Shown piece by piece: positions 1 to 45,746 of a DNA stretch of 45,746 nt. This stretch comes from Lachnospiraceae bacterium (GTDB lineage: Bacteria; Bacillota; Clostridia; Lachnospirales; Lachnospiraceae). The translations under genes were made by a program, and so were the position numbers. The notes under the pieces were generated by a model that saw only the letters and a program-made list of their open reading frames with translations, did not search any database and was not told the DNA's origin. The stretch lies in the NCBI GenBank assembly GCA_018384375.1, contig JAHAYJ010000055.1, forward strand, positions 1 to 45,746, written 5' to 3'. Position 1 is the first letter of the stretch; each line of letters begins with the position of its first letter.

Positions 1-20
1 GTATCAGGTAAATAACTCGC
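1..20. repeat. IS66 left terminal inverted repeat
   Basis: GTATCAGGTAAATAACTCGC, the exact reverse complement of 2669-2688. The match does not continue inward. Confidence 0.93.
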
Positions 21-65
21 CTGCCTGAAAAAGCATCGCCACCTGATAGAGGTGGCGAGTCATAA

Positions 66-1751
66 TTATCTCTTCAGTTGTTTACAACAATCGGGAAGTA
101 TTTCCGACCAAGGCATTAGTTCTGCCAGTTTATCTTCAGGAACATTGTTTCTTGGGTATTCCTTAAGCTGATCCATCAGATACTGGAAATATTCAAACGG
201 ATTTAGTCCGTTTGCTTTTGCCGTTTCTGCAATGGAATACATCATTGCACTTGCTTTTGCACCGTTTTTAGATTCTATGATGTGCCAGCTGTGTTTGCCC
301 ACGCAGAATTTCTTGATACTTCGCTCGGCATCGTTATTATCCAACGGAACCTCCGGCTCTGTTAGAAAGGTTCTCAAATACTGTTCCTGATTAAGGGAAT
401 AGTTGAGTGCTGACTTTATAGCTGAACTCTGATCCAGGCCCGGCTTGGCTAACGTTCCTTTAATCCACGCAAAATAAGCATCTACCAGAGGCTTTACCGA
501 CTGCTGTCTGTTATCTAAAATCTCCTTTGGCGATGTTCCTTTATACATGTTGTCCGTATGATAAATCGCTGCAATCCTTTTGACTGCTTCATCAGCGACC
601 TTCTGCCCGGCTGTCATAGAGCTTTTATTGCCCGCAGCCTTGAGGATATCCGCATACTTTCTCCGGGCATGAGCCCAACAGCCGGCCACTTTGATTTCAT
701 CAGCCCTGTCTTTCTGCAAGGTGTGATAGCTCTGATAGCCATCTGTGACAAGGATTCCGGTGTACCCTTTCAGATACTCTCCGATAACATATCCTGCTCT
801 GGATCCGTTATCGTATTCATACAGGTAAACCGGGTGGCAGTCTCCTTTTCCGGGAGAATGGTATACCCACATATAATCCTTGGATTTTGGGTCTCCCTCA
901 TCCTTTTCTCCGGTCATCTTGAAAGGAGTTTCATCACAGTGGATGATACCAGATTGGAACAGCTCTGACTTCATCATCCGATGCACCGGCTCCAGATAAT
1001 ACTGATAGAGCTTTATCATCCATCCGGCCATGACCTGACGGGAAATATGGATACCGTCATAACCATAACCTTCTGAGATCCGGTTTAATGGGACTGCATT
1101 GACATACTTGGCAGTAAACACAGAAGCTGCCAGCGATGGTGTCAGAATGCTGTGATTCAGCAGGCGCTTAGGTGCTTCTCCACGGATGATTTTACTGTTA
1201 TCTCCATTTCCGGCATATACACCGATATGATGCTCCACAACCTCATAGCTGGCAGGAATTCGTTTTAATTCCTTGTAGACTTCATCTTCTAACTGGTGCC
1301 ATCCCTTGGGGAATCGTTCCATCAGGGTATTTTCTTCCAGATAGTGTGATTCTACCGTGGTTTTGATTCCGGAAAGATCCACTGCACGTTTTCCCTTTGG
1401 GCGCGGTTTCCTCACCGGAACAGTATCTTCCAGTAAAGGTTCCTCTGCAAACCCATTCTCTGTCAGGATTTCTGCTTCATTGAAAACATTCGGATGATCC
1501 AGATCAAAAGAGAGCTGTCCCTGAATGGGCAGGTTCTTTTCAGAACTTCGTCCGAAGCGCTGCTGGGTCAGAATGGCGACCTGCTCCTTCAGATCTTCTA
1601 TCTGCTTCATAAGCTGCTCATTCTGCTTCTGGATAACAGCGGACTGTTCGGAAAGAAGCCTAAAGTTTTCACCCTGCTGAAGGAGCAGCATGATAATGGT
1701 TTCCTTTGGAAGAGTATTCAGTTTTTTTTCTGTTAATAACTGATTTTTCAT
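66..1751 (-). CDS. tnpC: IS66 family transposase TnpC (DDE)
   Basis: This is the catalytic subunit of the element. An N-terminal coiled coil (LLSEQSAVIQKQNEQLMKQI and following) leads to the IS66 zinc-finger-like region (LEDEVYKELKRIP) and the DDE core: first Asp in IIHCDETPFKM, second in LVTDGYQSYH, Glu in DNNDAERSIKKF. I chose ATG 1751 because MKNQLLTEKK..LPKETIIMLLLQQ resembles the usual TnpC start. An in-frame TTG at 1835 would add 28 residues; neither start has a clear Shine-Dalgarno site. At about 561 residues it is near the upper end of the family. The frame is intact, so the protein could be functional. Confidence 0.93.
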   Translation of the reverse strand: MKNQLLTEKKLNTLPKETIIMLLLQQGENFRLLSEQSAVIQKQNEQLMKQIEDLKEQVAILTQQRFGRSSEKNLPIQGQLSFDLDHPNVFNEAEILTENGFAEEPLLEDTVPVRKPRPKGKRAVDLSGIKTTVESHYLEENTLMERFPKGWHQLEDEVYKELKRIPASYEVVEHHIGVYAGNGDNSKIIRGEAPKRLLNHSILTPSLAASVFTAKYVNAVPLNRISEGYGYDGIHISRQVMAGWMIKLYQYYLEPVHRMMKSELFQSGIIHCDETPFKMTGEKDEGDPKSKDYMWVYHSPGKGDCHPVYLYEYDNGSRAGYVIGEYLKGYTGILVTDGYQSYHTLQKDRADEIKVAGCWAHARRKYADILKAAGNKSSMTAGQKVADEAVKRIAAIYHTDNMYKGTSPKEILDNRQQSVKPLVDAYFAWIKGTLAKPGLDQSSAIKSALNYSLNQEQYLRTFLTEPEVPLDNNDAERSIKKFCVGKHSWHIIESKNGAKASAMMYSIAETAKANGLNPFEYFQYLMDQLKEYPRNNVPEDKLAELMPWSEILPDCCKQLKR

Positions 1752-1855
1752 ACCATAAGTATACCACAACAGGTCGCTGAAAGCAGCATATTTACTGGAT
1801 TTTTTGAGATTTTTGATAACGTATTTAACTGTCAAGGTGCGTATGAAAACAGCCT

Positions 1856-2215
1856 TTAGTAAAGGTCTGGTTTTAATGGTGAAATCGATTTTTTCTGTTC
1901 AATGGAAAGACCTTCCATGAGCCAGCGGAACTGCTGTGGAGATAATTGTTTCGCTTCCTGTTCGCTTCTCGGCCATTGAAAATGCCCATCACCGGTTAAC
2001 CTTTTGTAACACAGAAGCCATCCGTCTCCTTCAAAAAGCAGGGCCTTGATGCGGTCGGTTTTTCGGCCACAGAAAAGAAAGATGCTTCCTTCCTCTGTCG
2101 GATCCAGTCCGAAAGTTCCGTTTACGATGGCAATAAGTCCATCAATCCCATTTCTGAGATCGGTATATCCGGTGCACAGGTATATATGGGAGAATCCATT
2201 TGCGTCATTGAGCAT
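1856..2215 (-). CDS. tnpB: IS66 family accessory protein TnpB
   Basis: A 119-residue protein of the IS66 Orf2 family, recognised by [36 protein letters not shown] and [11 protein letters not shown]. It is required with TnpA and TnpC for transposition of IS66-type elements, although its biochemical role is not settled. It starts at an ATG that overlaps the tail of tnpA by 11 nt, suggesting translational coupling. The frame is complete with no disruption. Confidence 0.93.
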
Positions 2216-2576
2216 TCCTTATCACCCCAATCGTTCTGGCAAGCAGTGCCGGCGATGTATCTTCTGTGACCTGTATTGTGATTCCGCACACCGATAAAGT
2301 CAACTGTGATGGTTCTGGTTTTGCGATTGGAACAGCTGTAATCGGATGAGACCCGGAGTCCGTTTCTGCCGGCAGGCTCAACTCGACAAAACCGGATTCA
2401 GCTGATTGTTCCAGTGCTTCCTCGCGGATGATTCGAAGCCAGTAAAAATAAGAATTACGGCTGAGGCCATTCTGTTTGCAGTATTCATCCACTGTCAGGT
2501 TCGTATTGTTCCGGTCATGAATGATAGCTTTCCATTGCTGAATGCTGTAATTTCGTTTTGCCAAACGTGTATCCAT
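2205..2576 (-). CDS. tnpA: IS66 family TnpA-like protein (helix-turn-helix)
   Basis: A 123-residue first gene of the IS66 operon. The N-terminal half ([37 protein letters not shown]) is a helix-turn-helix of the transposase-8/TnpA type. The C-terminal part is a variable acidic linker followed by [12 protein letters not shown], which is common in these proteins. It starts at ATG 2576. It presumably binds element ends or acts as a regulator, as inferred from the family. Confidence 0.9.
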
Positions 2577-2668
2577 ATGGAATATCCTCCTCGGTTTAAA
2601 AAGTGTAAAAAGTTGTGAACTTTTTCAGCTTTTTAAATTATCTCAACCGAGAGGTGTTTAATCAAGGT

Positions 2669-2688
2669 GCGAGTTATTTACCTGATAC
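2669..2688. repeat. IS66 right terminal inverted repeat
   Basis: Exact inverted copy of bases 1-20. The outer flank at 2689 onward is ordinary AT-rich intergenic DNA. Confidence 0.93.
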
Positions 2689-2799
2689 TCTGAATTCGAC
2701 AAATCCATCAAAATCGCTAAAAAGCCTTACCGTAAAAGGATACATGCCCTTCATATCAGTATATAAGTGCGAAATGCATCAGCCTCTTTGTATTCAAAT

Positions 2800-3474
2800 C
2801 TAGATCTGGCGGAATCTATGCTGCCTGGTGTGAGAATGTGCCTGACAGATAGTAACGATATCAGCCTGATATACTACATAATACATAACAGCAGCCATGA
2901 CAAAAGCAGTCAGAACGTCAAACAGAGAATGCTGCTTTATGAATACAGTAGACAAAATAATGGATATACACAGGAAAAGGGAACCAAAATGGATAATCTT
3001 ATTTTTTGCAAGCTTTTCGTTGTGTATGATTGCCAGATGCGCTCCGATGGAGTTATATACATGGATACTGGGCCAGAGATTTGTGGGGGTATCCATACTA
3101 TATAATAAAGCCACCAGTTTGGTAAGCATATTGTCTCTTGGCATTTGATAAGGACGGAGGTGATGTCCGTTGGGCCAAAATGTGGAAATGATCAGGAAGA
3201 TCGTCATTCCCGTAAAAAGAAATACACAGGTTCTGTAATATTCCTGCTTATTCTTAAAAAAGCAGTAGAGCACTGCTACTCCCATATAGACAAACCATAA
3301 AAAATAGGGAATGACAAATATCTCACAAAATGGAATCGCATCATCAAATTTTACATGAATGATTGTTTGGGGATGTGTAACCCTCTTTTCAAGCCAGGCA
3401 AACCAGGCACAATAGATTACCGCATAGATAAGCAGCGGTATTGCATGTTTGTACCGTTCAACATATTTTTTCAT
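2800..3474 (-). CDS. PAP2-superfamily membrane phosphatase
   Basis: An integral membrane phosphatase of the phosphatidic-acid phosphatase type 2 group, with five to six hydrophobic segments. Motif 1 is reduced to HHLRPYQ, motif 2 is NLWPSIHV (PSxH), and motif 3 is STVFIKQHSLFDV (S-x6-H-x3-D, with the general-acid His and supporting Asp). Such enzymes dephosphorylate lipid phosphates at the membrane, and the order suggests a phosphatidate or related substrate. ATG 3474 has AAGAGGAGAA in front; the longer TTG start at 3495 lacks a site. It lies 49 nt behind a diacylglycerol kinase-like gene, so the two probably form an operon in phospholipid turnover. The exact substrate cannot be read from sequence. 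Confidence 0.82.
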   Translation of the reverse strand: MKKYVERYKHAIPLLIYAVIYCAWFAWLEKRVTHPQTIIHVKFDDAIPFCEIFVIPYFLWFVYMGVAVLYCFFKNKQEYYRTCVFLFTGMTIFLIISTFWPNGHHLRPYQMPRDNMLTKLVALLYSMDTPTNLWPSIHVYNSIGAHLAIIHNEKLAKNKIIHFGSLFLCISIILSTVFIKQHSLFDVLTAFVMAAVMYYVVYQADIVTICQAHSHTRQHRFRQI

Positions 3475-3523
3475 AATAAATTCTCCTCTTAACAAAAATC
3501 TCCTCTTTTACAAATTCATTTAT

Positions 3524-4498
3524 CTACATTAACAGTCTAAGCTTTTCTTTCTCACAGGTCACGGTAATGGAATTGCTTTGCGTGCTCACCTCACCGTCGG
3601 TATGTACCCAAAGTGGTGCAGAGGTTTCCAGGTGAAGCTTTTTGGCAGCATAGCGATCAATTCCGTTAAAGCGATAATGCTTTCCTTTAAAAGCAGTGGG
3701 AAGTGCAAGCAGCACAAGCCATTTGGAAAGATTACCGGCAACACAAATATCAATAATGCCGTCACAAAAGCTTGCGCCGGGACAGAACATAAAGCCGCCG
3801 CCTTCAAATTGATGCATCATTCCGGTAATAAAGAAAAACTTGGGAAGATCAATCGTTTTCTCATCGTCAAGTACCATTTTGCAGGAAACCTTTTTTGCCA
3901 TGATAAGCTGTTTTAATGCGATGATCAGGTAAGTCAGCTTTCCTAGTCCTATTTTATTCAAAACATTCTTAAATTTAGAAGATAAAGCTTCTTCACATAC
4001 AGCAGCATCGAACCCGATTCCGAAGCTGACTGCAAAGTAACGCTTATCGATCTGTTCTGCGCTGTGCTGTCTGGACAGCCGCCCTGAAGTATTTTTATAG
4101 GAAAGATATCCCAAATCCATCAAAACCGGCTGCTGACAGGATAAAATATTTTCAAGTGTCATTACAGGGTCATGGGGAAGCTTCAAATCCCTGGCCATGT
4201 CATTGCTGGAACCGGTAGGAATATATCCGACTTCCACACGGCTGAAATCGGAAATCCCCTGAAGCGTTTCGTTGAGCGTGCCGTCACCCCCAAGTACGAT
4301 CAGCTTCATGACAGAGTCGGTTTCATTCTTTAATATGGAAGCAGACAGATCGCGGACCAGCTTGATAACATGCCCGGCTTCTCTGGAAAAGAAAACCTTG
4401 TATTCAATTTTTTTCTCCTGCAAGACCGGTTCTAAAGTGGCCCAGATCTTAGCACCTTTGCCGGATTTTGAGGCCGGATTCACGATGATATAGTACAT
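3524..4498 (-). CDS. Diacylglycerol kinase-family lipid kinase (DagK/YegS type)
   Basis: A soluble lipid kinase of 324 residues. YYIIVNPASKSGKG at the N-terminus and LIVLGGDGTLNET near residue 70 are the nucleotide-binding motifs of the DAGK catalytic domain, and VGYIPTGSSNDMARDL follows as expected. The C-terminal half carries the beta-sandwich seen in DgkB/YegS. It phosphorylates diacylglycerol or a related lipid with ATP. It is the first gene of a two-gene reverse-strand unit with a PAP2 phosphatase, a kinase/phosphatase pair acting on opposite sides of the same lipid pool. Divergent from glyA. Confidence 0.88.
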   Translation of the reverse strand: MYYIIVNPASKSGKGAKIWATLEPVLQEKKIEYKVFFSREAGHVIKLVRDLSASILKNETDSVMKLIVLGGDGTLNETLQGISDFSRVEVGYIPTGSSNDMARDLKLPHDPVMTLENILSCQQPVLMDLGYLSYKNTSGRLSRQHSAEQIDKRYFAVSFGIGFDAAVCEEALSSKFKNVLNKIGLGKLTYLIIALKQLIMAKKVSCKMVLDDEKTIDLPKFFFITGMMHQFEGGGFMFCPGASFCDGIIDICVAGNLSKWLVLLALPTAFKGKHYRFNGIDRYAAKKLHLETSAPLWVHTDGEVSTQSNSITVTCEKEKLRLLM

Positions 4499-4590
4499 TT
4501 ATCTTTTGTTCCTTCCAAAATCTTTTCCTATTGTAGCAGTATTTTTCGCGGGAGTAAAGTTTTTTTCGGATATTCCGAGAATCTTAAGGT

Positions 4591-4619
4591 TTGCTTAGGA
4601 ATATGTTTTGTGCTATAAT
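4591..4619 (+). promoter_or_regulatory. glyA promoter
   Basis: TTGCTT (4591-4596), 17-bp spacer, TATAAT (4614-4619). A strong ribosome-binding site GAGGAGGT lies at 4663-4670. I see no riboswitch-like structure in the roughly 50-nt leader. Confidence 0.8.
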
Positions 4620-4676
4620 GGTTCAAATTTATAGTTTCGGCAAGTAATTTAATCATATAAATGAGGAGGTCATATT

Positions 4677-5915
4677 ATGTATTCACTTGATGAAGTAAGG
4701 AACATTGATCCGGAAATTGCACAGGCGATTGTGGACGAGCAGGAAAGACAAAACAGTCATATCGAACTGATCGCATCTGAAAACTGGGTCAGCAAGGCAG
4801 TTATGGCAGCGATGGGAAGCCCGCTTACCAATAAGTATGCAGAAGGCTATCCGGGGAAAAGATACTATGGCGGATGTCAATGTGTTGACGTAGTAGAAAA
4901 TCTTGCCATTGAGAGAGCAAAGGAACTTTTTGGATGTGATTATGCAAATGTTCAGCCGCACTCAGGTGCACAGGCAAACCTTGCGGTACAGTTTGCAATT
5001 TGTAATCCCGGTGATACCATTATGGGAATGAATCTTGATCACGGCGGACATCTGACACACGGGAGCCCGGTCAATATATCAGGTAAATATTTTCATATTG
5101 TACCCTATGGAGTTAACGATGACGGGTTCATTGATTATGATAAATTAAGAGAAATAGCGTTGGAATGCAAGCCTAAAATGATTATTGCCGGTGCATCGGC
5201 ATATGCAAGAACCATTGATTTCAAGAAATTCAGAGAAGTAGCAGACGAGGTGGGAGCAGTATTGATGGTAGATATGGCTCACATTGCCGGACTTGTGGCA
5301 GCAGGTCTTCATCCGAGCCCGATCCCGTATGCGGATGTAGTGACCACCACAACCCATAAGACCTTAAGAGGTCCCAGAGGTGGTTTGATCCTTGCAAATC
5401 AGGAGGCTGCTGATAAGTATAACTTTAATAAGGCTGTTTTCCCGGGAATCCAGGGAGGCCCCCTGATGCACGTGATTGCAGCTAAGGCTGTCTGCTTCAA
5501 GGAAGCTCTGTCTGATGATTTCAAGGCTTATCAGAAGGGAATCATTGACAATGCACAGGCACTTTGCAAAGGCCTGATCAGCAGAGGCATTAAGATCGTA
5601 TCCGGCGGTACTGACAATCATCTGATGCTGATGGATCTGACTCCATTTGATCTGACCGGAAAGGCCATTGAAAAGATGCTGGATGAAGCACACATTACAG
5701 CAAACAAGAACACCATTCCCAACGATCCCAAGTCACCCTTTGTGACGAGCGGTATTCGTCTCGGAACGCCTGCTGTTACCTCAAGAGGCATGAACACAGA
5801 GGATATGGATCAGATTGCGGAAGCAATTGCCTTGATTGTAAAGGGCGGAGAAGAAAAGATCCCTGAGGCAAGAGCAATCGTTCAGAAACTGACAGATAAA
5901 TATCCTTTAATTTAA
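4677..5915 (+). CDS. glyA: Serine hydroxymethyltransferase
   Basis: A cytosolic PLP enzyme that interconverts serine and glycine and charges tetrahydrofolate with a one-carbon unit. At 412 residues it has the normal bacterial length. Diagnostic stretches are [29 protein letters not shown], the substrate/PLP region [24 protein letters not shown], and the PLP lysine K228 in [17 protein letters not shown] 4677 follows GAGGAGGT with 6-nt spacing and a good promoter. It is monocistronic, ending at a bidirectional terminator shared with the convergent LUD gene. Confidence 0.97.
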
Positions 5916-5936
5916 TAGCATATTCATAAGGAAAAA

Positions 5937-5981
5937 GAGCCGTGCTTTTCAAACTGTTTGGAGTTTGAAAGGACACGGCTC
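5937..5981. terminator. Bidirectional terminator between glyA and the LUD gene
   Basis: Long hairpin: GAGCCGTG..TTTCAAACT pairs with AGTTTGAAA..CACGGCTC around a short loop. On the reverse strand it is followed by a T run (complement of gaaaaa at 5931-5936), so it is best for the reverse-strand gene; on the forward strand the tail is only weakly T-rich. Confidence 0.8.
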
Positions 5982-6002
5982 AATTGATATTTCAGATAAA
6001 AA

Positions 6003-6638
6003 TCAATATCCAAGTTCTTCCGCGACAAAGAAAATCTTGATTCTTCCGGCATGGCCGCTTCTTCTGGTGATTACGACCTGATTGCAGATACAGTCGGGAG
6101 AAAGGCAGTCGCCGCATCTACCTGTGTGGAAGCAGGGCGTATTTTTATTCAGCCTCCTGGTATTGGCAGGGGATGCAATATCGCGCACTCTGCGATAGCC
6201 ATCCTCTACATTGGAAACCAGCTTATTCATACCGACTACCAGGATTACATGCTTTGGTCCATGAATCAGGCATGCCACACGATTTCCGTTGCCGTCGATG
6301 TTGATCAGTTCGCCGTCCATAGTAATGGCATTGGTACTCATGAGATAATAATCTGCCATTACCGTTTTGGCGTAAAGTTCCCTGCTTTCATCGGGAGTTT
6401 TGGCGGTCATTCTGTCAATCAGGGTATAGTTTCCGTTATGAATGGCATCCATCAGACCACACTCTGTTACGGACTGGCTGCCACCCCATCCGATGACGGC
6501 TCCGTCTTCCATCATATTCAGAATTGCCTTGACGCAGTCTGCGCTGTTCTCAAAAAAATAGCCCTCCATGTTTCGTTGATTTAAATTTTTGATAATGCTT
6601 TCCGACGCTGCCTGAAAAGCAAGCTGTTTGGGTGTCAT
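6003..6638 (-). CDS. LUD-domain protein (lactate utilisation LutC/YkgG-like)
   Basis: A single-domain LUD (DUF162) protein. GAVIGWGGSQSVTECGL, NAITMDGELINIDGNGNRVA and GPKHVILVVGMNKLV are typical. The C-terminal tail carries a cysteine cluster (CFHTGRCGDCLSPDCICN) common in stand-alone Clostridia members and possibly binding metal. The LutABC complex oxidises L-lactate, but no lutA or lutB gene is nearby, so its reaction here is unknown. ATG 6638 follows AAGGAGG at suitable spacing; a TTG three bases upstream is the alternative. Single gene. Confidence 0.85.
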   Translation of the reverse strand: MTPKQLAFQAASESIIKNLNQRNMEGYFFENSADCVKAILNMMEDGAVIGWGGSQSVTECGLMDAIHNGNYTLIDRMTAKTPDESRELYAKTVMADYYLMSTNAITMDGELINIDGNGNRVACLIHGPKHVILVVGMNKLVSNVEDGYRRVRDIASPANTRRLNKNTPCFHTGRCGDCLSPDCICNQVVITRRSGHAGRIKIFFVAEELGY

Positions 6639-6844
6639 CAATATTCCTCCTTAAAAGTAACCGATTCTTTATTTCCTAATTATAAAACATAGGGAGTGGA
6701 AGTTCCAGAGAATAATGTTGTATTTGAAATTCAAAAGAATACTTCCGAATTATGTAATAATATGGAGAAAAATGGAAATAAAACAGAAAAAAACAGAAAA
6801 ATAAATAAAATTTGAAAAAATAAAGAAAAAAATCAAAAAATGTG

Positions 6845-6873
6845 TTGACAAATTAAGGGAGCTTGGATATAAT
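6845..6873 (+). promoter_or_regulatory. Consensus sigma-A promoter before a non-coding or decayed unit
   Basis: Perfect TTGACA (6845-6850), 17-bp spacer, perfect TATAAT (6868-6873). It is followed by about 330 bp without an intact ORF and then a terminator-like hairpin at 7207-7243. It is the best promoter match in the window. Confidence 0.85.
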
Positions 6874-6994
6874 GAACTTACAAACAAGAAATTCATATAG
6901 ATAAATCTTAAGAAAGGAAGGTACGGTCCCAAAGGAACATAAGGCAACCATTTGATTAACAGATTAAATCAGGTGGCGAAGTTAAAAAGCTTTT

Positions 6995-7156
6995 AAAGTA
7001 CAAAAGAACAAGGTACCGAAGAAAGCGGATTTCAAATTCGTATTAAGTACAGAAGAAAAGGTAACGATCGACAAAAGATAAGGAACAGACGTTACAGTAC
7101 ATGCGTACAAAGGAAGAGAAGGAAAAGTACGAAAGAGAAAAAAGACAATTGAATAA
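6995..7156 (+). pseudogene. Relic of a small lysine-rich protein gene (or purine-rich RNA)
   Basis: In one frame from about 6995 to 7156 the translation is protein-like (VPKKADFKFVLSTEEKVTI, then an in-frame TAA at 7079-7081, then TDVTVHAYKGREGKVRKRKK to a TAA at 7154). Upstream the reading appears to switch frames (QVAKLKS at about 6970-6990). No intact start and RBS is visible. The purine bias (long A/G runs) lets other frames look coding too, so this is a weak call. Alternatively the transcribed segment is a non-coding RNA. The rest of the 6639-7327 gap is A-rich DNA with nothing else recognisable. Confidence 0.35.
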
Positions 7157-7206
7157 GATAAATCCAAAAGAAAAGAGAGGTAAAGACCATTGGATAGTAT
7201 AGTTTA

Positions 7207-7256
7207 GAAGCGGGTATTGATCTGAGAGATTGGTACCCGCTTCGTCATGCTTTTTT
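7207..7256 (+). terminator. Terminator-like hairpin
   Basis: Perfect 10-bp stem GAAGCGGGTA / TACCCGCTTC (7207-7216, 7234-7243) with a 17-nt loop. A T run (7251-7256) starts 7 nt after the stem, so termination efficiency is uncertain. Confidence 0.6.
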
Positions 7257-7327
7257 CAAAAGTTTGTCTTTTTTTGTGGAAATCAGTTGAAGAATACGTT
7301 ATGATAGAGCATATGGAGGAACTGAAT

Positions 7328-8650
7328 ATGGCAAAAAATGAAACTTTTGATCGGGAAATAGATCGCAGAGAATTTCGGCGAAAAAGGAGAGTGAGAAATC
7401 AGATTATTTCATATATTGTTTTCTTTGTATTACTGGCAGGAATAATTGTTGGCGCAATATTTGGTGTGAGTCATTTACTTACAAAGGCTAAGGATAAGAA
7501 ACAGGCAGAGGAATTGCAAAAACAGCTTCAGGAGCTTTCGGAGATGGAGACGGAACCGGAGGTGGTTGAGGCGCCGGCGGAATCTGCCGGACCTGAGGAG
7601 GAGCCGGATTATCTGGGCGAGATTGTGGATTCGTATATTTCAGAGATGCCTCTTGAGGATAAAGTGGCAGGTCTGTTTATGATAACCCCGGAGGCTTTGA
7701 CGGGAACGGATACGGTAGTCAGAGCAGGGGATACAACGCGTGAGAAGCTTGGCGAAAATCCGGTAGGCGGATTGATTTACTTTTCCAAGAATATAAAGGA
7801 TGCCGGGCAGCTTACGGAAATGCTTCAAAACACAAAGAATTGGAGTAAATATCCGATTTTCCTTGGTGTTGATGAAGAAGGTGGCAGTGTCAGCCGTGTG
7901 GCAGAGGCAGGGCTTGCAGATAATGTAGGACCTATGGCTGAGATCGGAGCCAGCGGTGATGCGGCAATGGCGCAGGAGGCAGGTGCTGTAATCGGCAGTT
8001 ATCTCTCCGGTTTTGGGTTTAATATGGATTTTGCCCCGGTGGCAGATGTGATCACAGAGGGAAATGAAACGATCGAAGACAGATCCTTCGGAACGGATGT
8101 GAATCTTGTATCACCTATGGTGGTGGCAGCAGTAGAGGGGATGCAGAGCAACGGGGTCAGTGCCTGCTTAAAGCATTTCCCGGGACTCGGTGATACATCC
8201 GAAGACTCTCACGATGGAATGGCAACGACAGAAAAGACGCTGGATGATTTCAATGCCACGGATTTTCCGGTTTATCAGGCAGGGATCAATGCAGGGGTCG
8301 AATTTGTGATGGTAAGTCATATTTCTGCACCCAATGTGACGGGAGATAACACGCCTGCTTCACTTTCCTCTAAAATGATTACGGAAATTCTGAGGGGACA
8401 GCTTGGATATCAGGGAATTGTTATCACGGATGCCATGAACATGAAGGCAATTACAGAGTATTATACATCTGCTGATGCTGCGGTGATGGCGCTGCAGGCA
8501 GGGGCTGATATGATTTTAATGCCTGAGAATTATGAAGAGGCATATAACGGCGTATTGGAAGCTGTAAACAACGGAACGCTGACGGAAGAGCGCATTGATG
8601 AATCTCTAAAAAGAATCTTCCGTATAAAATGTAAGGATAAGGTGGAATAG
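7328..8650 (+). CDS. Membrane-anchored glycoside hydrolase family 3 (NagZ-like)
   Basis: Residues about 27-48 form one transmembrane helix after a basic N-terminus, followed by a charged, Glu/Pro-rich linker and a GH3 catalytic domain, so the enzyme is held outside the membrane. [16 protein letters not shown] (Lys/His near 282) is the NagZ signature with the Asp-His dyad, and [11 protein letters not shown] supplies the catalytic Asp (about 368). The likely role is removal of beta-linked N-acetylglucosamine from peptidoglycan fragments. Start ATG 7328 has GGAGG 8 nt upstream; upstream ATGs lack a site. The C-terminal GH3 domain is absent, as normal for NagZ-type enzymes. Only one base separates it from sstT. 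Confidence 0.88.
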
Positions 8651-8651
8651 A

Positions 8652-9866
8652 ATGAAAAAAGTATTTGAAAAGTGGTGTAGTATCAGTCTTGTTTTAAGAA
8701 TTGCAGTGGGACTTGTGATTGGTGCAATTCTGGGACTTTTGGTTCCTCAGTTTACAATTGTATCATGGCTCGGAACAATTTTTGTAGGCGCGCTTCGTGC
8801 GGTGGCACCGGTTCTGGTGTTTGTACTGGTAATGAGCTCACTGGCAAATTCCAAGGGTGGTGCGGGCGCAAACATGCGTGTTGTTATCATTCTTTATATG
8901 GCAAGTACATTTTTTGCTGCGTTCCTTGCCACGGTGGCAAGCTTCCTTTTCCCACAGACCATTGAATTGGCAGAAGCTGCAACAGCGACCGCAGCACCTC
9001 AGGGAATCGGAGAAGTAATTGAAAATCTTTTTGTCAATATGGTGTCCAATCCGGTGGCTTCTATCGTGAATGGAAATTATATCGGAATCCTTACCTGGGC
9101 AGTTATCTTTGGCGTGGCACTGAAGAAATCCTCTGATGTGACGAGAAAGCTTCTCTTGGATGTGTCTGAGGCGGTAAGTCAGGCCGTAAGATGGGTAATC
9201 AACCTGGCACCTTTCGGAATCCTTGGACTGGTATTTGACACAGTGTCAGAGAATGGTTTGGAGATTTTTGCGGGATATGGAAAGCTGCTTGCATTGCTTG
9301 TGGGCTGTATGTTGTTTATTTCATTTGTTACTAACCCGATTGTTGCTTTTATATGTATGCGGAAAAATCCCTATCCGTTGGTATTTACCTGCCTGAAAGA
9401 AAGTGGGATCACAGCCTTCTTTACCAGAAGCTCAGCAGCTAACATCCCGATGAATATGGCACTCTGCAAAAAGCTGGGATTAAATGAGGATTACTATTCG
9501 GTATCTATTCCGCTGGGTGCAACCATCAATATGGACGGTGCAGCGATCACGATTACGGTTATGACACTTGCCGCAGCGAATACGTTAGGTGTGGCAGTTG
9601 ATTTTCCTTCCGCTCTTGTTCTCAGCATTGTGGCTACTTTGGCTGCCTGCGGGGCATCGGGTGTTGCCGGCGGTTCCCTGCTGCTGATCCCGCTTGCATG
9701 TTCGCTGTTCGGAATTTCTAATGATGTGGCAATGCAGGTGGTCGCAGTTGGGTTTATCATCGGTGTGATCCAGGATTCAGTGGAGACGGCACTTAACTCT
9801 TCTTCAGATGTTCTGATGACTGCATCGGCTGAATATTATTTAAGAAGAAAAGCTGAGAAAAAGTAA
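8652..9866 (+). CDS. sstT: Serine/threonine:Na+ symporter SstT
   Basis: A 404-residue dicarboxylate/amino acid:cation symporter family member with the SstT pattern: [19 protein letters not shown] at the N-terminus, [15 protein letters not shown] (serine-rich re-entrant loop), [22 protein letters not shown] (NMDG motif), and [16 protein letters not shown] near the end. It imports serine and threonine with sodium. It is translated directly after the GH3 gene (1-nt gap), so the two are co-transcribed. Length matches the family. Confidence 0.92.
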
Positions 9867-9902
9867 ACTGTTACTATTTATCTAAAAATTTAAAAAATTT
9901 AA

Positions 9903-9931
9903 TTGACAAAGTGAATTTCATATTGTATAGT
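9903..9931 (+). promoter_or_regulatory. tRNA-Gly promoter
   Basis: Perfect TTGACA (9903-9908), 17-bp spacer, TATAGT (9926-9931), about 33 bp before the mature tRNA 5' end. Confidence 0.85.
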
Positions 9932-9964
9932 AATACTTGTCCGTCAGGTACGGGCAAGTAAAAT

Positions 9965-10037
9965 GCGCGAGTGGCTCAGTTGGTGGAGCACGACCTTGCC
10001 AAGGTCGGGGCCGCGGGTTCGAGTCCCGTCTCGCGCT
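9965..10037 (+). tRNA. tRNA-Gly (anticodon GCC)
   Basis: Full cloverleaf. Acceptor stem GCGCGAG (9965-9971) pairs with CTCGCGC (10030-10036); D stem GCTC/GAGC; anticodon stem CGACC/GGTCG with loop TTGCCAA (GCC); T arm GCGGG TTCGAGT CCCGT; discriminator T, as expected for tRNA-Gly. CCA is not encoded. The gene is monocistronic with its own promoter and terminator. Confidence 0.96.
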
Positions 10038-10048
10038 CTACATTACAA

Positions 10049-10078
10049 CAAAAAGACATCCGAAGGGATGTCTTTTTT
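10049..10078 (+). terminator. tRNA-Gly terminator
   Basis: AAAAGACATCC, short loop, GGATGTCTTTT stem followed by a T tract. A second, weaker hairpin with T-rich tail lies at about 10188-10220 (AAGTCTAG / CTAGGCTT). Confidence 0.88.
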
Positions 10079-10085
10079 GTTGTAA

Positions 10086-10178
10086 TCGAGCCCCGCCGGG
10101 GCTCGAAGGTTCGAGGTCTCCGCTCCGCTCCGGTCGGCGCAAAGCGGACGTCCCCCCGGACGTCCTGCGCCGTCTCGA
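10086..10178. repeat. GC-rich palindromic patch after tRNA-Gly
   Basis: About 90 bp strikingly richer in G and C than the surroundings. It holds a perfect 21-nt palindromic hairpin (10086-10106, TCGAGCCCCG around a central C), then a nested hairpin GGCGCA (10136-10141) / TGCGCC (10166-10171) enclosing two copies of GGACGTCC. It resembles a REP-like or small dispersed palindromic element. A tRNA T-arm-like TTCGAG word occurs in it. Confidence 0.5.
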
Positions 10179-10270
10179 GCTCTTGAAAAGTCTAGTTTTT
10201 ACTAGGCTTTTTATTTTTGTGCTAGAAAAAATTATAATTAGTTCGTGAATCGCTCCAAGGCTACGAAAAG

Positions 10271-11611
10271 TTAATTGCTTTGAGCTTCTAGTGCCAATCC
10301 GATCAGTCGATCTGCCTGATCAGCCATGAATAGAGGAATGTTCAGCATATCATCATCCAGCTTCAGATTGTCCAGGGAGAAGCGTACACGGAGCTTTACC
10401 TTGTCTGGGAACAGCTCTTTGAACTTCTTCAGACTCTTGCTGGATGTGTTGGCTTCGGATTTAACCTCAACAGGGAAAATGTCATTTTCTCGCTGAATTA
10501 GGAAATCCACCTCATACGGAGGATTGGTCTGTGTCCAGTAGCGAGGAATTACTTCAAACTGCGTAATCAAAGTTTGAAGCACAAAGTTCTCGGTCAGTGC
10601 GCCCTTGAACTCTGTGAACAAGCGGTTGCCTTCGCCGAAGGCTGTAGGAGCCAACTGTGCCAGTCGGCGGAGTAGACCCACGTCCACCAGATAAATCTTA
10701 AATGCTGAAAGGTCATCGTATGCTGCCACAGGAAGGCCGGGAGCGGAGCTGCGATAGATTTTATGCACCAATCGGGCATCTACCAGCCACTGTAGAGCAT
10801 CCTCGTATTCACGGGCTCTTGCCCCTTCTTTGACAACCTTATAAATGAATTTTTTGTTTTCTCTTGCCAACTGAGAAGGAATGGACTTCCATATCATAGA
10901 GATCTTAGGAAACTCGTTGATGTTGGGATGCTTTGCAAAGTCACGTTCGTAAGCTCCGATAATACCGAACAGGGCTTCCTGCATAGCGGAAACGTCACGG
11001 GCTTCAGTCCACATCAGAACGGATTCAGGCATACCACCGGTAACATAGTACATCTTCAATTTCTCATACAGAGGATTGAAAAATGCATCGGGTATGGGCT
11101 CAATGGAATCCACGCTTTCCAGATATGCAGCAAGGCTTTCGTCACCATTAGCAATCAGAAATTCCGAGAAAGTCATAGGGTCAATCTGCATGAAGTTGAC
11201 CTTGCCCACAGGGAAAGAAGATGGTTTTGCCAGAGCAATACCCAGCAGAGAACCGGCGCAGGCGATATGATACTGCGGAGCGTTCTCACAGAAATACTTC
11301 ATAGAGTTGATGACCTTCGGACAATCCTGAACTTCGTCAAAGATGATGAGCGTCTTTTCCGGCACAATTTTCTGACCACTTGCCAGCATCAAGTTCTGCA
11401 AGATGCGGTCAACGTCCTTGGTGGTCTCGAAGAACTGTTTGTATTCTTCGTTTTCATCAAAGTTAAAATAGGCGGTGTTTTCATAGTAACGTTTGCCGAA
11501 CTCTTTCAAAATCCAGGTCTTACCCACCTGACGAACACCTTTTAAGATCAAAGGCTTGCGATAGGGAGAATCCTTCCAGTCCAGTAGCTTTTTCAAAATA
11601 AATCGTTCCAT
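10271..11611 (-). CDS. AAA ATPase with DUF4143 nuclease-like C-terminus
   Basis: A 446-residue AAA_14 plus DUF4143 protein. Walker A GVRQVGKT (residues 25-32), Walker B TLIIFDEVQD (Asp92-Glu93). The C-terminal half ends in VDFLIQRENDIFPVEVKSE, a PD-(D/E)xK-like arrangement common to DUF4143. These proteins are abundant in gut Clostridia and Bacteroidetes; their function is unproven. ATG 11611 has GAGGA 8 nt upstream; the longer ORF start does not. It stands alone and is intact, whereas a related gene about 570 bp away (12183) is broken. Confidence 0.9.
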   Translation of the reverse strand: MERFILKKLLDWKDSPYRKPLILKGVRQVGKTWILKEFGKRYYENTAYFNFDENEEYKQFFETTKDVDRILQNLMLASGQKIVPEKTLIIFDEVQDCPKVINSMKYFCENAPQYHIACAGSLLGIALAKPSSFPVGKVNFMQIDPMTFSEFLIANGDESLAAYLESVDSIEPIPDAFFNPLYEKLKMYYVTGGMPESVLMWTEARDVSAMQEALFGIIGAYERDFAKHPNINEFPKISMIWKSIPSQLARENKKFIYKVVKEGARAREYEDALQWLVDARLVHKIYRSSAPGLPVAAYDDLSAFKIYLVDVGLLRRLAQLAPTAFGEGNRLFTEFKGALTENFVLQTLITQFEVIPRYWTQTNPPYEVDFLIQRENDIFPVEVKSEANTSSKSLKKFKELFPDKVKLRVRFSLDNLKLDDDMLNIPLFMADQADRLIGLALEAQSN

Positions 11612-11927
11612 AAACTCAGTCCTCACACTTTTATTGGAGTTTAGGTGTTTCTCAATCACATTTTTATTATATGTGAAAGTCTTAAAAAATACAACCACAA
11701 TCACAAAATTATATGGATTTTATGGCGGTTCATTCACACTTTTATGTTATATTGGGAGCTTGAGGAACACGAATTAAGAATAAGGACTGGATTTCACAAG
11801 AAGGGAGTTTTATCTGGAAATAAGAAATGCATTTTACGATTTCCTTTACTCCTTTACTGTTTTTGCCCTGTAGAGATTGACCTGCTTTTACCTTTACACA
11901 TTGCACTAATTTTGATATTTTAAATAC

Positions 11928-12014
11928 AGGAAGAGTGAGTTCAGGCTCGTTTCGGACGTACGCCATACGGGTTTCCTAGGAGCAGCAGCGGCACCTGATA
12001 AGCTCTTCCTTTTT
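11928..12014 (+). ncRNA. Possible structured RNA or dispersed repeat with terminator
   Basis: AGGAAGAG (11928-11935) pairs with CTCTTCCT (12003-12010), followed by TTTT. Inside, CAGG/CCTG can pair and CGTACGCCATACGG and TCCTAGGA form smaller palindromes, so the 87-nt segment could fold as a multi-branched RNA ending in a terminator. It lies in a 570-bp gap (11612-12182) that has no convincing gene. No clear promoter is seen in front, and it does not fit an RNA family that I can name. Confidence 0.35.
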
Positions 12015-12108
12015 GTTGCAATTATTAATTCCTATTCATAAGAATCACTCCCTTGTTTCACTTTGAAAAGGCTACAGAAGTCTGTTCTGTACAAGAGTGT
12101 CCCAAAAA

Positions 12109-12150
12109 TCTATTTCCCAATAATAAAAAAATTGATTTTTGGGAAATAGA
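12109..12150. promoter_or_regulatory. Inverted repeat upstream of broken ATPase gene
   Basis: TCTATTTCCCAA (12109-12120) and TTGGGAAATAGA (12139-12150) form a perfect 12-bp inverted repeat with an 18-bp AT-rich spacer. The overlapping words CCCAAAAATC and GATTTTTGGG give a second, offset pairing. It could be an operator or a transposon-end scar 30 bp before the ATPase fragment. Confidence 0.4.
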
Positions 12151-12182
12151 ATAATAAAATATTTTTGAAGGTGGTAATTGTG

Positions 12183-12360
12183 ATGAAATTAATAGAACGT
12201 CCGAATTATTTACAAAAGTTAATTGATTTAAAGGGGACGCCAGATATTAAGGTTATAACAGGAGTTAGAAGATCTGGAAAATCTAAGCTTTTAGAGGAAT
12301 ATACTGAATGGATCAAAAAAATGATACAGAGGCAAATATCATTTCTATTGATTTGACAAT
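12183..12360 (+). pseudogene. Truncated DUF4143-type AAA ATPase (N-terminal fragment)
   Basis: MKLIERPNYLQKLIDLKGTP, then IKVITGVRRSGKSKLLEEY with a clear Walker A (GVRRSGKS), match the start of DUF4143 ATPases. The frame breaks at a run of seven A (12315-12321): one more A would restore NDTEANIISID. The rest of the roughly 400-residue protein is missing, replaced near 12355-12380 by an unrelated cyclase fragment. ATG 12183 has AAGGTGG upstream. It is a dead remnant left by a deletion or recombination. Confidence 0.8.
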
Positions 12361-12372
12361 CAAAAGGATTTT

Positions 12373-12529
12373 AAAATTATCCTTGTCAGCGAAGCAGTAT
12401 ATGAGTATTTGCGGGGTCGTTTCCGTATGGAGTATGTGGAAAAGATGATGCTTAAGGGAAAAAGAGGGCGTCAGCGTATACAGGGTATCGGTCACTGATT
12501 CTGTCGAAAAGGCAAACCATGCTCGCTGA
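12373..12529 (+). pseudogene. C-terminal fragment of a class III adenylate/guanylate cyclase
   Basis: KIILVSEAVYEYLRGRF, MEYVEKMMLKGKRG and, after a one-base shift at the GGG of 12466-12468, VSVYRVSVTDSVEKANHAR then stop. This is the pattern that closes class III cyclase catalytic domains (ILVSE..., LKGK..., VYRV). The catalytic part is gone. The fragment ends 18 nt before the ABC permease start, which suggests that an intact cyclase gene once headed this operon. The assignment rests on pattern recognition of about 52 residues. Confidence 0.7.
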
Positions 12530-12547
12530 AAAGCAGGAGAAAAAACT

Positions 12548-14896
12548 ATGGCAATCGTAAAGTACATTCTTCCGAAACTGATAAAGAAGAACATAAAAAT
12601 ATTCATATCATTGATCTTGATTGCGGCGATGGGAATGGGTCTTCCAACGGCATTGCTTAACTCGTACAATGGGGTTCTGTATTCATTTGAGAAATACTTT
12701 GAGGAATATGGATTTCCTGATGTAACCATAATGTCTACAGCTCTGTTTGGAGAAGAAGAATTGAATGCGGCAGGTGAGTTGTCTGGTGTTGACGATGTGC
12801 AGGGTAGGCTTTGCGTAGATATCGAAGCTGCAAAGGGAGAAGATACTTTTGTTTCTCTGCGGTGCTATTCCATTGGAGAAACGGATTTCATGAGATATTC
12901 TGTGGTAGATCAGCTTTCAGAAGATGCGTATTTGGCGACGCAAGGCGATGAAACGGAGTGCCTTATCCCCATGGCAATGGAGATATGTTTTGCGGAATAT
13001 GCCGGTTTTGAACTTGGAGATGTATTTACTTTAAGTTTTCCGCAGGGAGAATATGAATGTGTTCTATCGGGACTTGTTTCTTCTCCGGAGTGGGAAATCA
13101 CCTACCGTGATAATTATTTTAACTTCAGTACGGATGAATTTGGGTATGTCCTCTTCTCTTATGAGGATCTGATAGAAATGACAGGAGTTCCTGATGAAAC
13201 CTATAATCAGGTTATGGTGCGGACAAAGCCGGACATCGAAGCGGTGGATGTGGAACAGCAGCTTTTATGCAGTGGATGGTTTGGTGACGGAGCATTTGGC
13301 TATACTTATGAAACTTCTCCGCAAAAGGAGTTTGTAGATTCTTGTGTGAATCCGCTGAAACCGTTGAGCTACTTCTTAGCCTTTTTCTTTTTTCTGATCG
13401 CTGCGCTGATGGTTTATTTGTTTTTATATCAGATTATTTGGGAGCAGAAGGAAGAATCGGGGATTCTTATGGCATTAGGTGTATCGAGAATCCGAATCGC
13501 CTGGGTGTATTTGGGATTTGGGATAGGTGTGTCTGTGATGGCAGGACTGATCGGAAGTGTGACGGGATACTTCCTGATGCAGTTGATATCCGGAGTATAT
13601 CAAGATGCCTTCATACTGCCGTATATGGTGAAGGTATTTTCTCTTGGTCTTGCACTGGCAGCGTCTTTGATGATGACGCTGGTAATGTTCTTTTCTTTTC
13701 TGTTAGCATCGATACAGATATTTCGCATGGATCCGGCGGATGCAATGAAGAATCAATTAGCACAAAGCAGAGGAAAACCATCCTGGAAAATCTTTTCGAT
13801 ATTTGGATATGCTGCAAAGGTCTGCTTTTGCAGTGCGCTGCGCAATAAACGGCGGCTGGTTTTATCCATGCTTTCTACGATTCTCGCGGTTACTATGATT
13901 AGCCTTTCGTTTCAGTACGTAGATGCAGGAAAATACGTAGTAAAGCACACGTTCGGTGAGCGGCTTTTATATGACTGCCAGATCTTTCTGAACAATGTTT
14001 GTACAAAAGAAGAGGTAAAAGCTGAGTTGGAGGATGTTGAAGATATCCTTGAAAGCGAAGTTTTCTTAATAACAAATATGGACATCGAAGCCGCAGGGAA
14101 AGAGGTATTTACAACATTTTACGGAGTGGAACCGTCCTCTAAGCTTCTCCGGAATCGTGGGCAAAACGGAGAAATTCTGCAGCCGGAAGATGGTATCGTT
14201 TTGGCTCGATATACGGCAGACGAACTGCAGGTTTCCGTTGGTGATCAGGTGGTAGTCGGGGGAAAGAAGCTGACGGTCACCGGAATCCACGAAGAAAATA
14301 TAATGCTTGTTCAGTATGTCACTCACGAAGTGTTTTCAGAAATTACAGAGGATGGTGCCATTGGTGCTTTCTTAAAACTAAAGGATGGCGTTACAAAGGC
14401 AGAAATCTACTCTGTTTTACAGGAAAAAGAAACATTTTCGTATCTTTCTATGAAAGATTCACAGCAAATATCTGTGGAAAACCGTCTTAACAATACAGAG
14501 GTTGGTGTATATATCGTAATCGTAATGTCCTTTTTGATAGGTGCATTGATCATATATAATATGTCTCTTATCAACTTTAAGGAGAGAAAAAGGGTATACG
14601 CCACTATGCTCACCCTGGGAATGCAGGAAACAGAGTTGGGCTGGGCGAGTTTTGCGGAACTTGTTGCGCAATATGTTATTTCCATGCTGGTGGGAGGCTT
14701 TGCTGGCAGTGGATTAGGAAAACTCCTGCTTAAGATGACTTCAACCGACAGTATTTATTATACAAAAGCATTTTCCTTATCCAGCATGTTTCTAATTTGG
14801 TTCTGTGTTGGCGCATTCATGGTTTTGGGACACCTGCTGGCACTATGGCAAATGAAGAAAATAGATATTGTAGAAGAATTGAAATCGAAGGAGTGA
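12548..14896 (+). CDS. ABC transporter permease, FtsX-like
   Basis: A 782-residue permease of the MacB/FtsX class: an N-terminal transmembrane helix (FISLILIAAMGMGLPTALLN), a large extracytoplasmic domain (about 50-270), three helices (about 280-400), a second helix plus outer domain (about 430-640), and three final helices. This duplicated FtsX arrangement is typical of permeases that drive lipoprotein or peptide export or sense antimicrobials by mechanotransmission. ATG 12548 follows CAGGAGA. Its ATPase partner is the GAF-ABC fusion two genes downstream. The substrate is unknown. Confidence 0.88.
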   Translation: MAIVKYILPKLIKKNIKIFISLILIAAMGMGLPTALLNSYNGVLYSFEKYFEEYGFPDVTIMSTALFGEEELNAAGELSGVDDVQGRLCVDIEAAKGEDTFVSLRCYSIGETDFMRYSVVDQLSEDAYLATQGDETECLIPMAMEICFAEYAGFELGDVFTLSFPQGEYECVLSGLVSSPEWEITYRDNYFNFSTDEFGYVLFSYEDLIEMTGVPDETYNQVMVRTKPDIEAVDVEQQLLCSGWFGDGAFGYTYETSPQKEFVDSCVNPLKPLSYFLAFFFFLIAALMVYLFLYQIIWEQKEESGILMALGVSRIRIAWVYLGFGIGVSVMAGLIGSVTGYFLMQLISGVYQDAFILPYMVKVFSLGLALAASLMMTLVMFFSFLLASIQIFRMDPADAMKNQLAQSRGKPSWKIFSIFGYAAKVCFCSALRNKRRLVLSMLSTILAVTMISLSFQYVDAGKYVVKHTFGERLLYDCQIFLNNVCTKEEVKAELEDVEDILESEVFLITNMDIEAAGKEVFTTFYGVEPSSKLLRNRGQNGEILQPEDGIVLARYTADELQVSVGDQVVVGGKKLTVTGIHEENIMLVQYVTHEVFSEITEDGAIGAFLKLKDGVTKAEIYSVLQEKETFSYLSMKDSQQISVENRLNNTEVGVYIVIVMSFLIGALIIYNMSLINFKERKRVYATMLTLGMQETELGWASFAELVAQYVISMLVGGFAGSGLGKLLLKMTSTDSIYYTKAFSLSSMFLIWFCVGAFMVLGHLLALWQMKKIDIVEELKSKE

Positions 14897-14900
14897 TAGA

Positions 14901-15680
14901 ATGACATTGAATATATCTGTGGGAAACACCGTGTGGTGGATGGTCATCGCGCTGGGCTGCGCAGTGACTGCTTTTATGTATTTGCTTCTGCGCAAAAAAA
15001 ACAACGAACAGAAACGGAAAGCTATGCTGTTTATCGGATGTGCCATTATGGTTTTGTTTTATGTACAAAGAATCCTTATGTTCCGTTTTGATGCTTTTGT
15101 TTCGATATATGGCAGCGGATGGGAGCATATCTTGACTGAACTGTTGCCATTTAATCTATGCTATTTAAGCGTGATAGTGATGATTATCGGAGCACACTTA
15201 AATAACAAATATCTTCTCGGTTTTTGTTTTTACATTTCGTCTATGGGTGCTGTGCTTGCGTTGGTGGCGCCAGTCGGAATATTTACAGACACGAACCTGC
15301 TGCAGCCTGCAGTTGGTATGTTTTATTTCTTACACATTCTTGTGGCAGCTGCATATTGGAACATAGGTTTTCTCGGACTCGTAAAGCCGGGAAAAGTAAT
15401 GGCAATAACTTCGCCTCTTTTGTTAAATGTCATATCTTTTCTGGTACATATAGTGAATTGGCTGGGCAGAAGTGTAGGGATTGATTGCATGAATTATTTT
15501 TATACTTTTGATCCGGAAGGGAGTTCGATGCTTGAGCTGTTTTGGGAATGGGTTCCTGTGCCGTATTTCTATTTGATAGTTCCGGGATATGTGATTTTTG
15601 CCGGATGGTCAGTGCTGCTGACACTGCTGTACCGATGTGGAGTGCTTTTAAGGAAGGGGAAGGTGAGGACATTTGAATAA
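14901..15680 (+). CDS. YwaF-like (TIGR02206-type) integral membrane protein
   Basis: A 259-residue protein with about seven transmembrane helices. ILTELLPFNLCYLSVIVMII resembles the conserved ELLPLHLC motif of the YwaF/TIGR02206 family, and FYTFDPEGSSMLELF followed by PYFYLIVPGYVIF matches the family's C-terminal region. The function is unknown. It starts 4 nt after the FtsX permease stop and overlaps the GAF-ABC gene by 8 nt, so it is a fixed member of the transporter operon, perhaps a third membrane subunit. Confidence 0.75.
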   Translation: MTLNISVGNTVWWMVIALGCAVTAFMYLLLRKKNNEQKRKAMLFIGCAIMVLFYVQRILMFRFDAFVSIYGSGWEHILTELLPFNLCYLSVIVMIIGAHLNNKYLLGFCFYISSMGAVLALVAPVGIFTDTNLLQPAVGMFYFLHILVAAAYWNIGFLGLVKPGKVMAITSPLLLNVISFLVHIVNWLGRSVGIDCMNYFYTFDPEGSSMLELFWEWVPVPYFYLIVPGYVIFAGWSVLLTLLYRCGVLLRKGKVRTFE

Positions 15681-16887
15681 ATATGATTTTGAGTGGCGTG
15701 TACTGGAACTGCTGAATAAAAGCAAGCACACGGCTGAAACGATGAGAATCTTTCTGGAAGAGCTTGCTGCGCAGTCCAAGGCAGCCGCCGCTTCCGTATG
15801 GCTGCTGGATGAAGAAGACAATATCAGCCTGTATGCGGCCTGTGGGGAGAAATGCGGTGGGTTGGAACAGATCGTTCTAAAACGCGGTCAGGGAATCTGC
15901 GGAGCATGTATTGAACAAAACGATGTTGTTCTTGCAGAAGATGTTGCACAGGATCGGCGATGGGAGAGCAAGGCGGACATTCTGACGGGGTTTCATACTG
16001 AAAGTATTCTGTCTGTTCCAATTTCTGCATCGCAATCGGGAGCTTTTGGCTGCCTGCAGTTACTGAACAAAAAAGAGGGAGCCTTTGATGAAAACGACAT
16101 TTCACTGGGCCGTACAATGGCCGATTTGTTGGCGAAATGGTTCTATGAAAGCGGTATCAGTATTCCTTCTTTGAAAAAACGAGAGGTTCTGGTGGAGGGT
16201 GTGAATCTGATAAAGACTTACGGCGAGGGTAATGCTTGTGTGCATGCCTTGGATGATGTAAGTTTTCGTATCCATAAAGGAGAACTCACCGTAATTCTTG
16301 GCAGCAGCGGCAGCGGGAAAAGTACGCTTCTAAATGTAATCGGGGGTATGACCAGGCCGGACAGCGGAAAGGTGATTTTTGACGGTTTCGGTGATATCGC
16401 AGGCTTTCGGAAAAAACAGCAGACAGTGTTTCGCAAAGATATGGTGGGATTCGTTTTCCAGTTCTATAACCTGATACCTGAGCTGACGGTATGGGAGAAT
16501 GTTGCCTTAGTTGCGGATATGGCTAAAATACCGCGCCCGGTTGAGGAAGTGCTTGAGATGATGGGATTGTCTCATAGGAAGGATCACTATCCGTCTCAGC
16601 TGTCAGGCGGAGAACAGCAAAGAGTATCTATTGCAAGAGCCCTTGTAAAAAACGCAGCTTTTCTGCTTTGCGATGAACCAACCGGAGCTCTGGACTACAA
16701 TACAGGAAAGCAAATATTGATTGAATTGGAAAAGCTGGCGAGGGAGCAGGGACAAACGGTGGTGATAGTCACTCATACCACCTCCATCGCCACCATTGCT
16801 GACCGTATTATAAAAATGCGAAGCGGCCGAATTGTGGAGGAAATAGTAAATCCGCACCCTGTTTCGGCAGCCATGGTGGAATGGTAA
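15673..16887 (+). CDS. ABC transporter ATPase with N-terminal GAF domain
   Basis: Residues about 15-150 form a GAF domain (AAAASVWLLDEEDNISLYAA, GQGICGACIEQNDVVLAEDV, SILSVPISASQSGAFGCLQL). Residues about 170-395 form a LolD/MacB-type ATPase: Walker A GSSGSGKS (210-217), Q-loop FVFQFYNL, signature LSGGEQQRVSIARAL, Walker B AFLLCDEPTGALD, H-loop VIVTHTT. The start is TTG 15673 with AGGTGAGG 4 nt upstream; no ATG precedes the GAF domain. GAF domains bind small ligands, classically cyclic nucleotides, so transport may be ligand-gated. The fusion is unusual for this ATPase class. It energises the FtsX-like permease of the operon. Confidence 0.9.
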   Translation: MNKYDFEWRVLELLNKSKHTAETMRIFLEELAAQSKAAAASVWLLDEEDNISLYAACGEKCGGLEQIVLKRGQGICGACIEQNDVVLAEDVAQDRRWESKADILTGFHTESILSVPISASQSGAFGCLQLLNKKEGAFDENDISLGRTMADLLAKWFYESGISIPSLKKREVLVEGVNLIKTYGEGNACVHALDDVSFRIHKGELTVILGSSGSGKSTLLNVIGGMTRPDSGKVIFDGFGDIAGFRKKQQTVFRKDMVGFVFQFYNLIPELTVWENVALVADMAKIPRPVEEVLEMMGLSHRKDHYPSQLSGGEQQRVSIARALVKNAAFLLCDEPTGALDYNTGKQILIELEKLAREQGQTVVIVTHTTSIATIADRIIKMRSGRIVEEIVNPHPVSAAMVEW

Positions 16888-16891
16888 GCTG

Positions 16892-17004
16892 GCAGATATC
16901 AGCAGAATAGAGAATGGAACAAGAAATCCATGGTAAAGAAACTTGCACATGGCTTAGGGATGCTGTTAAAGCTTGAATTTGTTCCGTCGCCAATAAAGAA
17001 ATAG
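16892..17004 (+). pseudogene. Remnant of an XRE-family antitoxin/regulator
   Basis: In one frame ADISRIENGTRNP (16892-16930) and, after a small deletion and frame change, VKKLAHGLGMLLKLEFVPS to a TAG at 17002. Together they read like the last third of a HigA-type helix-turn-helix antitoxin (DISRIENGxRNPS...KLAxALGMxLxxxFVP). No toxin fragment is seen next to it. It lies directly behind the GAF-ABC gene. Confidence 0.65.
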
Positions 17005-17033
17005 TTGGTAATTTAATTAGGGGGTAGATTTAG

Positions 17034-17627
17034 GTGAATAAAAAGAGATTAGGCATGAGTGGGGAAATTACAATTCGCCCGGAAGAGCATAAGGATTTTA
17101 AGGAGATCATTTCACTGATTCTGCGTTCGTTTCAGGAGGGAACAAATTATTCTGATGGAACAGATATCATAGCTCTGGTAGAAGAAATCAGAGATTCGGA
17201 GTATTATATACCGGAACTATCCTTTGTTGCGGAGCTTGATAACAGGATAGTCGGGCATTTCCTGTTTTCAAGGTTTCCCCTATCACCCACAAAGGAGGGC
17301 GGGCATGGTAGTGCAGCAGCTGCAGAAATCGTCATGCTGGCGCCGGTATCTGTCCATGCGGACTATTTTCATCAGGGCATCGGATCGACGATGATAAGGC
17401 TTGGAATTGAGAAGGTGAAGGAACTCGGATATAAAGGAATTACTGTTGAGGGAAATTATCATTTCTATAATCGTGTAGGATTCCGGACCTCATCAGAATA
17501 TCAGATATTTCCTACAAGCGGATATCCGATGGAGGAACCAAGGTGCATGATGTGCCAGGAGACTTATGAGGGCTCGCTTAAGGGCATACAGGGTTATATT
17601 GTTTATGATATGTATTACAATGCTTAA
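17034..17627 (+). CDS. GNAT acetyltransferase, YhbS-like
   Basis: A 197-residue predicted N-acetyltransferase. ITIRPEEHKDFKEIISLI begins the fold, APVSVHADYFHQGIGSTMIR is motif A (acetyl-CoA pyrophosphate loop Q-G-I-G-S), and ITVEGNYHFYNRVGF is motif B with the typical YNRxGF. Acceptor substrate unknown. GTG 17034 has AGGGGG upstream; ATG 17055 is an alternative that removes seven residues. It stands alone and ends at a hairpin terminator shared with the opposing small ORF. Confidence 0.87.
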   Translation: MNKKRLGMSGEITIRPEEHKDFKEIISLILRSFQEGTNYSDGTDIIALVEEIRDSEYYIPELSFVAELDNRIVGHFLFSRFPLSPTKEGGHGSAAAAEIVMLAPVSVHADYFHQGIGSTMIRLGIEKVKELGYKGITVEGNYHFYNRVGFRTSSEYQIFPTSGYPMEEPRCMMCQETYEGSLKGIQGYIVYDMYYNA

Positions 17628-17631
17628 AGAG

Positions 17632-17678
17632 AATTAGGGCCTGCCATTCACTTGTGAACAACAGACCCTAATTATTTT
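17632..17678. terminator. Bidirectional terminator between GNAT gene and small ORF
   Basis: AATTAGGG (17632-17639) pairs with CCCTAATT (17666-17673), followed by ATTTTC on the forward strand and by CTCTTTAA on the reverse strand. Confidence 0.7.
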
Positions 17679-17696
17679 CAATTTCATTTCTTTTCA

Positions 17697-17753
17697 TTAT
17701 TTGTGTGCACATATTTTGTAATACTCTTTCAAGAACTCTCTGATCTTTAACAT
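17697..17753 (-). CDS. Small ORF, 18-residue basic peptide
   Basis: MLKIREFLKEYYKICAHK, too short for usual gene finding. AAGGAGGA sits 7 nt before the ATG (17761-17768), a promoter lies 63 bp upstream, and a terminator follows 24 bp after the stop, so this is a complete small transcription unit of about 170-200 nt. The peptide is basic and amphipathic with one Cys. I do not recognise it. It could be a signal or leader peptide, a type I toxin-like peptide, or the incidental ORF of a small RNA. Confidence 0.55.
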   Translation of the reverse strand: MLKIREFLKEYYKICAHK

Positions 17754-17815
17754 AATGTAGTCCTCCTTATCCTTTCTTTTTTTCTTTTCAAAGACGTCTT
17801 TCTTTTGATGATTTT

Positions 17816-17844
17816 ACTATAGCAGATTATTTGCCATATTTGAA
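17816..17844 (-). promoter_or_regulatory. Promoter of the 18-residue small ORF
   Basis: Reverse strand TTCAAA (17839-17844), 17-bp spacer, TATAGT (17816-17821). A short palindrome AAGACGTCTT lies in the leader. The 17845-18121 gap on the other side holds only a small hairpin (AATACC/GGTATT at about 17875-17892) and no gene that I can see. Confidence 0.55.
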
Positions 17845-18121
17845 ATACATAGTTTAGATGGCCATAATACCTTTTTGGTATTGTAACGGATTTGGGAAAA
17901 CGAGGATAAAAAGCCATTGTTAATCAAGGCAGAAAAGCATATAATAATATAAATAACACATTCTTATGAATAAAAAATATAGAAGATAAATATATCCTTG
18001 GTGTAAACTAAAAAATGAATCCCGACTTATAGTTCGGAAGCCAAGAGGCAGTAATCATTAACAAAGTTGCCAATAGCAGACGGATTATAAGAAAGAAGAA
18101 ACGTATATGGAGGTTAGACTC

Positions 18122-18289
18122 ATGCAAAATAATAAGTGGGATATAGCATTAGGACTGATAAAAGTTGACGGATTAAGACCAACGCAAGAGTTTCTGACAC
18201 TGACAGAAAAAGAAAAACGCGGTGAAATAACGACAAACGATATTCGTCATATATTAAACCAAAAATACCGGATAAAAAACAATGCGTGA
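18122..18289 (+). CDS. VbhA-like antitoxin (partner of a Fic toxin)
   Basis: A 55-residue protein WDIALGLIKVDGLRPTQEFLTL..EKEKRGEITTNDIRHILNQKY, which fits the VbhA-type antitoxin domain that inhibits Fic AMP-transferase toxins by blocking the ATP site. ATG 18122 has GGAGG 8 nt upstream; an ATG five codons earlier is less likely. The stop overlaps the start of the fic remnant (ATGCGTGA), the standard coupling of this toxin-antitoxin pair. With the toxin deleted, this is an orphan antitoxin. Confidence 0.75.
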   Translation: MQNNKWDIALGLIKVDGLRPTQEFLTLTEKEKRGEITTNDIRHILNQKYRIKNNA

Positions 18290-18378
18290 TATTTATGTGT
18301 ATGAAGGAACTGATGTTTTAATTAACAAATTCATACTTGAAGACAATCATCAGTGAAGCCTTAAATGAATTGGTTTAG
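18282..18378 (+). pseudogene. Fic toxin gene remnant (internal deletion)
   Basis: MRDIYVYEGTDVLINKF is the usual N-terminus of VbhT/Fic proteins of this class (R-D-x-Y-x-Y-x-G-T-x-V-L-x-N-K-F). After 17 codons (18332) the frame goes into a short tail with TGA. In the next frame LKTIISEALNELV ends at TAG 18376-18378, which may be the original C-terminus. The HPFxxGNGR catalytic core is absent. The simplest reading is one internal deletion removing nearly the whole toxin. Confidence 0.7.
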
Positions 18379-18388
18379 AATAATCAAT

Positions 18389-18416
18389 AAAGGACTCAGA
18401 AAAATGAGTCCTTTTT
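18389..18416 (+). terminator. Terminator of the vbhA-fic remnant operon
   Basis: AAAGGACTCA (18389-18398) pairs with TGAGTCCTTT (18405-18414) over a GAAAAA loop, with a T tract. 18417-18600 shows nothing that I recognise. Confidence 0.88.
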
Positions 18417-18600
18417 CAATGCGAGTGCAACCATAGTCTGCTGTCAAAGTGCATGCAACTATGAGGAAAGAATTAAAATAACAATTATTACGGCGATGGA
18501 ATGGGCAGTATTTCTATGGTAAATTTAAGTGATACGCCAAAATAATGGCACTTACAGGATGCGGAATAATAACGGTTTTCTTAGATGTGGAGATAACAGC

Positions 18601-19035
18601 ATGAGGCAGGGATCAATTTATTTAGTTGTAAAAGATTTTGACAAATCATTGGATTTTTATGAAAAAGTACTGGATATGAAGGTAAGTGCAACCAATGGAA
18701 AAAGATTTGCAATGTTTCATTATACCGGGTTGAATTTATGCCTTTTAAATGGGTACTATGATGATCAATTCCCTGAACAGAAAGAAACGAAAGGTCCTAT
18801 ATATGATGAATATGATAATATGAGTGCAATTGCAAACGCAAATAATACGAAAAAGGTATTCATCAATCTGGGGGTGGAAGATTTAGATAAGGAATATCAA
18901 CGCTTAGTTGATTTGGGAATTGGAATCAATATGACTCCGATAAGATACTTAAATGTTTTTTCTCCGTATTGGTATTTTACATTTATGGATCCTGATGGGA
19001 ATCCCATTGAGATTGCGGGAGGTCACAAAGAGTAA
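18601..19035 (+). CDS. VOC (glyoxalase/bleomycin-resistance) family protein
   Basis: A 144-residue single VOC domain with two beta-alpha-beta-beta-beta modules: SIYLVVKDFDKSLDFYEKVL opens module 1, KVFINLGVEDLDKEYQRLVDLG opens module 2, and YFTFMDPDGNPIEIAG is the closing metal-side signature. Members bind metal or small ligands and act in detoxification or isomerisation; which applies here is unknown. ATG 18601 with GGAGA upstream is preferred over the longer ORF start, whose extra 24 residues look non-native. Confidence 0.85.
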   Translation: MRQGSIYLVVKDFDKSLDFYEKVLDMKVSATNGKRFAMFHYTGLNLCLLNGYYDDQFPEQKETKGPIYDEYDNMSAIANANNTKKVFINLGVEDLDKEYQRLVDLGIGINMTPIRYLNVFSPYWYFTFMDPDGNPIEIAGGHKE

Positions 19036-19068
19036 CTATTTTTGCGGTGAAAGGTGTTAAAACTCTGA

Positions 19069-19097
19069 TTGAATAAGTCGATGCCTTATGATATAAT
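19069..19097 (+). promoter_or_regulatory. Promoter of the dlt-like operon
   Basis: TTGAAT (19069-19074), 17-bp spacer, TATAAT (19092-19097), 48 bp before the MBOAT start codon. It is the only promoter that I find for the five-gene run 19145-24897. Confidence 0.75.
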
Positions 19098-19144
19098 TTT
19101 CGTGCGTTGAATGGTGTATTATCTAACCATACTGAGGAATTACT

Positions 19145-20746
19145 ATGATAGATTTTTATTCATTGGGCTTTGTCCTGTTTCTGGGGCTTTGCCTGCTTTG
19201 TTATTACACAGTATTCAGAAATAAACAGTGGGTTGTGGCGCTTGTTGCAAGTCTTTCCTTCTATCTTTATGCAGGAGGAAAGAATATTGTTGCACTCCTC
19301 TTTACGGCATTTACGATCTTTCTGGGGGCGCGCTTCATGGAGCGTGCGGAAGAAAAAGGAAAGATAAGGGAAGAGGAAGAGAAGAATGATCCTGCCTTTG
19401 CAACGCTTTCCCCAACGGAAAAACGTGAAAGAAAAAGGCACCTGAAGGAAGCAGTCAGAAAGGAAAAAAGAATTTGGCTCTACAGCGCACTGATTCTCAA
19501 CCTGCTGATTCTCTGTTACACAAAGTACTGGACATACTTTTTTCATTCCAGACTGGGAATTATTCTCCCTCTGGGCATTTCTTTTTATACATTTCAGTCC
19601 ATCGGATATCTTGTGGATATTTATAACCGAAAGTATCCTGCGGAGAAATCTTTTTTACGATTCCTTCTATTTATTTCCTGGTTTCCCCAGCTTTTGCAGG
19701 GGCCTATCGGTAGATACGATGCACTTGCTCATCAATTTGAAGGAGAACACAGACTAAACTGGGATCTAATCAAGAAAGCACACTTTCTTATTTTATTAGG
19801 GTGCCTGAAAAAGTATGCCATTGCAGATCTTCTGTTTGATCCTATTGCGAGGATCCTTGACGGCGCTGTCTTACAGAAGCCCGGAAGTCTTCTCTCTTTT
19901 GGGATTCTTTTGTATTCTGCGCAGCAGTATGCTGATTTTTCCGGCGGAATCGATATAGTGACCGGTATCTCGGCATTGTTTGGAGTTACCCTTGCACCAA
20001 ATTTCAGACAACCTTATTTTGCTACCTCACTCGGTGATTTTTGGCGCAGATGGCACATATCCCTGGGCGCTTTCATGAGAGACTATATTTTCTATCCGCT
20101 TGCACTTACAAAACCCATGATGAATCTGGGCAAAAAGGCGGGGAAGAAGTACGGAAAGCATCTGGAAAGAGTGCTGCCTGCCTGCATCGCGAATATTGTG
20201 GTCTTTATCGTGGTGGGTGTGTGGCATGGTCCACAGCTTCACTATCTTTTATGGGGGCTCTATAATGGAATTATCATTGCGCTAAGTGACCTTTTGGCGC
20301 CTGCTTTTACAGGTATTGCGAAGAAACTGAAGATAAATACACAAACCGGCGCTTTTCATGTTTTCCGTATCCTTCGGACGTTTTTTATCGTCAATATCGG
20401 CTGGTACTTTGACAGAATTGAGGATGTGGCGGCCTCTTTTACGGCTTTGCGGCTTTCTTTTACATCCTTCCGGGCAGGGGAGTTTTTCCTTGCGGTGAGA
20501 GATACTCTTTTTAACAGCGATACCGGGAAACCATTGTATGCTGCAGGAAGTCTTCTCGTAGCTTTGCTTTCCATCATCGTGGTATTCACAGTAAGTATCC
20601 TGAGGGAAAAGGGAAAAGAACCGGTGAAGGTACTGGAAAATTCGGTGCTTTTTCACGCAGTTTTTGTGACAGCCATGCTGTTCCTTACGCTGCTGTCTTT
20701 CATGTTTGTACAAAATGCGGGAGGGTTCCTTTATGCAAATTTCTGA
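19145..20746 (+). CDS. MBOAT O-acyltransferase (DltB/AlgI-like)
   Basis: A 533-residue polytopic membrane protein, first gene of a dlt-like operon. SLGDFWRRWHISLGAFMRDY (conserved His near 304) and VVGVWHGPQLHYLLWGLYNG (catalytic His near 361) are the MBOAT signatures, and LPLGISFYTFQSIGYLVDIY matches the AlgI/DltB group. In D-alanylation, DltB passes the aminoacyl group from the carrier protein across the membrane; a similar job is inferred here. A charged loop near residues 68-110 (RAEEKGKIREEEEK...) is longer than usual. ATG 19145 has GAGGA upstream, and the next gene starts within its last 14 nt. Confidence 0.93.
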   Translation: MIDFYSLGFVLFLGLCLLCYYTVFRNKQWVVALVASLSFYLYAGGKNIVALLFTAFTIFLGARFMERAEEKGKIREEEEKNDPAFATLSPTEKRERKRHLKEAVRKEKRIWLYSALILNLLILCYTKYWTYFFHSRLGIILPLGISFYTFQSIGYLVDIYNRKYPAEKSFLRFLLFISWFPQLLQGPIGRYDALAHQFEGEHRLNWDLIKKAHFLILLGCLKKYAIADLLFDPIARILDGAVLQKPGSLLSFGILLYSAQQYADFSGGIDIVTGISALFGVTLAPNFRQPYFATSLGDFWRRWHISLGAFMRDYIFYPLALTKPMMNLGKKAGKKYGKHLERVLPACIANIVVFIVVGVWHGPQLHYLLWGLYNGIIIALSDLLAPAFTGIAKKLKINTQTGAFHVFRILRTFFIVNIGWYFDRIEDVAASFTALRLSFTSFRAGEFFLAVRDTLFNSDTGKPLYAAGSLLVALLSIIVVFTVSILREKGKEPVKVLENSVLFHAVFVTAMLFLTLLSFMFVQNAGGFLYANF

Positions 20747-21794
20747 TAAAAAGAAAATTTCCGCAGGTACTGTAACTGCCCTTCTCATCGTGGTTTTGTT
20801 TCTTCTTGGGAATGAAATCTTAAGCTATGTACTGACCCCTTATAGAGGGTCTTCACTTGAAATGTGGTTGTATTTTAAGGAAGCGTCACCAGAGATGATC
20901 TATACCGGTTCTTCTCAGTGCCTCTGTGGCATTGATCCGGACACGATCGATGATGCTCTCCATACCTCTTCCTTTAACATGGGGACCAATATGCAGAGTT
21001 TTAGGAGCTCCTATTCAGCAATTCGTGCAGCAGTGGAAGAAAAGGGCGTGAGCAGGGTGGTTCTGTGTGTGGATGATGAGATTACGGGGATAGAGAGGGA
21101 AGACAATTTTCGGGCAGATGCCAGCTTCCAGAGAGCGAGAAATCTTACGACAGACTTCATGACGGCAGGTAAGGAAACAGGAGAGTTCCTTTTGGATGAA
21201 CCGGTCCTTATGCACACAGGATCTGTTAATTTCTTCTTTCCCTGGACCTATGACAGGGTGACAGATATCGGGCAGAATCTAAGAGAAAAAAGAGACGATA
21301 AGGTTTATGGGGAGAGCGGACACAGGCTCTCTTCGGGACGGGAACCTGCAGAAGAGATCCTCACGGCAGATTTTCGCGTTATTGGAAGAGAGGAAGCACG
21401 CGAGTGGAACCTCACATCAGATTCCCTGGAGGAGCTTTCGTTAAGCAGCGACAGCAGAAGAGAGCTTAACAGGATCGCTTCTTATTGCAGAGAAAAGGGT
21501 GTGGAGCTCATTCCCATTACGCTTCCCTACCCAACGGCACTGAATATTTATTCCCTTGACAGTTACAAGGAGACAGTAAGGCAGCTCACGCTTCTTTTTG
21601 ACGAATATGGCTTTACCTATCAAAATTTCAATCTGGCAAAGCCGGAATATTACGAGATGGAGCTTGATGAATATAAGGATACCGGTCACTTTAATACAGC
21701 CGGCGCGATCCGTTTTTCAAAAATACTGGCAGAGTATATTGAAGAACCACAGGAGCAGAGAAAAGAGAAGTTCTACACGCCGGATGAGTTTTAA
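20733..21794 (+). CDS. DltD-like membrane-anchored SGNH protein
   Basis: A 353-residue protein with one N-terminal transmembrane segment (VTALLIVVLFLLGNEILSYV) and an extracytoplasmic SGNH-like domain. YTGSSQCLCGIDPD gives the nucleophile block (Gly59-Ser60-Ser61) and DTGHFNTAGA the DxxH pair (Asp316, His319), matching the DltD arrangement. DltD assists the last step of surface D-alanylation. Similarity to classical DltD is low, but the order after an MBOAT gene supports the role. ATG 20733 has GGGAGG 8 nt upstream and overlaps the MBOAT gene. Confidence 0.82.
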   Translation: MQISDKKKISAGTVTALLIVVLFLLGNEILSYVLTPYRGSSLEMWLYFKEASPEMIYTGSSQCLCGIDPDTIDDALHTSSFNMGTNMQSFRSSYSAIRAAVEEKGVSRVVLCVDDEITGIEREDNFRADASFQRARNLTTDFMTAGKETGEFLLDEPVLMHTGSVNFFFPWTYDRVTDIGQNLREKRDDKVYGESGHRLSSGREPAEEILTADFRVIGREEAREWNLTSDSLEELSLSSDSRRELNRIASYCREKGVELIPITLPYPTALNIYSLDSYKETVRQLTLLFDEYGFTYQNFNLAKPEYYEMELDEYKDTGHFNTAGAIRFSKILAEYIEEPQEQRKEKFYTPDEF

Positions 21795-21825
21795 GGAACC
21801 GGCACAACCGGGAGAATAATATAGT

Positions 21826-23448
21826 ATGAAAAACGTTTTGGAATTTCTGGAAAAGAGCGCGCTTTCAGTTCCAACCGCGATTGCCTGCGGAGATGAAAAA
21901 GAGGAACTGAGTTACAGCGCATTGCTTTTGGCATCGAAAAAACTGGGGGCATTCCTTTCGCAGCACACTGCGCCAAGGAGGCCTGTGGCCCTTTATCTTG
22001 AGAAAAGCGTGCCGACCCTCATCGGCTTTTTTGGTATTGTTTATGCGGGAGGATTTTACAGTGCTCTGGATCCTTCTCAGCCGATGGCGAGAACGGTGAA
22101 AATTCTTGAGACCCTTGAGCCCTCCGTTGTGCTCACAGACTATGCAAACAGGGAGAGGGCAGAAGAGATTATTGCAGAGCTTAGAGAAACGGCGAATACG
22201 ACTATTTCCGTAGAGCTTTATGTGCTGAATGATCTTCCCGGCATAAAGGACAGGGGAGAGGCGCAGGCGGAAGGCGTTACGAAGGAGGAGGAGGCGTTGC
22301 TTTCCGATATCCGTGATCAGGCCATGGATGTGGATCCTCTGTATGTGAACTTTACCAGTGGCAGTACAGGAGTACCTAAGGGCGTTACCGTGGGACACCG
22401 CTCAGTCATCAGCTTCATTTCTTCTTTTGTGGAGATATTTGGCATAGACAAAGAGGATGTTCTTGGAAATCAGGCTCCGTTTGATTTTGATGTCTCCGTC
22501 AAGGATATTTATTCTGCACTCTTTGCAGGCTGCAGGCTGCAACTGATTCCCCGCAGCTATTTTAGTAATCCCATGGAGCTGATGGATTACCTTTCGGAAA
22601 AGAAGATCACGAATCTCACCTGGGCGGTAAGTGCCTTGTGCTTTGTCTCCGTTATGAATGGTCTTGAGTACAAGGTTCCCGAAAAGGTAAAAAGAGTTAT
22701 GTTTTCCGGAGAGGTCATGCCTATCAAGCACCTGAATCACTGGAAGAAGTATCTGCCGGAAGCTATGTATGTGAATCTGTATGGACCAACAGAGATCACC
22801 TGCAATTGCTGTTATTATATTTTGGACAGAGAGTTTCAAGAGGGAGAAAAGATCCCGCTGGGTAAGACTTTCCCAAATGAAAAGGTGTTCCTTCTGGGCG
22901 AGGACGGGAAAGAAATTCTTCCAGGAACGATTGCCGCTGTGGAAGACGGAGAGCATCTTAAGAACGAAGAAAGTCCGGAGGGAGAGATCCTTGTCTCCGG
23001 CGCCGGGCTGGCCATCGGTTATTATAAGGATACCGTGAAGACAGAGGAGGCATTTACGCAGAATCCTCTTAACAAGGCCTACTATGAGCGATGCTATCGG
23101 ACGGGGGATCTGGCCAGATATAATGAGAAGGGGGAACTTGTGTATTGTTCCCGTAAGGATTTTCAGATCAAGCGCATGGGGCACCGTATTGAGCTCGGTG
23201 AAATTGAGAGTACGGCCATGAAAATTGAAGAAGTAACGAGAGCGCTGGCTCTCTATGAAGCGGATGAGCAGAAACTCTGGCTCTTCTATACAGGGAAAGC
23301 GGACAGAAAGGAAATCGCGAAGACATTAAGGAGTCTGCTGCCACCCTTTATGATTCCTAACAAGACGATTCAGATAGAGGAAATGCCTCTTACCAAGAAT
23401 GGAAAAATTGACAGGGCAGCACTTCTTGCAAGGACGAAATCACTATGA
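21826..23448 (+). CDS. Amino-acid adenylation enzyme (DltA-like)
   Basis: A 540-residue stand-alone ANL adenylation enzyme. A3 NFTSGSTGVPKGV (from Asn175), A4-like APFDFDVSVKDIYSAL with the Asp that usually binds the alpha-amino group, A5 NLYGPTEITC, A7 YRTGDLA, A8 FQIKRMGHRIELGEIE, and the A10 lysine K527 in TKNGKID. It should activate an amino acid with ATP and load it on the carrier protein encoded at 24670. The identity of the amino acid cannot be read by eye. It starts 31 nt after the DltD-like gene and shares ATGA with the decarboxylase gene (4-nt overlap). Confidence 0.92.
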   Translation: MKNVLEFLEKSALSVPTAIACGDEKEELSYSALLLASKKLGAFLSQHTAPRRPVALYLEKSVPTLIGFFGIVYAGGFYSALDPSQPMARTVKILETLEPSVVLTDYANRERAEEIIAELRETANTTISVELYVLNDLPGIKDRGEAQAEGVTKEEEALLSDIRDQAMDVDPLYVNFTSGSTGVPKGVTVGHRSVISFISSFVEIFGIDKEDVLGNQAPFDFDVSVKDIYSALFAGCRLQLIPRSYFSNPMELMDYLSEKKITNLTWAVSALCFVSVMNGLEYKVPEKVKRVMFSGEVMPIKHLNHWKKYLPEAMYVNLYGPTEITCNCCYYILDREFQEGEKIPLGKTFPNEKVFLLGEDGKEILPGTIAAVEDGEHLKNEESPEGEILVSGAGLAIGYYKDTVKTEEAFTQNPLNKAYYERCYRTGDLARYNEKGELVYCSRKDFQIKRMGHRIELGEIESTAMKIEEVTRALALYEADEQKLWLFYTGKADRKEIAKTLRSLLPPFMIPNKTIQIEEMPLTKNGKIDRAALLARTKSL

Positions 23449-24650
23449 CAACGGAAATTTTTAGTAAAATCAAAGAGATGGGAACGCCGGCTTTTCTTTT
23501 TGACGAAGGTGCATTTAAAAAAAGACTACATGAAATTGACCGGATTCTCAACGGGGAGTATGAAGAGGAAAAAAGAATAAAGATCTGTTATGCGGCCAAG
23601 GCAAATCCCTTTTTGCTTACGGCAGCGGCAGAAGTGGTGGACAGATTGGAAATTTGCTCCCAAGGGGAAATGGATATCGTGCATTCCCTTTCAATCGATG
23701 GGGAGAAGGTCCTGTATTCCGGTGTCAGTAAGACTGCAGAGGATATCAGAAAAGCTATCTTGCAAGGCATGCGGCATGCGACGGCAGAGTCTCTCAGGCA
23801 TTTAGACCTTCTTCAGCAGGAAGGTTCCCTTGCGGGTGTCAAACTCACGGTCTTGCTGAGGCTCAGCTCCGGCGCCCAGTTCGGCATGACAAGGGCGGAT
23901 ATTGAGAAGGCCCTTGCAGAAAGAGAAAAATACACAGCGCTTCAGATTGAAGGCATTCATTTCTTCCGGGGAACGCAGCGAAGGAAGATAAAACAGCAGG
24001 AAGAAGAGCTTATGATGCTGGAGGAATTCATCAAGGATCTCAGAGAAAAATATGATCTTCCGCTTCCGAAGCTGGAATATGGTCCGGGACTTCCGGTGCC
24101 TTATTTTGAGGGGGAGGATTTTTTAGATACGTTGCTTCCCCTTAAGGAGCTTTTGCCCGCACTCTTAAAGGCCTCAGAATGGGCGGAGGTGACTGTTGAG
24201 ATGGGAAGGTTTTTTGCAGCTTCCTGCGGCACGTATCTTACGACAGTGACGGATCTTAAGGATGCGGAGGATGCACACATTGCCATTCTGGACGGCGGTA
24301 TTCATCAGCTTACTTACGCGGGGCAGATGATGGGAATGAAGGTCCCCAGACTGTCTTTGCCGCATCGCAACGGTTCCAAAGATACGGTAAAACAACACTA
24401 CATGCTCTGTGGTTCGCTTTGCACCACGGGAGATGTGCTGGTAAGGGATGTGGAACTTCCCTCTCTTCAGGTGGGAGACGTGCTTGCTTTTGAAAATGTG
24501 GGTGCCTATACGGTGACGGAGGGAATCGGATTATTTCTTTCTCATGCACTCCCGTCAGTATATCTGTATGATGAAGGAAGAGAGGAGGGAGAAGCGCTCC
24601 TTCTTGTAAGAGGCCCTGTGCCTACAAGTACTTTGAATTCAAAACAGTAA
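23445..24650 (+). CDS. Fold-type III PLP-dependent decarboxylase (BtrK/DAPDC/ODC-like)
   Basis: A 401-residue enzyme of the alanine-racemase fold decarboxylases. PLP lysine K52 in ICYAAKANPFLL, RLEICSQGEMDIV, the glycine-rich phosphate loop GPGLPVPYFEG, VTVEMGRFFAASCGTYLT (EPGR position changed to EMGR), catalytic CGSLCTTGDVL (Cys322/Cys326, Asp330), and FENVGAYTVTEGIG. Free amino-acid decarboxylases share these, but so does BtrK, which decarboxylates glutamyl groups while bound to a carrier protein. Sitting between an adenylation gene and a carrier gene, the carrier-bound reaction is the more likely one here. Its presence separates this operon from standard dlt. Confidence 0.88.
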   Translation: MTTEIFSKIKEMGTPAFLFDEGAFKKRLHEIDRILNGEYEEEKRIKICYAAKANPFLLTAAAEVVDRLEICSQGEMDIVHSLSIDGEKVLYSGVSKTAEDIRKAILQGMRHATAESLRHLDLLQQEGSLAGVKLTVLLRLSSGAQFGMTRADIEKALAEREKYTALQIEGIHFFRGTQRRKIKQQEEELMMLEEFIKDLREKYDLPLPKLEYGPGLPVPYFEGEDFLDTLLPLKELLPALLKASEWAEVTVEMGRFFAASCGTYLTTVTDLKDAEDAHIAILDGGIHQLTYAGQMMGMKVPRLSLPHRNGSKDTVKQHYMLCGSLCTTGDVLVRDVELPSLQVGDVLAFENVGAYTVTEGIGLFLSHALPSVYLYDEGREEGEALLLVRGPVPTSTLNSKQ

Positions 24651-24669
24651 AAAAGAAAGGAAATGAATT

Positions 24670-24897
24670 ATGGAAGAATTAATCAGTATTCTTGAAGAAA
24701 TCAGAGAGGACATCGATTTTGCGGACACTACCGATCTTATCGACGGTGGTATCCTGGATTCTTTTGATATTCTGCAGATCATCAGTGCGCTGAATGAGGC
24801 CTATGACATCTCTATTCCGGCGGCAGAGATCATTCCTGCCAATTTCAATAGTGCAGAAGCACTTCTTGCCATGGTAGAGAGACTTTCGGAGGAATAA
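24670..24897 (+). CDS. Acyl/aminoacyl carrier protein (DltC-like)
   Basis: A 75-residue acidic four-helix carrier protein. LIDGGILDSFDILQIISAL carries the phosphopantetheine serine, Ser31 in the D-S-F motif, and the C-terminus NFNSAEALLAMVERL closes the fold. It should hold the amino acid activated by the adenylation enzyme and present it to the decarboxylase and then the MBOAT protein. AAAGGAAATGAATT precedes ATG 24670, 19 nt after the decarboxylase gene. It is the last gene of the operon. Confidence 0.92.
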   Translation: MEELISILEEIREDIDFADTTDLIDGGILDSFDILQIISALNEAYDISIPAAEIIPANFNSAEALLAMVERLSEE

Positions 24898-24994
24898 GGT
24901 GTAATTTTCAAAATTTTTTTATAGGCGTTTTCGGATTTGCGATAGAAAGTATAAGGCAAACAACTTAAAAAGATGATAATGAATGGTTGATGTT

Positions 24995-25024
24995 GAAATG
25001 GGTAGGCTGATAGCTACCCATTTC
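24995..25024 (+). terminator. Hairpin after the dlt-like operon
   Basis: GAAATGGGTAG (24995-25005) pairs with CTACCCATTTC (25014-25024), 11 bp, perfect. The following bases (gtaattgt) are not a T tract, so it may stabilise the mRNA end or terminate weakly. Confidence 0.5.
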
Positions 25025-25156
25025 GTAATTGTAAACTCGGCAAAAACTGGAATCCGTTTATTATTGAAGATAAGAGATTAGAACGAATGCATTTGGAACA
25101 AAAATAAATTCCTTACGGAATTATGTGGGCTTTATCCATAGGAGCGGGAAATTGTA

Positions 25157-25230
25157 ATATATGCCCGGCAGGATAGGTGCGGGCGGGGCGCAGAAGCAAG
25201 GAAAGGCGATATATGCCCCGTAGGATAGGT
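25157..25230 (+). repeat. Two direct repeats in a gene-free stretch
   Basis: ATATATGCCC followed by AGGATAGGT occurs at 25157-25178 and again at 25209-25230 (22 bp, two internal differences, 52-bp period). The first can pair GCCCG/CGGGC around it. The 24898-25413 interval has no gene that I can support. Confidence 0.5.
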
Positions 25231-25413
25231 AAAGTACTACTTAAAGGAGAGTAGGCGAGACATAGAGAAGGAACTGAATCAATTTGTAGAAACTACATCA
25301 AAACTTTCCTATGTTCTCCTATGACAGGGAAAAGAGATAATTCAAGCCATATATCTGACAAATGGACATTCAGACAAATGGACATTCAAATTATGCCAGA
25401 GGAAAAGGGAACG

Positions 25414-26361
25414 GTGAGTAAAGTGATAAAGATTCGTTTGGCAAGCAGTGAGGACTTGCCGCGTTTAATGGAAATATTTGATATTGCACGTGGGTATCAG
25501 AAAAGTCATGGAAATGCGACACAATGGACGGAAGGATATCCGTCACAGCAGACAGTAGCGCAGGATATCCTGCAGGGATTTTGCTATGTGCTTGACGAGG
25601 ATGAGTATGTGGTCGCAACATTTGCATTGATCCCCGGCAAAGAACCAACATATCAGTTCATCGAGAACGGAAAATGGATCAGCGAGACGCCTTACTGTAC
25701 GATACACAGGGTTGCCAGTGACGGCACGAGACGAGGAATCGGTCAGATGATCATGGAATGGTGTCTGCGAAGGTGCCGGCACATTCGGATAGATACACAC
25801 AGGGATAATCTGGTAATGAGGCATTTGATTGAAAAAAGTGGTTTTACCTACTGTGGTGTCATTTATGTGGAGGATGGAACACCCAGAATGGCATATGAAT
25901 TTGCTGAGGGAGAGATACATAAAAAAGAATATCAGTTTTGGGGATGGGAGAATGCAAATGCTCCTGCAATTACAGATGAATATAAGGGTATAAAGACACC
26001 GATAGATTTATACAATGCTTTGTCTGATATCTGGTGTGCAGAGACTTGTGCACCGAGAATGAGAGACGATTGGACAAAGGAAAATAAGACACTTGGACAG
26101 TGCTCTATCACTGCTTTCCTGGCGCAGGACATATTTGGCGGAAAGGTGTATGGAATCCTCAGACCGGGCGGTAACTATCATTGCTATAATGTAATTGGAG
26201 ATTGCAGATTTGACCTTACCAGCGAGCAGTTCGGTGATGAGAACCTTGACTATGAGAACAATCCGGAGCAGTTTCGCAAGGTGCATTTTGCTAAGGAAGA
26301 AAAGCGACTCAGGTACGAATATCTGAAGTCAGAATTGAAAAAATATACGGAGGTACAGTGA
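25414..26361 (+). CDS. GNAT acetyltransferase fused to a YunG-like domain
   Basis: Residues about 1-150 are a GNAT domain (IRLASSEDLPRLMEIFDIAR, CTIHRVASDGTRRGIGQMIM as motif A, RHLIEKSGFTYCGVIYVEDG as motif B). Residues about 190-300 match the YunG family (DIWCAETCAPRMRDDW, LGQCSITAFLAQDIFGG, GNYHCYNVIGDCRFDLTSEQFG), often stand-alone in Firmicutes. The function of the second half is unknown; its C-x-H-N-D pattern looks papain-like to me but this is a guess. The start is uncertain: GTG 25414 or GTG 25423 fits the domain, while ATG 25321 adds an unrelated leader. The stop overlaps the next start (TGATG). Confidence 0.8.
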   Translation: MSKVIKIRLASSEDLPRLMEIFDIARGYQKSHGNATQWTEGYPSQQTVAQDILQGFCYVLDEDEYVVATFALIPGKEPTYQFIENGKWISETPYCTIHRVASDGTRRGIGQMIMEWCLRRCRHIRIDTHRDNLVMRHLIEKSGFTYCGVIYVEDGTPRMAYEFAEGEIHKKEYQFWGWENANAPAITDEYKGIKTPIDLYNALSDIWCAETCAPRMRDDWTKENKTLGQCSITAFLAQDIFGGKVYGILRPGGNYHCYNVIGDCRFDLTSEQFGDENLDYENNPEQFRKVHFAKEEKRLRYEYLKSELKKYTEVQ

Positions 26362-26729
26362 TGGAATTTTTATGTTATGCGAAATGCAGTACTTGTCAGA
26401 AGACTAAGAAATGGCTGGATGAAAATGGTGTTAAATATCATGAGAGACCGATAAAGGAGCAGAATCCTACAATAGAAGAGCTTAAATCATGGCATCAAAG
26501 GAGTGGACTTCCTATTAAGAAGTTCTTCAATACAAGCGGATTATTATATAAGGATATGAAGCTAAAGGATAAGCTTCCGGAAATGAGTGAAGAGGAACAA
26601 TATGCGCTTCTGGCGACAGACGGAATGTTGGTAAAAAGACCGATGATTGTCGGTGATGACTTTGTTCTGGCAGGCTTCAAGGAAACTGAATGGGCAGAAA
26701 AGCTTTTGCAGATAAATGCAAAAACTTGA
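26361..26729 (+). CDS. ArsC/Spx-family thioredoxin-fold reductase
   Basis: A 122-residue protein of the ArsC family (YffB/Spx-like). MEFLCYAKCSTCQKTKKWLD holds the CxxC redox pair, IKEQNPTIEELKSWHQRSG and KKFFNTSGLLYKDM follow, and TDGMLVKRPMIVGDD is the typical cis-Pro/Arg region (LVKRP). It could be a glutathione- or thioredoxin-linked reductase; no ars genes are near, so an arsenate role is doubtful. GGAGGT lies 6 nt before ATG 26361, and it overlaps the GNAT-YunG stop, so the two are co-translated. Confidence 0.9.
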   Translation: MEFLCYAKCSTCQKTKKWLDENGVKYHERPIKEQNPTIEELKSWHQRSGLPIKKFFNTSGLLYKDMKLKDKLPEMSEEEQYALLATDGMLVKRPMIVGDDFVLAGFKETEWAEKLLQINAKT

Positions 26730-26819
26730 ATTTCCGCTTTATTTGGGATAGCGATTGTTGCTCTGCCGGCTGGCATTGTGACAGCAGGATACATGGAAGA
26801 AATTAATAAAGAAAAATAG
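26730..26819 (+). pseudogene. C-terminal relic of a voltage-gated ion channel
   Basis: Directly after the ArsC-family stop, the frame reads ISALFGIAIVALPAGIVTAG then YMEEINKEK and stop. This is the end of the last transmembrane helix of Kch-type channels (GIxxxAxPAGIxxAGFMEE). Nothing of the pore or voltage sensor remains. Confidence 0.75.
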
Positions 26820-26920
26820 AGCTTAAGGACAGACTTGTGAAAAATTAAAATATAGGAAAATAAGTAGTATATCAGTATGTTTGTAAGCCTAACTCCCACC
26901 GGAAACAGGAGCGTGACAAT

Positions 26921-27226
26921 ATGAAGCCAAAATCACCAATGAGTTTGGAATTGTATGAAATTCTTTTGGATAAGGGATATTCAGAAGAGTTCAGTGATTT
27001 AATTACAAAGAATCTGAATACAGATTTTACAGCAGGCAGAATGATTGGTTATCTGTCACATTACACGAGTCTTCCGGAAGCGGAGCTTGTAGATGAAATG
27101 CTGGCAATTTTGAGTGATCGAAACCGCATTATGCAGAAAAAGGATATGGAAACTACAAATGCCAAGTGGAATGAAATGATGTGGAATGGTTTTCCGTTTG
27201 TGGATGATGAAGATAAATATCGGTGA
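26921..27226 (+). CDS. Small conserved-looking protein of unknown function
   Basis: A 101-residue soluble acidic protein starting MKPKSPMSLELYEILLDKGY. AGGAG lies 9 nt before ATG 26921. Predicted mainly helical (EFSDLITKNLNTDFTAGRMI, LPEAELVDEMLAILSDRNRI) with a C-terminal W-N-E-M-M-W-N-G stretch. I do not recognise a family. It is followed by relic DNA up to the IS110 element. Confidence 0.65.
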   Translation: MKPKSPMSLELYEILLDKGYSEEFSDLITKNLNTDFTAGRMIGYLSHYTSLPEAELVDEMLAILSDRNRIMQKKDMETTNAKWNEMMWNGFPFVDDEDKYR

Positions 27227-27267
27227 TAAAATGGGTCTTCGCAAGAGAGAACCATGGAACAGAATAG

Positions 27268-27465
27268 GTCAGTAATTGTTGTGAATATAGAGGCACCTAT
27301 CAGAATTCTGAAATTTTTTCTTCCGGGATTGCAAAAGCCTATGATGACACTGGCACCACTGTTCCCAAAGAAATTTCCCAAGGTAAAGCATATTATGCTT
27401 TTGAATCAAAAAAGGGAAAGGTCTGCTGCAGATACTCCTGTCTACTACAATATATTTATGGTTAA
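27268..27465 (+). pseudogene. Unidentified gene fragment before IS110
   Basis: An open frame without start codon: NSEIFSSGIAKAYDDTGTTV, then PKEISQGKAYYAFESKKGK, ending at TAA 27463. Its composition is more protein-like than the overlapping forward frame that begins at ATG 27254. It may be the tail of a gene lost when the IS arrived. Family not recognised. Confidence 0.4.
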
Positions 27466-27511
27466 TAAACCTTACAGCCAGTAAGGAATTATCCATCTTG
27501 TTGCTTAGCTG

Positions 27512-27719
27512 TATAATGATGGAGCAATCGGTATGTCGTCTTCCTTTCTTGGACTTAGCGTCCGTATAAAAGACTGATAACCAGCTCCTCATTTGCAGCG
27601 TTCGTTTTATGCAGGTTGAACTGCCTTTGGTACGTTCGTGTCACACCACAGTAGATAGAATAGGCAATGAGTAAAACTGGTACTTATCCATTGCAATAAT
27701 CTTAAGGAGTGACTAATTT
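27512..27719 (+). ncRNA. Candidate IS110 bridge RNA region
   Basis: About 200 bp of non-coding DNA lies between the IS110 transposase gene and the upstream relic. A TATAAT (27512-27517) sits near its left side without a good -35. GGAC/GTCC (about 27554-27566) and GCAG/CTGC hairpins follow. In IS110-group elements such as IS621 the long left end encodes the bridge RNA from a promoter completed only in the circular form. The call rests on position and simple hairpins; the guide loops were not resolved. Confidence 0.45.
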
Positions 27720-28931
27720 ATGAACGCAGTAGGTATCGATGTTTCTAAGGGGAAAAGTATGGTTGCAATCATGAGACCTTTCGGTGAGATTGTATCCACT
27801 CCCTTTGAAATCAAACACACATCCAGTGACATCAATTCACTGATTGAGATCATCAATTCTGTCGAAGGCGAATCTCGCATTGTTATGGAGCACACAGGGC
27901 GCTATTACGAGGCTCTTGCCCATGAACTTTCGGCGGCAAATCTTTTTGTTAGTGCTATTAATCCTAAACTCATCAAGGACTTTGATAACGATTCACTTCG
28001 CAAAGTCAAATCAGACAAAGCTGATTCTGTTAAGATTGCCCGTTATGCGCTTGACAAGTGGCAAAACCTAAAACAGTATAGTGTTATGGATGAGTTACGA
28101 ATTCAGCTTAAAACTATGAATCGTCAGTTTGGTTTCTACACGAAACACAAAACCGCCATGAAGAATAATCTTATCGGCATCCTTGATCAGACCTATCCAG
28201 GAGTAAACTCTTACTTTGATAGCCCTGCTCGAAGTGATGGTAGCCAAAAATGGGTTGATTTCGCATCAACTTACTGGCATGTGGATTGTGTTCGTAAAAT
28301 GTCTCTTAACGCATTTATTGACCATTATCAAAAATGGTGTAAACGCAAGAAGTACAACTTCAGTCAATCAAAGGCTGAAGAAATCTATGGAAAAGCAAAG
28401 GAACTTGTTCCTGTACTTCCAAAAGATGAACTAACCAAGCTAATAATCAAACAAGCTGTAGATCAGCTTAATAGTGCATCAACCACCGTCGAAGAGTTAC
28501 GTACACTAATGAATGAGACAGCTTCAAAACTTCCAGAATATTCAATCGTGATGAATATGAAAGGGGTAGGTCCATCATTAGGTCCTCAGCTTATGGCTGA
28601 AATCGGTGATGTGAGCAGATTTACTCACAAGGGTGCCATCACTGCATTTGCGGGTGTTGACCCTGGCGTAAACGAATCTGGAACCCATGAGCAACGAAGT
28701 GTTCCCACTTCTAAAAGAGGCCCCGCTGATTTACGAAAAACACTCTTTCAGGTAATGGATGTACTCATCAAAACCATGCCACAGGACGATCCTGTTTATC
28801 AGTTCTTAGATAAGAAACGGGCACAGGGCAAGCCTTACTATGTCTACATGACCGCCGGTGCTAACAAGTTTCTTCGAATCTACTATGGTCGAGTGAAAGA
28901 ATATCTTGCCACTCTTCCTGAATCTGATTAA
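27720..28931 (+). CDS. IS110-family transposase (DEDD recombinase)
   Basis: A 403-residue protein with an N-terminal RuvC-like DEDD domain (GIDVSKGKSMVAI, MEHTGRYYEALAHEL, KVKSDKADSVKIARYALDKW) and a C-terminal transposase-20 domain (MKGVGPSLGPQLMAEIGDVSRF, FAGVDPGVNESG, PTSKRGPADLRK with the candidate catalytic Ser). IS110 recombinases use a bridge RNA to choose target and donor. ATG 27720 has AAGGAG upstream. The frame is intact, so the element may be active. Element ends cannot be placed because IS110 lacks terminal inverted repeats. Confidence 0.93.
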   Translation: MNAVGIDVSKGKSMVAIMRPFGEIVSTPFEIKHTSSDINSLIEIINSVEGESRIVMEHTGRYYEALAHELSAANLFVSAINPKLIKDFDNDSLRKVKSDKADSVKIARYALDKWQNLKQYSVMDELRIQLKTMNRQFGFYTKHKTAMKNNLIGILDQTYPGVNSYFDSPARSDGSQKWVDFASTYWHVDCVRKMSLNAFIDHYQKWCKRKKYNFSQSKAEEIYGKAKELVPVLPKDELTKLIIKQAVDQLNSASTTVEELRTLMNETASKLPEYSIVMNMKGVGPSLGPQLMAEIGDVSRFTHKGAITAFAGVDPGVNESGTHEQRSVPTSKRGPADLRKTLFQVMDVLIKTMPQDDPVYQFLDKKRAQGKPYYVYMTAGANKFLRIYYGRVKEYLATLPESD

Positions 28932-28953
28932 GCATAATCAATAACGCTATTTA

Positions 28954-28982
28954 GACCAGCACTGGTTGTGGTGGTCTTGTTT
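28954..28982 (+). terminator. Hairpin after the IS110 transposase gene
   Basis: GACCAGCAC (28954-28962) pairs with GTGGTGGTC (28968-28976) with one mismatch, followed by TTGTTTT. It may lie within the right end of the element. Confidence 0.6.
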
Positions 28983-29054
28983 TGATACCTTCTTTTCAAC
29001 CTGTATAAAATTTCAATGTTCTCTAATTTAGCCTTGACTTTTTATTTGCAGGCT

Positions 29055-29354
29055 TCAATACTTTCTTGCCGCCGCGATCTCCCGGTTCCTGGCTTCTGCC
29101 TGCTCATACCTTGCCGCGATTTCCAGAAGCGCTTGCACATACTGCCCAATGAGTTGGCAGAACACATCCATCTGCTGACGGTCTCTTGTAAATGCCTGAT
29201 GAAAGGTATCCTTGGCAGATCCCTCCCACATGCTGCACAGAGAAGTCTCTTTCTCACTGAGCTGCTGTGCCTTTGCCTTAAACTGGCTGTTCAGCTCCTG
29301 AAGTCTCCCTGCCTTATTTCTGAGTTCTGTTGATGTTACCTGAAAAAATGCCAT
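29055..29354 (-). CDS. WXG100 family protein (EsxA-like)
   Basis: A 99-residue helical hairpin with the canonical turn SMWEGSAKDTFHQAF (W-x-G). The typical start MAFFQVTSTELRNKAGRLQE is at ATG 29354 behind AGGAGATATAGGA. WXG100 proteins are secreted as dimers by type VII systems and mark co-secreted effectors. It is the last gene of the locus; the IS110 element lies about 120 bp downstream, where effector or structural genes would be expected. The longer reading frame upstream is not used. Confidence 0.88.
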   Translation of the reverse strand: MAFFQVTSTELRNKAGRLQELNSQFKAKAQQLSEKETSLCSMWEGSAKDTFHQAFTRDRQQMDVFCQLIGQYVQALLEIAARYEQAEARNREIAAARKY

Positions 29355-29373
29355 TCCTATATCTCCTTTCCAT

Positions 29374-29688
29374 TCATAAATAAATTCTTGTTTCTGCAAG
29401 CAGTTGATTGACCTTTTCCATCCGATACATTTCTTCTGCCTGCTTCTCCATCTTTTCTGCAATCTTTAACAGTTCATCTGCCTCCTCTGCTAACTGACCT
29501 CCTAATCTCACCTCCTTTCCAATTAAAAGATCCGCACATTCGCTGTTCCAGACCTGTTTGGTATGGCTCACTACATGCAGGAATTCCTCCTGTGACTTCC
29601 TTCTGATCTCTTCCGACAGCCCCTTTATTTGCTCTGAAAGACTCTTAATCTCCTGAAAGTGCATCTCAATTTTCTGTGGTGACAACAA
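29374..29688 (-). CDS. WXG100-like protein, divergent turn
   Basis: About 104 residues, mostly coiled coil (FQEIKSLSEQIKGLSEEIRR, QLAEEADELLKIAEKMEKQA). Near the middle is QVWNSECADLLIG, where the W-x-G turn would be; the Gly is replaced by Ser. I chose TTG 29688, which has AGGAGG at 6-nt spacing and overlaps the preceding gene by 23 nt; ATG 29664 would shorten it by eight residues but lacks a site. It is probably a partner subunit for one of the canonical WXG100 proteins. Confidence 0.65.
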   Translation of the reverse strand: MLSPQKIEMHFQEIKSLSEQIKGLSEEIRRKSQEEFLHVVSHTKQVWNSECADLLIGKEVRLGGQLAEEADELLKIAEKMEKQAEEMYRMEKVNQLLAETRIYL

Positions 29689-29962
29689 TATTTTCCTCCT
29701 CAGCCTTCTCATAAACAGAAGCAATGATTTCCAGCTTCTCAATCTGCAAAATCAGCTGTGCAAAACTTCTTTTTCCCTTTTCCAGCCCTTCTTCAAATTC
29801 TTTTTGAAAGCCTCGCGCCACTTCCCCGTCAAAACAATCGGTAATGTGAATGCCCTCCTCACAGCCCTGCCTGAAATCCTGATCGGCAAGCGCCGCAGCC
29901 GCTACCCATCCTGCTTTCTTTTCCCGAAGCCTTCCTGTCGTAACTTTTATTTTTCCCGCCAT
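29666..29962 (-). CDS. WXG100-size protein with FDG turn
   Basis: A 98-residue helical protein MAGKIKVTTGRLREKKAGWV.. with DCFDGEVARGFQKEFEEG in the middle, where F-D-G stands in place of W-x-G. The second helix is LILQIEKLEIIASVYEKAEE. It lies 5 nt after the upstream WXG gene and overlaps the next gene, so all four are tightly packed. A secreted or partner protein is inferred from size, fold pattern and position. Confidence 0.65.
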   Translation of the reverse strand: MAGKIKVTTGRLREKKAGWVAAAALADQDFRQGCEEGIHITDCFDGEVARGFQKEFEEGLEKGKRSFAQLILQIEKLEIIASVYEKAEEENIVVTTEN

Positions 29963-29967
29963 TTTCT

Positions 29968-30279
29968 TTAAACCTTCATTTCCTCTATCTGTCTTCGATT
30001 ATTCTGTTCCACCGCCACCAGCTTTTCCGCCGAATCCAATACTCTTGAAAGGAGCATTTTCATTTCCTTGAGCTGCCCTCTTGTCTCTTTCATGCATCGG
30101 AGCATCTTTTCATACCATTCTTCAAAGGAAGCTCCTTCCCAGGCTTCCTTAAGGCTCTGCGTCTCCGTCTCCAAAATTTCAAGCTGGTCGGAAGCATCGG
30201 TAAATTTTTTCTCCATTCGTTCTATTTTTTTACTTAGGTTTCCTGCAAAAAGCTGTAGGCTCCATGTGATTTCATTCAT
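29968..30279 (-). CDS. WXG100 family protein
   Basis: A 103-residue protein with the helix-turn-helix hairpin LEILETETQSLKEAWEGASF..EEWYEKM (W-E-G turn). ATG 30279 is preceded by GAGGAG at 5-nt spacing; a GTG two codons earlier overlaps that site. It sits 14 nt after the EsaB-like gene. A likely secretion substrate of the neighbouring EssC. Confidence 0.8.
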   Translation of the reverse strand: MNEITWSLQLFAGNLSKKIERMEKKFTDASDQLEILETETQSLKEAWEGASFEEWYEKMLRCMKETRGQLKEMKMLLSRVLDSAEKLVAVEQNNRRQIEEMKV

Positions 30280-30293
30280 ATTCACTCCTCTGA

Positions 30294-30539
30294 CTAGATC
30301 AGGATCAGTCTGTCTCCGTTTCTGATCCCCTGCTCTGCAAGTCTCTCATTTTCCTTTAAAACGCACGCTCGCCTGATCGCATACAGATACCGCTTTTTTT
30401 CTCCGGCAGGCCTCAGGCTCTCCTTTTCCTCTATCAAGGAAACGATTTCTTTCATCAGGTCTCCCACCTCTCTCTCCTCATCTAATTCAAAGTCATAGAT
30501 CCGGTCCAGCACAGGAACCTGAATATCCACCACTATCAT
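30294..30539 (-). CDS. esaB: EsaB/YukD-like ubiquitin-fold protein
   Basis: An 81-residue protein IVVDIQVPVLDRIYDFELDE ... NGDRLILI, with the beta-grasp pattern of YukD/EsaB, the small cytosolic component of type VIIb secretion. ATG 30539 follows AAGGAGGT at 5-nt spacing and lies inside the last 47 nt of essC in another frame, an unusually long overlap. Its presence directly after essC confirms a T7SSb locus. Confidence 0.82.
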   Translation of the reverse strand: MIVVDIQVPVLDRIYDFELDEEREVGDLMKEIVSLIEEKESLRPAGEKKRYLYAIRRACVLKENERLAEQGIRNGDRLILI

Positions 30540-33500
30540 CACTGACCTCCTTCCCGATAGGAACCAAAATTCTCTCTGTCCGGCTTCCCGGACCATTTTT
30601 ATAGTATCCGATGCCGACAGGCTCATATTGGTTCATCACGGCATATCCAAGATCCTCAAAGGAAAAGATCCTTTGCTCTCCTCCCTTTCCTCCCAGATGG
30701 ATTCCTGTCTGCCATTTCGCTAGTTCTCTGAAAAAAGCCGTTGCTTCCGTCTCATAATCTCTTGTCGGCACGCATCCTCCCACAAGGAAAAAGTTCTTTT
30801 CCTTTCCCTGTGCAAGGCTTTCCCAAAAAGCAATTCTCTCCTGCCTCAATTCATCCGCACGATATATCAGACTGCAAAAGGAAGATACATTTTCAATTAA
30901 AATACAGCTTTCTTTCCCTAGGCATCGATGCAGCTGCAGGATCTCTTCTTCCCCGGAACCAAACCGCACGCCATCACTTTTTCCTAAATTTGCTATTCTT
31001 CTCTCCTGGTCGATCAAAATCACTTTTTTCTTCCTCTCCAAAAGACCTTCCGCAATGTGAAAAAGAACCGCATCTCTTCCCAGCCGTGCCTCTCCCGAAA
31101 CCAGAAAGCAGGGACTTTCTCCCATTTTAAACGGAACAATTTCACCGCTCCTCAAGGAATAGCCTAACGGAATCAACTCTTTCTCCCCTGAGCTGGCTGC
31201 CTTTAATGTTTCATAATCCGGAGCCTCCGGGATCTGGGGAAAGCATCTGACCTTTCTTTTTTCTTTTCCCGATCTGCACGCTTCCTCCCACTTTATTCTC
31301 AGCGCCTGTCCTGCCTGCTCAATCTTCCTGCTTCCGCCAAATTCCTCCTGTACGCTGATTGCCAATACCGCCTGGAATTCCAAAATTCTCCCGTCAATTT
31401 TGCACAGCCCTCTTCCCTTTGTATTTTCCTTAGGCAAAACCGGAATATGGTATTGTCTTAAAATGTCACCGTAAGCAAACCGGTCACTCATCTCAAGCGC
31501 CAGCGATGTCTTTATCTTTTCATATAATTTCCCCGGGATCTCTCCCGGAGCTGCGGATGCCAGAATCAGATAAACCCCACAATGGATTCCCTCCGCTGCC
31601 AGTCTGAGCAGAAATTCCTGCTGCTTTTCATTAAGCGCCATAAAAAATGCTCCGAAATTATCAATCACAAGAAACACATAAGGGAGGCTATCCCTTTCCA
31701 TTTTGTTGTATTGCTCTGCACTGATTCCAGACAGGAGCTCCTTCCGCTCTGCCACAAAACGCTTTAGATGATAAAAGAAAATTTCCCTTTCCTCTGCGCG
31801 CTTCCATATGCCGATGCAGCCCGGCATAGCCTGAAAGCTTCCCATACTGCCCTGACCGATGTCCACTGCAAGTACAACCGCTTCGTCGGGCGTATATTCC
31901 GTACATAGCTGCCACAAAATCGTATGCAGCAACGCTGTTTTCCCGGTTGCCGGACCTCCACAGACTGCCAGATGCCCCTGCTTCTCCGGTTCATATTCCA
32001 GACATAATTGACGTTGATTTTCCGGATCATCACAGATTCCAAGCTGGAGACAGATTTTCTCCCTCCCCCGGCTTTTTTCCCTTTCTACCCAGGTCTTCTC
32101 CGGCACATATGACGCTTTCCCCATTTTCTTCCTCAATTCATCCAGATCGATTCTGTCAGGAAGTTCAGGCATCCATAATGCCTCTGCCCTTCCATATCCC
32201 GTCTGTTCTGCAATTTGGTTTACATAATCTATGACTGCTTCCAATTGACTCTGTTTCTTCCTTTGCTCCTGCTGTTTTCTGATCTGCCATCTTACTCCTG
32301 TAGCTTCCACCAATGCCGCTCCACTGCTTTTGCCGGCTGCATCCCGGTAAACTTCCCCGCAATAGCCCGTCTGAAACAGCTCATAATACTCCTGGTTGCC
32401 GATTTGTAAAAAGCACTGCCCGGGCACGGTAAGCATTGCTGCGTCCTTATTGTGCAGTACATCCATGCTGTCCTGCTTATCCTGCACGCGAAGGCACAGA
32501 CGAAATCTTGCATTACTCCATATCCTGTCATCCACCGTACCGGCAGGTTTTTGCGTTGCCAGTATCAAATGCACGCCCAGGCTTCTTCCTACCTGGGCAA
32601 GAGAAACAATGTCCTGCATGAACTCCGGTTCTTCTCTTCTAAGCTCTGCAAACTCATCCACCACCAGGAGTAAATGCGGCATTGGCTCATTCGCCCTTCC
32701 CTCTTTATAAAGCTGCGTATAAGCATCGATATGATTACTACCGGCGCTTTTCAAAAGCTGCTGTCTTCTTTTATTTTCACTGATAATTGCCGACATGGCT
32801 CTTTTGATCTGTTTCCCAGATAAATTTGAAATGATTCCGGCGCAATGCGGAAGCTTCTGAAGCTGATTTCCCGTTCCACCGCCCTTATAATCGATCATAA
32901 AAAAATTGACATCCTCCGGGCTGTAATTAACGGAAAGAGACAGAAGATAGGTCTGTAAAAGCTCGCTTTTTCCTGATCCGGTAGTCCCGGCAATCAGTCC
33001 GTGGGGGCCATGAAATTTCTCATGTACATCCAGCCAGACCAGCTTTTCTCCCATACCAACCCCAATGGGCACTTTCAGACGTTCCCCCGGATTATTTTTC
33101 TTCCATCTTGCCGCGCAGGCAAGCTCCTCCAATTTTTTGCAGCCAAACAATTGCAGAAAGTCCACTTTTTCAGGAAGCTGCATTTGTGTATCAGTATCTT
33201 TTACCCGAAACCCTGATATCTCCCTAAAATAGCTTTGTGCTTCCGCTTCGCTGATCCCTTCCAGGGCAATTGGTTTCCTCCCTAGCTGTTCCTCTCCATA
33301 AACAATCAATTCCTGGACTTCTCCCTGCACCTTCAGGTGATATCTGCAGCTCTTGGGAAGCTCCTCACGCCTTTTTTGTATAAATATGGTACTTACAGGA
33401 TATTTTTCATCCGGATCGGTCAAATATCTGTATAAGACCTCTCCCTGTATCAGTTCCTCGCAGAAAATCAGAACCAAATACCAGGGGAGCACCGGCTTCT

Positions 33501-35097
33501 CCTCTTCTGCTCCCTTTTCAAGCGCCTGCTGTAACACCGGAATGATCCGTGCCGCTTCCCTTTCATCCCCTGCAAGGAATCGCAGCTTTCCGTCTGAAGA
33601 CCAGCTATGCTGCAGCCACTTGATCCCTTCTGCAAGCTTTCTGTGGCTTAGGATTTCCTTCCGGTAAAAACAGACAAGCTTAACTTCGGTATAACAATGG
33701 CATGCTGCCAGCTGTATCAGAAGCTGAAAAAGGATCTCACGTGTCTTACGATCTCCGATTTCTCCAAGAATGCCCAGCTGTCTGACCTTAAAAAAATCTA
33801 CTCCGTCCGGCACATTCTCCAAAACCTGAAATTCCCTGACCGTCTCAACTGCCATCTGAGACAGTTTATCGGGAACAATCCTTTTTGCTCCGCCGGAAAG
33901 CTTCACATTGATCTGAAAGTCCATCTTTCCCACTCCCATTCGCAGAAACAGGAAATCGGGCTGCCGGTAATACCTGTCCCATGCAACCAATGCCGCTCCT
34001 TTCTGCCCGCCTAAGAAGGTGGCTGCCGGAGGATATCTCTGCTCCAGGATCCTCCGGTTCTCCTGTTCACATCGTTGTAAATACTCCCGCATTTTTTCCA
34101 GATATTCCCGATATTGAAGATTTCTTTCCTTCTCCTCCTGCTTTCTCATCTGTTTCCGATATCCATGATTTACGACGCCCCAGAAGAAAGCCAGAAAAGC
34201 AGTGCTGATGCCCATGACCACAGACAGAAGATAAAAGCCTGTCCCTGTCTGCCGGGAAAGCCTGCTGCCTATCCATGCCATCAGCAGCATAGGAAATACC
34301 ATGGTTACGGAGGGCCCCAGATTTAAGAAAAGCGGAACACTTTTTTCCCGTCTTACCGTTTCCGGCAAAAGAATTTCTTCCTCCCCGGCATGGAGACTTT
34401 CTTCCTGCGTCCGATAACGCTCAATCCACTTATTTTCTCCTCTTTCCCTGTTTCCTGCTATCAGTCGGCCTCTTGTCGGTGCCAGCTCCTTGCAGCTGCT
34501 TTTCCCTCTTGCGATTCTGATGATTCCTGTAAAGGAGCAGCAAAACAATATGTCCCTTAGTACCAGTATATGCAGACCGTATACATCAATTCGATCTCCA
34601 TCACAAAGTCTGCTTTCCTCCTTAACAGCCCTCTCATTCACGTAAATTCCTTCCGCCTTCGCGGGGCAAAGCACATACCCCTCCTTTTCCCGGAGAATCT
34701 CTGCCATCTGAGCCTCGATCAGGGAATAGCAGTCATAGAAGATCTGATTCTGATAGGCGTTCCCTATCCTGCATCGCTCTCCGGTTTGCAGAATAAGCTT
34801 TTCCCCTTCCTTCAGTTCTGCCTGCTCACCGGAAAGAAGCAGCAGGAGTCTCTCCTTTTGTCTGGTAAAATAGTAGTATGCTCTTTTTTCACTAAGTTCC
34901 TCATTTTGAATCCAATAAGCTCCGTTTTCCCATACCAGAGAAAATTCTTCATCCTCCTGAATACCGAGTATTTCTTTTTCAAGACAGATACGGCTCTCTC
35001 CGTCACGGAACCCATGCAAATGCTTTCGGGCGCAGGCAGCCCCGCTGAATATCAACAGCAATCTGCCTCTTTCTTCTTTTTCTCTCGTAATTGTCAA
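30493..35097 (-). CDS. essC: Type VIIb secretion ATPase EssC
   Basis: A 1534-residue FtsK/SpoIIIE motor. The N-terminal half holds FHA-like domains (to about 200) and two transmembrane helices (VTMVFPMLLMAWIGSRL, GFYLLSVVMGISTAFLAFFW, about 265-310). Three ATPase modules follow: GLIAGTTGSGKSELLQ (about 700, intact), LAVCGGPATGKTALLH (about 1045, intact) and LVSGEARLGRDAVLF (about 1333, where the GK[TS] is lost, so probably inactive). It recognises and translocates WXG100 substrates. The start is a TTG only 3 nt after AAGGAGG, which is tight; no ATG or GTG lies close by. First gene of the locus. Confidence 0.93.
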   Translation of the reverse strand: MTITREKEERGRLLLIFSGAACARKHLHGFRDGESRICLEKEILGIQEDEEFSLVWENGAYWIQNEELSEKRAYYYFTRQKERLLLLLSGEQAELKEGEKLILQTGERCRIGNAYQNQIFYDCYSLIEAQMAEILREKEGYVLCPAKAEGIYVNERAVKEESRLCDGDRIDVYGLHILVLRDILFCCSFTGIIRIARGKSSCKELAPTRGRLIAGNRERGENKWIERYRTQEESLHAGEEEILLPETVRREKSVPLFLNLGPSVTMVFPMLLMAWIGSRLSRQTGTGFYLLSVVMGISTAFLAFFWGVVNHGYRKQMRKQEEKERNLQYREYLEKMREYLQRCEQENRRILEQRYPPAATFLGGQKGAALVAWDRYYRQPDFLFLRMGVGKMDFQINVKLSGGAKRIVPDKLSQMAVETVREFQVLENVPDGVDFFKVRQLGILGEIGDRKTREILFQLLIQLAACHCYTEVKLVCFYRKEILSHRKLAEGIKWLQHSWSSDGKLRFLAGDEREAARIIPVLQQALEKGAEEEKPVLPWYLVLIFCEELIQGEVLYRYLTDPDEKYPVSTIFIQKRREELPKSCRYHLKVQGEVQELIVYGEEQLGRKPIALEGISEAEAQSYFREISGFRVKDTDTQMQLPEKVDFLQLFGCKKLEELACAARWKKNNPGERLKVPIGVGMGEKLVWLDVHEKFHGPHGLIAGTTGSGKSELLQTYLLSLSVNYSPEDVNFFMIDYKGGGTGNQLQKLPHCAGIISNLSGKQIKRAMSAIISENKRRQQLLKSAGSNHIDAYTQLYKEGRANEPMPHLLLVVDEFAELRREEPEFMQDIVSLAQVGRSLGVHLILATQKPAGTVDDRIWSNARFRLCLRVQDKQDSMDVLHNKDAAMLTVPGQCFLQIGNQEYYELFQTGYCGEVYRDAAGKSSGAALVEATGVRWQIRKQQEQRKKQSQLEAVIDYVNQIAEQTGYGRAEALWMPELPDRIDLDELRKKMGKASYVPEKTWVEREKSRGREKICLQLGICDDPENQRQLCLEYEPEKQGHLAVCGGPATGKTALLHTILWQLCTEYTPDEAVVLAVDIGQGSMGSFQAMPGCIGIWKRAEEREIFFYHLKRFVAERKELLSGISAEQYNKMERDSLPYVFLVIDNFGAFFMALNEKQQEFLLRLAAEGIHCGVYLILASAAPGEIPGKLYEKIKTSLALEMSDRFAYGDILRQYHIPVLPKENTKGRGLCKIDGRILEFQAVLAISVQEEFGGSRKIEQAGQALRIKWEEACRSGKEKRKVRCFPQIPEAPDYETLKAASSGEKELIPLGYSLRSGEIVPFKMGESPCFLVSGEARLGRDAVLFHIAEGLLERKKKVILIDQERRIANLGKSDGVRFGSGEEEILQLHRCLGKESCILIENVSSFCSLIYRADELRQERIAFWESLAQGKEKNFFLVGGCVPTRDYETEATAFFRELAKWQTGIHLGGKGGEQRIFSFEDLGYAVMNQYEPVGIGYYKNGPGSRTERILVPIGKEVSDDSGGYSGSCAGPDL

Positions 35098-35220
35098 AAA
35101 CCTCCTTAATGTCAGTCATACCGTTTCCATACATCATGTTATTACCGGGATCAAATTAGGCGTTGGCGCCTTGAACGATTAATGAAATTCCAGAATCATA
35201 GAATTTTTGAAAGTGATATT

Positions 35221-35249
35221 ACATTATCAGATTTATTTTATTCTGTCAA
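35221..35249 (-). promoter_or_regulatory. Probable promoter of the T7SSb locus
   Basis: Reverse strand TTGACA (35244-35249) with TAATGT 17 bp on (35221-35226), or GATAAT with a 15-bp spacer. It lies about 125 bp upstream of essC. Confidence 0.5.
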
Positions 35250-35312
35250 TTGTCTTTTCTACTTTTTGACCATGAAATATTGAACAAAATTTCGCCCAAA
35301 ATTTCTACACAC

Positions 35313-35341
35313 AAAAAAAGAGTCATAGCAGACTCTTTTTA
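35313..35341. terminator. Terminator of the lipoprotein/ZIP operon
   Basis: AAAAAGAGTC (35315-35324) pairs with GACTCTTTTT (35331-35340) over a 6-nt loop; A and T runs on both sides allow termination in both directions. Confidence 0.88.
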
Positions 35342-35354
35342 TCCTTAACATGTT

Positions 35355-36080
35355 TTAATAAGTGCCAAATGCTACTAACATCGTTTTTGCAGCTTCCGCG
35401 CTTTCCTCAGAATAAGTAACTGCAATCGTCACTGCTCTGTCACCGGAAACAGTCACATAATAATCCTGATACAATGCTGCCCCCTGATAGTCTGCATTAT
35501 AGGTAACTTTATTGAAATCAAGCCCTCCAATTTCAATGATCTCGTCACTGTCGGTGACCTGATACTCCGCCGATCTAACCTCTGAAAGATTTTGCATCAA
35601 AATTTTTGTATACTCCCGTGCAGTCAGCTCCCCGGGAAGCTTTTCTGCCGTAAGGATCACATTGACGGTTCCGGCCTCATCTGTGCTCATCATTTCCAAC
35701 ACGGATGCCATTTCTGAATAAGCTGCCTGAAACCTGCTATCATCCTGGAAAAGCATTTCCTTTCCAAGCCCCATGATCTCATTCACTTCCTCTTCTGTGG
35801 ACATTTTCATCCCCGCAGGTGCCGCGTAGCGGATTCCCAGCCATTTGCTTTCCCATCCGTCATCCGTGATAAGCCCCTTTGTATATTCCCCTGCTTCACC
35901 CGGAGCCACGTTCTCCTTTGCGCCCGCTTCAGCCACAGCATCTGTTTCAGCCGCAGCATCCGTACAGGCTTCCTCTATTGTCACCTCTGTCTGCGTTTCA
36001 GCAGTCTCTTCTTTTCTCCCGCCGCAGGCAGTCAGAAATGCAGTCGTCCCAAGGACTGCCAGCCAAACCTTCTTTTTCAT
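35355..36080 (-). CDS. Predicted lipoprotein of unknown function
   Basis: A 241-residue exported lipoprotein: MKKKVWLAVLGTTAFLTACGG has a basic n-region, hydrophobic core and lipobox LTAC. A Thr/Ala/Glu-rich linker (about 25-65) leads to a folded domain (WLGIRYAAPAGMKMSTEEEV to the end) that resembles the stress-type beta-rich domains seen in many Clostridia lipoproteins; I cannot name the family. ATG 36080 follows GAGAGGACGG. It lies 19 nt after the ZIP gene and is probably co-transcribed, so a link with metal uptake is possible but unproven. Confidence 0.75.
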   Translation of the reverse strand: MKKKVWLAVLGTTAFLTACGGRKEETAETQTEVTIEEACTDAAAETDAVAEAGAKENVAPGEAGEYTKGLITDDGWESKWLGIRYAAPAGMKMSTEEEVNEIMGLGKEMLFQDDSRFQAAYSEMASVLEMMSTDEAGTVNVILTAEKLPGELTAREYTKILMQNLSEVRSAEYQVTDSDEIIEIGGLDFNKVTYNADYQGAALYQDYYVTVSGDRAVTIAVTYSEESAEAAKTMLVAFGTY

Positions 36081-36099
36081 CCGTCCTCTCCCTGCGCCA

Positions 36100-36894
36100 T
36101 TACCCCAAAGCCACATCCAGAATCATCATGATCAGAAAGCCCGCCATTACCCCGATGGTTCCCAGGTTGGAATGCTCCCCCTCATTGGCCTCCGGAATCA
36201 ATTCCTCCGCCACCACATAGATCATTGCCCCTGCCGCAAAGGAAAGAAACCATGGCATAAATGGTGTGATCTGCGCCGCGATCAGCGTAATTCCCACCCC
36301 GAATATCAGCTCCACCAGCCCCGAAAGACTCCCGAGCAGAAATGCTTTTGCAGAGCTCATTCCTTCCTTTCGCAAAGGCAGGGAAATTGCTGCCCCTTCC
36401 GGGAAATTCTGAATTCCAATTCCAAGCGCCAGTGCAAATGCCGCCGCATACAGAGACTGATCTTCGGGATGTTGTCCCGCCATAGCAAAGGCAAGCCCCA
36501 CTGCCATTCCCTCCGGTATGTTGTGCAGTGTCACCGCGAAAATAAGTAATGTTGTCCTGCGGAAGGATGATTTTATCCCTTCCGGCCCGTTCTGCCCCAA
36601 ATGCAGATGAGGCATCAGCAGATCAAGAAGATAAAGGAAAAGACCTCCCAGAACAAATCCTCCGGCAGCCGGAATCCAACCGATTTCTCCTTTACTTTCC
36701 GTCTCTTCAATTGCCGGTATCAGGAGTGACCAGACCGATGCAGCCATCATAACACCTGCCGCAAACCCCAAGAATGACCTTTGAATGTTTTTCCCCATTT
36801 CTTTTCTGAAAATGAATACAACACTTGCACCGAGAGCCGTCATCAAAAATGTGAATCCCGTTCCCATTGCAGCCCAGCTGATTGCCTGATTCAT
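36100..36894 (-). CDS. ZIP family metal transporter
   Basis: A 264-residue eight-helix transporter. TLHNIPEGMAVGLAFA (helix 4) and GIQNFPEGAAISLPL (helix 5) carry the conserved H-N-x-P-E-G and N-x-P-E-G metal sites, and MIYVVAEELIPEA closes the family pattern. It imports zinc or other divalent metals into the cytoplasm. ATG 36894 has AAAGAGGG upstream; the ATG at 36912 sits inside a leader hairpin (GCATCC/GGATGC, 36909-36931) and lacks a site. Heads a two-gene unit with a lipoprotein. Confidence 0.9.
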   Translation of the reverse strand: MNQAISWAAMGTGFTFLMTALGASVVFIFRKEMGKNIQRSFLGFAAGVMMAASVWSLLIPAIEETESKGEIGWIPAAGGFVLGGLFLYLLDLLMPHLHLGQNGPEGIKSSFRRTTLLIFAVTLHNIPEGMAVGLAFAMAGQHPEDQSLYAAAFALALGIGIQNFPEGAAISLPLRKEGMSSAKAFLLGSLSGLVELIFGVGITLIAAQITPFMPWFLSFAAGAMIYVVAEELIPEANEGEHSNLGTIGVMAGFLIMMILDVALG

Positions 36895-37000
36895 ATATCC
36901 CTCTTTCCGCATCCTGAAATAAAGCGGATGCTTCCTTCTATATTATCCTATTCCTAAGGCCGTATTCTGTGCCTGTCATCATTTTAGCATAGCAAGAAAC

Positions 37001-37024
37001 GGACAGCCCGTCAACAGGCTGCCC
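37001..37024 (-). terminator. Terminator of the uronate operon
   Basis: Stem GGACAGCCC (37001-37009) with AGGCTGCCC (37016-37024), allowing G-T pairs, about 45 nt after the kdgK stop on the reverse strand; the tail (cgtttctt) is moderately T-rich. Confidence 0.6.
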
Positions 37025-37070
37025 GCTTGCTTCTCAATACTTTTTATACATTACCGCTGATTGCTGTCTC

Positions 37071-38102
37071 TTACCTCTGTACACGTCCTGATGCATCACC
37101 GCCGGCTAAGGTTTCCACTTCTTTTCTGGAAACAAGATTGAAGTCACCGGGGATCGTGTGCTTTAACGCAGATGCAGCCACACCAAACTCAAGGGCAGCC
37201 TTAAAATCCTTACCATCCAGCATACCGCAGATCACACCGCCTGCAAAAGAATCGCCACCGCCTACACGGTCAACGATGGGATGAATGCTGTATTCCTTGG
37301 AATGATAGAATTCCTTGGTGTCCCTGGAATAAATGCATGCAGACCAGCCGTTATCGGAAGCGGAATGGCTTACGCGAAGAGAAGATACACAGTATTCAAA
37401 GTTGAACTTGTCAACCATCTGTTCAAAGATGGACTTGTAGCCCGCAAGCTCCAGTTCCCCACTGGTTACATCTGTCTCACCGGGCTTAAAGCCAAGTACC
37501 AGTTCTGCATCCTCCTCGTTTCCGATGCATACGTCAACATACTTCATCAGATTCGTCATTACCTTCTGTGCCTTCTCAGAGCTCCACAGCTTTTTACGGA
37601 AGTTCAGATCTACAGAGACCTTAACACCATGTTTTTTAGCAGCAATCAAAGCTTTTTCGGTAAGCTCTGCAGCACTGTCAGAGATTGCAGGGGTGATTCC
37701 TGTAAAGTGGAACCAGTCAGCTCCCTTGAAGATGTCATCAAAATCAAAATCTGCCTCTGTTGCTGTAGAAATAGAAGAATGTGCTCTGTCATAAACGACC
37801 TTGGAGGGTCTCATGGAAGAACCGGACTCCAAAAAGTAAATGCCCAGTCTTTCGCCACATTTTGCAATATGCTTTGTGCCCACATTATATTTGCGAAGAG
37901 CTGCAACCGCACATTCACCGATCTCATTGTCAGGAACTGCTGTCACAAATTCCGCATCATGTCCATAATTTGCCAGGGATACCGCTACATTTGCCTCTCC
38001 TCCGCCATAATTAATGTCAAACTCATCGGCCTGAATAAACTTTTCATTGTTGGGAGTAGATAATCTGAGCATGATCTCGCCCATGGTAATCACTTTTGCC
38101 AT
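37071..38102 (-). CDS. kdgK: 2-keto-3-deoxygluconate kinase
   Basis: A PfkB/ribokinase-family sugar kinase of 343 residues. VITMGEIMLRLSTP and NYGGGEANVAVSLANYG are the substrate-binding N-terminal motifs, and VDRVGGGDSFAGGVICGML carries the catalytic Asp and anion hole. It phosphorylates KDG to KDPG, feeding the aldolase encoded just upstream. The role is taken from its place as last gene of the kdu operon; by sequence alone a fructokinase-like substrate would be possible. ATG 38102 follows GGAAAGGAATT. Confidence 0.88.
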   Translation of the reverse strand: MAKVITMGEIMLRLSTPNNEKFIQADEFDINYGGGEANVAVSLANYGHDAEFVTAVPDNEIGECAVAALRKYNVGTKHIAKCGERLGIYFLESGSSMRPSKVVYDRAHSSISTATEADFDFDDIFKGADWFHFTGITPAISDSAAELTEKALIAAKKHGVKVSVDLNFRKKLWSSEKAQKVMTNLMKYVDVCIGNEEDAELVLGFKPGETDVTSGELELAGYKSIFEQMVDKFNFEYCVSSLRVSHSASDNGWSACIYSRDTKEFYHSKEYSIHPIVDRVGGGDSFAGGVICGMLDGKDFKAALEFGVAASALKHTIPGDFNLVSRKEVETLAGGDASGRVQR

Positions 38103-38153
38103 TTTTCTTAATTCCTTTCCTTCTCAAAAATATTTATGTCCGTTTTCTGCTAA

Positions 38154-39119
38154 CTACTTCTGTACCAGATGTACTGCAAAACCGCCGATTTCTTCCTTTA
38201 AATAAATTGCCTTTAACGTACCCTTCTCATCCCTCTTTGCGGATTCCTCATTGAACTCTACGCCAAGAACAGTCTCTAAATAATTCACTGCTCTTTCTAT
38301 GTAGTTCGTCCTGACCGCAATATGTCCGTTCTTTCCAAGATAAGGTGTCTTCATCACCTCAAGTGCTGTTCCGGCAAAAATGGAGCTGTTACCGACCTTG
38401 GCAGGCATCCCGAAAATGAAGGCAAATCTGTTTGCTGCCTTAAGCGCCTCTTCTTCATTTTCTGCGTTCACACCGACATGAGCCAGTTCAAAGCCAAGCA
38501 TGGTCTGAACAGCTTCTCTTGTCAGCTGCTCAATCTTATCCCACGCTCCTTCGTTGATCAGATCCCCGGGAACCATCCAGGAACCGCCACAGGCTATAAT
38601 TTTATTAAAGTCAAGATAGGAGGTCAGATTCTTTGCGTTAATACCACCGGTAGGCATGAATTTCATATTCACATAAGGTGCCGCCATTGCCTTGATCTTG
38701 GCAAGACCGCCTGACTGCTCGGCCGGGAAGAACTTTACCACATCAAGGCCAAGCTCGATTGCCATTTCAATATCACTGGGACTTGAGGTACCGGGTGTTA
38801 TCGGAACTTTCTTTTCGATACAGTATTTCACGGTATTGGGATTTAGTCCCGGACTGACAATGAATTTTGCGCCTGCTTCCACTGCTGCATCTACCTGTGC
38901 TGCATTTAAGACCGTACCTGCTCCTACGCACATGTTCGGAAAGTTTTCCGTCATAATCCTGATTGCCTCTGCTGCTGCATCAGTACGGAAGGTAACCTCT
39001 GCACAGGGAAGTCCTCCTGCGCAAAGTGCCTTTGCAAGCGGAAGAGCATCCTGTGCTCTGTCAATCTTTACAACCGGAACAATGCCGATCTTACTGATCT
39101 GTTCTAAAACTGCATTCAT
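38154..39119 (-). CDS. eda: KDPG/KHG aldolase with C-terminal VOC-like domain
   Basis: Residues 1-205 form the class I aldolase (KIGIVPVVKID, AEVTFRTDAAAEAI, GAGTVLNAAQVDAAVEAGAKF, the Schiff-base Lys in VVKFFPAEQSGG, FMPTGGINAKNL). It splits KDPG to pyruvate and glyceraldehyde 3-phosphate. Residues about 212-321 (ELAHVGVNAENEEEALKAAN to GGFAVHLVQK) are an additional domain with glyoxalase/VOC character; ordinary Eda is about 210 residues. Such fusions occur in Clostridia uronate operons, but the role of the second domain is unknown. Confidence 0.9.
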   Translation of the reverse strand: MNAVLEQISKIGIVPVVKIDRAQDALPLAKALCAGGLPCAEVTFRTDAAAEAIRIMTENFPNMCVGAGTVLNAAQVDAAVEAGAKFIVSPGLNPNTVKYCIEKKVPITPGTSSPSDIEMAIELGLDVVKFFPAEQSGGLAKIKAMAAPYVNMKFMPTGGINAKNLTSYLDFNKIIACGGSWMVPGDLINEGAWDKIEQLTREAVQTMLGFELAHVGVNAENEEEALKAANRFAFIFGMPAKVGNSSIFAGTALEVMKTPYLGKNGHIAVRTNYIERAVNYLETVLGVEFNEESAKRDEKGTLKAIYLKEEIGGFAVHLVQK

Positions 39120-39179
39120 GATTTCCTCTCATTCTGCCGATTAACGGCTCTTTCAAAATTTTGTTTCCGTCTCCCTGCC

Positions 39180-39818
39180 TTACGCAAGGATCTCCTTTAC
39201 ACAGGCTGCCAGTTTGTCGCACTTACAGTTGTCAAAAAAATATTTCTTTACGCCTTCACCGGATAAAGCTCCCTTCACCAGCTCTCTGTCAAGGTTCTTC
39301 AAAATGGTGACCATATCTGTATGCGTTACTTCCTTGACCTGGTCTAAGATCTTCTTGTTTCTCTGCTCCGGAACGACTCTTTCCTTGGGATAGCCGCCGC
39401 CTCCGGGTGCACAGAACAGTTTTTCAAAGATATACTGCAGATTCAACTCTCCGCCCCAGCCAAAATTCTCCGCAAAAGGAAGGGCAATGCAATTTCCGTC
39501 ATTCACCTGGGAGAACAAATAAGCATCCAGAGGAGAGGTAATATGTCCGCAAAGCACCTTGGGGAAGGAATTGCATGCAAGCATGGCTCCCTCTCCTGTA
39601 CCACAGCCGGTGATCACGTAATCAGCCGCACCGGAGTTTAACAGGACTGCTGCCAGAATACCGTTCTGTACATAGGTGAGCTGATGCTCATCCTCTGCAC
39701 TGTACATACCATAATTATACACTTCATGTCCCATAGGTTCTACCACTTTTTTCAGGGTATCAAAGATCATACCGTTCTTTGCCGCCTGGGAATTCTCATT
39801 GATCAACGCAATTTTCAT
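39180..39818 (-). CDS. RpiB/LacAB-family sugar isomerase
   Basis: A 212-residue member of the RpiB/LacA/LacB family. MKIALINENSQAAKNGMIFD, VLLNSGAADYVITGCGTGEGAMLACNSFP and CGHITSPLDAYLFSQVNDGNCI match the active-site loops. It is longer than RpiB (about 150) because of a C-terminal extension with a Cys-rich end. In streptococci the RpiB-like DhuI isomerises unsaturated uronate products beside an SDR reductase; the same role is plausible here, in addition to or instead of KduI. Confidence 0.85.
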   Translation of the reverse strand: MKIALINENSQAAKNGMIFDTLKKVVEPMGHEVYNYGMYSAEDEHQLTYVQNGILAAVLLNSGAADYVITGCGTGEGAMLACNSFPKVLCGHITSPLDAYLFSQVNDGNCIALPFAENFGWGGELNLQYIFEKLFCAPGGGGYPKERVVPEQRNKKILDQVKEVTHTDMVTILKNLDRELVKGALSGEGVKKYFFDNCKCDKLAACVKEILA

Positions 39819-39859
39819 ATCCGATTCCTTTCTGTGATATTTCCTTTTACTTATCAGAA

Positions 39860-40666
39860 TTACTGAGGCTGCTTGCCGATATAAGCAAGGATACCGCCGT
39901 CTACATAAAGGACATGTCCGTTTACGAAATCGGAAGCATCAGAGGCAAGAAATACTGCCGGTCCCTGTAAATCCTCTGTCACACCCCAGCGTGCAGCAGG
40001 TGTCTTTGCAATAATGAACTGATCAAAGGGATGTCTGCTTCCGTCGGGCTGAATCTCACGCAAAGGTGCCGTCTGGGGAGTTGCAATGTAGCCGGGGCCG
40101 ATGCCGTTACACTGAATATTAAACTCACCGTACTCGGAAGCAATGTTTCTTGTCAGCATCTTCAGTCCGCCCTTTGCTGCTGCATAAGCAGATACGGTCT
40201 CACGTCCCAGTTCACTCATCATGGAGCAGATGTTAATGATCTTTCCGTGTCCCTTTTTGATCATGCTGGGAATAACTGCCTTTGATACAATAAAGGGAGC
40301 GTTCAGGTCAACATCAATTACCTGGCGGAACTGCTCCGCTGTCATATCACACATAGGAATACGCTTGATGATACCGGCATTGTTGACAAGAATATCAATG
40401 ACGCCAACCTCTTTTTCCACCTGAGCTACCAGCGCATTGACCTGCTCCTCGTTGGTAACATCACATACATAACCATGTGCTTCAATACCGAGTTCCTTGT
40501 ATGCGGCAAGTCCCTTGTCTACCAGTTCCTGTTTGATATCATTAAATACGATAGTTGCTCCTGCCTGTGCATAAGCGGAAGCAATTGCAAATCCAATCCC
40601 GTAGGATGCTCCTGTTACCAGTGCCACCTTGCCTTCCAGTGAAAACTTCTTCATAAAATCGTTCAT
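39860..40666 (-). CDS. kduD: SDR oxidoreductase, KduD/gluconate 5-dehydrogenase-like
   Basis: A classical short-chain dehydrogenase of 268 residues. TGASYGIGFAIA is the NAD(P) loop, NNAGIIKRIPMCDM follows, Ser-Tyr-Lys catalysis is in ICSMMSELGRETVSAYAAAKGG, and NGIGPGYIATPQTAPL is the substrate-side loop. In this setting it reduces 2,5-diketo-3-deoxygluconate to KDG, the step after KduI. ATG 40666 follows GAGAGGATC. Third from the promoter distal genes, 103 nt after kduI. Confidence 0.9.
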   Translation of the reverse strand: MNDFMKKFSLEGKVALVTGASYGIGFAIASAYAQAGATIVFNDIKQELVDKGLAAYKELGIEAHGYVCDVTNEEQVNALVAQVEKEVGVIDILVNNAGIIKRIPMCDMTAEQFRQVIDVDLNAPFIVSKAVIPSMIKKGHGKIINICSMMSELGRETVSAYAAAKGGLKMLTRNIASEYGEFNIQCNGIGPGYIATPQTAPLREIQPDGSRHPFDQFIIAKTPAARWGVTEDLQGPAVFLASDASDFVNGHVLYVDGGILAYIGKQPQ

Positions 40667-40769
40667 TTTGATCCTCTCTTTCCGCCGCTTTTATGCGGCA
40701 TACGCTTTTCTTTTTTATGTTGCTATAATCGATGGCACCCCGCCATCAAAATCTCCACACATCAGATCG

Positions 40770-41630
40770 TTACATCAGGTCTTTCATTGCGACATGATCC
40801 ATGTCATCAAATGCCTGATTCTCACCGACCATTCCCCAGATAAAGGTATATGCCCTGGAGCCGCATCCGGCATGAATGGACCAGCTGGGTGAGATCACTG
40901 CTTCCTCATTTCGCATTACAATATGTCTTGTTTCTGTCGGCTCTCCCATGTAGTGCATCACAAAAGCATCCTCAGGCATCTCAAAATAAAGATATACCTC
41001 CATCCGTCTGTCATGGGTGTGACACGGCATGGTGTTCCATACGCTTCCGGGCTCCAGCTTGGTCATTCCCATCACCAGCTGACAGCTCTCCACCTGTCCG
41101 GGCAGAATATATTTACAGATGACTCTGTGATTTGCATCCTCCAGGGAACCAAGCTCCACCTTATTTTCATCCTTTACGATCACAACACCCTCTTCCGGTG
41201 TCCCGTTCGGTTTGATCAGAACGGTAGGATAGGTCTTGTGTGCAGGTGCACTGTTAAGGTAGAATTTAGCGGGTACTGCAGCATCTACACTCTCAAAGGT
41301 GATATCCTTTGCGCCCATTCCGATATACATGCCCTCCTTGAAGGCTACCTCGTAGGTCTTGCCGTCAATGATAATTCTTCCCGGTCCTCCGATATTGATG
41401 ACACCCATCTCTCTTCTTTGCAGGAAGTAATCTGCTCTCAGCTCATCTCCGGCCGTCAGCACCAGCGGTTTCACCGGAACAGCCGCTCCTGTGATGATTC
41501 TGTCGATGTGGCTGTAAACCAGTTTGATTTCCCCCGGCACAAACAGATTCTGAATCAAAAATTCCTCCCGTAATCTTTCGGTCGTGTAGTGCTTCACGTC
41601 TCTGGGTGAAGCTGCCGTTCTAAGTTCCAT
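40770..41630 (-). CDS. kduI: 5-keto-4-deoxyuronate isomerase
   Basis: A 286-residue cupin-type zinc isomerase. NLFVPGEIKLVYSHIDRIITG at the N-terminus, FLQRREMGVINIGGPGRI, and the metal site MPCHTHDRRMEVYLYFE with IHAGCGSRAYTFIWGM at the end are diagnostic. It converts 4-deoxy-L-threo-5-hexosulose uronate, released from pectin or similar polymers by lyases, to 2,5-diketo-3-deoxygluconate. First gene of the operon; GGAAGGGG precedes ATG 41630. No lyase or uronide transporter is encoded within the window. Confidence 0.95.
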   Translation of the reverse strand: MELRTAASPRDVKHYTTERLREEFLIQNLFVPGEIKLVYSHIDRIITGAAVPVKPLVLTAGDELRADYFLQRREMGVINIGGPGRIIIDGKTYEVAFKEGMYIGMGAKDITFESVDAAVPAKFYLNSAPAHKTYPTVLIKPNGTPEEGVVIVKDENKVELGSLEDANHRVICKYILPGQVESCQLVMGMTKLEPGSVWNTMPCHTHDRRMEVYLYFEMPEDAFVMHYMGEPTETRHIVMRNEEAVISPSWSIHAGCGSRAYTFIWGMVGENQAFDDMDHVAMKDLM

Positions 41631-41706
41631 TTTTGCTGCCCCTTCCTTTCTCTTTATCCTTTATGACTTTTCTTTGTCAAAAAATATTCCTGTTGTAATC
41701 TAGTGT

Positions 41707-41735
41707 ACTATAAAAAATTATCTATGTCCTTTCAA
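41707..41735 (-). promoter_or_regulatory. Promoter of the kdu operon
   Basis: Reverse strand TTGAAA (41730-41735), 17-bp spacer, TATAGT (41707-41712). Its -35 box is only 15 bp from the -35 box of the divergent regulator promoter, so one bound regulator could control both. Confidence 0.75.
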
Positions 41736-41750
41736 ATATTTCTATAAATA

Positions 41751-41779
41751 TTGCAAATTATGAACTTTTACCCTATAAT
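41751..41779 (+). promoter_or_regulatory. Promoter of the AraC-family regulator gene
   Basis: TTGCAA (41751-41756), 17-bp spacer, TATAAT (41774-41779). Confidence 0.8.
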
Positions 41780-41793
41780 TTTAGGTAGTTTTG

Positions 41794-41807
41794 TGAAAGC
41801 GTTTACA
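41794..41807. promoter_or_regulatory. Catabolite-responsive element (CcpA site)
   Basis: TGAAAGCGTTTACA matches the cre consensus TGWNANCGNTNWCA at every position. It begins about 8 bp after the expected transcription start of the AraC-type gene, a position where CcpA would block its transcription and so indirectly the kdu operon. Confidence 0.85.
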
Positions 41808-41828
41808 TCATTATCACAGGAGGCTACT

Positions 41829-42686
41829 ATGGAAGAACTATTTTCCTGCAAGCAGGCAATGGAAAACTGCTCCACAACCCATACCTTTGCGATTGCTCAT
41901 CTTTATAAAGAAGAAAAAGCCATGGATATGCACATCCATGACTGCTACGAAATTTACTATTCCATTTCCGGCGGAAAGCAGTTCCTGATCGATAACCGCT
42001 TTTATACCATTGAGCCGGGAGACATTTTCATCATCAATCAATATGAGAGCCACAAGCTGACTCAGGTGGATAAAATGGTCCATGAGAGGATCGTGCTTTC
42101 GATTCACCCCGAATACACCAAAAGCCTGTCCACTGCCGAAACCAATCTGGATGCCTGCTTTTCTGACAGGCCGGCGGATTTCAGCCACAAGCTCTCCCTA
42201 AACAAGGAGCAGCAAAAGCGTTTCCTCTATTATATCAATAAAATTACGAATGCAGAAGGATATGGGCATGATATCATCGAGCAGACAGCCTTCATGGAAT
42301 TGATGCTCCTGATCGGTTCCGCACTTCAGACAAGGCATGATGAAGCCCTATCTGCCAGCTATATTTACAACCATCAGGTAGATGACATTCTTGCCTATAT
42401 TAATCAAAATATTGCTTCCCCCATCACCGTTAAGCAGCTGGCCGGAGAATTTTACTTAAGTGAATCCTATATCTGCCGGATCTTCAAATCAGCTACCGGC
42501 ACAACCATCAATAAATATATCAATGCCCGGCGCATCAGCATTGCCAAGTCCCTGTTAAGTGACGGGGCCAGTGTGATGGAGGCATACGAAAAGAGCGGTT
42601 TTTCCGACTACAGCAATTTTTTCAAGGCTTTTACCAGAGCTGTCGGCATCTCACCAAAAAAATATGCCCAGTGCAGTGTCAGCTGA
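41829..42686 (+). CDS. AraC-family transcriptional regulator with cupin domain
   Basis: A 285-residue regulator. Residues about 15-120 form an AraC-type cupin (MDMHIHDCYEIYYSISGGKQ, IEPGDIFIINQYESHKL), and residues about 180-285 hold two helix-turn-helix units (ITVKQLAGEFYLSESYICRI, VMEAYEKSGFSDYSNFFKAF, then VGISPKKYA). AGGAGG lies 5 nt before ATG 41829; the longer frame starts inside the promoter. Divergent from the kdu operon, which it most likely activates on sensing a uronate intermediate. Confidence 0.92.
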   Translation: MEELFSCKQAMENCSTTHTFAIAHLYKEEKAMDMHIHDCYEIYYSISGGKQFLIDNRFYTIEPGDIFIINQYESHKLTQVDKMVHERIVLSIHPEYTKSLSTAETNLDACFSDRPADFSHKLSLNKEQQKRFLYYINKITNAEGYGHDIIEQTAFMELMLLIGSALQTRHDEALSASYIYNHQVDDILAYINQNIASPITVKQLAGEFYLSESYICRIFKSATGTTINKYINARRISIAKSLLSDGASVMEAYEKSGFSDYSNFFKAFTRAVGISPKKYAQCSVS

Positions 42687-42763
42687 CACTGCACCCGGCA
42701 TCATATGTCACGAATGCATTCCTTGCAGGACTAAATCAACTACTCTGTCATATGCCAGAGTGA

Positions 42764-42796
42764 AAAAAAGGTATGCGCATGGCGCACACCTTTTTA
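42764..42796. terminator. Bidirectional terminator between araC-type gene and FliD-like gene
   Basis: AAAAAGGT..TGCGC pairs with GCGCA..ACCTTTTT around a short loop; A and T runs flank both sides. Confidence 0.85.
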
Positions 42797-42803
42797 AATT
42801 GCC

Positions 42804-43592
42804 TTAAAATCCATAATCAAAAATGCTTCCCGATGAATAGGACTGATTGAAGCTTCCTGTCATATTATAGGTATTTGCCTTCGCACTCTCTGTGCTTGCT
42901 GCAAAATCTATAAGAGATGCCTGTGCCGATACCCTGTATGCATAGGAGGAATTTCCGTTAAATAAGGATTGCACTGTTGTCATGTCAGCTTCCTTAAATG
43001 CCTTCTCATCAATAGAAAGTTTATTGTCCTCTCCGATTGTAATTCCTACCTTTGCGAGAAGATCCTCATTTGCCTTAGTAATACCCACAAGTGATTTTGT
43101 TCTGTTCAAAATACTGTTCGTATCAGAATTTCCCGCTTCCTTCAGCAGACTGTTATAATCATCCACAAAGCTTGAAACAGACTTGTAAATTGCATCCTTA
43201 TCATAGTCCTTTGATGTCGTGTAAAAACCAAATTCGTCCTTAGTTTCCACATCTACTTTATTGAATACAGAATCTGTATCCTTGCTGATCAGCTTGTCTG
43301 CGGATTCTTTAAGGCCATCTGCAGCACTCTGGATGGATGCCAGCGTCTTCGTATCATCCTTGGCAGTTGAAATACCGGAGTTTTTCTCCTTTACAGCAGA
43401 TTTAACTTCATCGCTTGTATTGTCTTTGGCATAATAAGCCTTCATCAGCTTGCCGTAGCTGCCATTCTTAATACTGATATAATCTGATAAAAAGTTTAAA
43501 TTTGCATTTCCACTTGATCCGGGCAGGCTCTGGAACAGATAAGAATAATTCTGCTTCAGACCGCTCATTCCCACATTAATACTGATTCCCAT
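42804..43592 (-). CDS. FliD-tail-like protein of unknown function
   Basis: A 262-residue helical protein MGISINVGMSGLKQNYSYLF. The last third (SSFVDDYNSLLKEAGNSDTN, KVGITIGEDNKLSIDEKAFK, TVQSLFNGNSSYAYRVSAQA) has the layout of the C-terminal domain of the flagellar cap FliD. FliD itself is more than twice as long, and no flagellar genes are nearby. It has no signal peptide. ATG 43592 has AAAGGAG upstream, and the longer frame is not credible. A flagellar or surface-filament role is possible but not shown. Confidence 0.75.
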   Translation of the reverse strand: MGISINVGMSGLKQNYSYLFQSLPGSSGNANLNFLSDYISIKNGSYGKLMKAYYAKDNTSDEVKSAVKEKNSGISTAKDDTKTLASIQSAADGLKESADKLISKDTDSVFNKVDVETKDEFGFYTTSKDYDKDAIYKSVSSFVDDYNSLLKEAGNSDTNSILNRTKSLVGITKANEDLLAKVGITIGEDNKLSIDEKAFKEADMTTVQSLFNGNSSYAYRVSAQASLIDFAASTESAKANTYNMTGSFNQSYSSGSIFDYGF

Positions 43593-43741
43593 ACAATCAC
43601 TCCTTTGAACATCCATGTTCCACGCAGCTTTAATCTGCCATAGTTTCTTCCTTGTAATATCAATATCGAGCAATTATTTCTTATAGTTAAGGTTAGTATA
43701 GCATATTTTTTTTAAAAATGAAAGGAAACAGCCAAAATAAT

Positions 43742-43769
43742 TTGATTTTTTGGAAGAATTTGCTATACT
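43742..43769 (+). promoter_or_regulatory. Promoter of the DUF554 gene
   Basis: TTGATT (43742-43747), 16-bp spacer, TATACT (43764-43769) with a TG two bases before the -10 box. Confidence 0.65.
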
Positions 43770-43800
43770 AATCCTCAGACTTTACTTACGGAGGAAGCTT

Positions 43801-44520
43801 ATGTTTGGTTTGGGTACATTCATCAATACCGGTGCAGTCATCGCAGGAGGTCTTTTGGGCGTTACACTGAAAAAAGGAATCCCGGAAAGCTGCCGCAACA
43901 CTCTGTCGCACGCCTGCGGCGTTTCCACCATCTTTATCGGCGTATCCGGTGTATTAAAGCAGATGCTGGTAATCACCGACGGCCAGCTTGAGACAAAAGG
44001 AACCCTGTTACTCATTTTTTCACTGGTTCTGGGCGGTTTCGTCGGCGAACTGCTTGCAATTGAAGATCGATTGGAAAAACTGGGGGAAATTCTAAAGAAA
44101 AAGCTGCATTCGGAAAAGGATGATCATTTCGTGGAAGGCTTCGTCACTTCCACCCTCGTCATCTGTATTGGTGCCATGGCAATTGTGGGTTCCATTGAGG
44201 ACGGCCTTACCGGCAACTACTCTACCCTTACCGCCAAGGCAATCCTTGACTTTGTAATCGTACTCATCTTTGCCTCTACTTTGGGTAAAGGCGTCATTTT
44301 TTCTGCCATTCCCTTGTTCGTATATCAGGGAAGCATCACCTGTCTTGCCGCATTGCTTGGCAACTTTATGAGTACTGCCTTGATCAATGATATTTCCTTT
44401 GTTGGTTCTGCACTGATCTTCTGTGTGGGTATCAATGTTGCCTTTGGGAAAAAATTTCGTGTGGGGAATCTGCTGCCCGCACTGCTGATTCCGATGATTT
44501 ACAGCCTTCTTCCCTTTTAA
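43801..44520 (+). CDS. DUF554 family membrane protein (YdfK-like)
   Basis: A 239-residue protein with about seven transmembrane helices. GTFINTGAVIAGGLLGVTLKK at the start, CIGAMAIVGSIEDGLTGNYSTLTAKAILD in the middle and FCVGINVAFGKKFRVGNLLPALLIP at the end are typical of DUF554. It is a putative channel or transporter of unknown substrate. GGAGG lies 6 nt before ATG 43801; 17 upstream residues of the open frame are untranslated promoter. Single gene. Confidence 0.9.
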   Translation: MFGLGTFINTGAVIAGGLLGVTLKKGIPESCRNTLSHACGVSTIFIGVSGVLKQMLVITDGQLETKGTLLLIFSLVLGGFVGELLAIEDRLEKLGEILKKKLHSEKDDHFVEGFVTSTLVICIGAMAIVGSIEDGLTGNYSTLTAKAILDFVIVLIFASTLGKGVIFSAIPLFVYQGSITCLAALLGNFMSTALINDISFVGSALIFCVGINVAFGKKFRVGNLLPALLIPMIYSLLPF

Positions 44521-44736
44521 GGCACGGCTTCTTCCATTCGTCGCGCCATGCTGCTTCCCATTGTGATTTTGCGCATGCGCAGGCTCCCTTGTTTCTGGCA
44601 AATCCACCAAACTTTCATATGATAAAAAGTTTTTCCTTACAGAATTTCATTTTCAAATGCTAAAATAATGCTGTAACGATTGTCAATCCCATATCAAAAT
44701 AGGTTGACATAACACATCAGAAGTGAGGAAAAATAA

Positions 44737-44976
44737 ATGAAACGAGTAAAAGCCGCATGTATCACACAGATATTACATTTCATGCTGAAGGAAGATTTTG
44801 GACATGATTATGCCGTACAGTTAGTATCCGAAGAGGTGAAAAAGTATAAAGCTCACCTTGACAAAACCGGAACCAAGTACAAAATTCTCTCAGAGACAAC
44901 GCAGGACGATGGTTCTGTAATCATAGAGATCAAGAAGCAGTATAATACTTCTCCGGTTGGGGATTACTTAAATTAA
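44737..44976 (+). CDS. Small protein of unknown function
   Basis: A 79-residue soluble, basic-acidic protein: MKRVKAACITQILHFMLKED, a helix (VQLVSEEVKKYKAHLDKTG) and a beta hairpin (KYKILSETTQDDGSVIIEIK), ending SPVGDYLN. GAGGA precedes ATG 44737 and a strong terminator follows, so it is very likely a real monocistronic gene. I cannot name the family. Confidence 0.72.
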   Translation: MKRVKAACITQILHFMLKEDFGHDYAVQLVSEEVKKYKAHLDKTGTKYKILSETTQDDGSVIIEIKKQYNTSPVGDYLN

Positions 44977-44993
44977 TCAGCTTACTATTTACG

Positions 44994-45036
44994 AAAACCC
45001 GCCCCTTTGCTAATGAAGCAAAAGAGCGGGTTTTTA
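44994..45036 (+). terminator. Terminator of the 79-residue protein gene
   Basis: AAAACCCGC..CTTTGC pairs with GCAAAAGAGCGGGTTTTT over an AATGAA loop, with a T tract. The 45037-45212 gap holds a hairpin CCTGAGG/CCTCAGG (about 45064-45114) and no gene. Confidence 0.9.
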
Positions 45037-45212
45037 GTTGTTTTGTCCCTGTTTATTATCTTCCTGAGGGAATGCTCCCGATTATTTCTCAGTACAAAAA
45101 AGCTATCCTCAGGTACTTCATAATCAAATGGGGAATCCGTAGTATAATAAAAACAGAATACATATAGTAAAACACATTATGTACAGATCAATACCCCTAT
45201 TTTAGTCAGTAA

Positions 45213-45650
45213 AAAATCTTTGTAGTAATCACATACAAATATCCATACTTTATAAATAATACTAAAGAAAAGAATATAAGTAGTATTTTTGTAATCAGTG
45301 GCGTTGTAATTGCTGTATGGCAATACTATCTCTCTTGTATAAGCACCCAAACTAATCTAGCACTTCAACAGGTGCAACGTGCAATTGATTTATCTGAATA
45401 CTATAAGGATAATATACTAAGATATGCTCCTGCAATTTCATATATATTTGACGAAATTGGAGTTTCTCCCATCTTGAATAAATTAAGACTAAATCAACTG
45501 AAAAATTTTGATAAAAATGAACTGGAAGAATTGCTATCACCAAGTGATATAGAAATCTTAAAAAACTCACAATTTACCAATAATTTTATGAAGAAGTGGG
45601 CATTCAGTATACAGAATGCCCAATTCTTCATAAAATTTAATGGTAAATAG
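45213..45650 (+). CDS. Truncated membrane-anchored protein at window end
   Basis: An open frame from a TAA at 45210 to a TAG at 45648. It encodes a transmembrane helix (SSIFVISGVVIAVWQYYLSC, about 45278-45335) followed by a soluble helical region (RAIDLSEYYKDNILRYAPAI, KNFDKNELEELLSPSDIEIL). No ATG, GTG or TTG lies before the helix; the first is GTG 45372, after it. The start may therefore be lost or non-canonical. From 45610 on, the reading is simply the reverse arm of a palindrome, so the true C-terminus is probably missing. It resembles Firmicutes hypothetical proteins of about 300 residues with one N-terminal helix. Confidence 0.5.
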   Translation, partial: KIFVVITYKYPYFINNTKEKNISSIFVISGVVIAVWQYYLSCISTQTNLALQQVQRAIDLSEYYKDNILRYAPAISYIFDEIGVSPILNKLRLNQLKNFDKNELEELLSPSDIEILKNSQFTNNFMKKWAFSIQNAQFFIKFNGK

Positions 45651-45746
45651 AGACTTTTTTAAGATTTCTATATCACTAGGTGATAGCAATTATTACAGTT
45701 CATTTTTATAAAAATTTTTCAGTTGATTTAGTCTTAATTTATTCAA
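45474..45746. repeat. Long imperfect palindrome at the window end
   Basis: Left arm 45474-45606 and right arm 45613-45746 are inverted copies with the centre at GTATAC (45607-45612). Over the outer 91 bp there are four mismatches (45510/45710, 45525/45695, 45528/45692, 45542/45678); the inner part has about five more and a one-base indel. In eight of nine mismatches the right arm has A on the forward strand. The repeat reaches the last base and may continue outside. It may be real or a fold-back assembly artefact. Confidence 0.85.

Follow-up and report, generated by a model that had tools for sequence, protein, structure and literature searches.

In the window, that is, the whole stretch of 45,746 nucleotides of Lachnospiraceae DNA that was analysed, five genes lie on the forward strand (+) at 19145..24897, and the identity of each of them holds by profile or fold. 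The first gene (19145..20746) encodes an MBOAT transferase of 533 aa with the DltB-like fold and a WHG motif (His361), and its last codons before the stop (20744-20746) read FLYANF (20726..20743), which is the C-terminal acyl-shuttle motif with Tyr530, as that motif is defined in the available part of PMC12148441. The second gene (20733..21794) encodes a DltD/PatB-like SGNH acyltransferase with GSS (Ser61) and DTGH (His319), as assigned by a structure model and a fold match. These are followed by a stand-alone adenylation enzyme of the DltA lineage (21826..23448), with the pocket stretches FDFDVSVKD, WAVSA, MFSG and LYGPTEITCNC, by a BtrK-like PLP decarboxylase of the alanine-racemase fold (23445..24650), with Lys52, GSLCTTGD and EMGR, and by an acyl carrier protein (24670..24897), with the phosphopantetheine Ser31 in LDSFD. 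The overlaps of 14 and 4 nt and the gaps of 31 and 19 nt between the genes are as originally stated, and a candidate promoter, TTGAAT-17-TATAAT with TG before the -10 element, matches the consensus at 19069..19097 on the same strand.

Among the NCBIfam profiles, the MBOAT protein is closest to DltB, the carrier to DltC, and the adenylation enzyme to a generic adenylation domain and then to DltA, while the SGNH protein matches no family profile. The five-gene operon, which occurs in many gut bacteria, resembles the machine that places D-alanine on surface polymers, with a decarboxylase of its own added, and it thus probably places a different, positively charged amino-acid group there.

Distribution of the gene set

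Of 299 family genomes, 59 carry relatives of the decarboxylase, counting the genome of the window itself. Two sets of loci were compared, of which set 2 consists of the best 80 of at least 572 stretches passing a loose tblastn threshold of 1e-3, and not all of these need be cassette enzymes. Among the loci with 6 kb of DNA on both sides, all four partners are no farther than 6 kb from the decarboxylase in 34 of 42 loci of set 1 and in 31 of 41 loci of set 2, which makes 65 of 83 loci when the sets are pooled, or 62 of 80 when three decarboxylases shared by both sets (L155/L064, L205/L065 and L169/L067) are counted once. Eleven of the 83 loci carry the adenylation enzyme, decarboxylase and carrier with no nearby MBOAT or SGNH (9 of 12 such trio-only loci are listed individually), and another seven miss one or more partners. 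Concerning the conservation across relatives that was to be checked, the gene set is indeed kept, and in set 2 it is present outside Lachnospiraceae too, but the order of the genes is not fixed and varies among loci. The operon is moreover patchy, because in the same-genus genome G264 the cassette decarboxylase was not found at 1e-25, the best profile score there being 84.7 bits as compared with 495-590 for cassette decarboxylases. It is noted that a search of the open-access literature, with no preprints and few subscription papers, gave no relevant paper on such an operon, and is thus weak evidence of absence.

The decarboxylase, the adenylation pocket and the substrate

With a profile of 25 decarboxylases, BtrK scores 215.8 bits, SbnH 186.1 bits and the best DapDC 175.9 bits, and the nearest solved structure is that of BtrK; the tree of the decarboxylases carries a long-branch warning. 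Lys52, Cys326 and Asp330 are kept in 59 of 59 decarboxylases, and LCTxxD is common to the cassette decarboxylase, BtrK and four carrier- or ligase-linked plasmid enzymes (4 of the 65 plasmid records that contain a relative of the decarboxylase were examined), one of which adjoins a methylaspartate mutase and a PKS. The determinants of DapDC that are given in the available part of PMC7857480, namely an Arg in the specificity helix and an acidic residue adjoining the catalytic Cys, are missing from the cassette decarboxylase (DGGIHQLTYAGQ, LCTTGD), whereas the genome's own LysA-like enzyme has RPAMY, LCENND and EMGR. On the lysA profile the former scores 158.7 bits and the latter 278.1 bits, with the cutoff at 297.9. 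A duplicate of LysA was thus rejected, the DapDC residues being missing and the lysA score low. Judged from its residues, the decarboxylase fits the BtrK type, with the PLP Lys and the catalytic Cys and with no determinants for DAP or for a basic amino acid. A third paralogue (L003) is found in the same genome.

The original prediction is borne out in part. The operon is dlt-like, its gene set is conserved, and its decarboxylase is akin to BtrK, the best solved relative; the MBOAT tyrosine fits such a transfer operon as well. The argument that EMGR points to an unusual substrate has to be given up. The same EMGR is present in the LysA-like enzyme of the genome, and the middle residue varies: all 59 decarboxylases have the motif's Glu and Arg, with Met between them in 41, and the equivalents in BtrK and SbnH are ESGR and ECGR.

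The adenylation enzyme scores 259.3 and 252.1 bits on the two DltA families, with cutoffs of 476 and 559.85, and the D-Ala pocket of DltA (FSFDLSVMD/STPSF/LFCG) is replaced in it by FDFDVSVKD/WAVSA/MFSG. When set-1 proteins of at least 450 aa and set-2 adenylation matches of at least 500 bits are counted, Asp220 together with Lys or Arg at 226 is present in 55 of 56 decarboxylase-linked enzymes of set 1 and in 70 of 70 of set 2. The sole exception at Asp220 is L078, where the decarboxylase is in a longer, apparently fused protein. By contrast, the pair is present in 4 of 20 hand-picked unlinked adenylation enzymes and in 0 of 8 DltA-type rows (370-594 bits, 4 of them above the cutoff). An adenylation gene with the same pocket at a contig end (L107) was left out of these counts. 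The basic residue 226 occurs in all 126 decarboxylase-linked rows, but alone it is not specific, because 12 of the 20 unlinked enzymes carry it as well. Judged from the tree of the adenylation enzymes, the pair may be shared by descent.

Five sister operons have Lys226 but Tyr220, and they carry a racemase that scores above the cysteate-racemase cutoff, i.e., an acidic-amino-acid enzyme. This favours an acidic substrate. Moreover, the enzymes fall into two classes. In class 1, Asp222 (PheA 235) is kept, while in class 2 (four and six, i.e., ten rows) an Ile replaces this Asp that holds the alpha-amino group, with Asp220 and Arg226 kept, which would fit a substrate having no amino group beside the activated carboxyl. 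It is noted, on the other hand, that the VinN solution for such a substrate is missing. VinN has a shortened beta13-beta14 loop with an Arg, as described in the available part of the review PMC11253843, and such a short loop with Arg is seen in the four decarboxylase-linked plasmid enzymes, whereas the loop of the window enzyme is of full length, as in DltA; side-chain activation would thus need another pocket solution. The tree, although with a long-branch warning, also groups the adenylation enzyme with DltA, apart from four VinN/exosortase-like enzymes. A VinN-like enzyme was hence rejected, VinN being taken here from that review's description.

Two other substrates have to be weighed. Firstly, the substrate could be two-headed and diaminopimelate-like, its alpha-carboxyl end being loaded and its other end decarboxylated, which would give a lysyl carrier and then a lysyl ester on the surface. 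The adenylation loop of ordinary alpha-amino-acid length, the kept Asp222 of class 1 and the membership of DapDC in the decarboxylase clade, as given in the available part of PMC7857480, agree with this. We nevertheless give it little probability, as the Arg and the acidic residue of DapDC are missing, class 2 has no Asp222, and diaminopimelate would presumably be a detour, free lysine being directly loadable.

Secondly, the decarboxylase could act on a free cytoplasmic amino acid, with the product, e.g., beta-alanine or GABA, being loaded afterwards, so that the surface product would be identical but no chemistry would occur on the carrier. This is consistent with SbnH and FigC, which belong to the same clade and use soluble substrates, as stated in the available part of PMC7857480, and with the occurrence of the same pocket in four operons having no decarboxylase (L140, L145, L149 and L152), as if the substrate of the adenylation enzyme came from elsewhere; in three of their genomes (G002, G057 and G147) all decarboxylase matches are at or below 44.1 bits. 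Against it, BtrK works on a carrier-bound residue according to the same part of that source, the adenylation enzyme, decarboxylase and carrier stay together in the 11 loci with no nearby MBOAT, and a basic residue in 126 of 126 linked rows would be odd with no second carboxylate to hold, though the unlinked enzymes with the same residue lessen this point. We therefore regard the free substrate as unlikely. Action on a carrier-bound amino acid is suggested instead by the kinship with BtrK and the linkage of these three genes.

The transferase pair and the tyrosine motif

The relaxed C-terminus xxYxx[FY] is present in 46 of 46 complete MBOATs of set 1, which has one further cut one, and in 58 of 58 complete MBOATs of set 2 above 400 bits, and 20 and 49 of these, respectively, have the strict FXYXXF, whereas canonical DltB has a C-terminal shuttle motif in 0 of 6 cases. 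Among 19 further MBOAT pieces of set 2, of low score or cut at a contig end, 10 have the motif at the end and 9 miss it; of the latter, 6 run off the sequence and 3 are closed (two in L184 and one in L228), the MBOAT gene in these two loci seeming to be split over frames. The DltB alignment covers residues 1-433 only, and the structure model places two helices past the MBOAT core, at 463-488 and 501-521. A separate DltX, looked for by the relaxed motif near the C-terminus in six frames of 18501-25400, was not found; beyond the MBOAT, the motif occurs there only in ORFs of at most 40 codons, none of them DltX-like by eye. In the SGNH protein, which has one N-terminal membrane helix (residues 16-34, by hydropathy), His319 is invariant and Ser61 is kept in at least 90% of 28 aligned sequences, and Ser31 of the carrier is kept in 129 of 129 aligned carriers. 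According to the available part of PMC12148441, DltX and PatA carry their acyl-tyrosine in this motif, so that the tyrosine of the MBOAT offers a concrete route to the surface.

The same part of that source gives MBOAT and SGNH with a shuttle motif as the pattern of envelope-polymer modification. It could be argued that the pair here instead hands the group to a lipid or small molecule that is secreted, because no polysaccharide-synthesis gene is found among the scanned neighbours in the window and the flanks of relatives are diverse, 135 flanking proteins (of 146, the longest 11 being left out) matching 164 Pfam families. However, RmlA/RmlD or glycosyltransferases adjoin some loci, and 3 of the 135 proteins match the CDP-glycerol glycerophosphotransferase family, among the 25 families listed, so that with the envelope pattern such delivery appears improbable. 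The genes around the operon in the window gave no lead to the acceptor, and those around its relatives are diverse.

The operon shares with Dlt (DltA, DltB, DltC, DltD and DltX) a carrier-bound amino acid, a DltB-fold MBOAT, an SGNH protein and an acyl-tyrosine motif, and from the closeness of its MBOAT and carrier to DltB and DltC and of its adenylation enzyme, after the generic domain, to DltA, it might be taken for an ordinary D-alanine operon into which the decarboxylase has come by chance. This we consider very improbable, for the decarboxylase stays with the other genes in many genera, the D-Ala pocket is replaced, and the MBOAT has a shuttle tail of its own, which canonical DltB lacks. 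In Dlt, the shuttle motif is carried by DltX and not by the MBOAT. The operon's proteins score below the Dlt cutoffs.

Proposed pathway and related systems

We mildly favour a machine for aminoacyl esters that works like Dlt but has one step more, for which we infer the amino acid, the carboxyl activated, the decarboxylation on the carrier, the acceptor and the effect. In this model, the adenylation enzyme would activate an acidic amino acid, most likely Asp or Glu, at the side-chain carboxyl and load it onto the carrier, where the BtrK-like decarboxylase would strip the alpha-carboxyl, so that a beta-alanyl or 4-aminobutyryl group would remain as an omega-amino acyl thioester. The MBOAT would then move the acyl group through the membrane onto the tyrosine of its own FLYANF tail, and the SGNH serine would take it and pass it in ester linkage to a teichoic acid or a glycan of the surface, which would thereby gain positive charge. 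The model is weakened by the four same-pocket operons having no decarboxylase and by the 18 of 83 loci with no full partner set. Candidate key residues are Tyr530 and His361 of the MBOAT, Ser61 of the SGNH protein, Cys326 of the decarboxylase, Ser31 of the carrier, and Asp220 and Lys226 of the adenylation enzyme.

DltA above the cutoff is present in only 4 of 150 sampled family genomes and not in the window's genome. If the conserved operon writes another amine ester, it would offer one answer to the question of how these gut bacteria tune their surface charge, and it predicts a definite chemical group. More tentatively, and with somewhat more doubt than belief, gut Firmicutes and Coriobacteria may have interchangeable dlt-like operons, in which loading and transfer are constant while a plug-in decarboxylase (omega-amino acyl), acidic-amino-acid racemase (D-Asp-like) or formyltransferase (N-formyl-aminoacyl) sets the surface group. 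If this is true, the window holds the decarboxylase type, and its product would be the first known envelope ester made via decarboxylation on a carrier.

As a probable variant of MBOAT-SGNH envelope acylation, the operon unites two features that are separate in the available part of PMC12148441, the carrier donor and the shuttle tyrosine fused to the MBOAT; according to the same part, MBOAT/SGNH pathways except Dlt have no similar carrier protein. With PatA/PatB of peptidoglycan O-acetylation it shares the two extra C-terminal MBOAT helices, the tyrosine tail and the paired SGNH protein, but PatA uses acetyl-CoA, whereas here there are a carrier and an adenylation enzyme. In butirosin synthesis, BtrJ is the loading enzyme, and BtrI/BtrK resemble the present carrier and alanine-racemase-fold decarboxylase. 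BtrK feeds an antibiotic side chain, as given in the available part of PMC7857480, while a membrane transferase follows here.

The 3-methylaspartate cassette of the VinN type, in which VinO is the decarboxylase, likewise has an adenylation enzyme beside an alanine-racemase-fold decarboxylase with LCTxxD, and L234 is a similar locus; it differs in the short loop with Arg. The exosortase A-associated ligase TIGR03098 and decarboxylase TIGR03099 are of the same enzyme types, but the scores of 176.7 bits (cutoff 592.35) and 160.4 bits (cutoff 478.45) are far below. At L235, where no MBOAT or SGNH is annotated in 11 kb, a trio of carrier, adenylation enzyme and decarboxylase lies near a VpsF-family polysaccharide gene.

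The operon and its decarboxylase

The presence in the window of a dlt-like operon with a built-in decarboxylase (19145..24897, forward strand; in order an MBOAT protein, a DltD-like SGNH protein, an adenylation enzyme A, a BtrK-like PLP decarboxylase DC and a carrier ACP) is confirmed, and we class the operon as a novel form of MBOAT-SGNH envelope acylation. The original prediction that the carrier-bound amino acid is decarboxylated before its transfer to the surface, which would then receive an amine-bearing acyl group instead of D-alanine, is the best explanation and now has stronger grounds than those first offered, while the substrate, the timing and the acceptor are still matters of inference. 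In its mode of working the operon is like Dlt, but by the features tested it is not a Dlt operon.

When solved structures were searched with the single DC sequence, BtrK was the best match only barely (5e-25, with SbnH at 3e-24 and a DapDC at 6e-23), but with a profile built from 25 DCs it was clearly first (215.8 bits; SbnH 186.1, DapDC 175.9). Lys52, which belongs to the PLP site, and also Cys326 and Asp330 are present in 59 of 59 DCs. According to PMC7857480, the DapDC substrate is held by an Arg on a 3-10 helix, and in ODC, ADC and DapDC an acidic residue next to the catalytic Cys, given there as Asp and being Glu in the DapDC aligned here, binds the side-chain amino group. Both the helix Arg and the acidic residue are absent from the window DC. 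A separate LysA-like enzyme of the same genome (278.1 bits to lysA, cutoff 297.9) retains the DapDC features (RPAMY, LCENND) and also has EMGR. The LCTxxD of the window DC is common to BtrK and four carrier- or ligase-linked plasmid decarboxylases, one of which lies near VpsF, while another has a methylaspartate mutase and a polyketide synthase as neighbours, the latter locus presumably resembling the vicenistatin clusters. In the tree the DCs of this kind of cassette form a single clade (100/100) separate from DapDC, with long branches flagged. It is also noted that at L078:6716-10057, a locus in a relative, a cassette-type DC continues in frame into a long tail. This tail contains a membrane segment, and one part of it looks by eye like a transglutaminase and resembles a protein of the racemase-type loci described below.

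The transfer arm

We compared DC loci from 299 Lachnospiraceae genomes (the first set) with the best 80 of at least 572 stretches that encode a DC relative under a loose test in a scan of named genomes (the second set). The C-terminal end xxYxx[FY] is found in all 46 complete first-set MBOATs, including that of the window (FLYANF), and in all 58 complete second-set MBOATs above 400 bits, which represent 53 loci; of these, 20/46 and 49/58, respectively, match the strict form FXYXXF. In canonical DltB, taken from six dlt loci in this family, such an ending is absent (0/6). As stated in PMC12148441, FXYXXF is an acyl-shuttle motif whose tyrosine receives the acyl group in DltX and PatA, and in PatA it is placed behind two helices that are absent from DltB. 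In the model of the window MBOAT such helices lie at 463-488 and 501-521, followed by a low-confidence tail at 529-533, and the alignment with DltB stops at residue 433. By combining a fused motif with a carrier, the window operon departs from the division drawn in PMC12148441, where MBOAT/SGNH pathways other than Dlt have no carrier like that of Dlt.

In the MBOAT, neither His361 nor Tyr530 varies over 36 aligned sequences. Among 28 aligned SGNH proteins His319 is likewise constant and Ser61 is kept in at least 90%, and 129 of 129 carriers have the ACP Ser31. In the window's own genome neither a DltA nor a DltB was found above cutoff; eight DltB-like MBOAT proteins, counting that of the window, fall below the DltB cutoff.

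The adenylation pocket and operons without a decarboxylase

The pocket of the cassette A is nearly invariant. Its two most important positions are 220 and 226, with Asp220 and Lys/Arg226 in 55/56 first-set and 70/70 second-set enzymes, whereas DltA-type enzymes have Ser at 220 and Met or Ala at 226 (the pair in 0/8). Residue 222 corresponds to PheA D235, which holds the alpha-amino group (PMC11253843). Ten class-2 enzymes (4 + 6) retain Asp220 and Arg226 with Ile in place of Asp222. We infer that the enzyme would hold the amino acid at its far end, by the amino and carboxylate groups there, and activate the remaining carboxyl. Against such distal-end binding, the loop is short and carries an Arg in VinN, an enzyme that according to the same source takes 3-methylaspartate as a beta-amino acid; the four plasmid A enzymes share this kind of loop, and the window A lacks it. 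The A tree, flagged for long branches and composition, places the cassette enzymes with DltA and separates them from the VinN/exosortase-like group (100/99), so that the operon is mosaic, with a loader of DltA lineage and a decarboxylase of BtrK lineage. Shared descent may account for part of the pocket agreement.

Among 20 A loci without a nearby DC, chosen by hand, the Asp220/basic226 pair occurs in 4 and a basic 226 alone in 12. In five of them, dlt-like A-ACP-MBOAT-SGNH operons (L133, L134, L142, L148, L150), a racemase immediately precedes A; all five racemases, of an acidic-amino-acid (cysteate) type, exceed the cutoffs of the cysteate racemase model (201.7-211.5; cutoff 190) and of a wider amino acid racemase model, and the pocket, LYFDACLKE, has Lys226 as in the DC type but Tyr220. 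A transglutaminase-like secreted protein stands ahead of several of these operons. The Asp220/Lys226 pocket of the DC type is present in L145 and L149, with a formyltransferase-family gene adjoining A or one gene away, and in L140 and L152, with neither that gene nor a racemase. In three of these four genomes the DC profile gave matches of at most 44.1 bits, and in the fourth (G082) a DC belongs to a different cassette. The best case for decarboxylation of the A substrate being dispensable comes from these four loci.

Distribution, gene order and acceptor

A DC relative is present in 59 of 299 same-family genomes by single-sequence query at E <= 1e-25 and in 3 of 299 genomes of a phylum-wide draw by a profile search at a stricter limit, with the own genome counted in both; a same-genus genome, G264, is without the cassette decarboxylase. 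Hosts among the best 80 of at least 572 stretches include, in Lachnospiraceae, Butyrivibrio, Roseburia and Eubacterium ramulus ATCC 29099, and elsewhere Gemmiger formicilis, Ruminococcus albus, Solobacterium and other Erysipelotrichaceae, Bulleidia extructa, Slackia exigua, Olsenella, Tractidigestivibacter and a Treponema, in whose stretch no MBOAT was found.

Across relatives the gene set is conserved, whereas the order of the genes varies. Counting only loci in which DC is flanked on both sides by 6 kb of DNA or more (42 and 41 in the two sets, which have three loci in common), A lies within 6 kb of DC in 42/42 and 39/41, and all four partners do so in 34/42 and 31/41; 11 of the 83 have A-DC-ACP with no nearby MBOAT or SGNH, and another 7 miss at least one partner. 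The commonest order is A-DC-ACP-MBOAT-SGNH in the first set (29/59) and MBOAT-SGNH-A-DC-ACP, that of the window, in the second (19/80). Three Tractidigestivibacter and Olsenella loci (L180, L185, L207) have a second MBOAT and two more SGNH genes after A-DC-ACP.

The acceptor is probably a surface glycan, because among 135 of the 146 second-set flanking proteins, which were scanned, there are NTP transferases (5), glycosyltransferase family 2 (3), CDP-glycerol glycerophosphotransferase-family (3) and RmlD-family (2) matches, and at L160 RmlA and RmlD, both over cutoff, adjoin the operon; it possibly differs between hosts. A response regulator and histidine kinase pair lies near the cassette in 15-16 first-set loci (e.g., L034, L044, L047, L058, L088, L090), and the one regulator scanned, that of L088, is OmpR/VanR-like, closest to VanR types but under cutoff. 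None of the window neighbours scanned indicates the acceptor. Directly downstream of the operon lies a gene for a fusion of GNAT acetyltransferase and YunG domain (25321-26361), and IS110-family and IS66-family transposases lie at 27720-28931 and 66-1835, respectively. A 1534-aa FtsK/SpoIIIE-family ATPase with small ORFs downstream (29055-35097) forms what we take to resemble a type VII secretion locus, the domain match being to FtsK_SpoIIIE only. The stretch 12548-16887 encodes an FtsX-type permease, followed at some distance by an ABC ATPase with a fused GAF domain.
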